64,000 bases of DNA from Closterium sp. NIES-65 (Eukaryota; Streptophyta; Zygnematophyceae; Desmidiales; Closteriaceae): assembly GCA_948144175.1 (NCBI GenBank), contig CANXME010000511.1, positions 1,307,001-1,371,000 of the forward strand. The letters are read 5' to 3'. Shown here piece by piece: positions 1-64,000 of this stretch. Under the pieces are notes generated by a model. That model made no database searches. It saw only the letters and a list, made by a program, of their open reading frames with translations, and had not been told where the DNA came from. Position 1 is the stretch's first letter. Each line of letters opens with the position of its first letter. Both the position numbers and the translations under genes were made by a program.

Positions 1-254
1 GTGAGGCAGTGGTGTCTACAGGTGATCATTGTAGGAGCCCTTGGTGAGGCAATAATGTGCATAATTGCAAAAGCCTGATGTGAGGCTTCGGTGTTTACAC
101 GCGAGGATTTGGTGTGTACAGGTGAAGCAGTGGTGTGTACAGGTCAGGCAGTGGTGTATACAGGTGAGGCAGTGGTGTCTACAGGTGATCATTGTAGGAG
201 CCCTTGGTGAGGCAATAATGTGCACATGTAACCAGCGTCTACAGGTGAGCATTT
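1..254. repeat. 21-bp tandem repeat and 60-bp direct duplication
   Basis: Bases 1-60 recur at 164-223 almost unchanged. Between them lie three 21-bp units of the type caggtgaggcagtggtgtcta (119-181). I see no coding signal. The array lies just upstream of the plus-strand kinase fragment and ends where that fragment begins to be recognisable. Confidence 0.8.
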
Positions 255-279
255 TTTAGACATCTGAAAGAGCGTTGGC

Positions 280-1424
280 ACGTCGCATGTCATGGGCACA
301 CCAGGCTATGTGGATCCTTTTTTTTTCCATCACATCAGCCACACTGCAGCCAGTGATGTCTAAAGATAGGGCAGTCCATGAGGTCTACAGGTGTTAATCA
401 TTTAGACTTACCAGTGATGTCTACAGGTGGGCCAGTGAAGCAGGAGTTATTTGAGAAGCATTGCTGGAGACCCTAGAAGCATTGCAGGAGACCCTTAGAA
501 GCATTGCACGAGACCCTAGAAGCATTGCAGAATACCCTTACATCATTGCAAGGATCCTTGGATGCAATGCAGGAGCTGGCACCCGATGAGACGAGTGCCA
601 AATATTATGTGTGTGTAGTACATAATCTGGGTATGCTGCTGTGAATTGGCAAGACTCATCTAAAGTGCCCCTGCCTCTTCTTTTTCGTCTTCATCATGTT
701 TCCGATTATCCTCTGCCTCGGAACGTTCTCTGCCTCTGAACCCTTCTTTTCAGCTTTGGAGTGCTCATGCTGGTGGTCCTCACAGGACAGGCACCAGTCT
801 TGGAGACTGATGGAGAGAGTCGCCAGATCACTCCGCGGGCAAGCACCTCATTGTCTAAGACCAGCGCCTACCCCTGGATTGTGGGACCATTGTCATTGAC
901 CCTTCCGCTACCCAATGCTTGGTGTTTTCGTACCATGTCCGGTTTTTGCTAGTGGTCCTCACAGGGACGGCATACCATTTCGTGGGTATGCACCACCGAC
1001 AGGCTTCGTTGCAAAGGCTCTGAAATCATTTTCACACCTTGTTAATGACCTGTCGTATCTTATCCCTTTCCAACACCCTCTACCCAATTCACTCCCTCAG
1101 GCATCTGAGTGCCTGTCCTCGGGGGACATGGGAAGCCTCAAAGACCCCACCATGGACGCCCCTGCAGATGGTGTGCTGCGTGTGGCTCAGCTCGCCCTCT
1201 CCTGCACCGTGGAGCGCACTGCAGCCCGCCCAAGCATGGCACATGTCGCCAACGAGCTGCAGGCCATCCGGGAGGAGTGGGTGGGGAAAGAGGAGCTCAG
1301 CGCGGCTGTCAAGGTGGATACACAGGTGCAGGAGATGAAGGATGTTGTCGGCCTGAACAGCCTCGACACCGAACTTCAGATGATTGAAGACAACTTGGGT
1401 GAAAGTTACGAGTTAAAGTTTTAA
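280..1424 (+). pseudogene. Inverted, broken 3' copy of the receptor-kinase gene
   Basis: Three pieces match exons of the large minus-strand receptor kinase. At 280-363 the activation segment is readable (MGTPGYVDP, then TAASDV) but is followed at once by a stop. At 754-838 an 85-nt exon encodes the FGVLMLVVLTG helix, the same length as its intact partner, but its donor reads GG|GCAAGC instead of GG|GTAAGT. At 1,101-1,424 the C-terminal kinase exon follows a CCTCAG acceptor and encodes the RTAARPSM motif and a coiled tail. The Gly-rich loop, lysine and HRD exons are absent, so no active kinase can be made. It runs towards the intact gene and the two stop codons are 238 bp apart, an inverted tail-to-tail duplication. 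The spacers 364-753 and 839-1,100 are intron-like. Confidence 0.82.
457..575. repeat. About 21-bp degenerate tandem repeat
   Basis: The word gaagcattgcaggagaccct is repeated about five times with drift, inside an intron-like spacer of the broken kinase copy. The rest of 364-753 shows nothing recognisable. Confidence 0.7.
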
Positions 1425-1662
1425 CAAGTGGCACTTACACTGGTAGTGAAAGTTGCGTGCTTTCGTATGAATATACTGTACACGCCTAGTGGGTTACCCT
1501 TCAAAGAAGACACCAGGGTGCACTAGAGGGGGCGTTCTCTTCCGAATTGATAGCGTTTAGCTCAGTAATTGTAATGCTGAAGTTGAGAGACCCTATGAAA
1601 AAAAAACGGGTGCATAATTAAACCCAGCCTTATAGTAATTGTAATAAGGGTAAATCACCCTT

Positions 1663-1971
1663 TTATCCTGAAATCTGCTCTCCAATCTTCATAATTTCCG
1701 TGTCAAGGCTTGCGACACCCGCGACAACATCTTTCATCTCCTGCACCTGCGCATCCACCTTGACAGCCGCACCCAACACCTCTTTCCCCCCCACCGCCTC
1801 CCGGATGGCCTGGAGCTCGTTGGCAACCTGCAGCATGCTTGGGCGGTCTGCAGTGCGCTCTCCAGTGCAGGCGAGGGCGATCTGAGCCACACGCAGCACA
1901 GCTTCAGCAGGGGCGTCCATGGTGGGGTCCATGAGGCTCCCCACGTCATTCGAGGATATGCACTCCGCTGC
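1663..1971 (-). CDS. Receptor kinase, last exon (kinase end and tail)
   Basis: The acceptor CTCCCTCAG precedes GCA at 1,971. The exon encodes the last kinase helices with ERTADRPSM and NELQAIRE, then a coiled tail ending in TAA-type termination at 1,663. Phase 0 with the preceding exon. 103 codons including the stop. Its nearest copy is the plus-strand fragment at 1,101-1,424. Confidence 0.9.
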   Translation of the reverse strand, partial: AAECISSNDVGSLMDPTMDAPAEAVLRVAQIALACTGERTADRPSMLQVANELQAIREAVGGKEVLGAAVKVDAQVQEMKDVVAGVASLDTEIMKIGEQISG

Positions 1972-4900
1972 CTGAGGGAGTTAAGAAGATAGAGCGTGGG
2001 AGAGGTTGGAGGGTTCGGGGAGGGTGGAGGGTTTGGGGAAGGTGGAGGTTTTGGTGGGTGTGGAGGGAGTGTTGAAGGTGGAGGAGCTGGAGGGGTTGGG
2101 AGGGGTCACATATGGTATTCAAGAAGCTGGACGGATTTCCTTTGGGGAATATGCTATTTGAGTCTTTGAAAGTACCGGCAGGTGGTGCTCACCCACAGAG
2201 TGATCTAAGTTCCTGTGAGGACCACTAGTGTGAACTGGACGAGGAAATTTAGGAAATACCACAACCACACATTGGGTAGTGGAGGGAGGTGGTCCCTTAC
2301 TGCTAGTGAGAGGATGATATCAATATGGTCCCATTGGACATGAAAAGAGCCAGACGGTTCACTTGAATGAAATGCTTACCCATGGAATGGGGGTGGCCCA
2401 CGGAATGGGGTACTTACCCACGGGGTGGTTTCATGGGTCGAGGTAATTACATACGAGGTGGTCCCATGGGTTAGGTACTTACCCACGGAGTGATCTTCCA
2501 GCTCTCTCCAGCAGTTTCCGAGAGTGGCTCCCGTCCCGTGAGGACCACCAGCATGAGCACTCCAAAGCTGAAAAAGAAGCGCAAATGTTCAAAGGCGCAG
2601 AATGTTCAAAGGCGTAGAATGTTCAAGGCACAACATGGCAGAGGAAGAGAAGAGGGGTGAGGCAGATGAGTTTTTTATTACCTGACCGCAGCATGCACAG
2701 GTACCTATATTATACACACATAGTATTTGGGGCGGGTCTTAATGGGTGCTGACTCCTACAATGCATTTCTAGTTTCTCCATTATTGAATACTATGCACTT
2801 CCAGCTAGGACTTTAATACGCATCACTGTTTCACCTCTACACCTCACTGGCCCACCTGTACACATCGCTGGCAGCAGTGGCCTTGGAGGTGATGGAGTAG
2901 ACCGGATCCACATAGCCCGGTGTGCCCATGATGCGCGTCGTGTTCACAGTTGTGCCCTCCCCCATCCTCAGCAGCCCAAAGTCCGCAATCTTTGCCTGGT
3001 GACTCAGATGAGTGGCATTGTAGCATGAGGGATTAATCACAGTGCATACTTGGTCGCTTGTGGCGCCATCCACAACAGAGCACGGATTCCAATAACAAGG
3101 GTTTGTGAGTGAGGTTGGAGAAATGGTTGCTGTAAGAAACACAAAGTGGTTATGAAAAGAACCAGCCATAGTTGCATTGAAACAACTTCGCCTCCGCTAA
3201 ACGGAAATTATTCTGTCACCTAGTGATCCAGCGCAACCAAGCTTGCCTGCATGCTGTCAGTGATGAGGACGTTGGCAGGCTTGATGTCGCGATGCACGAT
3301 GCCAAAGCCGTGGAGGTACTCGAAGCCCCGCGCCATGCCGATGAGAATGTCCAGCCGCTGCTTCAGAGTCAGAGGGCGTTCTGTCTCTGCAAGAAACAAG
3401 TGGCAGCATGAGTGGCACGTCAGATGAGTGGCAGAGGATGAGTGGTAGAGGATGAGTGGCAGAGGACGAGTGGAAGAGGACGAGTGGTAGGGGATGGGTG
3501 ACAGAGCATGAATGGGAGAGGATGAGTGACGGAGCATGAGTGGCACAACAGAAAACACACTAGAGGAGCAGCACACATACTCGGGCCAATCCATTTGTGA
3601 AGGTCGCCATTGGGCACGTATTCATAGATGAGGACTTGCTCAGGCCGAGTCCTCAAGTCTCCACCGATTGCAAAGCCAAGAAGTTTCACAACGTTGGGAT
3701 GGTTCTTGTCAGCCATCTGCTGGATCTGATCCTCACAGTCACGGGAAAAGTAAAAGTATTAAGCAAGGATGAAGGAACAGATTGAGAAGCAGTGAACACA
3801 ACAAACAGTCAAGGCGTGACAATTCAAAGGGGAGAAAAAAAACTGAATGTCTTAATTTACTAGCATTGAAGACACAGTACAAAATAGTTGAACAGCAAAG
3901 ACACTATAGCAATGAAGCATTTTGAGGCGGTTAATTAAATCTCGACGTGGATTTGAAAATGACGTCAATGACACATGCCATCTCATCACGGCTCACCATG
4001 GTTCACCATGGCTCACTAGATACCATGTTACTAAAATATGCAATTTGCATGACTGCAGCTCACTGACCTCCTTCTGAAACTCAACGTCGATCAGCTTGGC
4101 ACGCTTGACAGCCCACAAGGTGGTGCCATCGCGGGGAGACACGCCCTTGTACACATCGCCAAAGGCACCCGCACCCAGCTGGTTGTCCTCGGACCAGTTA
4201 TTGGTGGCCTTGAGAACATCTGCTAGTGAGAATTCAGTGCAGTGCGAGGCTGCCAGGCTGCTCCCCGAGCCTGCTCGTGGTGTCATATGTGAAAGGAGAT
4301 GCATGGGTGCCGGGGAAAATGCCTGAGCACGAGTTGAGTGGAGTCGAGTCAGGTCGAGTGCGGTCGGCCTCGGTCAAACCATGTGCCGAGTCGAGTCCCC
4401 TGAATTGGCCCAAAATTCTTCTAGGGAATTGATTCATGGCGTGCTGGTCAGTTCACAGGAGATTATACAGAGGAGGGCTCTGAGGGCCCCTAAGTTTTTT
4501 TCGCAGTTGCAAACCTGAAATCTTAGAGTAAGACCATCTACTGCCTCAACACCTTGTCGCACATAAGTTCCAAAATTGTGTAGCCCAGGTTTCGGCCAGC
4601 TAGAGTACATCCACAAGTGAAGGAGGCATACAGGCCTGTAAGATTGGGACTGGAGTGCGCTTGTGGGAAGAGATTGAGTCAATCTCACTCATTTCAAGGC
4701 AAGAGATGTGAGAACTCGATTTTGGCTGGACTTTGTACTGTCAAGCATGATTACACTTGCAGACTTGCCTGCACATGTCTGAGTTCATGCAATGGAAATC
4801 TTATCGCCATGATTGCAAACAGCCACACACAACTGCATCGACAGAGTCTGGTTATTCAAATTTAACTCCTCTGGTTGCTGTGTCTCCCTACCTTTTTGCC

Positions 4901-7900
4901 TCAGCTTTATCTTGTGCCTGAAGTAAAGCAGAGTGGCGGCCAGAAGCAGGAGAGTGACCACAGCAGCAACAACAATGCCAATGATGACTCCCACTGACAC
5001 TCCACCTGCTGAGAAAGACTCGCGGTGGGGATAGCAGGAAGCTGATCATTGATAGGGCTATCAAGAGGACATCTTGACGTGTGAGCATTGAACGTTCAGC
5101 CAAGCAGGCAGGGTTGCAATAAAAACGATCAGAAGGGTGATACTCCACTTGCAATGGAACTATAAAAGAAATCCAGATTGGTCGTAATTTCGCATGATCT
5201 TAATAAGAAGATAACTATACCATGTTTCAACGCACCCCCCTGATCGTCCAAAGCAAGTGAGGTGCTTTCAAAATAATCAGCCATGCATTGTGCCATGCAT
5301 TGTGACATGACTGCATGTATTGCCATGCCTTGTGCCATGCATTGCCATGTCTTGTGCCATGTGTTGCTTGCTGTACCAACACTCTGGACTCCGAAATGTC
5401 TTTTGCCATAGTTTGGTGATGTTTATTCACTTGCCTGCAGATTGCTTGCAAGTCTTGCAGAAGGATTCACACGTGCCACAAAAGGATGTGTTAGGAGATT
5501 GTGTTGTGCCACAGGCAGAGTAATCAGGTGGGCATACGAGGTTGGTGCCAGAGATGTCGCTGCAGTGAGAATGGGAGATGAAAAGGCGGAAACCATGGGC
5601 ACGTCTGCGCATACATTTCTTCGAAAGCTGCAGCAAAAGACATTGCTAATCCCGCAAGAGTCCTCTGTCAGGGCCAACCATGTTCATTACAGCATCTGAT
5701 GAGCATATCTCATACTGCTTACAAGTTCGTTACGGTTTTGGTACTTGCTCAAGGAAGTTCAGTTCAGGTTTGGTACTTGCTCAAACCTATACAAAAGTTT
5801 GGTTCGGTTTTGGTACTTTGCTCAAGCCTTTTTACGCGTTCGTTTTGGGTTTGGTACTTTCTCAAGCCTACTTACAAGTTCCAAGTTCGGTTCAGGTCTG
5901 GTACTTGCTCCAGCCTATTACAAGTTTGGTCTGAGTTTGGTGTTTGCTCAAGCCTACTTACAAGTTCGGTTCAGGTTTGGTCCTTGCTCAAACCTACTTA
6001 CAACTTCATTTCGATTTTGCTACTTGCTCAAGGCTACTTACGAGTTCGGTTCAGTTTTGGTACTTGCTAAAGCCTACTTACAGGTTCGGGTCTGATACAT
6101 GCTCCAGCCTATTACAAGTTCGATTCAGGTGTGGTACTTTGCTCAAGCCTGCTTACAAGTACTGTAATGAGGTGAGACCTCCAATTTCAGCTGGAATCTC
6201 CCCGCTGAGATCATTAGCAGAGAGGTTTCTGCTCACAGGGGATGGATGAAAAGTGCAGGAGTAGTCTCGGTTAGCCTCATGCACACCGCAATGCAGCATG
6301 AGCTAGTCACAGTCATGTGCATTCATCTGCATGAACGAAGCAGCACATGATTGAACCATATATGGCAGGTTGGTACAACGGGACTCTCGGTTAGCCTCAT
6401 GCACACCGCAATGCAGCATGAGCTAGTCACAGTCATGTGCATTCATCTGCATGAACGAAGCAGCACATGATTGAACCATATATGGCAGGTTGGTACAACG
6501 GGACTGGGAAACATCTATTGAGAGAAAGATGCATGCTGTTGGGGAACCACTGAACTCGTCACAGGTCGTCCCAGAATGCCTTGGAACGGCAACTGGGGTG
6601 TGGAGGGGCCACAAAGCGTTAATGGAGATGAGATGATAGATATGTTTGTAGTAATCAACTGGCCTTGCTCCCAGAACTCTTTGAAACAGCAAGTTGGGCG
6701 ACAAGCCTGTGGAGTGCCAAACAACAACGTACAGATAGGTGAGGCGATCAAGGGGAACAGAGTCGCTGAATATGTTGCCAGTGAGGAGATTGGATGAGAG
6801 ATCCCTGTGGGTTGTGGGTTGTGTGTTGTGGGTTGTGTGTTGTGGGTTGTGTGTTGGAGAAAAAAAAGAGATGAGAATAACGGGCATGGCAGCCCACGGG
6901 GGTTCGATGAGTTGAGATCCCAACCGGTGGAGAGCTCTGTAGGGAGCACTGAGAAGAACGAGCAGCATTCACTGGAAGCAGAAAGGGTGGGGGGTGGAGG
7001 GGAATGTACGTAGTTGGGGAAATGTGGGATTGAGTTGGAGCATGAGGGAACGCAGAAGAAAAGGAATTGGGATGGTCCTCGGGGGAAGAATGGAATCATG
7101 GGAAGGGGCACACGGATGGCTGCGGTGCGCACAGCACACGAGCCATGCGAGTGGGACATGAAGAACAAAATGATGTGGGTCAGAGACAGAATTCCACTTC
7201 GCAAAACTCCTGCAAGTCTGTAAGCTTTTTATTCAGTTTGGAATCAGCCCTGTAGTCTGATAACCCCCGAGGGTTCTGGTGAAAGAACGTGGCAAGTGGG
7301 TATGAAGGTTGCTCCAGGGCAACCCACGGCAAGTTGCGAGTTTCGAGATTGTATGATTGTAAAAGCACGCAATGAAGTGATACCAGCGAAGTACATATTT
7401 GTAGTTTGCTCGCCCAGTAATTCAGTTCTCAAGGTACTGTCAACAAGCAGCCAATGGTAGCTGGGATAGCCTAGTACTGAAGTCGTGATACTTACAGGGT
7501 CACCAGGTTGATCAAGGAGCTGAGAAAGGATGGAATAGATCCATCCAAGCGATTCCCGTGTATATCCCTGATAGAGCATGAAGAACAGACAATGCAAGAT
7601 GACGGAGAGGGAGTATGACCGTAATGCTGGCTGGTCAATGAAACTCACTTCGCCTTGGTGCGCACGAGTGGGATGCATGCAGTGCACCGGGTTTCGACGC
7701 TTCCAATCCGGTGCACCGGCTTGCCTTGGTGCATACCAGTGTGGTGCAGTGCAGTGCACCGCTCTGCACTGGTGCGCCCCTAATTGCACCAAGGCTCGCA
7801 CTGGTGAACCCCTAGTGGCACCAGGGCGCGCACGGGTGCGTGCCATCTTTCATTCAACATTGACGAACACGAAAACACAACTGGAGGATTTGCCGATCCT

Positions 7901-10900
7901 CTCCTTTCGCCATCTCGCCCCCACCTGGACAAATCACAAACTCTTGTCGGTGGGAATCACCTGTGGGAGTCACGGCATTTTAACTGTGGGAGCGTTTTGA
8001 ATTGAAGGCAAACGAATTACTCCATAGAATATGACTGCAATCTATCAGCATTGGTTCAGCACCACACCAACCAACCAGCTTAAAGTATATAAGAACAGGT
8101 AGGTCCCTCTAGGGAGTGATTGTGAGGTTTTGGGGGTTAATGAATGTGGTCAGCGTGAGACCATTCTAAGGACGCGTCAACTCCTGCAAATTTCGGCGAT
8201 CGATCCTGCGCAGGATCGATTTTTAACTGGGTGAGAAGAGGTTATTTTAATGTTCGGAAGCAATTGCGGGTTTTCAGTGCGGTGGAGATCGATGTTGCAG
8301 GATCGATCGCCGATTTCAGCAGGATTTGACGCGTCCTAAACTCATGACGAGCCTACTTGGCTCGGACGAGCCACGACCCAAAAGCCACTGGTCGGCCATT
8401 GCTCAACCCAAAGGCCATTGCTCAACCCAAAGGCCATTGCTCAACCCAAAGGCCATTGCTCAACCCAAAGGCCATTGCTCAACCCAAAGGCCATTGCTCA
8501 ACCCAAAGGCCATTGCTCAACCCAAAGGCCATTGCTCAACCCAAAGGCCTCAGCCCAGCCCGGCCAAAAATGCAGGCTGGAGGCTGGCCTGCGGCACTAG
8601 TTTTGCTCATCCCTAGCCTATGAGGGGAGGACAGGAGAGGAAGATGCAAGAGATTCAGCCTAGATTGGCTGGAAATTGTGTCTGGAAGGTCTTAAAGTTG
8701 ATGTGACTGTTGGTCGTGTTCGTGCTTATCACCAAGCTCAAACGAGGTGCTTCATACAGATGAGTGAGCCAAGAAAGCTCGGAGATGCCATTGGGAATGG
8801 GACCCGTCAAATTGTTGTTTGAAAGAGACCTGTGTGTGTGTGGTGTTTGGGGTAGAAGAAGTGAGCAGATGAGATTAGAGGGCATGGACTGAGGCTATGT
8901 TGGAAAAAACGCTAAGGCAATCTAGCTTATCCCGTGTATACGTTTACGTATAAACGGAAAAACGTGATACGGGGACATATACGCGATCCGCTCAGACGTG
9001 CAGCCGTTTTCGCGATCTGCACCGATTCTGCGAAACCTGATTTTGAAATCTGGAAATTTGTACTTTTTGAAGGCTGGAGATTCGAAGAGTTGGTTAGTAT
9101 AGAATTGTGCTTGTGTTTGTGACTATCTTTTATGAGTGAAGATTCCTTTTATGACCGATTGACATGAAGAGTAAAATATCCCGATTGGACTTACATTTGG
9201 TGGGCCTCTCTACCAAGGTTAAAAAAAACGACCGTATTTTTGAAAATTTACCGTAAAAAACGGTAAAAAACGGTTCCAAAAGGTGATTTTCGTCTAAAGA
9301 AAAAATCAACCATATTATGGGACCAAATTGATGGGAAAAACCACCAGGATGAAGAGGACGATCCCCTCTTTGCTTGTGTGCATGCGTAAGCATGACCGAA
9401 AATGTATTCGACCTTGTTTTTGCCTTTTTTTTCTTGGTGATAAGAGTTCTCTAGCAAAAAAACGGCTGTATTTTTTAAAATTTACCGTAAAAAACGGACC
9501 GTAAAAAACGGACCGTAATTTACGATTACCGTATTTTTGAACCTTGCTCTCTACAAACACGGAACCTTGGGTAGGGGCTGGTTTTACCAAGCACCCAAGG
9601 ACTCACTAGGTGAACCCGTGAAGGCCATCTCTTGTGAGTTAGGCGGTGCGCATAGAGCATTATAGATCCCAAAGTTACTAACAGATTCACTATAAAAAAT
9701 GTGGCCATATACGTCATATAAGTTTTTAATATGGGCATCTAGGCTACGTTCTTGAGGGTCTTAGACTTTATCTGATCTACCGTCAACTACCTACCACACC
9801 AAGAGATTGTCTTAATGAAGGGTTTATAAAGGGATAATAGTCTAGCATATTTCCTCACATGGTCACTTCCTCCTTTTCCGTCAATGGAGTGAAAACGCTA
9901 GCAAGGATTCTTGAGTGCTGTAGTAGGTGTGAATGCGATGACTTCGTGCTTACGACATTTTAACTGTGGAAGCGTTCCGAATTCAAGGCAAACGAACTAC
10001 TCCATAGTATATGAATGGAATCCAACAGCATTGGTTCAGCGCCGCCAACCAACGTGAAGTTTTATAGAATAAGTGCGTCCGTCTAGGGGGTGATTGGGAG
10101 GTTTCAGGGGTTAAAATGTGGCTAGCATGACCCTATTTCGGATTCATGGCCACCCTAGCTCATAGCGAGCCTACCAGGCTCGAGACGAGCCTACTAGGCT
10201 TGTCACCTATTGGATGAGCCATAAGTCAACCTGGCTACAATTCGGGCTTTCGACAGCCAATGGTCGGCCATTGCTCAACCCGGAAGCCTCAGTCAAGCCC
10301 AGCTGAAATGCTGGCTGGACAAGGCCGGCCCGTGGCAGTAGTTTTGCTCATCCCTAGCTTAGGAGTGGAGGATATGAGGAGATGCAGAAAATTCAGCTTG
10401 GATTGGCTGCCGATCATGTCTCTAAGGTATTTAAGTTGAAGTTACTGTTGGTCATGCTTGTGCTTATCACCAGGCTTCATACAAATAAGTGAGCTGGGAA
10501 AGGACGGAGATTTCATTGGGAATGGGACCCGTCAAGTTGTTGTTTGAAAGAGACCTGCGTGTGCGAGGTGTGAGTTGGGGTAGAGGAAGTGAGAAGATGA
10601 GATTAGAAGGGAAGTACACAAGTTCAACCCAATGGGGAGATGAGGAGAGTATGGTCGGAGACAGGCATGAGTTAAAAACGAATCGCACTTGAATCAATCC
10701 TAGTTTGATCCAATTGACCAAACCGGTTCGAAACACACTTCGGAGTGCATCAAATGGCGCCCGTAAAAAAAACAAAAAAAACAAAGGTTCAGGTGAAGAG
10801 GCCTAGAATTAAGGTCTGAAATACGGTATCATATTAACATCCGCAACAAAACGTTTTAAAAAAGGATTCGGGTGAAAACCATCTTTTTTTTCCAGTCGAT

Positions 10901-13900
10901 TTCCAAAACTGCTGCTGTAGCAGGGCAGGGGTAACTATCCGTGAGTGGAATGAGGGGGCTGTTAGAAGTGTTGCTGATGCACCAACAGATGTTGTGAAAT
11001 GTGCTTTTGCTCACAACATCTTTAAAATTGAAGCGCTTATTATTATCGAACAGAAGAAGTGAGAAACAATCTGGCCAAAATGCTGGGAGGGGGTGGGCCC
11101 TTAAGCTCATGACAACTTTGAAGTTATGTGTAGACGAATTCACAAAATGACCTCCCAACAGAGCTCATGCTACTTACCAGCCAGCCCAACCAGCTTGCAT
11201 TCTTGCACTCATCTGGTTTCCACCATCCCCCACAACTCCCACTAGCACGAATGTCCGCACGTGGGGGCCTAATCGGAAAAGGGACTACCTTCACATTTCT
11301 GTGCATGAATAATCACACAGAAAATCATCCCGCTTTCAACATCCTTAAACCACCCCTGCGAAAACGTTTTCCCTGCCCAAGAAAAAGGTTCTTACTGCTC
11401 GGAAATGCATATCCTGAATTCCGGCTCTATCTGTATAGCACATGCAAGCTAGCGTAAATACACACGCTTAGCATAAGCTCAACTCGTATATTCCAACCCG
11501 GTCTTCCCCGGTCCAGAGATTGGCCTGGCCAGGCCCAACTATAAAAAGAGAGAGTCGTGCCCGCCAGGAGGGTCCGGCTTCTACCGATGGCCCGCCAGGA
11601 GGGCCGGGCTACACCAGCATGAGCAACACGGGTCGATTCGTCCCAACCCGTCCCAATCCAGGCGGACCTTAGGGTGGGTATGACGAGTCGGGTCTGGTCG
11701 ACTTGTCCTTGTGTCAGGACCTCTGGCGAGTCGACCCGGCCCGGGCTAGACTTGGGTCGGACCAGCTGTGACCGAGGGCGGGTCCGGTCGGCCGGATAGT
11801 GTATCAGGTCGTTGTCCCATTAATTGCATAATATCTGCGAGGATTGGTGACTTTGCCCACAGATCCATGCAGATCCACGATTTCGACCACCAATCTGTGC
11901 AAATCGGGCGCGAATCAACCGGCCATGGTTGCAGATCGATGACTTCAATCGCTGCGTGGGGCACATATTGACCACTAATCCGTGCAGTCCGGCGCATGGA
12001 TAATTACCTGGCATTTACCCTGGCATTTACCCTTCTGCCCTATTGCACCCTTTCCCTCCTGTTCCCTCTTCCCCCTTTCCCTCGTCAGCCTTTCTTCCCC
12101 TGCCCTGCGTGGACACGGGCGAGTCACGCGGGAAAAAAACGTTGGGCTGGTTCGCCCGACCGGTTTTCACATGCGAAGGCCCGTAACCAAGTCAGGACGT
12201 TTCGTCCCAATCCCGTCATTATACGAACTCAAAACTCAAATTCGGGACACGGGTCAACTTGACCTAACGGAACAGGCTGACCAACTACACCGAGGTCGGC
12301 TTTTTCAGACCTGCGACCTATCCTTGCCAACTAGCCAGGTCGAGTCAGGTCAACCCACCCGTTCGGGTCGGATGCTCAAGTCTAGGCTAGACCTAGGGTT
12401 GAGCAAAAAGCGGACTCAAGAATTGTTCAAATAGAACAATTCTTGGGATGACGCTGTTTGAGTGTTCGTCTGTAGGGGTCGAACATAGTCCTGCTAGACC
12501 CGAACTTACACCTGTTTCAGTCGTGAAGGTTCAAGTTCGACTAGGCATGAGTAGGCATGAGCAGGGTATGGAACTGGATCGGTTCGGTTTTATAGCCTCG
12601 AATTGAGCTCCAACGCTCTGGTTATTGGCCTATATTTGAACCGGTTTGCTTCGGCACTGGTCGGCTAGTTGTTGCTAGCGAATCGCCGCCCACAAATCAC
12701 GGTTCTGTTCGGGTAGAAACGGTTAGAACCGAACCGCAATTCGTTTTATAGCTCATGCATTGCCATGAGCAATGGGTCAATCTGTCCCAACCCAATCTGT
12801 GCAGAAGGATTGACGTCACGTCACATGCCACAAAAGCAAGTGTTAGGCGATTGTGTGCCACACGCAAGTTGACTTTTGAGTCGACTCAAAAGTCAGAAGG
12901 ATTGACGTCACATGCCACAAAAGCAAGTGTTAGGCGATTGTGTGCCACAGGCAGAGGTGTCAGGTGGGCATGTGAGGTTAGTGCCAGGGATGTCGCTGCG
13001 GTAACACGGGCAGATGAAAATGCGAAAATCATCGGCACAGCTGCACAGACATTTATTTCAAGTTCAACCAGAATAGTGGAAGGCTAATTGGTTATGAAGG
13101 TGGAAATAAAGGAGAAAGGCATGGGGATGGTGGCTAGGAGGGGCATGGGGACTTTGACAGCACACCCAAGAACTTGCAAAGCACTGCTACTCCTGCAAGA
13201 GTGCTTTGTTTGGTCCAGCCATATGCTTTCAATGCAGCATCAGATCAGCCTATCCCACACTGCTCGCAAGTTCGTTTCGGGATTGGGACATGCACAAGTG
13301 TACTTACAAGTACTGCAATGAACTTCGGTTTCCAATAGTTGCTGGAATGTACCCATTAAAATTATTAGAAGCGAGATTTCTGGTCACAGGGGAGGAAAGC
13401 ATGGTAGTAAACCCTGTTAGCCTCGTGCGTGCAGCAACACAGCGATGTGCATCAACCGATCCACATGAAAGCGTGAACCCATCTGTTCAGCGCTGCATGC
13501 AACCATCTGGTGAGAATATAGATGAAGACATCATAGAAGCACAGATGGCAGGATGGTACAACAGGATTGGAAAATAACTCAAGAGGCAACGCATAGAGAT
13601 TATGTACACTTCAAATAGGGATGAGCAAAATCCCGAACGCCTGTTCGGTTCGCCTCGAACATGTTCGAGGCGAACCGAACAGGCATTTTTTTTTGCCTAA
13701 ATCGTTCGAGGCGAACATGTTCGGTGTTCGGCTGAACATGTTCGCCGTTCGCCATTGATTTTTGGCTAAGGGAATTCGAACACGAACGCGTTCGTGTTCG
13801 AATTGGGTGCCCCGCGAACACAAAAGTGTTTGCGTCAAAATTGGCCGCGACCAGTTTTAGGTCGCGGCCGTGAGTTTGAGCTCATTTCGTGAGCTCAAAC

Positions 13901-16900
13901 TCAAAACGCCTTTAGCGCTTAGCCCTCTCTCACACAACCGCCCTAGCCTTGCGGTTTTACTAGCCATCGCACACCTTACATCGTTCATCTAGACGGACAT
14001 TAGGGTTAGGGTAGTTCGCAGTGTAGGGTGTTTGTGTGAACATTAGTGTTGAGAAGCATAGGGATCAAGCACCAAGCGGTAAAGGTGTCAAGTTGTAGAG
14101 ACGGCGTTTCACAATATTACCACTGTGACTATATCGAATTTTCCCTTTGGCGAACTCGAACATGTTCGAGTCAAACATGTTCGAGTTCGCCTGCTGCAAC
14201 AATTCGTTCGCCCCCTAGGGCGAACGGCGAACACCTGTTTTCGCCCAAATAGTTCGCCGAACCGAACAGTGTTCGGTTCGGTATAAGTCGATGTTCGATA
14301 GGGGGCGAACACGAACATGTTCGAGTTCGCCCTCTGCTCATCCCTAACTTCAAAATTGCAACTGCGGTGACAAGCCTGTGTTGAGGACTGAGCTGAGGCA
14401 CAGGGAAAATAACAGGTTGGTACAACAGGACTGGGACGTAACTCAAGAGCCACACACAACTTGTGGAACTGATTGCTGGAGGGCGCGGTGCAGGCTAGGC
14501 ACATGAGAGCGTGGAGCAGGCTTGGCACATGAGAGCGTGGAGCAGGCTTGGCGTATGAGCGAATAGTGCAGGCTTGGCACATGAGCGCGTTGTGCAGGCT
14601 TGGCACATGAGAGCATGGTGCAGGCTTGGCGCATGAGCGAATAGTGCAGGCTTGGCACATGAGAGTGCGGTGCAGGCTTGGCACATGAGCGAATAGTGCA
14701 GGCTTGGCGCATGAGCGAATAGTGCAGGCTTGGCACATGAGAGTGCGGTGCAGGCTTGGCACATGAGCGAATAGTGCAGGCTTGGCACATGAGAGTGCGG
14801 TGCAGGCTTGGCACATGAGAGCATGGAGCAGGCTTGGCGCGTGAGAGCGCGGTGCAGGCTTGGCACATGAGAGCTTGGTGCAGGCTTGGCGCATGAGAGT
14901 GCGGTGCAGGCTTGGCACATGAGCGGATAGTGCAGGCTTGGTACATGAGAGTGCGGTGCAGGCTTGGCACATGAGCGCGCTGTGCAGGCATGGGACATGA
15001 GAGTACAGTGCAGCATTAACTAGGCACATAAGGGATGGGTCTAGAGATTTACAGATAAACGAGGCGATTACGGGGGACGTCGTCGAAGACGCAGTCTATG
15101 GGGCCACTGAGGGAATTGGATGAGAGATTTCTGTGCATTGTGTGTTGTGGGTTGGAAAATATGAAGAGATAAGAATAGTGAGCATTGCAGCCTAAGGGGG
15201 TGTGCTGAGTCGAGATTCCAACAGGTGTGGAGCCCTGTTGGGAGCACGGAGGAGAACGAGCCGCATTCACTGGAAGTAGGGAGGGTGGAGGGGGGCGGAG
15301 GGGGATGTGAGTAGCTGGAACGAATTAAGCATGAGCGGAAATTCGAGCCGGGGGCTCGGCTGGTCCAATCGATGAGCCGAAGCTTTTCAGAATTCCAGCT
15401 TGTCGGCTCGGCACTGCATTTGCGTTTTTGGAATCCCGGCACCGACGACGCCCCTCCCGGCTCGTCAGATTCACTCAGCAAAATGTCCGTGCGAATATAC
15501 TGCTACTCTAAAAGGGTGGACAGAACCTTTTTTTCTTTTCAAGTTTGCATCCCTCGCAGCTAGGCATAAAAAAATGGCAAACACAAAATTCTTTGTGTTA
15601 GCCTTGTCTCAAAGACATATTCAGTGAACGAACATTTGTGTTCGCCCGAACACTTCCAGAAAGGGAGGTGTTCAGCTATTCGGGTGTTCGGCCAGAAAAG
15701 GTATTGATTGTGTTTATGAACAAATTCTTTGGGCCAATACTTGTTGGGAGACACAACCAAAGTTTAAATCACAGACTATTACTAGTGTAAACAAAACAAC
15801 CTTGAAGTGCCTAAACAACAACAACTCTCATTTAAGCATGAGTAGGTTGTTCAGAAAGCTGAGATGTCAAAACGCCAAGTTGGGCCAGCCTGGCCCGCAT
15901 CGTTGGTCTGGTTGTTGGACGCAAGACGCAAGTGACAAGGCTTTTTGTTTGTTTTTTTTTTACTTGACCACAACAAAGGCATTACAAATGGACGTAAGAA
16001 ACGATACATAAAAATAGAGCTGGAATATTACAGTCAAAATGAAAATTAGCATCGGGTTGACCCTGGGCTATACATGAGCATCAGGTCAACCAAACCTCGC
16101 CCAAGGCGGTTATGGGTCGAATTTGACCCAGTAACATAAGCCCAGGTCGGGTCAGAGATCCTGGTAAGTTAACCCGGGTTGACACGACCCGACCCGACCC
16201 GGAACCCGGCTGGCACGCCCAGGTCGGGTCGGGCCGGGCCAGTTGACCATACCTAGTTGCCACAGACCAACCCTTGAGCAATGTCGACCAGCCCAATGTG
16301 AGAATCCAGCCCTCACCTCCTCTTGAAATCGTTGTTGTTTATTGGACCTTTTCTTGTGGGTTGTGTAATGCTTCATACCAATCTAGTGCTCGAGTCGAAC
16401 CAACAGCGATGTGGTTCAACTAGGTGGAAATAACAGTTCATGGTGGTTCAAAGCGGCTCTGCTCTGCATTGATAGACAAATTGAATCAAATGGTTGGACC
16501 CAAACATGTACATGTTCAAGTCGAACTCTACTTGGGAGAATCAAAAGGAAGCTCGGTGCATAATTCAATCCTACCCGTGTTTGTGGGGTTGGGACGGAAG
16601 AAGTGAGGACATGAGAACAGCGGGCATGGGAGGAGAGGGACAGCAAGCACGTGGTTGATGCAATAGGGGGATGATGAGACGAGCATGGTGGGAGGCAGGC
16701 ACAAGTAAAAGCTGCATTGCTGAGTGAGCCAAGTGTCTGGACTTCATACAGCCAAGTGAGCAAAGAAAGCTTGGAGATGCTGTTGGGAATGGAGCCCATC
16801 AAATTGTTGGTTGCAAGACCCCTGTGTGAGTGTGGTGTGGGATGGGGAGGAAGAAGTGAGGAGATGAGAATAGGGGGCATGGACTGAAGGCGGGCATGAG

Positions 16901-19900
16901 TAATAACCAGATCACAGTTCGGTTCATGTTCAACTCAAGTGGCCAAACCGGTTCATGTTTCAAAGTGCGTCGGATTGCGCGTTGAACCTGGGACTAGGCT
17001 AGGGATGAGCACGGGTCGAGCCCAAGTTGGCCCGGGTCGGGCCGGCACAGTGTGAGTGTCGGCCTGCGGCCCAGACAAATGTGACGAGCCGAGGATGGCC
17101 CGGGTGTGAAAATTAGGCATTAGCAACCGATCCGACCCGATTTGGCTGGGCCAAGCGGACCTCCGCCGTGGGTAGGGTCGGGTCAGGCCAGGCCGGGCCA
17201 TGGTTTTAAAATCCCAGACCCGATTTGGGGATACAAGGCCTGTTTTGAGACGTCTCAAAACACTCCTTCTTTCAACCGATTTGGGGATACAAGGCCGGGT
17301 TTTACCTGACCCGACCTCGGGTCGGCCCGACCCAACCACGGGTTGGGTACAGGAAACCAGCTTTTGCCCGCGCTCTGTGCAAGTCGCCACTTTCGTTCGC
17401 CGATCCGCCGAGTCGCTGAAATCCAATCAACACTAAGATAGTCAGGTCCGTCCGTCACATGTCAGCGCCAACCACATTACACAGGCAGGTCCGTCCAGGG
17501 ATGGATCAGAAGGGTTATGTTATGTGGCTGACCACGATTCTAGTAAAACTCATGGCCACCCTAGCTCATGACGATCCCGCCAGGCTTAAGATGAGCCTCC
17601 CCAGCTCGTCACCTATTGGACGAGCCACGATCCGACCTAGCCATATTCCCGCATCGTGACGAATCGGCCATTGGCGACCACTTTTAGACAGTGGTCGGGG
17701 CTGGCTCGTCACGAGCCGGGCACTGGCCGGCCATCGCTCATGTCTACCCGAAGGAGCCGACCCAGCCCGGCCAAAAATCAGGCAGGGCCAGGCTAGCCTG
17801 TGGCCCTAAACTTGCTCGTCCCTCGCCATTCACTTTCCTAATACCCTATCCGTGTTTTCTGACTTGCGTGTGACATCTAGGTAATGTAACTTTGGGTATT
17901 AGAGTTAATGTGATATTTGATCATGTCCGTGCTCATCACCAATTATACACGAGGTGCTTCATACAGTTGAGTAAGCAGATCAAGCTTGGAGATGCTGTCG
18001 GGAATGGGGCCCGTCAGATTGTTTCTTGCAAGAGACCTGTGTGTGTGGTGTGGGTTAAGGTGGAAGTGTCACAACTTAGGCTTAGAAGTGATACATTAGT
18101 AACGAGCTTGAAGCTCTTTAAGTACATCCAAGAAGGATAGGGAATGGATGGGGAAGGGAATCGGGGGTAATCCCTAGGGATTGGGGGTAATCTCAAGGCA
18201 ATCTCCAATTGGTGGGTTGGAGATTGCTTGGAGATTACATTTGGGTTAGGGTTGAGCAAAAACACGAACACCTGTTCGGTTCGCCTCGAACTTTGGCTTA
18301 AAATGTTCGCCGAACAGTGTTCGATGTTCGCCCGAACACGTTCGTGTTCGGGCCGCTGCTGCAATTTGCCCGCGACGAACACGAACAGTGTTCGAGGTTC
18401 GCCCGAACACGCCTTCACAGGCGAACGGCGAACACCATTTTTTGCTCAAAGTGTTCGCCGAACCGAACAGTGTTCGGTTCGGCAAACGAAGGTGTTCGTG
18501 TAGGGGCGAACACGAACACGTTCGTGTTCGCCACTTGCTCATCCCTAATTTGGGTTTGGTTGGGATGTAGGTGTACACCCAACCAAACACAAAGTGCAAA
18601 CTACACTACTCTAGGATATAGAAAATATAAAGTACAAAGTGTGAGATTGAGGGCTAACACTAACAGGAAGGAGGAGATGAGAAAAGTGGGCATGGACTGA
18701 GGGACAACAAGCACACACGGTCGAACAAATTTGGGGATGAGATGAGTTCTTTGAGAGGCATGCCTGAAAAGAAATTGAATTGCAGTTCGTTTTGAGGCAA
18801 ACAGTTTCTGTCGACTCCAATTGGCCAAACTGGTTCGACGAGTTTGTGGTTCTCGTCGAACCTGGACCTGAGAGGGGGAGAGCCCGGAAGAGGAGTTGCA
18901 GGGTATCAAGCCTGTCTTGGCTGCCGATTGCGTGGCCATATACATTTGAATTACCCAAAACTCCTTGCTATGAGACTTCGAGACTTACTTGCTTGCATGT
19001 GACATCTAGGCTATGAGACTTCGGTCATGTTCGTGCTTATCACCAGGCTTGAACGAGGTGCTTCATACAGATAAGCGAGCAGAGAAAGGTTGGAGATGTT
19101 GTTGGGAATGGAGCCCGTCAAGCTGTTGTTTGCAAGAGACCTGTGTGTGCGTCGTGTGGGTTGGGGCAGAAGTGAGGAGGCATAGGGAGCATGGAATGAG
19201 AATAGTGGGCATGGACGGAGGAGATGAGAATAGGGGGCATGGATGAAGGGACAGCAAGCACACAGTTGTTGACCCGACTGGGGGATGAGTCGAGCATGGA
19301 GTGGTGCATGCATGAGTGAAAGTTGAATTGCAGTTCGGTTTGAGGCGACCGAGTTCATGTTAGGTTCAGTTGGCCAAACCCAGTTTGACAAGTTTGCGGT
19401 TCTCATCAATTCTGGGCCTTGGAGGGTAGGGGTCGGCAAGAGGAGTTGCGGGGTATTCAGCCTGGCTTAGCTGCCAATCACGTTGCCATATACTTTTTAT
19501 TTCCCATAAGTCCTTGTTTTCTTGCTTGCGTGTGACATATAACTTATGCGGCTATGGATTTCTTCTCAGGGTTTTAGAGTTCATGTGGTCTGTGTTCATG
19601 CATGTGTTGGAAGGAAGAACTCCATCTCTTAGTACAGGTACGAAGCACATGTCTCCGGCCTCCAGCCTGCCCTCTCTTGTCCCACCCTCTGTACTGATGA
19701 ATCTCTCTTTTTCTACACCGTCCTCTCCTCATGTGGTCCTCTGCCCTAAACTGAACATGGCTTAGGTTCAATCGCGCCTTCACCACAGCCAAGTCCTTTT
19801 CTTTGTACTCTCACCTAACTAACGTATCTTTTTCACCCTTTTGCCATCCATGGCCCCTAAGCGCTTCATCTTAACATGATAATCAAAGCCAACTCCGAGG

Positions 19901-22900
19901 CATGTTCTATATGTCATCACCTACATCTCCTATGCGTGTAGCAAGGCCGGTCGCACATCGGTCCTTAGCCAGTCACTCGCCTCCTCTTTCTACTCTCCCG
20001 TCCTTCCTACCTACCCGTGGGCCCTTCCTACCCGGTCGTGGGTCCTTCCTATCCTTATTTCTTCTCCCTTTGTCTGACCGGCAGCATACGTTTCAACATT
20101 TGCGAAAAAAAAATTGGGTGGAGGACAATTTTCAACATATCTGGCGATGTTTTCCGGTGACTCCAATTTCCATTCGACAGATCTGGTGATTTCGTTTAGT
20201 TTCGACAGATCTCTCATATTTCTTCATCAGCCCGAGTATGTTCTAGACAACATACAAAATCACATATTACAACACAATCGTACATTAAGTTTCTGCTCAA
20301 AGGGAATGTTGACTCACTTCTGACTCCAGGGTCTCCTGACTTGCCACGAGTCAGACCCGACTCGCGCTGTTCTTCCGAGCCACGAGTCGGGCTGAGTCGA
20401 TTTTCGACTCGACCCTGATTCTTCTCGGGTCAGGACTGACTCGACTCGACTCGAGCACATGCTCATGACTATCTAGAGTTTAAGGTAGTTTAGTATTTAG
20501 GATTTTGTTGCTAATATAATGAGTTTCAGGAAGATTTGTGTAGATTGTGGTTATACGGTACAGCCTTCGCAACATATTTTGCATGAGATTCTTACAGAAA
20601 ATCTAGTCTTCTCAGAAATGCGATGCTATCAGGAATTGAGCCATCCAATGCGTTCCTTCTTAAAGATCTGTGGAGTGGGGTGAGTCATAGGTGTGAGAAC
20701 TTAGGCTTAGAAGCGATGCATTAGTAATGAGCTTGAAGCTCTTTAAGTACATCCAAGAAGGGGAGGGAATGGATGGGGAAGGGAATCGGGGGCGATCCCT
20801 AGGGATTGGGGGTAATCCCAAGGCAATCTCCAATTGGTGGGTTGGAGATTGCTTGGAGATTACATTTGGGTTTGGTTGGGATGTAGGTGTACACCCAACC
20901 AAACACAATGTGCAAACTACACTACCCTAGGATATAGAAAATACAAAGTACAAAGTGTGAGATTGAAGGCTAACACTAACAATAGGGAGTGAAGAGATGA
21001 GAAAAGTGGGCATGGCTGGAGAGAGGTCAACCACAAACTCACGACACAATGGGAGATGGGACGAGCATGGTGGGATTGTTCGATTTGGTGGAGTGAGGTC
21101 AACGACCTGCATTGGGACGCAAACTGCAACTTAACGCAGCGCTAGCTGGTAGACATGATCAGTTCAGAAAAACAAACTCCGGTTCAGTTCAATCGAACCA
21201 GTTCAAGTATGCTCGCCCAACGTTTTTTTTTTTAAGAAAGCATTCGACTCGCATGTCTACTGGTTCGGGTGGAACCGGTTCGGTTGTTCAAGTAGGGGGG
21301 GTGCCAAACCAAGTCGATCCGAACCTGAAATCTCTTATCTGCCTTTTAGTCGATCTGAACCAATGGTAGTTCGAGTTGAATCTATGAAGGATCGATTACA
21401 CAGGTCAAAAACTTGAACTTAGGCCCGACGACCCTTGTCTGATTGACCTGAACCGAACTGAACCGGTCCGTTCAACCTGGTGGCCGCTTCCGGTTCCACC
21501 TGAACCGGTTCGAGTTCGGGTTTAGCTCATGTCTACCAGCTGATGGCAGGAGCGGGGGAAGGTGGGGCTATGTACTGTAAAAAAAGAGGAGGAAGGATAC
21601 CGACGAGGATGGTGGCTGGCTGGAGGGTGCTACAGGGGACAAGGGAGAGGTGGGGAGGGGAATGCAGATGTGTGCACAGTTTAAGCGACTGCTAGGGATG
21701 AGCAAAAAAACGAACACCTGGTCGGTTCGCCTCGAACGTGTTATTTTTGCTTAAAGTGTTCGCCAAACAGTGTTCGAGGTTCGTCCGAACACATTCGTGT
21801 TCGGGCCGCTGCTGCAATTTGCCCCGCGACGAACACGAACGTGTTCGAAGTTCGCTCGAACGCGCCTTCACGGGCGAACGGCGAACACCTGTTTTTTGCT
21901 TAAAGTGTTCGCCGAACCGAACAGTGTTCGTCGAACCGAACAGTGTTCGGTTCGGGAAACGGATGTGTTCGTGTAGGGGCGAACACGAACATGTTCGTGT
22001 TTGCCCCTTGCTCATCCCTAGCGAGTGCAGAAGTTCAGAATGAGCCAATATATTGCTAGAAACGTCGAGGGCAGTGCTCTAGCTTGAAAACATGAAATCT
22101 CGGTGGAATTTGTTCAGAATGCACACGTATGTCCAAGATTCACCATATGACAGGGGGTTGAGCGACAACTCGACCCTACTCGGACCCGAACAAGCCCGGT
22201 CTGCTTGACCCAAGGTGGGTACCAGTCGGGTCGGATACGAATCGGGTCGGGCCGGTACCCCAGGGGAGCCGACCCGGCCCGGGCTTATAGGGTCGGGTCA
22301 GCTGTGACCCTAGGGTGGGTCGGGTCGACCCGAAGTTGGTTCGGGTCGAACCACCCACCAATAAAACTACTGTCTGTGTGGATCGAGGGATTTTCCCTGT
22401 CGATCTGCGTGGACCAGCGCTTTCTCACCCACCTCACCATCCTGAAGCTCAGGTCAGCCATTTGTGATCACCAAGCCAGCGTCGATGGTGGGGGGGGGGG
22501 AGGAAATGCCCTATTACCGCTTTTCCCTCAAAAACACATGAAGGGCAGTGGAAGGTGGAATATGCAGAATTTTTGTTTGCTTGCTCTGTAAAGCAATGGC
22601 AAAGGCAAAGGCTTCAAGAACAATCTCACAACAAAAACAGCTCTATCCTAGCAACCAGCCAACTCGAAGCAGCTTACAGATAGGTCAGATTGGTGAGCTT
22701 TCCAATTGCAGCTGGAATAGATCCGGTGAGCTGATTCTCCGTCACATTTCTGGCCACAAGGGATGGAGAAGGACGTGAATACTGCCCAGCTCATTGACAA
22801 CTCATCTCCACGGAGATTGGGCATGATCACTGCTTTGTAGCATTTCGATAATGTGCCTCATAATATCAAGAGAAAACTGAACAAGTGTTTAGCCCCACAC

Positions 22901-25900
22901 AACAGGAAGTTCGGGAGTGGCAAATTCATGACCATGCATGCATATTGTAGTGGTTGGAAGGTGTGAGCACATAGGTTAGAGATGTTGATACTACAGTGTT
23001 CAACTGGTCTGAGGGCTGATGCATGCAGGCTCTGAAACTTGGGCGAAAAGAGCAAAAAGGACACAGCGATTACGGGTGGAGACAGCTTAGTGCACTGAAC
23101 AGTTCTCATACAGATGCAACAAACTCCTCTCCCTGGAAATCCACAATTGCGACACCAGCATATCTCACACTCCTTACAGGTACTCCAATGAAACGAGGCT
23201 TGAAATTCCTGCCGGAATCGACCCTTGGAGCTCACAACGGGACATGACTCTGGGGACGGGTTTGTATAAAACAGTAGAGAAGGCGATGATAATGCCCTGG
23301 GCACGGAGTAATCCGGCAAGGGGAGTGCTTTCTGTTAATGATTAAAAGGAGCTAATAAAGGCGTATAAATGGAGCACATACTACTTTGAAGTTGGATGAA
23401 GGCGAGAGTACAAGGGCAAACAAAAAGAGAGGGCATTCTTATGGGAGAGGGAATCAAACGCTTTTGAGTCGACTCAAAAGCATTCTTATGGGAGAGGGAA
23501 TCAAACGTGCACAGGAGAAAGCTTTTGAGTCGACTCAAAAGGGAGAGGAAATCAAACGTGCACAGGAGTTGACTTTTGAGTCGACTCAAAAGGGAGAGGA
23601 AATCAAACGCATCACAAAAATGTGTGTGTCTAGAAAACATTCGACCGTTTGGTTTGTTACCAAGGGTTTAAAAAACGTTTGACAATCTTTCAGAAATCAT
23701 CTACATATCATTCGGATATCATTTTGTACTACCCAAATGTTTTGTTGATGTTTTAGTAATGGATTACCAATGTTTTGATGGTTGATGTGTCAAATGTTGT
23801 TTGTTGAGACAATACATAAGGCTTCATGAATAGGAGTATCACAATTATACGATGTTATAGTCTAGAAAAACAGTCGCAATTTTGAAGGCATTACCAGATG
23901 AACCTATTGAGGAGCTTCACATCAGGGTCTTTGCAGCATGGGACGACATGCACGATGCTAAGAATGCAATCTGCATCTACAACTGCATAGTTGTAAGTGC
24001 CCTTCGTGGGCAGCAGTCGCTTGCAGCCTGTGTAGCGGCAGACGCGCCGATCCTCCGTGTAGTACTCTATGTAGGCGGCCTTTTTTGCCACGCCATCTTT
24101 CACGTAATGGAACAGCATCAAGCAACGGCCGTACCAGTTGGCCCCTTTGCCAGATGGGTTTATGGCCACATCTGAAAAGTGCCTCTCAGCAGGGCTTGCT
24201 TTGACAAACTGCCCCTTCTCGGTCCACTCCATTCTGTCGTGCGGTGGGATTGCCATGGCTGTGTGCACCTGCGAGTAAACAAACATGGAACGCAACAAAA
24301 CAATGGAAGGGTCGTGTTAGATTTCTCAAGGATGAGTTGCTAAGTGGTGCGTTGATACAACGGGTTTCCATGGCTGGGTTTTCCCATTACAACTGGTCTA
24401 AGACTGCTTGCGTTTAACAGGATGGTAGTGGCAGGTCTGCATTGCAGGGGGCAATCTTATGATTCTCACACTGAGCACTTGTTCGCGGATTCCCTCCATG
24501 GTCAGCCGCTTCTTCAGGGCGCCCATCGCTTCATCTCCGTGAAGGAGGACGTAGCTCCTGAATACATCATCGAGGATGTTCCCCACGGTCATCTTCTTGT
24601 GTGTCTTTGTCATCACCCGGCGCCCAAGCGTGCAAGCCTGGGTAGGAAGGTGATGGATGCATGGTTTACATGGCGGCATAACAAGGCAGCAATTGAAGTG
24701 CAATGGGGACAACAGGAGGAGGGAGCAGTGATTAGGGACGAGTGGGTGGGAATAGGGGGGCAGTACGAGAGGTCAGAGGGGGCAGCAACAGTAGGCATGT
24801 GAATAGGGGGACAAGTGCCAAGCGGGGGGGGGGGCTCAACGAATTACAAAGATGGGCTGGATGGTTTAGCCAGTGGTGGAGCAAGGGTGGGAAGTTCGAG
24901 TGGGCGAGGGGTATAGCAGGAGGGTTTAGGTTCATGGGTGGACAAGCGGGGGATCTTTTGAGAGCAGAACGGGATGTCAAGGGGGGCAGCACGAGGACAC
25001 TTGGTGGGTGGACAAGTGGGGGAGCATGTGGGGGCAGAATGGGATGTCAAGAGGGGCAGCAAGAAGATGGTTGGTCGGTGGACAAGTGGGGAAGCATGTA
25101 GGCGACAGAACGGGAAGCAAAGAGGGGCAGCAGGAGGAAGGTCGGTGGGTGGACAAGTGGGGAAGCATGTGGGGGCAGAACGGGATGTCAAGAGGGGCAG
25201 CAAGACGAAGGTTGGTGGGTGGACTAATGGGGAAGCATCTGGGGGCATTTAAGAGATGACAAGAGGGGGCAACGGGTTAAACATCCATGTGAGGCCCCGT
25301 GGGGGAGCATGGGAGTGCAGAACGGGATGTCATAAGTTTATGGTAGTCGGGTAAGGGCCAGCGGGGCTCAAGAGGATAGGCAAGGTTTAGCTTTAAAACA
25401 GGAGGTCATGGAGGGTAGTCGGCGGTTGGAGCAAGGGGGGACAAGTGGTGGATTGAAACGGCTTTGGGTTGTATTCAGTCTCACCTCCTTCATGGCTGTC
25501 TCGTAGGTTTTGTCCCCGCCGGCAGCCCGAGACAGCTGTCGAACAACAGCTTGCTCGACATGCTTCTTCACAATCCTATCTTCCACACCCTTCCAGTTGG
25601 TGCCCCGAGATGGGCGCTTTACTGTTGTCTTGTGGGATTGCTCGTACCGGTTCGACGAGTACTCCTGTGGCAATCCGCGTGCGCGGATCGTCGGTGGCAG
25701 GTGCGATACAAGATGTACCTTCACAATAAACCACTTCGACTTCTGGTTGTCGAACGCTAGAACAAGCGCATCGACCATCCTGTATGGAATGTGTTATGGA
25801 GGATTGGAAGATACGGGGTTGGCGCAGTGGGGTGGTATGGAGGGGTTTACTGTGCCCCATACCCTCTCACATCCCCTCCTCCCCTCTCTCATGCCTTTCC

Positions 25901-27786
25901 GCCTTTTTTCATCCCCTCCCCCCTCCTCTCATATCCTCCCCCCCCCCCTCTCTCATCCCCTCCTTCCTTCTAATTGCCCCTCCATTCCCTCACTCTGTGC
26001 CCCTCCTCTTCTCTCTATGCCCCTCGTTGCCTCTCTCAGCCCCTCGTTGCCTCTCTCAGCCCCTCGATGCCTCTCTCAGCCCCTCGTTCCCTCTCTCAGC
26101 CCCTCATTCCCTCTCTCAGCCCCTCGTTCCCTCTCTCAGCCCCTCGTTCCCTCTCTCAGCCCCTCGTTCCCTCTCTCAGCCCCTCGTTCCCTCTCTCAGC
26201 CCCTCGTTCCCTCTCTCAGCCCCTCGTTCCCTATCTCAGCCCCTCGTTCCCTATCTCAGCCCCTCGTTCCCTCTCTCAGCCCCTCGTTCCCTCGTTCCCT
26301 CTCTCAGCCCCTCGTTCCCTCTCTCAGCCCCTCGTTCCCTCTCTCAGCCCCTCGTACCCTCTCTCAGCCCCTCGTTCCCTATCTCAGCCCCTCGTTCCCT
26401 CTCTCAGCCCCTCGTTCCCTCTCTCAGCCCCTCGTTCCCTCTCTCAGCCCCTTGTTCCCTCTCTCAGCCCCTCGTTCCCTCTCTCAGCCCCTCTATCCCT
26501 CTCTCATCCATCCTTCCCTATCTCTGCCCCCCCTTTCCCCTCTTTCGGCCCCTCGTTCCCTCACTCTGCCCTCTTTCCCTCTCTTTTCCATTCTTTCTCT
26601 CTCTTTGCCCTTCTTTCACAAACTTTGCCCGCTGTCCCCGTTTCTCAGCCCCCATTTCCCACACACGGCCCCTTAGTCCCTCTTTCGGCCCCTCGATCCT
26701 CGCTCTGTCCCTCTTTCCCTCTGCGCAAGGAACGCACATCCATTCACACTAGACTTACTCGCAGGAGACCTCCTCCATGCGCTCGAGAGATTCATCAGTG
26801 TGATACTCAGCCCGGATGAACTCCTTGTACCAGTCCGACATGAGCGTGATGGCATGTCGAATATCGGCGCGCTTGGGGAGGTCAATAATGAGGGGCAGCA
26901 CTTGCATCATGGCACGGTGCTCCGACGCCGAGAAGCAGGCCGTCGTGGTGAAGTACGCCCACGCGGATGGGAGCCTCAGCAAAGATGCAGGGGTCACTGC
27001 CTTGATGATCTTGTAGCGTCTGCACGTACGGGATGCAATCAGGGTATCGGTTATGGGGGTGTGGGGCAGGGGGGGAAGGGGGAGGGAGGGGGGCAGGCGG
27101 GCGAGCAAGGGACGGGTGAAGGGGGGGGGGGAGTAGTTAGGTGCATCCAATCGCACCCTCATCTCCCCACTTTCTCTCTCACTGCCTCACTTTCCCCCCC
27201 TCTGCCCCTCTCTCCCATACTCTATGCCCCACCCTTCCTCTCTCTGACCCTCGTTCCCACTCTCTGCCACATGATCACCTCGCTCCGCCCCTCGTTCCCT
27301 TTCTCTGCCCCAATTTGCCTCACTCTTACCCACTTGCCCTCTCTCTGCCCCAATCTCCCTTTCTCTATTCCCAAATTTCCCCCTTCATTCCTCTCCTGCC
27401 CTCCCTATGCCCCGAGTTCACTTCTCTATGCCCCGCATTCACCTCTCTCTGACCCTCCTTCCCTCGTTATGACCCTCCTTCACTCCGTCGCTATCCCTCT
27501 CTCTACCGCGCATTCCTTCTTGGCTTCGTCTCTTACCCTCCCTCTACCCTGCATTCCTCCTTCGCGGAGTCTGTTTCCCTCTCTATGCCCACTTCCCTAT
27601 GCCCCGCTCTCACCTCTCTCCGCCCCTCCTTCCCTCTCTCCGCCCCTCCTTCGGTCTCTCAGCCCCAAATTCCTTCTCTCTTCCCCACTGTCCCTTTCTC
27701 TGCCCCACTTTCCCTCTCTTTGCCCCACATGCACCTTCCTCTGACACTCATTCCCTCATCACGCCCCACCCTCTCTCTCTGCCTCG

Positions 27787-27842
<56 letters not shown>

Positions 27843-30800
27843 CCTCCTGCATGCTCTCCGCCCGGCATTCCACCACGCTACCCCTCCATCGCCCCGCCTT
27901 CTCTCACGCCCCGCCTTCTCTCACGCCCCGCCTTCTCTCACGCCCCGCCGTCTCTCACGCCCCGCCTTCTCTCACGCCCCGCCTTCTCTCACGCCCCGCC
28001 TTCTCTCACGCCCCGCCTTCTCTCACGCCCCGCCTTCTGTCACGCCCCGCCTTCTCTCACGCCCCGCCTTCGGTCACGCCCCGCCTTCGGTCACGCCCCG
28101 CCTTCTCTCACGCCCCGCCTTCTCTCACGCCCCGCCTTCTCTCACGCCCCGCCTTCTCTCACTCCGCCCCGAAGTCACTTCTATTTGCCCATCCTTCCAT
28201 CCATCTGCCCCTCCTACCCTCTCTCTGCCCCAGCATACCTCTCGCTGCCCCACTACCCCTCTCTCTGCCCCACTCTCCCCCTCTATTTGCCCCTCATTCC
28301 CTCTTCACGCCCTTCCTTCTCTCACTCTGCCCCGAAGTCACTACACTCTGCCCCTCCTGCCTTCTCTTTGCCCCGCAAGTACTTATATCTGCCCCTCCAT
28401 CCATCCCTCTGCCCATCTTTCCCTCTGGCTGCCCATCTTTCCATATATATGCCCCGAATTCCCTCTCTCTGCCCCTCTCCCGCTCTCTCTTGGTGCCATA
28501 TTCCCTCTCGTTGCCCCTCTTTCCCTCTCTCTGCCTCTGGTTCCCCCTCGATGCTCCTCTCTCTTGCCCTTATGACCCGCGCCCCACAGTGGTGTAAGGG
28601 AAACTTACTCGAGAAGTATCTTCCGTTCTGAGGGTTTCAATTTCTTCACGAGGCACCTCATTGCATGAAGCCAGAGCCCTGCCTCGATAATGTGCATGAT
28701 GTCGGGTGTTTGGGCGAGATACGTGTTGCCCCACGAGGTTTTGGAGAACTCCCAATCCCACAGCAAGGACTGGCAGCAAAGGGGAGGGGAACGAGAAAAA
28801 GGGGGCCTAAAGGATCAGGGTGGGAAAGGGGGCCAGGAATGACTCACGTGGACAGACTCACCCTTGGACAGCAAGGGTGGTACACGGCGAGGTGTCCACC
28901 TCCAGCCTAAGAGGGAGGGGGACGGGAGTTTAGTTGGAGGGGGTGTTTGTGAGCTCGCGATGCACAAAGGAGAAGTGGGCAGGGGAGAAACTGATCTTAC
29001 AACCAATTGCATGGGAAGGTGAACGGGGGTGGGACCATGGTACCACGGAACCATACAAACGTACGCACACAATCAATAGCGGTACCTTAACGAAGTGGGT
29101 CGAATACTTCTTCTTCAGACGGTTCAGTTCCTTCTTGGTTTCCGCTCCCTCCATTTTCTTGTACACAGCTTTTTGATCTCGGACGGTACGTGGAACGATC
29201 TCGTCATCCACGTCGCGAAGATTATCTCTCGTGACCATGCAGATGGAGCAAGGTCGGAAGGAGCTACATGACATGGTGCACGAAACCTTGTTGGACTCTG
29301 GATGGTCGTTCACGACTGAGTACAGCAGCGGGATGGCCACGTACTCAACCCCGTTGCTGTCCTCCACCTTCAAGCCCCCGCTGCGCGACCAAACATGAAA
29401 TCATGCCATGTTGGTGGCTTTGGGGTGAGGAAATCAGGACTGAGAGCACGAAAGCAATGTTTAAAGGGGTCGGGCGTAACGGGACCAGAATGTGCACTCC
29501 AAATAACCACTGATGCAATACATGGCAAGGAGACTCTACGAAGCTATGACATCTTTTCACGTTTGTAGAAGAACTTTAAGGGCAGCGTACCCGCGGAGCT
29601 TGGAAAGAGACTTCAGAGGCTGTAGCATGTATTCCGCCGCCAGTTGGAACACCCTAATCTTCTCCTCTGGCTTCAGGTCGGAGGGGATGTTAGGGAAGAG
29701 CCCCAACAGCTCGGTGCCGCCTTCCAACCAACGCGCCCATTCCGGTGTGTTACCGAATGACAACACGAAGGGGTCTGCTGATTGCCTACCATTGTAGGAC
29801 AGGTTGGTTTGATCCGAATAGAGGATGATCGCCAACACGATTGCACCGACCTTACGGACGCGGTCCTGTAAAGGGCGGGAGAGATCAGAGGGCTAAACAC
29901 GGAGATCAGAGAGCAAAGGGCGAAGGTCAGAGAGCAAATGACGGAGCTAAGAGGGATAAGGGCGAGGGGTCGGAGTGAAACGGGAGGATTTCAGCGTGCA
30001 AACCGCGGAGATCACAGAGGAAAGGGCGGGAGATAGAGGGCAAATTGCGGGAGATCAGACAGAAATGGGCGGAGACCTGAAAGCGCAGGGGGGAGATCAA
30101 CGAGCAAAGTGCGGAGATCAGAGGGGAAAGGGCGGAGATCATGGGGCAAAGGGCGGGAGACTAGAGGGCAAAGGGCTGAGATGAGCGAGCAAAGTGCTGG
30201 AGATCGGAGAGAGAAAAAGGGCGGTGATCAGAGAGAGGAAAGAGGAGGAGGATCAGAGAGAGGAAGGGCTTGAGATCAGAGAGAGGAAAGGGCGGGAGAT
30301 CATAGGGCAAAGGGCGGATCAGCGAGCAACGGCGTAGATCAGAGAGCAAACGGCGGAGATGAGCGAGCAAGGGGCGGAGAGTCCGTGAGCAAACGGCGGA
30401 GATCAGCGAGCAAAGTGCGGAGAAAGGAGAGAGGAAAGGGCGGAGATCAGCGAGCAAACCGTGTAGATCAGAGAGCAAATGGCGGGGATGAGCGATCACA
30501 TGGCGGAGATGAGCGATCAAACGGCGGATCTAAGAGAGAAAAGGGCGATAGGTCTGAGTGAAACGGGCGGATTCCAGTGAGCAAACGGCGGAGATCAGAG
30601 TAAAAACCCGGCGATCGGGCGGAGGTCTGAGAGCAAGGGGGGGAGGACCGAGATCAAGAGCGAGGGGCGACAGAGGTCAATGACTTCGAGCTTTAGATGC
30701 TCACTAACCCACGCTTTAAGCATCCAGTCAGTATTGCCAGGCGTGCTGTAGCGTCTTTCACCCTCCACCTTCCACTCCTTCGGCTCGATGATGAATCCGC

Positions 30801-33800
30801 GTACTGCGGACATCTTCTTGAACATCACCTGTGCCAACTGCAGATCGGAAAGAGCATTGTTTCATTGGTTCGTAAGGTAGATGCCATTCAATGAGTTGTT
30901 GACTAAGATACGCGACTGGTGAGGGGTGCGGCAGAATTAACTTGGGCGAGTAACACAAACAGAGAGAACAGCGTGAGACACACCACGTTAATATTGCGAA
31001 ATCTGAAGGTGAGGAATCCCACTTCATGATCCACAGGGATCTCAGCCACTTGCCAAGAATGCTCCGGCCCCAACTCGAAGCTGCTTTCGTACTTCTCAAG
31101 GTCCCTGTAAGTCGTCCAGCCTTCTAACTGTTCAACACTAATGCCCGGGATCCTGAAGATATCTATAAGGTCAGTTATGGCCCCATTCGTAAGCCCGTGT
31201 TTCCGTGCCAGAATGCATACTTCAGCCTAAAGATCAACGGGCTCTTCATCGTCATCCGATACCACCTCAAGGGTACTTTCGCAAGGCGCCTCAGCAGACT
31301 GTCCAGGTTTTTCTGAGATGGGAACTACTCTGTAAGCGGTTTCCGTCAATGGTAACTGCAGATTGGGTCGGGGAAGCGGTGCAGGCAGCAAAACGGGGAC
31401 GGAATCCGAAGCGGCTCCAAGCTTTTTATGCTTCTGGCTCGACTGTTTTAAACGCAACTTTCTCTTCTGCGTCAGCTTGCACTTATCGCCATTGGATTGG
31501 TGGCTTCGAAGGGTCTGATAGCAGAAGAAGACATCGCCACAGTCGCACTTTTGACCCTTCATTTTTCAAACGTGATGTTGTGAGTTACGTAGGGAGCTTG
31601 TGCCTTTCATGAGATATAGCACCAACGTATTACTGTCGAGATGGTGTCAACATTGAAATCTACGTCCAGCAGCATGTCATGGATGGAGGGAATCTGTCCC
31701 AACAAACATACCCGGGCTGGCTCTGGAAATGAAAAGGGTTCACAAGAAATATGTTACTTAGCGTGAGAACCTACTCCACCCCGCATTGCAAAGGCGAATG
31801 AGCAGCTCCACGGTATGAAAATTTGATGTTTAGCGGATCACGAAGGTAACCGTGTGGTGTGCGAAGACAGTCACCGTGGGGTTAATAGTGTTCCGCAACT
31901 CCCTAGACACCTAAAAATATCTGGACACTACAGCATACTGGATGTCGAGTGTGCAGGGTTGACGTGGTGGGTGGCGAAACACCAAACCCGGAAGTGATTC
32001 TGACAACCCTAAAATTCCAACCAATCACGTATGATTACGTCATGTGTTGCTCAAGCCCAGGCAGGGTGATGAACCCTAATCGACCAAACTGCATTTCGTC
32101 TCAAAAATCCGACCGTTGAAAAGAGTCTCATCGTGCTGGATCTACGTGTTTCTCGAGCTAATTCCGGAAACATTGGAGCGCACAATTCTTGGACCACAGC
32201 TGACTGGGCATTCCAGACCAGCGAGAATCAGAATCAGTCACTAGTGAAGGGAGGCAATCAAGCGTTAGCAACCATCCGCGTTCATGTCAGTCCACGTCAT
32301 TTGGAATCTGACGGACCCAAAGGCAGCACCGAAACGTGGGTGTCGAAACTGTGTTGCGGAACCACATCATTGGGCGATGCCTCTTCAACCCCCCATACAC
32401 CAGAGAGCTCACACAGTTCCAGGGATAGCACCAGCAGCGAGAACACACTCCGTTGCATGACGATCTGAATCTCCAGTACCGCCAGCTCGTAGGTGATTCC
32501 ATTCCATGGCTTCACGAGATGCAGCTTGTGATTTTCCCTTTCACCCGATTTCAATGCCTTTCCCATTTGGCGGAGCGTGGCTAGACGTCAGTGAGGAACA
32601 CGCTAATAAGCTTAAACCCGGAGAATGGGTGACCGGAATCGTCATCGACTGGCTGGGAGTGTGAGTTATGAGTTTAATTTCGTGAGAAGCCAAAGTAGGA
32701 CTACTTTGTAGGTCTAAGATGCTTATAATGCGTTATGTTTCAACAACCACAGGATGCTTCAATATGAGCACGGTCGCGACAACAAGATGTGGCTGTACAG
32801 TGGATCCTACTTCTGGAACTACGCTGGAAGGGACATTGCGAAGCGGGGTAACGCCCATCTTTTTGGGCTGGGGATATTCGACTACAACTATATTCTCGTC
32901 CCGATCAACAGCGAGTGGGTGTCAATCGCTTGAATTCCAGTCATAATTTCGATCAACGACTATTTCTGACAGATACTCGCTCATCGCTTGTTGTAGGTAT
33001 CATTGGAGCTTGGTCGTCATTGAGATAATCCCCAAACCAGATGAGAACATACCCATGACCTGCGTTCTCTGGCATGCGGATTCGTACGGATCCCACGAAT
33101 CCGTGGACGCGCCTTTGCGAAGGTACTGTCAGAGGACGTCATGGGTGTGCATTCTATCGTAGAAGCCCGATCTCTAATCTTCCATTTGTGCTCCGTCATT
33201 CAGGTACTTAAGAAACGAGGTTATGAGGGTCTCAACTTGGATCCTTGATTCGGACGCAGATGCTTGGGCTGCGAGCATCCCTCTGCGCGTCGTCAAGGTG
33301 ACCTCTGATCCCGTTGTCTTAAATGCCAGCTCTCAATCAACGACCCACCTTTTGACAGCCACGTGCATGTGCGAATGTGTGTTGACAGATTCCGTCGCAG
33401 ACTAATGAGAATGACTGCGGTGTGTTCACGATGCGCGTGATGCACACACTTGTTGAAAACAAGTTCCATAACCTGGGTGCGTGTAAGCTTGTTGGTACAC
33501 CGAGTAAGTGGCGCCGTCAGTACCTTCGCGACCTGAAGAAGTGGTCTGTCTTCTTCCTCGAAAATGCGTTGAACCAACCTCGAAACCAGGAGGAGGAGGT
33601 GGATGAGGAGGATGAGAAGGTGCAGGCGGATGTAGTGGAGTAGGTGGAGGAGGAGTAGGAGGAAGAGGTGGAGGAGGAGGAAGAGGAGGCATGTGAAGCA
33701 CGTGGGGCATGAATGGCGTGTGAGGTGTTTGAGGCATGTGATGCATCGAGCCGGCATGTGAGGCATACGAGGTATACGAGGCATGAGAGGCAGAGCTCAT

Positions 33801-36800
33801 GTGAGGAACATGATGCACGACGGGACATGTGAGGCACGTGAGGCATGCGAGGCACGTGAGGCATGAGTGGCATGTGGGGCATTGTGCTGACATGTGATGC
33901 ATGTGAGGCATACGAGGCATGGGAGGCGGAGCTCAGGTGACTCCAGTGAGGCACGTGTGGCATGTGAGGCACGTGATAAATCTGAGGCACGTGAGGCATG
34001 TGAGGCACGTGAGGCATGAGTGGCATGTGTGGCATCGGGTGAGGTATCGTGGTGGCATGTATTCATGTGAGGCGTGTGAGGCACGTGAGGCATGTGAGGC
34101 ATGTGTGGCACTTGCGGCACGTGATGTCGGTATGAGAGGCGCACCTTGTTATTGATGATGACCCAGCAGTCAACTCTCTTGTTAAGCCTCGCTACCTCCT
34201 CCTTGTATACACCTTGGTTTCTTAGGCAGCCTGTCAGTGGGATGAACTTGTCGATAAAGTATGGATAAACGGGCAGGAGATATGGCAGATGAATAATGTC
34301 CGGCGAATGTGGTCTTGTGGACCAACTGGATAGAGAACAAGGAGGTGTAGAGGACGGAGAGGTGCTGAGAACGGAGAGGTGCAGAGAAACGAGAGGTGTA
34401 GAGGACGGAGAGGTGCAGAGAACGGAGAGGTGCAGAGAACGGAGAGGTGCAGAGAATGGAGAGGTGCAAAGAACGGAGAGGTGCAGCGGACGGAGAGGTG
34501 CAGAGGACGGAGGAGAGGGGCAGAGAACGGAGAGGTGCAGGGAACGGAGAGGTGCAGGGAAGGGAGAGGTTTAGCGAATGGAGAGGTGCAGTGGACTGGG
34601 TGAGGTAGTGAACAAAGAGTTGCAGAGGTTGTAGAGGTGCAGATTACGGAGAGGTGCACATAATGGAAAGTGGACTTGGTCATTGCACTCAGCCATAGTA
34701 CATTGACCTTGTCCCAGTGACTAGCTTTGCAAAAGGCAACTGGCTTGCATGTGCTGTTTTGCCAGGGAGATCAACAACTGTCTCAGCTGCATGTAACCAC
34801 GTGTCTTCATGCTATTCTTCAGTAATGAAAATCACACGTCTATACATGAAGATAATCACAACCCATAGTAAACTGTAACGGTGAATTTGACAGGATTGCT
34901 TGGCTGTTCAAAATTTAAGCTACGGTGCATAGAGCAGAGATTTTAATCGATTAACGACATCACTGTGTGCATCCTACTTATTTGTGTTGGTTATTTGTTA
35001 ATGTTACGTGTGCAATTGAGTGAACGAACGAGAATTGCACTATCGAAGCAAGAGTACAATGAGCGAAGGCATGAGCGAAGGATTATATAGCGAAACAATA
35101 GTGGTAACGGTACTGGACTGTGGTTGTCGCGCGACGAGCCTGGGACTGAGGTTGGGAAAGTGTCGAAGCGTAGGCCCGGAGCGCGGGTTACCAGCCGAGC
35201 CGTGAGGTCGGGATGCGATGTGCGAAAAGGGCGGGATGATGAATGATGCGATGGTCGCGAGTGGTAACGGTGCTGACTGAGGTGCTACAGTGATGTACGC
35301 GTTGAGCAGGGACGCGAAGTAAGGAAAAGGGAATTTCCTTACAGTTAAAAACCAGTGTGTCCCCATGGAATATAAAGGCAGGACTGGACTCTATGAACCA
35401 ATTGAGCGGATTTCCATGACGATTATACACCCAATTTCGAACAGGGTAGTACATGCCAATACTGTAGCATAGCGAGACTAGGCGTTTATACGCGCTGGAA
35501 ATTCGGATGCGCCTCACACCCCACGCCTACGACACCTGCGCTCATCACACCACTGAGCCGTTGCGACCGTGTCGCAATCGCTGTGCGGCGACTCACGTCG
35601 CCGCGATTTCAGGTGTTCCCTTGCACAATCACGCTGTGTCGACCTGTTGTACGTGGCTGCACGACGTTGTGCGACCACGAGCCCACCTTCCCTCTCTCGT
35701 GTAGTTCGCTGAGTAGTCGCAGCTGCTCATCGGGCATGGTACGTGACTATTGTGATAATATACGTGCGGCACCTGTCGCGTTGCCTGTAATTCAGCAACA
35801 CGAGGGAGTCGGGCAGTTCAAACTCTCACTCGTTGCCGCTGGTTTATTTATCATAGGCCGTCCCTTTCGCACTTAGCGGCAAAACAATCAGCAGCGCGCC
35901 GTAGGTATCCAACGGACCATACAGTCAGTGGCGCGAACACGAGTGCAGTTTCTGGAAACCTGGCCAAAGCGTCATTACCTGTGACCGTGACCGTCTAGCT
36001 TCTTCCCATCTACAGTAACAGCCCATGTACCTGTGCTCTGGAGAGGCGGTGGATCTCGAAGGACCATCGTGCTTCTCTAAACCGCATGTTCAAACCCTCA
36101 TCAGCCTGGTGCTGCTCATACGTGGTGGTTGGATCACGTACACCTGCTCCACCACCGTGTCTGGTACTCGGACCTCAGCAACCAACTGACATTTAATGCT
36201 AGTATCCGCTGGTGAGTCAAGTCACTATCTAATTCCTAACTTCCGTAACACGCCCGTCATGGGTGTGAACCTAGATCCAACAGTTCAAGCTCAAACCCTT
36301 AATGCGCAAGTAGGGGTTGTTGAGTTGCCTAGTTCTACCAAATCGCCAGATGAGAAGAGATATATGGAGGTAGTCACACCAGAGAAAACGGCCCAAGTCG
36401 TCAACGAGTATCGTAGGAGACATCCGTCCAAAGCTTGCAACGACAGCAAGTCAGGGGGCGATTCTTCATCTGAAAACGACTCCAGCCGTGACGGCGATGT
36501 GGAGTCATACGCAAACAAGGCTATTTCATCGCCCCCGAAACGGAGGGAACGGCGTATCAAGAAGTTGGAAGAATGCAACCCCAAAATAGGCCAGAAAGGT
36601 ACGTGTTCACCGGATCCCACCAGCAATTATATGGCTCCTTGCGTAATTTCTGGGATGCCTATAGGTTGTTACCGCGTATCCCGCTTACGTCACATGTGAC
36701 TACTCATTTTTCTCTTTTTATGCTTTTCACAGCCGGGTCAGAAGAGAAGGGTCACTGCCGTCCGAGAGCAAAGCGCAGGAAGGGGAGGAGTGCGGTGGAG

Positions 36801-39800
36801 AGGGGCAGTTCTTTCCATCGTCAGGATAAGGTGGCATTGGCCGGTGGCGACGACGTGCTACAGTCTGGGCCTGCCAAAGACGGGGAGGGTAAGGGACGAG
36901 GGGCTGTAGGCGCTAAGGGCGACAGTGATGGGGAGCGCAAGGGACGAGGGGCTGTAGGCGCTAAGGGCGACAGTGATGGGGAGCGCAAGGGACGAGGGGC
37001 TGTAGGCGCTAAGGGCGACAGTGATGGGGAGCGTAAGGGACGAGGGGCTGTAGGCGCTAAGGGCGACAGTGATGGGGAGCGTAAGGGACGAGGGGCTGTA
37101 GGCGCTAAGGGCGACAGTGATGGGGAGCGTAAGGGACGAGGGGCTGTAGGCGCTAAGGGCGACAGTGATGGGGAGCGTAAGGGACGAGGGGCTGTAGGCG
37201 CTAAGGGCGACAGTGATGGGGAGCGTAAGGGACGAGGGGCTGTAAGCACTAAGGGCGACAGTGATGGGGAGCGTAAGGGACGAGGGGCTGTAAGCACTAA
37301 GGGCGACAGTGATAGGGAGCGTAAGGGACGAGGGGCTGTAAGCACTAAGGGCGACAGTGATGGGGAGCGTAAGGGACGAGGGGCTGAAGTCACGTACAAG
37401 CGGCGCAAGGTGGTTGACACGGGCGGTCACGACAGAAAAATGAGGAAGGCTCGCCAGGGACGGAAACGGTACGCTTCACCCAGATCGTCGTCCGGTTCCG
37501 AGGAGGGATCCAGCGACGGGGAATCTGGTAGTTCATCTGGCAGCGAATATGGGGACGAGGAGGAGGAGGAGGAGGAGGAGGAGGAGAGTGAGGACCAAGA
37601 TCTGGAGCCGGAAAGCGAGGAGGCGGATGAGGTGCGTCCCAAGAGAAAGGGGCGTGATCGGAAGGCCAAGAAGGGCATTCCTAAGAGGAACCGTGACAAG
37701 GGTCGGGACAAGGGCCGTAAGGGGCGCGACAGTCGTGGGAAATCGCATGGCAACAACGGTCGCCGGCGTGTGGTTTCCCAGGTTGTCCGTGTGCGCCCCA
37801 AAGTGAAGCCCGAGCCTGAATTCTATGCGGAGATGGGAGTGAAAGCAACTGCTGCTCCTACTGGATATCTTGATCGTAAAGACCAGACCCGAAGGAGGCG
37901 TGACGATCGCGAGGACCCTTATGCTGCTCTCAGAGGGCCATCACTAAATGCTGGGAAAGGAGCAGACCCGTTGCCTACAGGGTCATGGCGTCATAACAAG
38001 GAGGGAAAAGACCCACTTGCGAAGCGTCTCGAGACACGGGATTCACCGGATCTTGATAAAGACGACTTTAAGCCCAAACGGTACGCTGACCCAACGGCCG
38101 CAGCAGCAAACGACGGTGTGGCAGGTGGGATGTGGGCAAACACATTGGGTGATTGTGGCGGAGTTATGGCTGGCTCTCCGTACGATGAACGTGACGAAAG
38201 GGGCGACGACTACACCTGGAAAAGGGATCCACACACGAACGAGGGGAGGGGTGAGAGCATGTGCACGCCCGGTGCATCTGGTCGTCTCAATCCGGCTCGC
38301 CCCAAGACGGTGGAGCAGCTCACGCGAGAGCTTGAGCTAGCAAACAGCGAACTAGCAACCCTCAAGGCAAAACCAGCTTGCAATGGCGTCAAAAACCGCG
38401 GACCCCCTTCCCAAGTTCCTCCTCTGGCACCTTTGGAGAGCGACCCATCATCTGGGGGCCTCAGTCCCGAGGTAGCTGATGAGAGCACCCCGACAGAGGG
38501 CCAGCCCATTCGGCGCAGGCATGGAATGCCCACTCTCGAGAAACTGAGGGTGAGTGTGAGGGGCACTCTGCGTTGCTTTCATGCTCATTCGTAACCCCCT
38601 GCTAGCATCTTGCTATTCATGCTCATGTTAACCCCCCTTGCTAGCCCCACATTGTCCAGCATGTCGTTCCAAACCCCCTCTGCCTGCACTACGTCTGTTC
38701 TTGCTCATTCGTAACCCCCTTGCCAGCCCCACATTGTCATGGTTGTTAATTATAACCCCCTCTGCCTGCCCCACATTTGATATGCTTGCCCCTCGCCACT
38801 GATTTCTTCTTGCCCTACCATCCCGTCCATTGTAGCTTCATTTTGTTGAGGCGCGGGACCGGATGTGCATGGAAGCGCCGGACCATGCGGTTGACTGGTA
38901 CCCATCATTTGACCAGCGACTACAGGTTCTGTATGGCGTCATCAGTGAGACCCACATCATTTCTTACATGCAGCTGAAAGAGACAATGAAGGATCAGAAC
39001 GTCGTTGCCGTCTTTAAACGTGTGTGGACAGCATGGAAGAATGAACGGGGATTTCAAGTCAAGCGCGGTGTGCTCGAGAAGTTTGGAGTGAAGGTGGAGG
39101 GACTGCGTGCATCGCAGATCAAGCTGAGCACGAAGAGGAAGTGGAGGTTGTGGCGAAAATACAAACCGAGTGAGTCTTGACAATCAGCTATCCCGCTGCA
39201 ACTACGTTGGTTTCGTCGCGTTGCTCATTCCCTTTGTCTTTTCAGATAGCACTTTTATTTCCTAAACCTGGCCCCATCATGTCATGGTCACAAACCCGTC
39301 TGCCCTGCATTCCCCACCGCAGGTTCCTCGCCCAAACCCCTCTGCCCTGCCTGCCCCACCTCAGGATCGTAAACCCAAACTCTTCTGCCCTGCCTGCCCC
39401 ACCTCAGGATCCTCACCCAAACCCCTCTGCCCTGCCTGCCCCACCTCAGGATCCTCACTCAAACCCCTCTGCCCTGCCTGCCCCACCTCAGGATCCTAAA
39501 CCCAAACCCCTCTGCCCTGCCTGCCCCACCTCAGGATCCTCACCCAAACCCCTCTGCCCTGCCTGCCCCACCTCAGGATCCTCACCCAAACCCCTCTGCC
39601 CTGCCTGCCCCACCTCAGGATCCTAAACCCCAACCCCTCTGCCCTGCCTGCCCCACCTCAGGATCCTCACTCAAACCCCTCTGCCCTGCCTGCCCCACCT
39701 CAGGATCCTCACTCAAACCCCTCTGCCCTGCCTGCCCCACCTCAGGATCCTCACCCAAACCCCTCTGCCCTGCCTGCCCCACCTCAGGATCCTAAACCCA

Positions 39801-42800
39801 AACCCCTCTGCCCTGCCTGCCCCACCTCAGGATCCTAAACCCAAACCCCTCTGCCCTGCCTGCCCCACCTCAGGATCCTCACCCACTCTGCCCTGCCTGC
39901 CCCACCTCAGGACCCTAAACCCAAACCCCTCTGCCCTGCCTGCCCCACCTCAGGATCCTCACCCAAACCCCTCTGTCCTGCCTGCCCCACTACTTGGACC
40001 CTAACCCCCAGCCCCTCTGCCCTGCCTGCCCCACCTCAGGATCCTAAACCCAAACCCCTCTGCCCTGCCTGCCCCACCTCAGGATCCTCACCCAAACCCC
40101 TCTGCCCTGCCTGCCCCACCTCAGGATCCTAAACCCAAACCCCTCTGCCCTGCCTGCCCCACCTCAGGATCCTCACCCAAACCCCTCTGCCCTGCCTGCC
40201 CCACCTCAGGACCCTAAACCCAAACCCCTCTGCCCTGCCTGCCCCACCTCAGGATCCTCACCCAAACCCCTCTGCCCTGCCTGCCCCACCTCAGGATCCT
40301 AAACACAAACCCCTCTGCCCTGCCTGCCCCACCTCAGGATCCTAAACCCAAACCCCTCTGCCCTGCCTGCCCCACCTCAGGATCCTCACCCAAACCCATC
40401 TGCCCTGCCTGCCCCACCTCAGGATCCTAAACCCAAACCCCTCTGCCCTGCCTGCCCCACCTCAGGATCCTCACCCAAACCCCTCTGCCCTGCCTGCCCC
40501 ACCTCAGGACCCTAAACCCAAACCCCTCTGCCCTGCCTGCCCCACCTCAGGATCCTCACCCAAACCCCTCTGCCCTGCCTGCCCCACCTCAGGACCCTAA
40601 ACCCAAACCCCTCTGCCCTGCCTGCCCCACCTCAGGATCCTCACCCAAACCCCTCTGCCCTGCCTGCCCCACCTCAGGACCCTAAACCCAAACCCCTCTG
40701 CCCTGCCTGCCCCACCTCAGGATCCTCACCCAAACCCCTCTGCCCTGCCTGCCCCACCTCAGGTTCCTCGCCCAAACCCCTCTGCCCTGCCTGCCCCACC
40801 TCAGGATCCTCACCCAAACCCCTCTGCCCTGCCTGCCCCACCTCAGGATCCTAAACCCAAACCCCTCTGCCCTGCCTGCCCCACCTCAGGATCCTCACCC
40901 AAACCCCTCTGCCCTGCCTGCCCCACCTCAGGATCCTCACCCAAACCCCTCTGCCCTGCCTGCCCCACCTCAGGATCCTCACCCAAACCCCTCTGCCCTG
41001 CCTGCCCCACCTCAGGATCCTCACCCAAACCCCTCTTCCCTGCCTGCCCCACCTCAGGATCCTAAACCCAAACCCCTCTGCCCTGCCTGCCCCACCTCAG
41101 GATCCTCACCCAAACCCCTCTGCCCTGCCTGCCCCACCTCAGGATCCTAAACCCGAACCCCTCTGCCCTGCCTGCCCCACCCCAGGATCCTCACCCAAAC
41201 CCCTCTGCCCGGCCTGCCCCTTCTTACGATGCCCAAACATACCTCCAAACACTGCCTGCCCCACTACTTGATGATAAAACATACCCCGTGCTTCCCCACA
41301 TGGTTGTGCCTCCTTGTAGGAGGGAATGAGCGGGTCAGCTCGTGGGGGAACGACAGATCCGGGCTCCCTTTTGCCAACGCCCGGTTTGTGGATGCGGTGA
41401 AGGCATCATTTCGGGATTACGCTGTTGGGCGCAGGCTGGCCCTAAAGACGTACCACATAGCCTGGTCACTCATGGTGGTGAGACTGGTTTTGTAAATCAC
41501 ATGTACTTGCCCTAATGCTCAATCTTTTCTATTGCACGTGAACGACTTGGGACCCTTGGGGGCTAACACCGGTAACATGCAACTCTGCCTTGCTGCTGGT
41601 CCCTGTAATCCAAACCCGTTTCAGATTGATCAAGGCTTGGCGCGCTTCAAGGAGACCGACATGAACCTGCCGAACTCCCACAGGAAAAACACTAGATGGA
41701 TGAGGAGTTTGACTCGGGGGGTGCGGAGGATTGTAAGGGATCACTTTACACGCCACACCCCCGTGTACAACGCAGAGTTGCAGGGCTTCAAGTGGGGCAC
41801 GCGTGGGCTCTATGTACATGAGTCCGGGTTTCAGGCGTTCCGGGGGACGGCTCAGGCTGATAACGAGGAGGAGGAGGAGGAGGAGGAGGAGGAGGAGGAG
41901 GAGGAGCAAGAGGATTTCAGTGAGAAGGAGGAGGAGGAGGAGGAGGAGCAAGAGGAGGAGGAGCAAGAGGAGGAAGAGGAGGAAGAGGAGGAGGAGGATG
42001 AGGATGAGGAGGATGAGGAGGAGGATGAAGAGGAGGAAGAGGAAGAGGAGGATGATGAGCAGGGGGGGAAGGAGTTGAGAGGGAGCAGAAGGCACAAGAG
42101 AGGCAAAAACATGGGTGGCAGGAGGGGAAAGTGATGTGCAGGCAGACAAGGGGGCAAGCAGGACGGGTGGCAGTGGAGGAAGTTGGAGAGGCATCGGGTG
42201 AGGCAGGAGGGTATCGGTTAACGGGGAGAGCAGGGGCGTTTAACGGGTATGGATAAAGGAAAGGCATCAGGATAGGCAACAAGGGTAAGAAGCCGAGAGT
42301 CAACAAGGAAAGGCAGCAGGGGAGGCAACATAGAAAGGCACCACGGGAGGCAACAGGGAGAGGGAGCAGGGAAGGCAACATAGAATGACAGCAGGGGAGG
42401 CAACAGAGAAAGGCACCACGGGAGGCAACAGGGAGAGGGAGCAGGGAAGGCAACATAGAATGACAGCAGGGGAGGCAACAGAGAGGCAGAATGGGAGGCA
42501 ACATAGAATGGCAGCAGGGGAGGCAACAAAGGGAGGCAGCAGGGGAGGCAACATTAAATAGCAGCAGGGTAGGCAACAGAGAGAGGGAGTAGGGGAGGCA
42601 ACATAGAATGGCAGCAGGCGAGACAACAGAGAGAGGCAGCATGGGAGGCAACATAGAATGGCAGCAGGGGAGGCAACAAAGGGGCAGGGGAGGCAACAAA
42701 GGGAGGCGGTAGGGGAGGCAACATTGAACAGCAGCAGGGTAGGCAACAGAGAGAGGCAGCATGGGAGGCAACTAGAATGGCAGCAGGGGAGACAACAAAG

Positions 42801-45800
42801 GGAGGCAGCTTGGGAGGCAACATTGAATGGCAGCAGGGGGGAGGCAACATCCCGTGGCAGTAGGGGAGGAGTGCATATTTAATATGCGACCGTTTTGCAG
42901 GTTGCCTGGGTGGCGGAGGAGCAGTGGAGGCAGCATGTGAGGCAGTAGTGGAGGAGCAGTGGAGGCAGCATGAGTAGCATCAGGGGGGGGAGGCCGGGAG
43001 GTAAGAGGGGAGTTCCAGGAGAGGCCCAATGTGGAGCAGCAGGAGCAGGCATGAGAGGAGACCGCATAGGGGGCAGCAGCGTGGAGACAGCAAGGGGACA
43101 GGAGTATAAGCAAGAGAGGAGACAGGAAGTGTGTAGCCGTGCAGGTTAGCATTAGATGGAGCAGTATCTGTAGTCAAGAACTCTCTAGGCCAAGAGCTGG
43201 AGAGATGGGGCGGGGCTGCATCCGATGATGGCTTGCGAAGTAGGTAGGAGGATGGTGCAGATTAATCCACCCTAGCAGGACTACGCAACGCGTGTTTAGG
43301 CAGCTGTTTTGTGTGCCAAGCCAACTCTGTAATGAGATTAATAATCATTGAGCAATGCATTCATGATGTGCGTGTACACCTAAGAATGGCTAATAGACCT
43401 TCCATCAAACAACGAGAATCACTTGATAAAGGTTCATATACAATCTTCTTGAACTTTGGTCCTAAGCTCTGCTAAAGAGTATATGAGTGGAAAGTAATCT
43501 CCCTGAACTCTCCGAACGAAGTCTTATACATCTCCGAAGAAACTCAGACAGACCCTAATCTGAAGGTAATACAAACATGTCATCACCTGCAAAGCATTCG
43601 ACAAAGCATTCGAAAAAATGTTTATACTTTCACCGAAAAGCGTTTTGGCCCCTACGTTTTAAAAGCATTTGAAAATACTTCACCACAACTTTTTACAATA
43701 GGTTTCTGGTCATATGATTTTTGTGATGCGTGCACAGGAGTTGACTTTTGAGTCGACTCAAAAGGGAGAGGGAATCAAACGTGCACAGGAGTTGACTTTT
43801 GAGCTTTTGAGGGTCCTACACCTGGAGGAGCCCTAACCCCACCTGACGTGTGCTTTTGAGTCGACTCAAAAGAGAGGGCATTCTTACGGGAGAGGGAATC
43901 AAACGTGCACAGGAGAAAAGTATTGGCGCCATCACAACGTGGTTGCATACCAATGACCTTTCGTTGGATGCAACAACCAACATTTATATGTGTTTGTCGC
44001 GTTGCATTTCTGTTGTTGTCGTTTACTGAATTGGCCATTTACCTCCCTCTAGCTGTATAGCTATAGGCTTCTTTCATGAGCTACCTAACTCCGCTGGGAA
44101 CCTACTAATGCACGAAAGATTGGGCACAAAAAAACGAGCTCATCATTCTCCTGTGAGGTTCTTACAGTGTCCTCAGTGAAGTGAGAGAAGAGATGCTGTC
44201 AGGAATAGACCCATTAAGAGTTGTATCCGACAAACATCTATGTGGGGTGGGTGGGTGGGTGGGTTGAAAGAAGGGAGGAGTAAAGGAAACTGGATGGAGA
44301 CCGACTGTAACGTCTGTGGGGCTTACACGGGTTGAGTGCCTCCGCTGTGCGTCAGATACAACCCTCGTTCTGACCCAGTGGGTAGCGAGGCGGTTTTCCA
44401 ACTGACACGACAACAAGGAGTGATTGGCGCAAATCCTGCTGCAGGCAGCAGGCATCAATCAAAAGCAAGTCTGCAGACACGAGCAGACTGTGTGAGGTCC
44501 ACCACAAAAAAAAAATGCACACTTACATCGAGGTAATCATGCCTGAAGCGTCATAGGTGAACCCCGTAATCGCGTCGCAGGTAGCACCCATGGGCCAGAC
44601 TGGGAACGTCTTTCCCCATGCCTTCTGGCAATCCTCGAGAAACACCGCTGACAGTTGGGGGATAGGAGATGAGAAGAGAACGAGGAACAAGGTTATGGAC
44701 GTACATGCAACCTGCGCTATGTCGGGGGGGATCAGCTTGCAAGGAACGATGCTGCTACACGTGCCTGCTATGGATACCGAGGAACGCTGCTGCTACCCGT
44801 GCCTGCTATGGATACCGAGGAACGCTGCTGCTACCCGTGCCTGCTATGGATACCGAGGAACGCTGCTGCTACCCGTGCCTGCTATGGATACCGAGGAACG
44901 CTGCTGCTACCCGTGCCTGCTATGGATACCGAGGAACGCTGCTGCTACCCGTGCCTGCTATGGATACCGAGGAACGCTGCTGCTACCCGTGCCTGCTATG
45001 GATACCGAGGAACGCTGCTCATCCCAAAAATGGGTTGGGGTGTGCAGTATGTTTGGGAAAGTTAACTTTCTGTGCGGTTGGATGGGAGTATGTTTCTAGT
45101 AGGTTCAGTTTTTAGACTAGTAACTCTCACGTAGATTCTGCCAACTTTCGAACTAGGATGGGATGAGTTCGAAGTTACATCGCGGCATGTTTTTGAGTTG
45201 GCCAATCCGAACCTCCCTAGCCTATCAGCCTTGTTTCGAAACTGTGCACCACAGCATGGTTTGAAAAAATGTATAGTTGTTTCTACTCTGTTTCATAATA
45301 ATACACAAAATAGTGTAATTGTGACAACTTTTGAGTTTTTAACGGATGATTAGGGTTCAATTAATCTCATCAAATATAATTATATAAATCATTCGACAAA
45401 TTAGATTATAGTAATTTCTACTGTACATTTAATATATTTGGAGATACTATCAGCTTATGTTTAGTTAAGTAATTATTTTTAACTTGATATTTACATTTAC
45501 AATTTGTGAACACTTAACATATTGATGAAAGATAACGATCTTGTAGTGCAATATATAGCTACATGCAGAGTGCGTAAGATGGAATGCGCGTCAACAATTT
45601 GAAATCGTACATCACGTCGCGATTCGTGCAACTTTGTGCAGGCCGCGTCCAGGGACGTCGCTAGTAAAAAAAGTTGTCTTAGAATCAGACAGAAGTTCCG
45701 GCCTTAGTCTGACCATCAGACGAATTTGTTAGCGCTGTCTGACCTTTCAGATAAAAGTGGTTTGAAATGTCCGTCGATTCAGACAATGTTTAAATACTAG

Positions 45801-48800
45801 TCTGTAGCTAACATTAACGTTGGAAGTTATTTAACCTATTGAGTCTCGCTATCAGATTCACTAGAACTAACAGAGCAAGACTCGTCATCATCCTCTGATG
45901 CTACGACTTCCTGACGCTTCTTTCTCCTCCACGCGGGGATGAGTGCCTCCTCGGCGGCTACTTTTTCTCTCTCCCTCGCCGCTGCCGCCTCTGCTTCACG
46001 CGCAGCTCTGGAGGATGCGGCTGCTGCTGCTTTCGATGCTGCGGCTGCTGCTGCTTGAGCCGCCTCTGTTGCACGCTTTGCTCGCTTCACAGAGTGCCCC
46101 GCCTGTGCCATCACGACCTCCTTAGCTGGCCGGCGCTTCTTGCTCCCGTGCCACACCGACATGATCCCCTACGGCTCCAGCTCGTAATTAAGCAACGCCA
46201 TTGTCATCAGCTCCCCGAGAGTTGCATCGCAAAGGTTGCCGCGAATCCAACTCTTGATAACGTTCTGCCGGCTAAACCCCCGCTCGCACTGAACTTTGCT
46301 GAGCGGGAGCACGACCACTGCCATCCACAGCTTGACGAGGTTCGGGTAGGCTGCTGTCCAGTCGTCGCTCGCAATCATGTGCTTCATGCTATCGTGGAAC
46401 GAGAGGTCCTCATGGTGGGTAGTGATGATGCTGGTGAAACTCCACAACTCCTTCTTAGCCATGCCCCAGTGGATGCCTGTTGATCCAAATGATAGGGAGG
46501 AGGCAGACACAAAGGAGACATATTAGACGTGGTTTAATGTAGTTTAGTGTCAACATTACCGCGTGACACTTCTTTGACTCACCCGGAAGTGTATCGGGAT
46601 CACCCGGCTTTTTCTTGAACAGATCTCTCAGAGACTCAAGCCACTGAGGAAACCTGCTTTCGCGCTTCGCCCGCGAGCTAGGATAAGCACTCTGACGGAA
46701 CAGCCGCGCGCCTTTCAGGGCCGAAAGGTCTTGCATCCGCTCGGTGAGGTTGGAGACGACTTCTGTGGAAAAGTCTGTGGCGAGTCTGATGCACGCCTGC
46801 AGGTCCGATCCGATGGTCTGGCCCTTGAGGTGCTTCTCGTGCAGCACATACTTATGGGTGGTGGGCGTTCCGTCCGCATCAACACCCGTCCACTTCCACT
46901 TCGCGCTTATTTACGTTAGAATGAGCTTGCAGGAACTTTGCCAGTCTGCCGCTGTGACAAATGAACTAGCAGAAATGGGGATACAAATAACAAACCCTAC
47001 AAGGGTTGTACTCGCTATAGAGCACCCCACTACAGGCTAGAACATAAGAATAATATTCTGACACGCTGTTGTCTCCGAAAGTCTCCATGTAGTCGACGTA
47101 ACGGCCGTTGAGGGTGTTCACAGCGTGCAGAAGAGCCGGTTGTACAACCGTCACATCAACCTGTTTTTAGGGAGGGACAAATAACAACAATGGTTTAGGC
47201 TAAAAAATCATAGGATCAACCTATCTTAAGCGTGGGACGAATGACATCACAAGAACTGTTCAGCACTCCCTACCTGACGACGCTGAAACTTCAAGTTGAG
47301 GATGTTCAGCTCCTTCAACACATCCGCAAGGAAGTATAGAAGAAACCGTCCGACTCTTTGACTCAATTCCAACCGTCTGACGCTTTGCATTTGTTCCCGA
47401 TATTGTGCGTACCTTGCTACGGTGAGGAGTGCTTAGTAATATCGAATATTACTATTCGTAACAATATCCACTTGCATTTACATATCAAGACTCACAAAAT
47501 CTGATATTCATAATGCATACAATTTGTGTCGTTGTGGAACGCCTCAATTACGTACTTGAGACATCAATCTGTATGTCGCACAAAAGCTCATATGAAGCTC
47601 ATGGTGAGAGCCTCACAGCACTAAACATAGGTGTCTTACAAGTAAAGGGACGCACTCAACTTAAATTAGTCACTCATGACATAATCCATACATGAATACA
47701 GAACTTCAGCATTGCTTCATTGCCTATGTACACTCTGAACTTTTATAGTGTCGTAGAGCTTCTCATATTTGTGAACTACTCAAGAGCTAATGCTCCAATG
47801 TTCAGATGTTTGAAGAGGGGTTATAACACTAAATGGAAAATATTACCTATACAATTACTAGACATATTTATTATGGTATATATTCATGCGAGCACTTGAG
47901 TAGTATCGCACAAAGAAACAGGCCATCAAAGAATGCTCATCAAAACTTCAGAACTTACAGAACTTGATTTGCTCATCTGACTCCTAATACTGCTCGAATG
48001 CTCGAGAATTAAATACTTTTAGGCTATTAATTTCCTCAAATATCTATATAAAATCTGATAGATAACTACATAGTAGAATATTTGGTTGATAATATAGTCA
48101 GAACGATTTCAAACATATACATACTTGTATAATATAGTGATAGCATTTTTGAAACACGAATTCTGAATATTGCGGTACAGAAACAGGTATAAGTGTTATC
48201 AATTGTGATATTTGCGTGGTTACGATAACTTCACATCCAAAATAGGCGTGTTATGCAATATGTCAAACAATGTGTTTCGACTGTAACGGAAATTTCACAA
48301 CTCTCAGAGGTGGTCGAGATTCATGAACCTGCTTCGCTACGCAGCTGCCATACCTGTCGAGCTGGCGGCTAACTGGGCAGCAAAGAAGCGCGTCAGCCAA
48401 TCTGACGATTGCAACTTCCAGAACCTGCAGCCGCACAGCTGCCCTTACCTGTCGAGCTGGCGGAAAACTGGGCAGCAAGCAGCGCTTCAGCCAATCTGAC
48501 GATTGCAGCTTCCGGCACCCAATCGAATTCACCCACGAAGCCTAATTCTGAGCAGTTTCCCCGCCTTGACTGTCGAGTCACCTTACCTTCTTCGAACCGC
48601 AGACCTTCGCCTCCTCCAGAGGGATATTCGCTGGCATGTGTGGTTGCGAGCAGTTTTTGGATAATTCCAGTTTGTGTTGCTTTTGTGACCGTTCAGTTCC
48701 ATTCCCACATTGTTTTGTTGTGTATCTGCATCAAATCTCCCCCAACTGACTGTATTTCTCGGTCGTTTTTGCTGTTATGTTGTTTTTTTCTGCCCCGCCC

Positions 48801-51048
48801 TCACTCGTTTGTCGAAGTCTGAAAGGAGTCTCCTTCCCTTTCCCTTTGCTCTTTCCTTGCTTCTCCGCTCCACTCCATTCCAGACGCTAGCATTTATGTA
48901 CCAGCATGAACCCTCCTTCATTAGCTTTCACCTCGTCACTATCTTCACATTCCTGCTGCTCAGTCTCATCTGCTGCTGCTCCTAGCGTTTAATAGTCTTA
49001 GCCTTAGCTGTGGGTTTTCTTCCCTTCAGTCTACTTGATTCCATGCGGATGACAAGCTTCCCGTACTCTTCTTCTCCCGTACTCGCCTAACGATCGTGGT
49101 GCTGCTGTGTCTGTTTCCTTCTGTTGCTGTTGTTTTTTGCAGTATTACTTCTGCTCTTCCGTGTCTTCTTCGAAGACCTAAACACAATTGGATGTCACTG
49201 TGCTGACTGTCGACAGCGGCTTTCTTTGTATCTCTGGTAGGTACTGGTTCATCCTTGGTATTTTTTATAGTTGAGACATGTGCTTCGACAAGCTAGTTGC
49301 CACAGAACTCTTGTGTGGGTTCTTTTTTATTTTTTTGTGCAGGATCGACTTCCCAGCGTTCAGTGCCCTAGTTCGACTTCCCATCGTTCCCTGCTGTAGT
49401 TCTACCTTCAAGTTTCTCCTGGTCGAGACCTAGATTAGCGTGATTTTGAAGTTCTGATTAGATAGGCTGTGCATGCTTGTGATGTTGTATTTTTATTTGT
49501 TGAGTACTGCAATATTGAGACTTCATAATAATGTATGTGACAGCCTTCCGAATCAGTTGTAAAAGCATGTCATAAATATCGGTTTATGCTGATTTGGCTG
49601 GCATGATTATATGTACGCATTAATTGCAAAATGGAATTTTAACATGCCGTTTCTTATAGTTACCAGGTTACCATATTGTCTTCTAACCTTTGATTGTTGA
49701 GTTATGTTTTATCGATTGTCAGGAATTCACTGTACATACTCGTATTCGGGTACTGGATCGTTTTTCAAACAGCTCAAATGTCATCTGACACAGCGACGCG
49801 CGTTGTGTTTCAATTTGACGCTGCAATCAACCCTGTTTTGATTTCGACCAATAAACAGCTTCGCAATTTCCCTTTCCCGAAGTCAGGAACAAATCACAGC
49901 TGACAATACAGTTCGTACGTGCTGTGTTACCGTTTCTCGTGTGCAAGCAGAAGTGTCGGGCATTTCGCCGATCACACATTCGTTCCAACCTGTAAGTAAC
50001 TACGCAGCATGTTTACGTTCGGGAGGCCCAACCCTCACATCGCATGATTCAAGTATGTTCGCTAGTAACTAGAACGCTGAAATCTGGACACCAACCACAA
50101 AGTAACTATGAAATAGCTTCGTAGTAGGTTTACCTTCCCATCATTTTTGGGATGCTGCTACCCGTGCCTGCTATGGATACCGAGGAACGCTGCTGCTACC
50201 CATGCCTGCTATGGATACCGAGGAACGCTGCTGCTACCCGTGCCTGCTATGGATACCGAGGAACGCTGCTGCTACCCGTGCCTGCTATGGATACCGAGGA
50301 ACCCTGCTGCTACCCGTGCCTGCTATGGATACCGAGGAACCCTGCTGCTACCCGTGCCTGCTATGGATACCGAGGAACGCTCTTGTGATGAGTCCCTCCC
50401 AACCTGCTCAACGACCGACTCCAGAACTCGCTCACAATAAAATAATAGTAAATAAATAAATAACAAACAAACAAAGAAATGCACACTCTGCTCAATCCAT
50501 CTCTGGGGAACACGCTTTGAGCATTACCATGAGCATTGCCGGCGAGGAATGGGCGGGATTGTTTAGGGTTAGGTTGCAGATACATCGGAAGCACTGACTA
50601 GGGGTTTCATCGTCGACTGTTCGATTCCTGGCGAACCATGTACAAGGGTCACCGGAAATGGGGACAGTGGCAGTGTCTCTACAACCCTTCCTCCCGAAAT
50701 TCGGAATAAAGACCTAACCTTAAGAACAAACGTATTGCTACTAGTCAACATTCGCATGAACACGTGGCGCTCGTGCCGTCACGTAACTGGCTATTAGTCC
50801 AACTGGCAGTTGCAATTGGCAGTGCAAACTGCGGACTGATTGTTTTTACGAGAGGAACGAGGTACGAGGGATGGAGAAGCGGCGCTGGTCGCTATTAGCA
50901 TTGTGCGAGGAGAGAGGGAGGCACCTTGAGTAGCGTTGATCACTGGTTGCGCGGCATGGCAAGAGACTAATGCAGCAAGCCAAAGCGCGGCGGAGAGTGC
51001 AAGCCATGCTCGCGGCTGCATCATCGCAGTTGGTTTTGGCGGTAGCAT
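1663..51048 (-). CDS. LRR receptor-like protein kinase, 24 exons spanning 49 kb
   Basis: A membrane receptor kinase: signal peptide, LRR ectodomain, one transmembrane helix, cytosolic Ser/Thr kinase. Joining 24 exons in the order listed in the following entries gives 2,529 nt, and every exon-exon phase agrees. Rough residues: signal peptide 1-33, N-cap 42-81, 14 LRRs 82-420, Cys-rich cap 420-461, membrane helix about 465-490, kinase about 530-800, coiled tail to 842. All kinase landmarks are present: Gly loop GAGAFGDV, AVK lysine, HRDIKPAN, DFG, GTPGYVDP and RPSM. It therefore looks able to be active. Two introns use GC-AG sites. Introns 1 and 3 are inflated by mobile elements (6.3 and 20.9 kb). 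An alternative reading is two fused or neighbouring genes, because a dead second Cys-rich cap exon sits at 12.9 kb. The ligand is unknown. Confidence 0.82.
2483..2567 (-). CDS. Receptor kinase exon, subdomains IX-X
   Basis: An 85-nt exon between TTTTTCAG and GTAAGTACC. It encodes FGVLMLVVLTGREP, completing the SDVYSFGV motif across the intron. Phase 1 in, phase 0 out. The intron 1,972-2,482 holds G-rich purine runs and several copies of a word around cttacccacggagtggt, with no other gene. Confidence 0.9.
2856..2995 (-). CDS. Receptor kinase exon with DFG and activation loop
   Basis: Encodes AKIADFGL, then the loop ending MGTPGYVDP and ASDVY. The acceptor is CACCAG and the donor TACAG|GTGGGC. 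The DFG aspartate that binds Mg2+ is intact. 140 nt, phase 0 in. Confidence 0.9.
3247..3386 (-). CDS. Receptor kinase exon with HRD catalytic loop
   Basis: Encodes LTLKQRLDILIGMARG and then HRDIKPANVLI, the catalytic loop. The acceptor is TTCTTGCAG. The donor is CAG|GCAAGC, a GC-AG intron; this is forced because the next exon continues in phase 0 with AKIADFG. Repeats of about 10-20 bp based on gagtggcagaggat fill part of the intron at 3,405-3,545. Confidence 0.9.
3581..3731 (-). CDS. Receptor kinase exon, beta4-beta5 and hinge
   Basis: Encodes DQIQQMADKNHPNVVKLLGF and then LIYEYVPNGDLHKWIG, the end of helix C and the hinge region. Acceptor CTGTGAG, donor CCCGA|GTATGT. 151 nt, phase 0 in and phase 1 out. 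Confidence 0.9.
4068..4270 (-). CDS. Receptor kinase exon, juxtamembrane and Gly-rich loop
   Basis: Encodes FSLADVLKATNNWSE, the usual plant receptor-kinase lead-in, then LGAGAFGDVYKG and WAVKRAKL. The acceptor GAGCAG at 4,271-4,273 was chosen over one further upstream (4,323) because only it fits phase 1 of the membrane exon. Donor GAG|GTCAGT. Confidence 0.87.
4892..5008 (-). CDS. Receptor kinase exon, transmembrane helix
   Basis: Encodes about 25 hydrophobic residues (GVIIGIVVAAVVTLLLLAAT) followed by a basic stop-transfer stretch RHKIKLRQK. Acceptor TTTCTCAG, donor AAAAAG|GTAGGG. Phase 1 in and phase 1 out. The intron 4,271-4,891 carries short GTCGAG-rich words near 4,320-4,400 and no other gene. 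Confidence 0.88.
5435..5559 (-). CDS. Receptor kinase exon, Cys-rich LRR C-terminal cap
   Basis: Encodes DISGTNLVCPPDYSACG and then FCGTCESFCKTC, a disulphide-type cap between LRRs and membrane. Acceptor CACTGCAG. The donor is GCAG|GCAAGT, the consensus of GC-AG introns, and phase confirms it. A broken paralogue lies at 12,908-12,995. Confidence 0.85.
5700..6156. repeat. Intronic minisatellite, about 40-46-bp unit
   Basis: About ten diverged copies of a unit containing acaagttcggttcaggttt, ggtacttgctcaagcctact. It fills the intron directly downstream of LRR exon 14. The last unit ends at that exon's donor, so the tract may have grown from the splice-site flank. Plus-strand reading frames across it are by-products of the repeat. 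Confidence 0.85.
6157..6228 (-). CDS. LRR exon 14 (72 nt)
   Basis: Reads NLSANDLSGEIPAEIGGLTS then LQYL. Starts after GAGCAG, ends before TT|GTAAGC. One canonical plant-type 24-residue LRR. Confidence 0.9.
6265..6504. repeat. Perfect 120-bp tandem duplication
   Basis: Bases 6,265-6,384 and 6,385-6,504 are identical as far as I can compare them. Either this is a very recent duplication or an assembly artefact. It is intronic. Confidence 0.9.
6733..6804 (-). CDS. LRR exon 13 (72 nt)
   Basis: Reads DLSSNLLTGNIFSDSVPL then DRLTYL. Acceptor CCCACAG, donor CT|GTACGT. The core departs from the IPxxI pattern, as does its paralogue LRR 8. A gttgtgggttgtgt microsatellite (6,808-6,862) abuts the acceptor. 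Confidence 0.85.
7496..7567 (-). CDS. LRR exon 12 (72 nt)
   Basis: Reads DIHGNRLDGSIPSFLSSL then INLVTL. Acceptor CTATCAG, donor CT|GTAAGT. The introns on either side show cca/tgg-rich and GTGCACCGG-type words (7,660-7,840) but no gene. Confidence 0.88.
8170..8336. mobile_element. 167-bp PIF/Harbinger-like MITE
   Basis: Imperfect terminal inverted repeats of about 50 bp begin GGACGCGTCAA and end TTTGACGCGTCC. The outermost bases are flanked by TAA on both sides (8,167-8,169 and 8,337-8,339), a 3-bp target duplication typical of PIF/Harbinger elements. No coding capacity. The paralogous intron near 17,535-17,555 shows the surrounding sequence without it. Confidence 0.72.
8401..8553. repeat. 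19-bp minisatellite, 8 copies
   Basis: Unit gctcaacccaaaggccatt, nearly perfect. It is expanded inside a dispersed GAGCC/GGCTC-rich repeat whose other copies at about 10,150-10,360 and 17,550-17,830 carry only one unit. Confidence 0.9.
8758..8829 (-). CDS. LRR exon 11 (72 nt)
   Basis: Reads SLSNNNLTGPIPNGISEL then SWLTHL. Acceptor CACACACAG, donor CT|GTATGA. Nearly identical in layout to LRR exons 5, 6, 7 and 10, including the intron sequence beyond the donor. Confidence 0.9.
9214..9546. mobile_element. 333-bp hAT-type MITE
   Basis: The ends are CAAGGTTAAAAA and TTTGAACCTTG, inverted to each other. They are flanked by a perfect 8-bp duplication, CTCTCTAC (9,206-9,213 and 9,547-9,554). Inside are repeated accgtaaaaaacgg words. 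Eight-bp duplications and CA(A/G)GG ends are hallmarks of hAT elements. No coding capacity. Confidence 0.82.
10483..10554 (-). CDS. LRR exon 10 (72 nt)
   Basis: Reads SLSNNNLTGPIPNEISVL then SQLTYL. Acceptor CACGCAG, donor TT|GTATGA. Close paralogue of LRR 11. The intron between them holds the hAT MITE and dispersed GAGCC-type repeat. Confidence 0.9.
10555..12860. other. Large intron segment rich in GGGTCGG and GGTTCG words
   Basis: I find no exon with matching phase here. From 11,490 to 12,420 the sequence is packed with GGGTCGGGT/ACCCGACCC-type palindromic words. A hAT-like terminus (TAGGGTTGAGCAAAA) starts at 12,397 with no visible partner. A GGTTCGGTT-rich stretch runs 12,560-12,750. Confidence 0.6.
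12870..12895. repeat. 26-bp perfect palindrome around CTTTTGAGTCGACTCAAAAG
   Basis: A perfect inverted repeat centred between 12,882 and 12,883. It sits at the junction of a tandem duplication of about 70 bp of the dead cap exon (both sides read gtcacatgccacaaaagcaa). The same 20-bp core recurs at 23.5 and 43.8 kb. Confidence 0.9.
12908..12995 (-). pseudogene. Dead copy of the Cys-rich LRR cap exon
   Basis: After a CCGCAG acceptor it reads DIPGTNLTCPPDTSACGTQS and CFCGM, then TGA where the intact copy has the Cys codon TGT. It is further broken by duplication and the palindrome just downstream. It shows that an LRR-plus-cap block was duplicated. Skipping it keeps the receptor frame open. Confidence 0.85.
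13308..13379 (-). CDS. LRR exon 9 (72 nt)
   Basis: Reads NLASNNFNGYIPATIGNRSS then LQYL. Acceptor GACCAG, donor TT|GTAAGT. Its paralogue is LRR 14, and each is followed by a Cys-rich cap exon. Confidence 0.88.
13616..14346. mobile_element. 731-bp hAT-like non-autonomous element (family TAGGGATGAGC)
   Basis: Starts TAGGGATGAGCAAAA and ends TGCTCATCCCTA, flanked by a perfect 8-bp duplication ACTTCAAA (13,608-13,615 and 14,347-14,354). The ends resemble those known for maize Ac/Ds (TAGGGATGAAA). Both ends are arrays of GAACA/TGTTCG words, as expected for subterminal transposase sites. The middle has two strong hairpins near 13,845-13,905. No coding capacity. Confidence 0.85.
14480..15012. repeat. 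26-bp minisatellite, about 20 copies
   Basis: Unit close to gtgcaggcttggcacatgag plus six variable bases (agcgcg, cgaata). Long minus-strand reading frames across it are repeat by-products. It lies in the intron between LRR 8 and LRR 9. Confidence 0.9.
15053..15130 (-). CDS. LRR exon 8 (78 nt)
   Basis: Reads NLSSNSLSGPIDCVFDDV then PRNRLVYL. Acceptor GCACAG, donor CT|GTAAAT. Two codons longer than the other LRR exons but still in phase. Resembles LRR 13. Confidence 0.82.
16750..16821 (-). CDS. LRR exon 7 (72 nt)
   Basis: Reads GLATNNLMGSIPNSISKLSL then LTWL. Acceptor CACACAG, donor CT|GTATGA. The intron before LRR 8 (15,131-16,749) holds GGCTCG, GTTCG and GGGTCGG word arrays and no exon. 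Confidence 0.88.
17000..17350. repeat. GGGTCGG-type palindromic word array with hAT-like left end
   Basis: Begins TAGGGATGAGCACGGGTCGAG, the terminus of the 13.6-kb family, but no right end or target duplication could be paired. Related arrays lie at 16,080-16,260, 11,490-12,420 and 22,150-22,350. Confidence 0.55.
17965..18036 (-). CDS. LRR exon 6 (72 nt)
   Basis: Reads SLARNNLTGPIPDSISKL then DLLTQL. Acceptor CACACAG, donor CT|GTATGA. Confidence 0.9.
18074..18665. repeat. Duplicated intron unit, copy 1 (filled site)
   Basis: Matches 20,699-20,981 closely. This copy is 309 bp longer, exactly the 301-bp hAT-like insert at 18,247-18,547 plus its 8-bp target duplication. Each copy begins about 30-35 bp upstream of an LRR acceptor. 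Confidence 0.85.
18247..18547. mobile_element. 301-bp hAT-like non-autonomous element
   Basis: Starts TAGGGTTGAGCAAAAAC and ends TTGCTCATCCCTA. Perfect 8-bp duplication ATTTGGGT (18,239-18,246 and 18,548-18,555). Internal arrays of GAACACGAACA/TGTTCG words. The empty site is preserved at about 20,871-20,880. Confidence 0.9.
19069..19140 (-). CDS. LRR exon 5 (72 nt)
   Basis: Reads SLANNSLTGSIPNNISNL then SLLAYL. Acceptor CACACAG, donor CT|GTATGA. Confidence 0.9.
20596..20667 (-). CDS. LRR exon 4 (72 nt)
   Basis: Reads SLRRNALDGSIPDSIAFL then RRLDFL. Acceptor TCCACAG, donor CT|GTAAGA. The intron 19,141-20,595 has GAGTCG-rich words at 20,340-20,460 and otherwise nothing recognisable. Confidence 0.85.
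20699..20981. repeat. Duplicated intron unit, copy 2 (empty site)
   Basis: 283 bp matching 18,074-18,665 without its insert. The sequence acatttgggtttggttggg at the empty site has a single ATTTGGGT where copy 1 has two flanking an element. Confidence 0.87.
21150..21535. mobile_element. 386-bp hAT-like element, family TAGACATGA
   Basis: Starts TAGACATGATC and ends AGCTCATGTCTA, inverted to each other. The flanks CTAGCTGG and CCAGCTGA agree at 6 of 8 bases, a decayed 8-bp duplication. The interior is rich in GGTTCGAACC-type words. No coding capacity. Confidence 0.65.
21693..22020. mobile_element. 328-bp hAT-like non-autonomous element
   Basis: Starts TAGGGATGAGCAAAA and ends TTGCTCATCCCTA. 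The flanks GCGACTGC and GCGAGTGC match at 7 of 8 bases. Interior closely resembles the element at 18,247-18,547, so they are one family. Confidence 0.87.
22150..22360. repeat. GGGTCGG-type palindromic word array
   Basis: Dense GGGTCGGGTC/GACCCGACCC words between gacagggggttgagc and gaaccacccacc. It may be a decayed element of the same broad kind as the one at 17,000, but I cannot pair its ends. Confidence 0.5.
22678..22749 (-). CDS. LRR exon 3 (72 nt)
   Basis: Reads NVTENQLTGSIPAAIGKLTN then LTYL. Acceptor GGCCAG, donor CT|GTAAGC. Confidence 0.9.
23178..23249 (-). CDS. LRR exon 2 (72 nt)
   Basis: Reads VMSRCELQGSIPAGISSL then VSLEYL. Acceptor CCCCAG, donor CT|GTAAGG. It is the first exon downstream of the giant 20.9-kb intron. 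Confidence 0.85.
23460..23592. repeat. Cluster of three 20-bp palindromes, left edge of giant-intron insert
   Basis: CTTTTGAGTCGACTCAAAAG occurs at 23,461-23,480, 23,522-23,541 and 23,573-23,592, separated by gggagagg(g/a)aatcaaacg and gtgcacaggag spacers. The inner edge reads CGCATCACAAAAAT; its inverse, ATTTTTGTGATGCG, opens the matching cluster at 43.7 kb. Confidence 0.9.
24740..25260. repeat. Intronic minisatellite, about 70-75-bp unit
   Basis: Four to five copies of a unit including gggatgtcaagaggggcagc and gtggacaagtggggaagcat, in the transposase intron between exons 7 and 8. Confidence 0.8.
26027..26500. repeat. 20-bp minisatellite, about 23 copies
   Basis: Unit ctctcagcccctcgttccct, highly homogeneous, in the transposase intron between exons 6 and 7. 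Pyrimidine-rich flanks extend from 25,860 to 26,750. The long plus-strand frames here are repeat by-products. Confidence 0.92.
27785..27840. repeat. (CT)n microsatellite
   Basis: About 25 uninterrupted CT dinucleotides in the transposase intron between exons 5 and 6, within a 1.4-kb pyrimidine-rich tract. Confidence 0.95.
27893..28165. repeat. 17-bp minisatellite, about 15 copies
   Basis: Unit gccttctctcacgcccc, nearly perfect, in the same intron as the (CT)n tract. Confidence 0.92.
29880..30640. repeat. About 20-bp purine-rich minisatellite
   Basis: Variable units of the type ggcggagatcagagagcaaa fill the transposase intron between exons 2 and 3 almost completely. Confidence 0.88.
31563..32553. 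promoter_or_regulatory. Shared spacer between divergent transposase and protease genes
   Basis: About 1 kb separates the transposase ATG (minus) from the protease ATG (plus). No repeat tract and no convincing exon here, so it probably holds both promoters. I could not identify specific motifs. Extra upstream exons of the protease cannot be excluded. Confidence 0.4.
32554..33643 (+). CDS. Ulp1-type (C48) cysteine protease, five exons
   Basis: Exons 32,554-32,660; 32,753-32,914; 32,997-33,122; 33,204-33,297; 33,389-33,643. They total 744 nt (247 residues) with all phases consistent. Catalytic features of the Ulp1/SENP fold are in order: His in YHWSLVVIE (about residue 92), Asp in HADSYG, Gln in PSQTNENDCGVF and Cys in the same motif. 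Ulp1-type proteases cleave SUMO-like modifiers; copies are known inside plant Mutator and CACTA transposons. It is transcribed away from the transposase next door and ends in an acidic Glu-rich tail. The start ATG is the first in frame after an open upstream stretch, so the N-terminus is uncertain. The splice choice at 32,914 was set by phase. Confidence 0.82.
33655..34140. repeat. Short-unit repeat of gaggcatgtgaggcacgt words
   Basis: Irregular 9-18-bp units begin right after the protease stop codon. Minus-strand frames rich in His-Met-Pro are by-products. Confidence 0.85.
34325..34600. repeat. 17-bp minisatellite, about 15 copies
   Basis: Unit gagaacggagaggtgca with minor variants. No coding support. 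Confidence 0.9.
34600..36195. other. No recognised gene
   Basis: Unique-looking sequence between the minisatellites and the 36-kb gene. A short open stretch on the minus strand around 36,060-36,160 (YEQHQADEGLNMRFREAR) looks coding-like but is too small to place. It probably holds the promoter of the downstream gene. Confidence 0.4.
36196..42134 (+). CDS. Unknown protein with 16-residue repeats and acidic tracts, five exons
   Basis: I do not recognise this gene. Exons 36,196-36,598; 36,733-38,549; 38,836-39,169; 41,320-41,477; 41,625-42,134 join in phase to 3,222 nt (about 1,073 residues). The start is uncertain. The N-terminal half is low-complexity: ten copies of GERKGRGAVGAKGDSD, an acidic run, then a Lys/Arg-rich stretch, suggesting a nuclear, nucleic-acid-associated protein. 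A coiled segment (PKTVEQLTRELELANSEL) precedes a globular region in exons 3-5 with VFKRVWTAWKNERGF, KRKWRLWRKY and VKASFRDYAVGRR. It ends in a run of more than 50 mostly Glu residues. Position beside a transposase and protease suggests it belongs to the same mobile unit, but it could be a host gene. Confidence 0.6.
36891..37386 (+). repeat. Coding 48-bp minisatellite, 10 copies
   Basis: The unit starts aagggacgaggggctgtagg. Copies 1-7 encode GAVGAK and copies 8-10 encode GAVSTK. All stay in frame, so the array was amplified or kept without disturbing the reading frame. Confidence 0.93.
39296..41220. repeat. 42-bp minisatellite, about 45 copies, filling one intron
   Basis: Unit cccctctgccctgcctgccc followed by cacctcaggatcctcacccaaa, with a second variant ending taaacccaaa. 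The array is 1.9 kb of a 2.15-kb intron between exons 3 and 4 of the unknown gene. It is very homogeneous, so recent expansion or conversion is likely. Confidence 0.95.
42290..42860. repeat. Minisatellite based on ggcagcaggggaggcaacat
   Basis: Units of about 24-50 bp directly downstream of the unknown gene. Minus-strand frames here and opposite the poly-Glu tract are by-products. From 42,880 to 43,740 I see nothing recognisable beyond cagcagtggagg-type words. Confidence 0.85.
43745..43872. repeat. Pair of 20-bp palindromes, right edge of giant-intron insert
   Basis: CTTTTGAGTCGACTCAAAAG at 43,745-43,764 and 43,853-43,872, with a half copy at 43,803-43,810. Spacers (gtgcacaggagttga, gggagagggaatcaaacg) are the same as in the left cluster. 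The inner edge at 43,717-43,730 is ATTTTTGTGATGCG, inverted relative to the left. Confidence 0.9.
44166..44237 (-). CDS. LRR exon 1 (72 nt)
   Basis: Reads CLSDTTLNGSIPDSISSL then TSLRTL. Acceptor CACATAG, donor CT|GTAAGA. It is the last exon before the giant insert-bearing intron. Confidence 0.88.
44527..44647 (-). CDS. Receptor kinase exon 2, LRR N-terminal cap
   Basis: Encodes VFLEDCQKAW, then WPMGATCDAITGFTYD, the paired-Cys cap that precedes plant LRRs. Acceptor AACTGTCAG, donor CGAT|GTAAGT. It takes phase 1 from the signal-peptide exon and gives phase 2 to LRR 1. Confidence 0.85.
44742..45019. repeat. 38-bp minisatellite, left half (7 copies)
   Basis: Unit gaggaacgctgctgctaccc followed by gtgcctgctatggatacc. 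The same unit resumes at 50,154, so one array was split by the 5.1-kb element in between. Open frames across it are by-products. Confidence 0.95.
45836..47350 (-). pseudogene. hAT transposase C-terminal half, in-frame TAG
   Basis: Visible exons: about 47,350-47,274 (FLADVLKELNILNLKFQ, upstream end not found); 47,160 to about 47,045 (QPALLHAVNTLNGRYVDYME, donor not found); 46,905-46,582 (VLHEKHLKGQTIGSDLQACI); 46,476-46,169. The last carries the hAT dimerisation signature: LPLSKVQCERGFS, then NVIKSWIRGNL. A TAG at 46,171-46,169 follows, but the same frame stays open to 45,836 with a Lys/Arg-, Ala- and Ser/Asp-rich tail. The BED-type finger and first catalytic Asp were not found, so the N-terminal half is missing or on unrecognised exons. 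Confidence 0.75.
48340..48515. repeat. About 90-bp tandem duplication
   Basis: Two diverged copies containing cctgtcgagctggcgg and cagccaatctgacgattgca, inside the hAT-type element. Function unknown. Confidence 0.8.
50154..50381. repeat. 38-bp minisatellite, right half (6 copies)
   Basis: Same unit and register as 44,742-45,019. The remainder of the intron to 50,924 contains an A-rich stretch (aataaataaataacaaacaa) and nothing else recognisable. Confidence 0.95.
50925..51048 (-). CDS. Receptor kinase exon 1, signal peptide
   Basis: Encodes a classic signal peptide, with a hydrophobic core WLALSAALWLAALVSC and a likely cut after CHA, then AQPVINATQ. Donor CAAG|GTGCCT, phase 1, fits the 2-nt lead of exon 2. 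A second in-frame Met lies eight codons in (MQPRAW) and could be the true start. Confidence 0.82.
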
Positions 51049-52094
51049 TTGCCGGCGTCGGCGGGGTCTGGATTGTTCTTCTTTTCCCTTAAAATAGCAG
51101 CGGTAAACGTGACAGGTTATCTACCAAAGAGGTGGAGAAACAGGACTGACTTGTAGCTGCCGCTGGGAGATTGCCTACGGCAGCCTGGCGAGGGCCCACG
51201 GAAGAAGGGTTGCCATGTGCTTGTGCCTCTGGGATTTCTCCGAGGACGAGCCCAGGCTGGGAGCAGCTCTTTCAGAGAGACTCCGTTGAGAAGGGGCGGT
51301 GCACGCACGGATCCTGACACGAGTTTGCGTCAATCATCGTCCGAACCTCAAACTCCAGACCGAGCGTGCGTTGTACAGTCGAACTCCTCTGAACAACGGG
51401 CGAGCCCATCTGTGCTTCCTGCGAGCGAATTCTAGTTACGAGACCTGTGCTGCAGACTACGAAGCAGAGAGTTTGCTTCGGAAGCCGTTCCAGCGCTCTT
51501 CGACCGTTGCATGGGGGGAATTTGGTTGTTGGCGGTGTGAGTGGCACGTCCCGTGCGGTTTTTTTTGGGCAGATCTGTCCGTATTCCTGAAGGGTATCGT
51601 CTTGATAGTGATGCCATGACGTCGCACTGCTTAGTAACAGACGCGCGGTGAGATCTCATTTGTACCCTAAGAGGTGGGAAAAAAAGGCTCTCGGGGAATT
51701 CTTTCTGGAATTCCTGGCGGTCGAAACCACTTTGAAGAAGCGCCAGCCAGCCGGCTGAGCCATCCTATCCGCCACCGCATTGCTTCTTGGCAGCTCCACT
51801 GTGGGGGGATCTGTTTTGCTCCTCACACGTTTCCTTTGCAGGTCTGACAAAGCGCATTTCACGGCCTTGAAGTCAGGAATATGTAACCACACCGCGCAGG
51901 CTCGGAATGAAGCTGTCTGCAGTGAAGAACAATTATCGCCAAAAACAAGTCAACTGCTTGCGAGCGAACCATGGCTGCCCTCACATGATTCGTTGCAACA
52001 AAATCCAGAAGCAGTGATTGTAACGAAATTCTAGAAAAGAAGTTATTTATCCAATTATCTTGGTATCAAATACAAATTGAAAGGATTTTAGATT
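51049..52094. promoter_or_regulatory. Upstream region of the receptor kinase
   Basis: About 1 kb of unique-looking sequence between the signal-peptide exon and the Ty3 remnant. It must hold the promoter and 5' leader if the start is right. I see no clear TATA element and no gene. Confidence 0.4.
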
Positions 52095-52970
52095 CAATGG
52101 TCCAAAGTTCACTAGTAAGTTCTGGAAGGAGCTTATGGGACTGTTGGGGACTAAGCTTGCGATGTCTTCAGCATACCACCCCCAGACTGACGGACAGACA
52201 GGGCGACTCAATCAGGTGGTTGAACAGTTACTGCGCACAGCTTGCAAGGACGACGTCAGCCACTGGGACACACAATTACCGACCCTAGAGTTCGCTTACA
52301 ACAATGCGTCACATGCAGCCAAAGGGAAAACTCCATTCTTCCTGTGTTACGGACGGGAACCACTCACACCATAGCAGCCAACCACACCGGCACATGTCCA
52401 AGCCGCACACGACTTCGTCACCACCATGCAGCAGCTATGGGAGAAGACTCAGCGACGACTCACCACGATGCAGACCTCCCAGAAGCAGTATGTCGATCGT
52501 CAGTGACGAGATCACTCAGTAGCAGTCGAAGATCAGGTGCTTCTTGGCACGCGCAACTTGAACCTGTCTCACCTACTATCCAAGCTCCAGCCTCGCTTCT
52601 GTGGTCCTTTTCTCATTGAGGCACATGTGACACCAGTAACATTATGCTTGCGCTTACCAGATACATGGAAGCTTCACAACGCTTTCCATGTTCAGCTACC
52701 GAAGCCCTACAAGGACCCGAACCAACAGTTCCAGGGACGACAGCTACACCACCACCACATGTTCTCATACAGGATGAACCCGAGTACGAGATCGAGCGCG
52801 TTCTCACTCATCGGCGCCGCGGCGGCAAGGCCCTCGAGTTCCTGATACACTGGAAGGGATATGACCCCACTGAGGACAGTTGGGTTGCAGAAGCTGATAT
52901 GGGCAACGCACGCCGTGCTCTCAAGGACTATCTTGTCAAGCAGGGTGTATCTCATGCCACCCAGCTTTGA
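52095..52970 (+). pseudogene. Ty3 chromovirus pol 3' end (integrase and chromodomain)
   Basis: Begins inside the integrase core ([13 protein letters not shown], then [14 protein letters not shown]), continues through the GPF-type module (LQPRFCGPFLI) and ends with a chromodomain (EYEIERVL, FLIHWKGYDPTEDSWV). The 5' part including gag, protease and reverse transcriptase is missing. Two in-frame stops (52,372 and 52,504 region) and a frameshift before the chromodomain show it is dead. In live relatives the chromodomain guides insertion to marked chromatin. Confidence 0.88.
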
Positions 52971-52980
52971 GGGGGGGACG

Positions 52981-53350
52981 TGTGAGAGTACGACGGCTTA
53001 TGCTGGCTTTGCTAGCTTGCCTAGTCTTTATTATGCTATATCTAGCTTGGGTTTTATTTATCATGCGTAGATATGCTTGATTTCCTAGGTTAGGTGCATT
53101 CCTATATTTTATTATAGTTATAGCACCGAACCAGGTTACGTGTACCGAACTCAAGCCTATTCGGTTGCCACCGAATTGCTTTCTACTGAGTTCGGGAAGG
53201 TTCTTTTCGGGGCGCTTCGCGACCCTCAGAACATTCGCGCAACACCTGGGTTACGTGCCTTGTGTCGAGCCTATATATAGCCTCGTGTTGTACCCAGGTG
53301 AATCATTCAATTACAATTCTCGTTTTTGAGCTAGATCCTAGATCCTCACG
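52981..53350 (+). repeat. 3' LTR of the Ty3 chromovirus
   Basis: Starts TGTGAGAGTACG right after a polypurine tract (gagggggggac) and ends near ATCCTCACG, almost the inverse of its start. It contains a tatatatag TATA-like box at about 53,270. About 370 bp. Confidence 0.75.
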
Positions 53351-55604
53351 CAGCAGCACTGAGGAGTGCAAGGTGTACCACGGGAGAGGCGGACTCTACA
53401 TCGGCAAGGCGGTCTTAAAGAACAACGTCTTCGTTCTTGACTTCGTTCCATATCAAGGCACCACCGACAGCGTCGCCATCGTCAATTTCACCTCCTGGAC
53501 ACACCCGCCAGATCTCGACCCCGACTTCAGTCCTGGAGGATTCTGGTATTCACACACCATACCTGAAACAGAACGAACGAGAGCGTTAGCAACGATTCAA
53601 TCGGCAGCAGCAGAGACAACATCGGCAGCAGCAGAGACAACATCGGCGGCAGCAGGGACAACATCGGTAGCAGGAGAGACAATATCGGCAACAGCAGAGA
53701 CAACATCGCCAGCAGTAGAGACAATATTGGCAGCAGCAGAGACAACATGGCAGCAGCAGAGAAAACATCGGCAATAGCAGGGACAACACTGGCACCGATC
53801 GTTGGCCCGTCAATAACACCGGTCTTCATCGACGACATCGGCAACAGCAGAGACAACACCGCCACCAACTCCTGCGTAGCAGCTGATTCCCACTCCACGG
53901 GAAGTCCACAGAAGCGCAAACTTCACCGCGGGTTTCTACTCCAACTCCGACCTGTACAGACGTTCACCCGGACATCGTGCTAGCGAATCAACATGGCATG
54001 CAAGAATGGGACACCCAAGTAACACAACGTTAAACAACACGATTCGAGCTGGAGTGCTTGACAAAGACTCCCTACTTCTATCAGACGGCTGAGAACTTCA
54101 GCGAGTCCGCGGAACGTGCTTTACCTGCCCTGAAGCCGACTTACCGCATCAACCGTTCGTCTCTCACCACAATCCGGGCGCACCAGCATACGCACCTCTG
54201 GAGAAAGTGTACATCGATATACTATACAACCGCGAACCTGGACAAGGAGCATATAACTACGAAATCAGGTTCATCGATGCCGCCACACGATACGTCTGGC
54301 ACTTCAACCTCCCGAGTCGCGACATGGCCCTTAACGCTTTCGCCGCTTGGCTTCCAGCAGCAGAACGAGAATCAGGAGTAAAGCTGAAAAGCTTCCAGTC
54401 AGACGGGGGAGGGGAATATCAGTCACTGAGGTTCAAGGACTATCTGGCAGATAGAGGCATCAAGCGGCTCATCTCCCTTCCCTTCGCTCATCAGCAACAA
54501 GGCGTGGCAGAAAGAATGAACAAAACCCTTCAGAACACCATGCGCAAGCTACTACGTGGCATGCGGCTACCCAATCACCAGTGGCCCGAGGCGATGGACC
54601 ACGCTGTCATGCTGCACAACTTGCTCTCGTCATCATCGCTCCTAAACAACGCATCACTGCATCTGCTGTGGACAGGAAAATTGGGCAGCACAAAAATGTT
54701 ACGAGTATTCGGTTGCATGATACAGTACCGACCCCCAGCTGCACGAGATGGCTGATTCTTCCAACGCGCAAAGTGGGGACTACACCTGGGCATCGAGAAA
54801 CATTACGACGCATGGAAAATCTTTGACATCAACACAAAGGAAACAGTGGCAGCACGTGATGTGATCTTCTACGAACGACTCACCCTCCCGACGTACCTTG
54901 CCAACATAGAAGAAGGGAATCCGGACCTCTCGGACGGATTTCTTGGCGACCGAGCCTTCGCTTCGGCAGCAGACGAAGCTGACTGGGACGAGCAAAACGG
55001 GGATAGAGCCTCGGAAGAAGCCGGACCTCTTCCCTATTGTTCGATCAACGTACCAATGGAGGACAAAAACCCTCGCAAAAGCATCAACGCCGAAGTCTAC
55101 TACCACTTCGCCGACAATGGTTACGTTACACATGCAAGAGTCAACACCGACAAAGCAGAACGTGTAGGATCCAATTTCACACCTGATCTAGAGGCGGGAG
55201 ACAAAGCAGTCTATCCCGAGGACACAACTCTCCCTCGCTACATACAGAGCGGACTGCAGATACCTGGACTCGCCACCGCCCTTCACGGAGCAGCACCACC
55301 TAAGGAGCCTGCTAAAGTTCAGCAGGCTCTGGGGGGGGAGCATAGGGAGAAATGGCGTGAAGGCATGGACAAGGAATTAAAAGCGCTCGAAGAACGCAAC
55401 ACTTGGAAGGTCGTACCCATCGGAGTGGCACGCAACAAGACAATACTCGTCGGGAAGTGGGTTTTCCGTGTGAAAACAAAGGTAGATGGAACCATGGACA
55501 AATTTAAAGCGCACTGGGTCGTACGCGGCTTTCATCAAGAGCACGGACGAGAATTCACTGAAACATTTGCTTCGGTTTGCCGACACACCTCACTACGGAT
55601 TCTA
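53351..55604 (+). pseudogene. Ty1/copia element 1, broken pol fragment
   Basis: Reads a pre-integrase region (YHGRGGLYIGKAVLKNN), then a run of AAAETTS-type repeats, then an integrase core with DILYN, SDGGGEYQS and QQGVAERMNKTLQ supplying the D, D and E residues. It continues into the start of reverse transcriptase (NTWKVVPIG, GKWVFRVKTKVDG, GFHQEHGREFTETFAS). A TGA near 54,753 and frame changes around 53,780-54,200 break it. The reverse transcriptase stops abruptly at 55,604 where the LTR of copia element 2 begins. The left end abuts the Ty3 LTR; no 5' LTR is visible. Confidence 0.85.
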
Positions 55605-55731
55605 TGAGAAGAAACGAGAATGGATGAACTATGAAAGAGTTGGGTACAAGTACTAACCCTAATTGGGTTGTACCCCTTATGGGCTACCCCACTACAGCCT
55701 ACACAAATGTATAAGCTATAATGTTCCGACA
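55605..55731 (-). repeat. 3' LTR of copia element 2 (minus strand)
   Basis: On the minus strand it starts TGTCGGAACATTATA and ends about TTCTTCTCA, preceded by a purine-rich ctatgggggtg tract. It resembles the 132-bp LTR at 59,732-59,863. It cuts copia element 1 in its reverse transcriptase. Confidence 0.8.
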
Positions 55732-55943
55732 CACCCCCATAGGCAAAGTGGGGGAGAACAAGGGGTCACAAGACCAGTCAAGCAAAGCAAAGCAAAGCAA
55801 GCTCAGGGTGGATCACAAAGTCACCACACATTCCGAGCACAAGTTCAAGGCCACAAGGCTAGTTCACATGCAGGAGTACATATATATAAAAGGCTAGACA
55901 AGCAAGAGCAGGTGCATATATATATGTAACAGTACAAGCAAGG

Positions 55944-58900
55944 TCAAGAGGTGAGCAAGTGAGGCAAGGCAGGCACAAGACCCAGCTGAGTACAGAAGCG
56001 CTGATGATCACAAGGCGCAAGTGCCTTGGTGAAGATATCAGCAGTGTTGGCCTCAAAGGCCAAGTACGCAAGTCGCAGCTGACCACGCTGCTGTAGCTCA
56101 CGAGCAAGGAAGTAGCGGAGAGCAATGTGCTTTGTTCTGTGCTCCAGTCTCTGCTCTCGACACAAGGCCAGCATGGCCTTGTTGTCTACGTACAGAACTG
56201 GAGGAGAACGAGGCGGCTCTCCGAGGTCGGTCAGCAGGTAGGTGAGCCAGCGAAGCTCCTGTGCAGCCATGGCTCCTGCGTAGATCTCAGCCTCACAACT
56301 GGAGCCGAGAACATAAGACGAGCGAGTAGCCCGCCACGAAACAGAGCTGGAACCAAGGCTGGCGGTGTAACCCTGTGACGACCGCTGCGTAGCCTGGTCG
56401 TCAGCCCAAGAAGCGTCTGCGTGCCCCGTGAGGATCACTGGACTCCGCCCTCCAAGCACAAGCCCCATGCCCGACGTACTACACAAGTAGCGCAACACCC
56501 TCTTCGCTGCAGCCATGTGCTCCGGTCTGTGTCTCCCAGGAGCAACATAGCGTGCGAGAATGCTAAGAGGGTATGCAAGGTCAGGTCGTGTGCAGGTCAT
56601 CAGGTACATGAGGCCAACAAGCTCTGGGTACGGGCCACTCGGCTCTACGGACTCATTCGAAGGCAGAGATGAGAGCGAGTGGCGAGTAGGCAGAGGAGTG
56701 GCCTGAGGCGAGGAGTACGTGAAGCCGAAGCGCTGAAGGACCTGCTGCACCATGTGTGACTGAGTCAGGGTAATGGTGCGGCGTGCTCTGTCCCGGGTGA
56801 TCTGCAAGCCAAGGTAGCTGTGCAGTTCACCCAGGTCGGTGCACGTGTGTCTCTTCTGCAGCTCGGACTTCACGTGGGCGAGTCCAGTCGTGTCAGCTGT
56901 GGCAAAGACCAAGTCGTCGACGTACACGAGGATGTAGAACGGCAGCAAAGAAGTGTCGGTGCGCAGAAACAGCGACGGGTCGGCAGTAGAGGGAGCAAAC
57001 CCAAGAGCCGCAAGCGTAGTCCTCAGTGTGTCGTGCCACTCGCGCGGTGCCTGGCGGAGACCGTAGACTGGCCGCCGGAGGCTCCACTGGGTGCCAGGAG
57101 GAAAAGACCCAGTGAAGCCAGGTGGGCGGCGCAGCCAGATCTCCTCGTACAGGCTGCCCTGCAAGAAAGCAGTGCTGAAGTCAAGAGAGTGCAGCTCGTA
57201 GTCACGGTGAGCAGCTACGTGCAGCAGTACCCGAAGAGTGGTCATCTTTGGGGTGGGAGAGAAGGTCTGAAAGTAGTCAACTCCCTGCCGCTGACTGAAG
57301 CCACGAGCCATGTAACGCGCCTTGGAGACAGGCGGAGAACCCGACGGCTGCTTCACCCTGAAAAGCCACATGCCACTGACGATGTTCGCCCCAGGCGGGG
57401 GAACCTCGTAAACGTAGGTGCATGTGGACTTCCAGGAAGCCATCTCTGTGTCCATAGCTGCCTGCCACTGAGAGGAGTAGGGACCCTCTATCGCCTCCGC
57501 GTAAGAGCGCGGAGTCGGGATGTCAAGTGCATCTGGGTCTCCCTCAGGGGTAAGCAGTACGGACACGAGATGAGGTGGAGCAGCAGCCAGACACTGGAAC
57601 TCCTCCTGCCTGTCCTCAAGGACGTCCGTGCCAAGGGCACACTCACCCCCGACGGATGGAGGTCAGACAAACTCAGACTCAGCGACAAGACTAGCAGCAT
57701 AGTCTAGGCGACAGCGAGCAGCAAAGTCGACCAGCTCAGCAACTAGGGCAGATGCAGCAGTGGACTCAAAGGAAGGGTCAGTGACGGCAGTAGCAAGGAG
57801 ACGCGTGACAGAGGGACTGGCAGCACGAAGAGAGTCCGACTCCGGGTCGGCAAGAGCAGAAACAGAGGACTCAGGAGGAGAAGGCAAAGGGGTACGCAGA
57901 GGAGCAGTGGACGGACGCAGAGACATCCGGTGCGTGCCAGGGACAGGAGGAGGACACTGACGCGAACCACGACCAATAGTGCGAGCAGAACTGACAGGCG
58001 ACGCAGGGCGAGACGCATGCTCACGACGCTCAGCAAGACCTCCAGTAGGACCAGTGTAAGGAGAAGGAGAAGGCAGAGGGGAGGCCGGCTGTAACTGTAA
58101 CTGTGATGGGACAGGCTGTGGACACTCTAAGGGAGGAGGAGGACTAGTAGAGGGCGGAAGACCAAGAACCTGCTAAAGGAGCGGAACGAAGTACAGTCGA
58201 GGCCGCGCGGCGACTCCAGACACGGCAGGGACAGCACCAGTACCCCCAGGGGTAGCACCAGCGCCAGCAGCACCTCCAGCTCCAGGACCCCCAGCAGCTC
58301 CAGTAGCTCCAGGACCTCCAGCCGCACCAGTAGCACCCCCAGCAGGACCGCCAGCAGTAGCCTCAGCGCCAACACCCTCAGTAGCTCCAGCTCCAGTCGT
58401 ACCCGCAGGCCCAGCAGCTCCAGTACTCCCAGTACGAGCACCTCCGGGACCCGCGACACCAGCACCCTCAGTAGCCGAAGAACCTCCAGCTCCAGCAGCA
58501 CGCCTCCAGCGCTGGGCAAACCACTCGCGCAGCTCCTGTGGAGAGAGTGGCTCCCGCCGATACGAAGCACCCGAAGAACCGCCAGACGCGACACGAGCAG
58601 GCCCAGCTCCCTCAGGCTCCGCACCCCCAGGCATAGCACCCCCAGGCTCAGCACTCCCAGTCGTAGCACCCCCATGCTCAGCACCCCCAGGCGTAGCACC
58701 CCCAGGCTCAGCACCCCCAGGCGTAGCACCCCCAGGCTCAGCACCCCCAGTCGCAGCACCCCCAGGCTCAGCACCCCCAGGCTCAGCACCCTCATCATCA
58801 GCACCCTCAGGCTCAGCACCCCAAGGCGCAGTACCCACATGCTCAGCACCCCCAGAGTCAGCACCCCCAGGCTCAGCACCCTGAGCAGCACCTGAGTCAC

Positions 58901-59731
58901 CAGCAACCTCGACAGGCTCGACTGCGTCTACCTGGGACACACCTGAAGGGGCAGGACCCTGAGGGGGGAGGGGGTCTACCGGGGGGGGACCTGACACAAG
59001 GAAGAGCGGTGGCGGGGGAAGGGACGGAGTGCGGTAGGGGAAGAGGCGGTAGTAGGGGACCGACTCGTCAAACGTGACGTCCTGGGAGGACAGAACACGG
59101 CGAGAGGTGGGGTGGTAGAACTGCCACCCCGGCGCGTCAGGGGGGAAACCCAGGAAGACGCAAGGAGCAGCACGAGGGGACAGCTTGTCCGCAGACAAGT
59201 CGCGGAAAAACGCCCGAGATCCCTAGACATGGAACGCAGACGCATCGCCAACCTTCCCCGTCCACACCAAGGCTGGGGAGGTCTCCGGCATGGAGACCCT
59301 GGGCTGAAGGTTGATCTGATGCGCCGCGTACCGAACCGCAAACGGCCACAGAAATTGGGGGGGCAGCCGCATGCATCATGGACGTACGAGCGACGTCCAT
59401 GACCATGCCAATGCGGCGCTCATCAATCCCATTTTGCTATGGAGAGTCCGGAAGCGTGAAGGTTTGGCGGATGCCTCGTGCACGACAGTAGGCTCGCAGA
59501 AGGCCAGAGGAGAACTCTCCGCCTCTGTCAGAGTGCAGACGCAGAACAGGAAAGTCCGAGCCGAAGCTCTGCTTGAGCTGGAGACGAGGTGCGCGGATCC
59601 AGTCGATCAACACCTCAGTGACATCACCCTTGCTGCGCAAGGGGAAGACTGTGGTGTAACGCGAGTAGTCGTCAACCATCAGTAGGAAGTAGCGCTCGTG
59701 ACCCTGTCCACGGACACGGGCTGGGCCCCAC
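55944..59731 (-). pseudogene. Copia element 2 pol: integrase, RT and RNase H
   Basis: The integrase part (59,731-59,200) has HSDRGGEFSS but is frameshifted near 59,350 and has TAG for a Trp at about 59,223. The frame from 59,198 to 58,173 holds VFLGFPPDAPGWQFYHP and a long GGAEPGGA repeat, ending in TAG. After TGA near 57,663, an open 540-residue frame (57,566-55,944) carries an intact-looking reverse transcriptase (WLFRVKQPSGS, DFSTAFLQG, YVDDLVFA) and RNase H (HADASWADD, SSCEAEIYAG, YVDNKAM). The 3' half is thus well preserved but the polyprotein is not. Confidence 0.87.
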
Positions 59732-59863
59732 TGTCAAACATTATATATGTTGTGTTAGTTTAGGCTACAGTGGGTTAGCCTATAGGGGGTACACAATTCT
59801 AGGGTTAGGTACTTGTACTCATTTCACTGCTAGTTCATTCATTCCTGTCTCGTACTTCTGACA
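59732..59863 (+). repeat. 5' LTR of copia element 3
   Basis: Starts TGTCAAACATTATAT and ends TACTTCTGACA, 132 bp, immediately followed by the primer binding site. The flanking five bases on the left are CCCAC; the matching copy should appear after its 3' LTR outside the window. Confidence 0.85.
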
Positions 59864-59880
59864 TGGTTTCAGAGCAGGTC
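59864..59880 (+). other. Copia primer binding site
   Basis: TGGTTTCAGAGCAGGTC directly after the LTR is one mismatch from TGGTATCAGAGC, the initiator-Met tRNA complement typical of plant copia elements. Confidence 0.85.
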
Positions 59881-60693
59881 CTTCGCTAGGACCGAATTTT
59901 TTTTTTGAAGGGCCCACCACTACCTACCTAACTACCTGCGCCTAGAGCGCCTCGTTCTTAAGGCCCCCTGAGGCCCTCGCGCGTCGCCCCTTAAGGCCCC
60001 TCACGGCCCCGTGCGTCGCCCCTTAGCGGCCTCGCGCTCACCTCCCTAGAGGCCCCGTTGGCCCCACGCTAGCCTCTCACGGCCCCCCTTCAGGCCCCGC
60101 GCTAGCCCCTTAAGGCCCCGCGCGGCCCCGCGCTAGCCTCTCACGGCCCCTTAAGGCCCTGCGCTAGCCCCTTAAGGCCCCCCGTCGGCCCCGCGCTAGC
60201 CTCTCACGGCCCCCGAACGGCCCCGCGCTAGCCCCGAACGGCCCCGTGCGGCCCCGCGCTAGCCTCTCACGGCCCCTTCAGGCCCCGCGCTAGCCCCTTA
60301 AGGCCCCCCGTCGGCCCCGCGCTAGCCTCTCACGGCCCCCGAACGGCCCCGCGCTAGCCCCGAACGGCCCCGTGCGGCCCCGCGCTAGCCTCTCATGGCC
60401 CCTTCAGGCCCCGCGTTAGCCCCTTAAGGCCCCCGTCGGCCCCGCGCTAGCCTCTCACAGCGCGACCCTGGCGAACCGCGCGACCCGAGCCGATCCGCGC
60501 GACCCTCACCGAGCCGCGCCGCCCTCACCGAGCCGCGCCACCCAGCCGAGCCGCGCCATCTAGTCGAGCCGCGACCCGAGCTGCACCGAGCCGCGCCGCC
60601 CTGCCCTATCTGGTTCGTCCTACCTACTTCTGCTCCTGCTACTGCTACTGCTACTGCTACTGCTACTGCTACTGCTGTTAGTCTACTGTTCCT
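59881..60693 (+). repeat. Copia element 3 leader, GC-rich repeats
   Basis: Untranslated leader made largely of ccccgcgctagcctctcacgg words (60,030-60,460), then gagccgcgcc words, then a (ctactg)n tract (60,630-60,675) up to the gag start codon. Confidence 0.8.
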
Positions 60694-63600
60694 ATGGCTA
60701 GCCCACAGGTTCTCGTGTTCGATGCTGAGGGCCGCCCTGTGAAGTTTGACACCTGGCTCGATGACCTGCACCTCTACCTACAGCTCACAACCAAGGATGA
60801 CATCTCACTGTACGATCACGCCCTAGGCAATGTCACTGCCCCTGCTGCTACTGCTGACAGCACTGCTCGCTCACAGTGGCAGACTCGTGATGCCCACGCT
60901 CGCTTTGCCATTCGCAACTCTCTGCCGATAGACGAACGCGAGCACTTTGGCCAGCACAAGACTGCACAGGCACTGTACACAGCTGTCGTTGCTCGCTACT
61001 CCTCACCTGCCTCTGTCGCACTAGGCCGTCTCTCCCTCCCCTACCTGTTTCCCGACCTGTCCTCCTTTCACACAGTCGCTGACCTCATCACGCACCTCCT
61101 CACTAGTGAGGCCCGCTTCCGTGCCGCCATGCCTGCTGAGTTCCTTGCCACGCACCCCCCTCCACTCTGGCTCACTCTCTACCACCTAGTCGCCCGCCTC
61201 CCTGACACACTGCGTGCTGTCAGGGACCACTTCCTAGCTCGTTGCCCCACTGAGCTCACCATTGCCCTCCTCGAGAAGGAGCTCCTTGCAGCTGAGACTA
61301 GCATAGTCGCTGTAGGTACCTCTCGTGGCGACCCCTGTACCCCGTTCTTTGAGGGGTGTTCTCCTTCCCCCCTTCTTCCCTCTGTCGCCTCTGCTGCTGC
61401 TGTCGACCTTCTCGGTGCTGAGAAGTTCGGCGCTGCGTCCGCCTCGAGCGGGCGCCGCAGCGGCAAGGGCAAGGGGGGCAAGGGTGGTAGCAGTGACGGC
61501 GGGGGAGGGGGCGGTGGGGGCGGTGGAGGAAGTGGGGGTGGTGGCTCGGCTGGAGGGGCGAGTGGTAGCGGTGGGGGTGGTGGCGGCGGCGGCGGGGGAG
61601 GTGGCAGGAGTGGAGGCAGCGGTTGGGGTGGCGGTGGACGAGGCGGTGGCAGGGGTTGGGGTGGTCGAGGAGGTGGCAGCGGTGGTGGTGGCCGTGGAGG
61701 CACTGGCGGTGGCCAGGGCCAGCAGCACACTCCCTCGCCCCAGGAGGTCCGTGAGTGGTACTCTCAGCACGGGGGTGGGGGTGGTCTTAGCTGCACGTAC
61801 GTCATTCGCACTGGTGACCGCACTGGTCAGCAGTGTGGACGACCGCACGCCACACAGCGCTGCTTCTCTCGTCTCGACGACGCTTGGCGTGTTCAGTTCC
61901 CTCAAGCCACTGAGCTGCCCCGCTGGCTTGATCTCCTGAAGAAGGGGATTGATATCTATGCTCTAGACTTTGATGCTATTCTATCGGCCATGTATGTGAT
62001 GTCTACTAGTGGAGAGGGTGCCGAGTACTTGTGTGTGCCGCCCGACCCGGGCATTAGGGCCAGTGCGCCTGCCGCTCCAGGTACTCGCGTGTCGGCTACC
62101 CCAGGTGCTGGTGAGGCTGCTGCTCTAGGTGCTCGTGTGTCTCCCCCCCCTGGTACTGCGTCGACTGCCGCACTGCACACCTTCACACTGGACTCAGGCG
62201 CTTCTCGCTGCTTCTTTCGTGACCGCACTGCCCTTGAGCCGCTTGCTCGGCCAGTTGCTGTCTCGCTTGCTGACCCCTCTGGGGGTCCGGTCATTGCGAC
62301 CTCTTCCACTGTCCTTCCCTGCCCTGCGGTCCCGTCGGGCACACTGTCAGGTCTCCACCTCCCCTCGTTCTCTACGAACTTGGTGGCAGGATGTGCTCTC
62401 CAGGACGGGGGTGTTCACCAGTTTACCCCTGCCTACGAGCGCGTGACCCACTGCACGTGTGCTCGTACGGGCCGTCACTTGGCTACCTTCACTCGGCAGC
62501 CGGGGTCGGACCTGTACACACTGACTACTGCCTCCCCTCAGGTCGCTGCGTCTGCGTCTGCATTTGCGTCCGCGTCAGGTCAGCTGTCTGCCCCCTGCTC
62601 GTGTCGCTCTCTAGTGCACGAGACTGTCCTCTGGCACCACCGACTTGGCCACCCGTCTGTGCAGCGCCTTCGTGCCATGCACTCCCGGTACCTTGTCTCT
62701 GGTCTTCCCAGGGTCCTCCCTCCCCTCCCACCCTCGCCTGCTCCTCCCTGCCTTCCCTGTGTCGAGGGGCGGCAGCGCGCCGCTCCTCACTCCTCCTCGT
62801 TCCCCCCGACGACTGCTCCTTTGCAGACGCTCCACATGGACGTGTGGGGCCCAGCCCGCGTCCGTGGTCAGGGTCAGGAGAGGTACTTCTTGATAGTTGT
62901 TGACGACTACTCGCGCTACACCACGGTCTTCCCCTTGCGCACCAAGGGTGAGGTCCCTGATGTCTTGATCCCTTGGATCAGCAGAGCCCGTCTCCAGCTC
63001 AGCGAGCGTTTCCGCTCGGACTTTCCTGTCCTGCGCTTGCACTCTGACAGAGGTGGTGAGTTCTCCTCCGACCTCTTGGCAGCCTTCTGTGCTGAGCACG
63101 GCATTGAGCAGTCGTTCACGCTTCCGGCCTCTCCACAGCAGAACGGGGTTGCGGAGCGCCGCATTGGCCTGGTCATGGAGGTCGCCCGTACCTCCTTGAT
63201 CCATGCGGCTGCCCCCCACTTTCTGTGGCCATTTGCAGTCCGGTACGCTGTGCACCAGCTCAACCTCTGGCCCCGTGTCTCCTTGCCGGAGACCTCGCCC
63301 ACGCTGCTGTGGACGGGGGAGGTTGGCGATGCGTCGCGTTTCCGGGTCTGGGGGTCTCGAGCTTTTGTCCGCGATACGTCTACGGACAAGCTCTCCTCCC
63401 GTGCTGTTCCCTGCGTCTTCCTCGGCTTTGTCCCGGACGCGTCCGGTTGGCAGTTTTACCACGCCACCTCGCGCCGAGTCTTGCCCTCCCAGGACGTCAC
63501 TTTTGACGAGTCCGTCCCCTAATACTGCCTCTTCCCCTACCGCACTGCCCCGCTCCCCCCCCCCCCGCCTCTCTTCCTCGCGCCAGGTGCTGCTGTTGAA

Positions 63601-64000
63601 GACCCCCTCCCCCCTCAGGGTGCCGCTCCCTCAGGTGTGTCTCAGGTAGACCCGGTTGAGCCTGTTGAGGTAGCTGTCGACTCTCGTCCTGCTAGGGGTG
63701 CTGAGCCTGGGGGTGCTGAGCCTGGGGGTGTGGAGCCTGGGGGTGTGGAGCCTGGGGGTGTGGAGCCTAGGGGTGCTGAGCCTGGGGGTGTGGAGCCTGG
63801 GGGTGTGGAGCCTGGGGGTGTGGAGCCTCGTGGTGCTAAGCCGCAGAGTCCGGAGTCTGGGGGTTCTGGGTCTGGAGGTACTGGCCCTGTGAGTCCTACT
63901 TCTGGAGGAGCCCTCTCCTCGGAGCAGCTGCGTACGTGGTACTTAGAGTACTGCAGCCTCCGGAGAGGTTCCACTCGTGCCGGACGTACTGCTGGGACTG
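60694..64000 (+). pseudogene. Copia element 3 gag-pol, stop at 63,520, runs off window
   Basis: Open for 942 codons. Gag has QVLVFDAEGRPVKFDTWLDD and a Gly-rich stretch. It then has a Cys/His cluster with spacing C-x13-C-x3-H-x4-C in place of the usual CCHC knuckle. Protease has TLDSGASRCFF. The pre-integrase region has HHRLGHPSVQRL. The integrase D, D, E are in HMDVWGP, HSDRGGEFSS and QQNGVAERRIG. The frame stops at TAA (63,520-63,522) where element 2 has a Tyr codon (ESVPYY), then continues open with PYRTAPLPPPP and GGVEPGG repeats to the edge. One substitution therefore separates it from an intact frame in the visible part. Confidence 0.88.

Follow-up and report, generated by a model that had tools for sequence, protein, structure and literature searches.

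A probable three-gene transposon of PlavakaB type with a putative SUMO protease gene in the streptophyte alga Closterium sp. NIES-65

In the sections available of the sources cited here, the PlavakaB transposons of fungi are described as having CATCA..TGATG termini and target duplications of 2 or 3 bp, and some carry an accessory TET/JBP dioxygenase gene (PMC12730594). Plavaka elements also occur outside the fungi. Auxenochlorella, a green-lineage alga, contains the Plavaka-type cut-and-paste transposon EnSpm-Plavaka, and the available part of its description mentions neither Ulp1 nor a third gene (PMC12633428). Amoebidium, a protist related to animals, has Plavaka giant repeats that form clusters of up to 50 kb, with intron-poor genes and many tyrosine recombinases (PMC11244446). 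Ulp1-like proteases are known from Mutator elements and Cryptons. The KIU/Kaonashi and VANDAL MULEs of plants are DNA transposons with an accessory Ulp1 domain, which in some Vandals lies within the anti-silencing gene VANC (PMC13317346), and CryptonF and CryptonS are mobile elements with a C48/Ulp1 gene (PMC3212892). The exact role of Ulp1 in MULEs is unknown, according to a review. A literature search for Plavaka combined with Ulp1 found no paper. CACTA/EnSpm elements with Ulp1 are named in a preliminary description of the present locus. Since Plavaka and EnSpm transposases have motifs in common (PMC12730594), an Ulp1-bearing CACTA element would be the nearest parallel in cargo.

We analyzed a stretch of 64,000 nucleotides from Closterium sp. 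NIES-65, here called the window. The segment from 23610 to 43728 is very probably a single copy of a cut-and-paste transposon that belongs to the PlavakaB type, carries three genes and has multiplied recently (Table 1). Its termini, CATCACAAAAAT..ATTTTTGTGATG, follow the CATCA..TGATG pattern and not the TGT..ACA pattern of PlavakaA, and its target-site duplication is 2 bp long. Together with the PF18759 domain of the transposase, these features appear to fit the PlavakaB elements of fungi. The element resembles fungal PlavakaB in its Plavaka transposase, termini, target duplication and possession of an accessory gene (PMC12730594) and differs in its streptophyte host, its length of 20 kb and its spliced genes. 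Its accessory genes encode an Ulp1 protein and a third protein without a known domain, in place of the TET/JBP dioxygenase of some fungal PlavakaB elements (PMC12730594). KIU and VANDAL MULEs have a transposase of the Mutator superfamily, and their Ulp1 domain lies inside VANC (PMC13317346), whereas Ulp1 is a separate gene in Closterium. CryptonF and CryptonS, as tyrosine recombinase elements, differ from the Closterium transposon in mechanism (PMC3212892).

Table 1. Features of the element and its flanks, in window positions
Feature	Position	Strand	Details and basis
Host tandem array with 20-bp palindromes, left half	23428..23609 (start approximate)		Flank, outside element
Left target-site duplication, CG	23608..23609		Window; 2-bp rule also in other copies
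Whole transposon, PlavakaB-like termini	23610..43728		20,119 bp; ends common to other copies, rejoined flanks
Left terminal inverted repeat CATCACAAAAAT, start of element	23610..23621	+	Window sequence and other copies
Plavaka transposase gene, 10 exons (predicted)	23891..31562	-	PF18759, 7.3e-19; open frames
Transposase exons (predicted)	31562-30984, 30837-30709, 29865-29591, 29380-29086, 28906-28862, 28769-28609, 27019-26759, 25779-25485, 24637-24470, 24268-23891	-	By eye and open frames
Ulp1/C48 cysteine (SUMO-type) protease gene, 5 exons (predicted)	32554..33643	+	PF02902, 6.2e-11
Ulp1 exons (predicted)	32554-32660, 32753-32914, 32997-33122, 33204-33297, 33389-33643	+	By eye and open frames
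Third gene, 5 exons, 1,073 aa (predicted)	36196..42134	+	Open frames; exon 3 found in other copies
Third-gene exons (predicted)	36196-36598, 36733-38549, 38836-39169, 41320-41477, 41625-42134	+	By eye and open frames
Right terminal inverted repeat ATTTTTGTGATG, end of element	43717..43728	+	Window sequence and other copies
Right target-site duplication, CG	43729..43730		Window; 2-bp rule also in other copies
Same host tandem array, right half	43729..43921 (end approximate)		Flank, outside element

The three spliced genes noted in the preliminary description are indeed found together, with exons predicted by eye and from open frames. The transposase gene has 10 GT-AG exons; its 862 codons include a single in-frame TAG as well as the final stop, and the preliminary description gave 846. 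Its proposed Plavaka identity was upheld by a profile search (PF18759, 7.3e-19), in which its score of 68.6 bits exceeded the cut-off of 26.3. Plavaka was the only Pfam match at E 0.1 or better, with no match to the Mutator-type transposase of KIU and VANDAL MULEs. By eye, the putative DDE residues are D254, D353 and either E621 or E628. Between D353 and E621/E628, C372-x2-C375 and H604-x3-H608 were assigned by eye and would correspond to the C(2)C and H(3-4)H motifs of PlavakaB. The dN/dS of the transposase is 0.17 to 0.19, below 1. The in-frame TAG is at codon 112. A sense codon occupies this position in all 12 of the other copies tested, and the window copy is therefore probably defective, unless another copy serves it with transposase. 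For the same reason, an alternative model that replaces the TAG with a 39-nt intron was considered needless and was rejected. In the part of the C1788 copy that was read, the transposase has a gap of one base and a stop. Structure models of relatives of the transposase (P0002) and of the third protein (P0010) were too poor, with mean pLDDT values of 33.5 and 44.6, respectively.

The second gene, described earlier as encoding a divergent Ulp1 protease of 247 residues, was confirmed as such by its PF02902 match (6.2e-11). When the protein was aligned with SENP2, the His-Asp-Gln-Cys residues of the C48 domain were all present (H92, D118, Q167 and C173), and this likeness to SENP2 suggests specificity for SUMO. 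Exons 1 to 4 are free of stops in 28 of 30 copies (one of the others is gapped and one has a stop) and exon 5 in 29 of 30; the copy on C84 has stops within the protease. The dN/dS of the gene, 0.09 to 0.15, is below 1 and is rough, since dS is 1.2 to 1.8. The Ulp1 clan also includes viral processing proteases, and the third protein of the element is large, repetitive and acidic-tailed. An enzyme that processes the element's own proteins instead of SUMO, like some viral cysteine proteases of this clan, is nevertheless unlikely: the 13 solved-structure sequences that the protein matched with an E value of 0.01 or lower all belong to SENP1, SENP2, SENP5, SENP7 or Ulp2, which are SUMO proteases.

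The third gene is likewise as first described, large and repeat-rich. Its predicted product is basic and contains 16-aa repeats, a conserved C-terminal region and an acidic tail; a Pfam search with it gave no match above the cut-off. Its dN/dS of 0.30 is below 1 and comes from one comparison with the repeats included, again rough because dS is 1.2 to 1.8.

That the Ulp1 and third genes entered a Plavaka element by separate insertions or by chance, and have no role in transposition, is improbable. Such an origin would agree with the size of the genes, their many introns and their tandem repeats, and at two of the six diverged loci read in this genome (C1965 and C1731), pieces of Ulp1 and the third gene occur with no transposase in the part read. 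However, transposase and Ulp1 lie head to head at the other four (C1807, C1883, C637 and C442); the third gene is also present at C637, and its expected place was only partly read at C1807, C1883 and C442. The dN/dS values are far below 1 for each gene. The comparison with other genomic copies that had been proposed as a check was made on a sample. Of the 11 other two-ended copies, 10 were tested, and each of these had exon 3 of the transposase and exon 3 of the third gene next to its protease. This sample leans toward complete copies because it was drawn from those with both ends known. Relatives of the gene set also occur in what are probably older, diverged transposons of the same genome. 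For the deep C637 locus, the CATCA pair that came closest to a terminal inverted repeat (902783/918594) was rejected because it has no matching duplication and likeness continues beyond it.

Near-identical copies of the window element are numerous. Protease exon 5 is present at 30 places, window included, with 97 to 99% identity, and over 31886-35089, excluding gaps, 21 of the 29 other copies match the window with an identity of 99.69% or more. Among 16 other copies sampled, the left end was recovered in 15; the right end was sought in 15 and recovered in 12. Every recovered end has the terminal sequence of the window; in the stretches examined, the left end of C1916 and the right ends at C1984:98307, C1788:373689 and C2112 were not found. 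The 11 other two-ended copies are 19,357 to 21,316 bp long (19.4 to 21.3 kb), which bears out the earlier claim of a DNA transposon of about 20 kb. Counting the window, 11 of the 12 two-ended copies have identical 2-bp duplications, which corresponds to 10 of 11 distinct sites; the copy on C863 is flanked by GC/CT, with no target duplication. In NIES-65, over half of the gene groups are duplicated although the samples were haploid (PMC10407611), and segmental duplication or assembly redundancy could likewise yield near-identical copies. The copy on C164 has flanks identical to those of the window (300 bases on the left, 350 on the right) and is therefore a duplicate of the same insertion, and the same left flank recurs in four copies: two on C1984, a third on C863 and a fourth on C2112. 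As an explanation in place of transposition, this is very unlikely, since the 11 distinct two-ended sites differ in their flanks and 10 have matching 2-bp duplications. Duplication accounts for some copies only.

The flanks of the insertion belong to the host. The 20-bp palindrome CTTTTGAGTCGACTCAAAAG occurs at 23461, 23522, 23573, 43745 and 43853, with one more at 12873. As the preliminary description stated, palindromes and common spacers are present at both edges and inverse copies of ATTTTTGTGATGCG at the inner edges. The match to other copies ends at 23610 and 43728, within the palindrome clusters as first drawn. Rejoining the window flanks without the element restores a continuous tandem repeat, as it does for the copy on C708. 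The insertion split a tandem array of the host, and the palindrome clusters belong to this array. The clusters, at 23.4 and 43.9 kb, can be dismissed as termini of the element despite the identical palindromes and spacers on both sides: the sequence shared among copies stops short of them, flanks at other sites are unrelated, the joined flanks are an unbroken repeat, and among 16 other copies for which one flank or both were seen, the palindromes are present only in the duplicate on C164. The borders first given, 23400 and 43925, are thus wrong. The true termini are not in the palindrome clusters, which are flanking host repeat, and this is one of the two findings that the preliminary description had named as refuting its reading. 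Three of 10 independent insertion sites lie within tandem repeats, compared with 8.0% of 1,000 random window-flank positions; 10 sites are too few, and we claim no preference. The motif CRTTYGA occurs 6 times in the outer 600 bp, 5 times in the inner 19.5 kb and 15 times in about 43 kb of flanks; this subterminal motif was chosen after looking, and its counts are a lead only. The reported insertion of the element into a receptor-like kinase intron is supported less firmly. A kinase exon lies at 3220-3621 (PF00069, 3.2e-9), and LRR-like exons that flank the element on the same strand, in frames 44165-44458 and 23177-23341, were read by eye and gave no match in a Pfam search.

By analogy with its family, the DDE transposase would cut out the element and insert it with a 2-bp stagger. 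The Ulp1 protease might strip SUMO from proteins bound to the element, be they the transposase, the third protein or host silencers, and desumoylation could in turn ease silencing or regulate transposition. The third protein may be a DNA- or chromatin-binding partner, perhaps acting at the AT-rich ends. We tentatively suggest, as a possibility somewhat short of even, that zygnematophyte algae, so far Closterium only, host an old Plavaka branch with a fixed module of three genes: a transposase and a SUMO protease, divergently transcribed, and a third chromatin- or DNA-binding protein. Such a module would be a built-in anti-silencing system and, within the SUMO pathway, the counterpart of the TET/JBP genes in Plavaka of fungi and of VANC/KIU in the MULEs of plants. 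It would account for the lasting mobility of 20-kb elements in this genome.

The Closterium element is an instance of Ulp1 in Plavaka, with many near-identical copies, a protease frame that is mostly free of stops and a head-to-head gene pair at diverged loci. Should elements of this kind depend on the SUMO pathway, transposons may target SUMO-dependent silencing quite generally. Closterium is a unicellular, culturable relative of land plants and would allow this idea to be tested.

The preliminary description recorded 20-bp palindromes on both sides of the element, and all five lie where it placed them. It took the palindrome clusters as the element's edges, but the true ends sit in inverse 14-mers at the inner edges. 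When the flanks were joined minus one CG, a continuous tandem repeat was obtained, and the joined stretch aligned, in both cases through the join, with 120 bp of the left array at 95% and 75 bp of the right at 98.7%. Since the repeat is continuous across the join, the palindrome array is host sequence that was split by the insertion. A tandem repeat was likewise split in the copy on contig C708 and was restored on rejoining its flanks. The motif CRTTYGA, picked after looking, occurs three times in each terminal 300 bp (23610-23909 and 43429-43728) and five times in the inner 19.5 kb, and is possibly a binding site.

Features of the element and its surroundings (window positions)
Feature	Position	Strand	Details
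Kinase part of the gene with LRR-like exons	3220-3621		PF00069
Further palindrome copy	12873-12892		CTTTTGAGTCGACTCAAAAG; different repeat context
LRR-like exon, frame	23177-23341
20-bp palindromes, left	23461, 23522, 23573
Left target duplication	23608-23609		CG
Left element end	from 23610		CATCACAAAAAT
Transposase gene	23891-31562	-
Ulp1 protease gene	32554-33643	+
Third gene	36196-42134	+
Tandem array in third-gene intron	39300-41270		~42-bp units
Right element end	to 43728		ATTTTTGTGATG
Right target duplication	43729-43730		CG
20-bp palindromes, right	43745, 43853
LRR-like exon, frame	44165-44458
Weak hAT dimerisation-domain match	46172-46522	-	PF05699, 0.0077, below cut-off
Copia-like polyprotein frame	54093-55607		judged by eye only
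Copia-like polyprotein frame	55944-63522		judged by eye only

The insertion is flanked by LRR-like exons, which were recognised by eye and gave no match in a Pfam search. Given these exons on either side and the kinase part of the same gene, the element most likely interrupts a receptor-like kinase intron. The hAT match nearby is perhaps an old remnant.

The element is mobile: its ends are fixed, it is flanked by 2-bp duplications and it has multiplied recently. A protease protein search of the 874-Mb assembly gave at least 294 exon-level matches, and protease exon 5 occurred in at least 30 places, the window among them, at 97 to 99% identity (150 of 656 candidates scored). Across 31886-35089 (3.2 kb), with gaps left out, identity to the window was 99.69% or higher in 21 of 29 other copies and 87.2 to 98.9% in the remaining eight. 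The expected ends were examined in 16 other copies, one of which lies on a contig that ends too early for the right end; left ends were located in 15 of 16 and right ends in 12 of 15, and the window's terminal sequence was present in every one. In the first ten copies, similarity to the window stopped at the located termini, give or take chance bases, except in C164, a duplicate of the window locus. Both ends are known for the window and 11 other copies (19,357 to 21,316 bp), and the 2-bp flanks match in 11 of these 12 (CG, CG, CG, AG, AC, AT, TG, AT, GT, GA and CC); the exception is C863 (GC/CT). Because the flanks of C164 are the window's own, the distinct sites number 11, and the duplications match at 10 of them. 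Four copies (L042, L044, L045 and L076), of which two lie on C1984 and the others on C863 and C2112, have the same left flank over the 40 to 45 bases compared, so segmental duplication probably gave rise to all four from one insertion. Arrays similar to that in the third-gene intron occur in other introns, and element length differs by about 2 kb among copies.

In all ten copies tested, a subset of the 11 for which both ends had been located, parts of exon 3 of the transposase gene and of exon 3 of the third gene lay beside the protease. The transposase gene has 10 exons with GT-AG introns and 862 codons, including an in-frame TAG (codon 112) and the terminal stop, and matches PF18759 (7.3e-19). 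In other copies, most of exon 1, and exon 3, were read. All 12 other copies tested had a sense codon at the TAG position; since these include the duplicate C164, the window's copy gained its stop later than the duplication. The C1788 copy, also among the 12, shows a gap of one base and a stop within the stretch read. By our own assignment, the catalytic and zinc-motif residues agree with the Plavaka description in the available part of PMC12730594.

The protease gene (5 exons, 247 residues) matches PF02902 (6.2e-11, with one junction residue wrong in the query) and contains H92, D118, Q167 and C173. All 13 solved sequences matching it are SENP1, 2, 5, 7 or Ulp2 (best, SENP2, 1.1e-6). At one locus, L040 (C84:673219), the protease has a stop at residue 57 and another in exon 5. 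For the third gene (5 exons, 1,073 residues), Pfam matched nothing in the conserved part, and its matches to the charged parts all fell below the cut-off. Six Closterium relatives of the transposase (61 to 77% identity over 16 to 96% of the query) and three of the third protein were found, the latter including P0008 from Closterium sp. NIES-65 (97% over 53% of the query); all ten protein relatives found for the element's proteins are from Closterium strains, with the best 7,991 and 7,997 candidates scored in the searches with the transposase and the third protein, respectively.

Six diverged loci were read at length: C1807 (L091), C1883 (L092) and C1965 (L090) from the protease protein search and C637, C442 and C1731 from the Pfam protease search. 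Transposase and Ulp1 occur together at four of the six. On C1807 and C1883, diverged copies of both stand head-to-head as in the window. C637 carries all three genes in the window's order and strands, with a far older transposase (25 to 42% identity) whose aligned part contains stops, some possibly intron, together with Ulp1 at 34% identity and a third gene at 25% over 154 amino acids (43.9 bits versus at most 24.6 in 100 shuffles). On C442, Plavaka (best 6.8e-12) lies about 6 kb from Ulp1 in divergent orientation. C1965 has exons of Ulp1 and the third gene with no transposase within the 9.9 kb read. On C1731, Ulp1 is accompanied by a piece of the third gene, again with no transposase in the 16.9 kb read. 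No transposase was found at any of L001 to L008, and the 3-kb loci L001, L002 and L007 held nothing but Ulp1. A more distant Ulp1 family scored equally at L004, L005 and L006, one of which is the C442 locus. Against the diverged relatives, dN/dS was 0.19 (L091) and 0.17 (L092) for the transposase; values for Ulp1 (0.14, L091; 0.09, L092; 0.15, L090) and the third gene (0.30, L090 only, repeats included) are rough because dS was 1.2 to 1.8. H, D, Q and C are retained in Ulp1 of L090 to L092; six further loci tested could be aligned only at Q and C.

The element presumably moves by the DDE cut-and-paste mechanism of the Plavaka family. The protease may edit SUMO on proteins at the element, allowing escape from silencing or regulating the transposase, and the third protein would be its DNA- or chromatin-binding partner. 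Such roles would parallel accessory genes to which the available parts of the sources attribute an anti-silencing function. In fungal transposons, Plavaka included, these are TET/JBP genes (PMC12730594); in MULEs they are VANC and KIU, the form of VANC that has Ulp1 (PMC13317346). The termini and target duplication fit PlavakaB as described in the available part of PMC12730594, and from these and the transposase domain we class the element as putatively PlavakaB-type. In searches of the open-licence literature, no paper combined Plavaka with Ulp1 or Closterium with Plavaka. Plavaka has already been reported from a green alga (PMC12633428, available in part); what is new is the cargo and its persistence.
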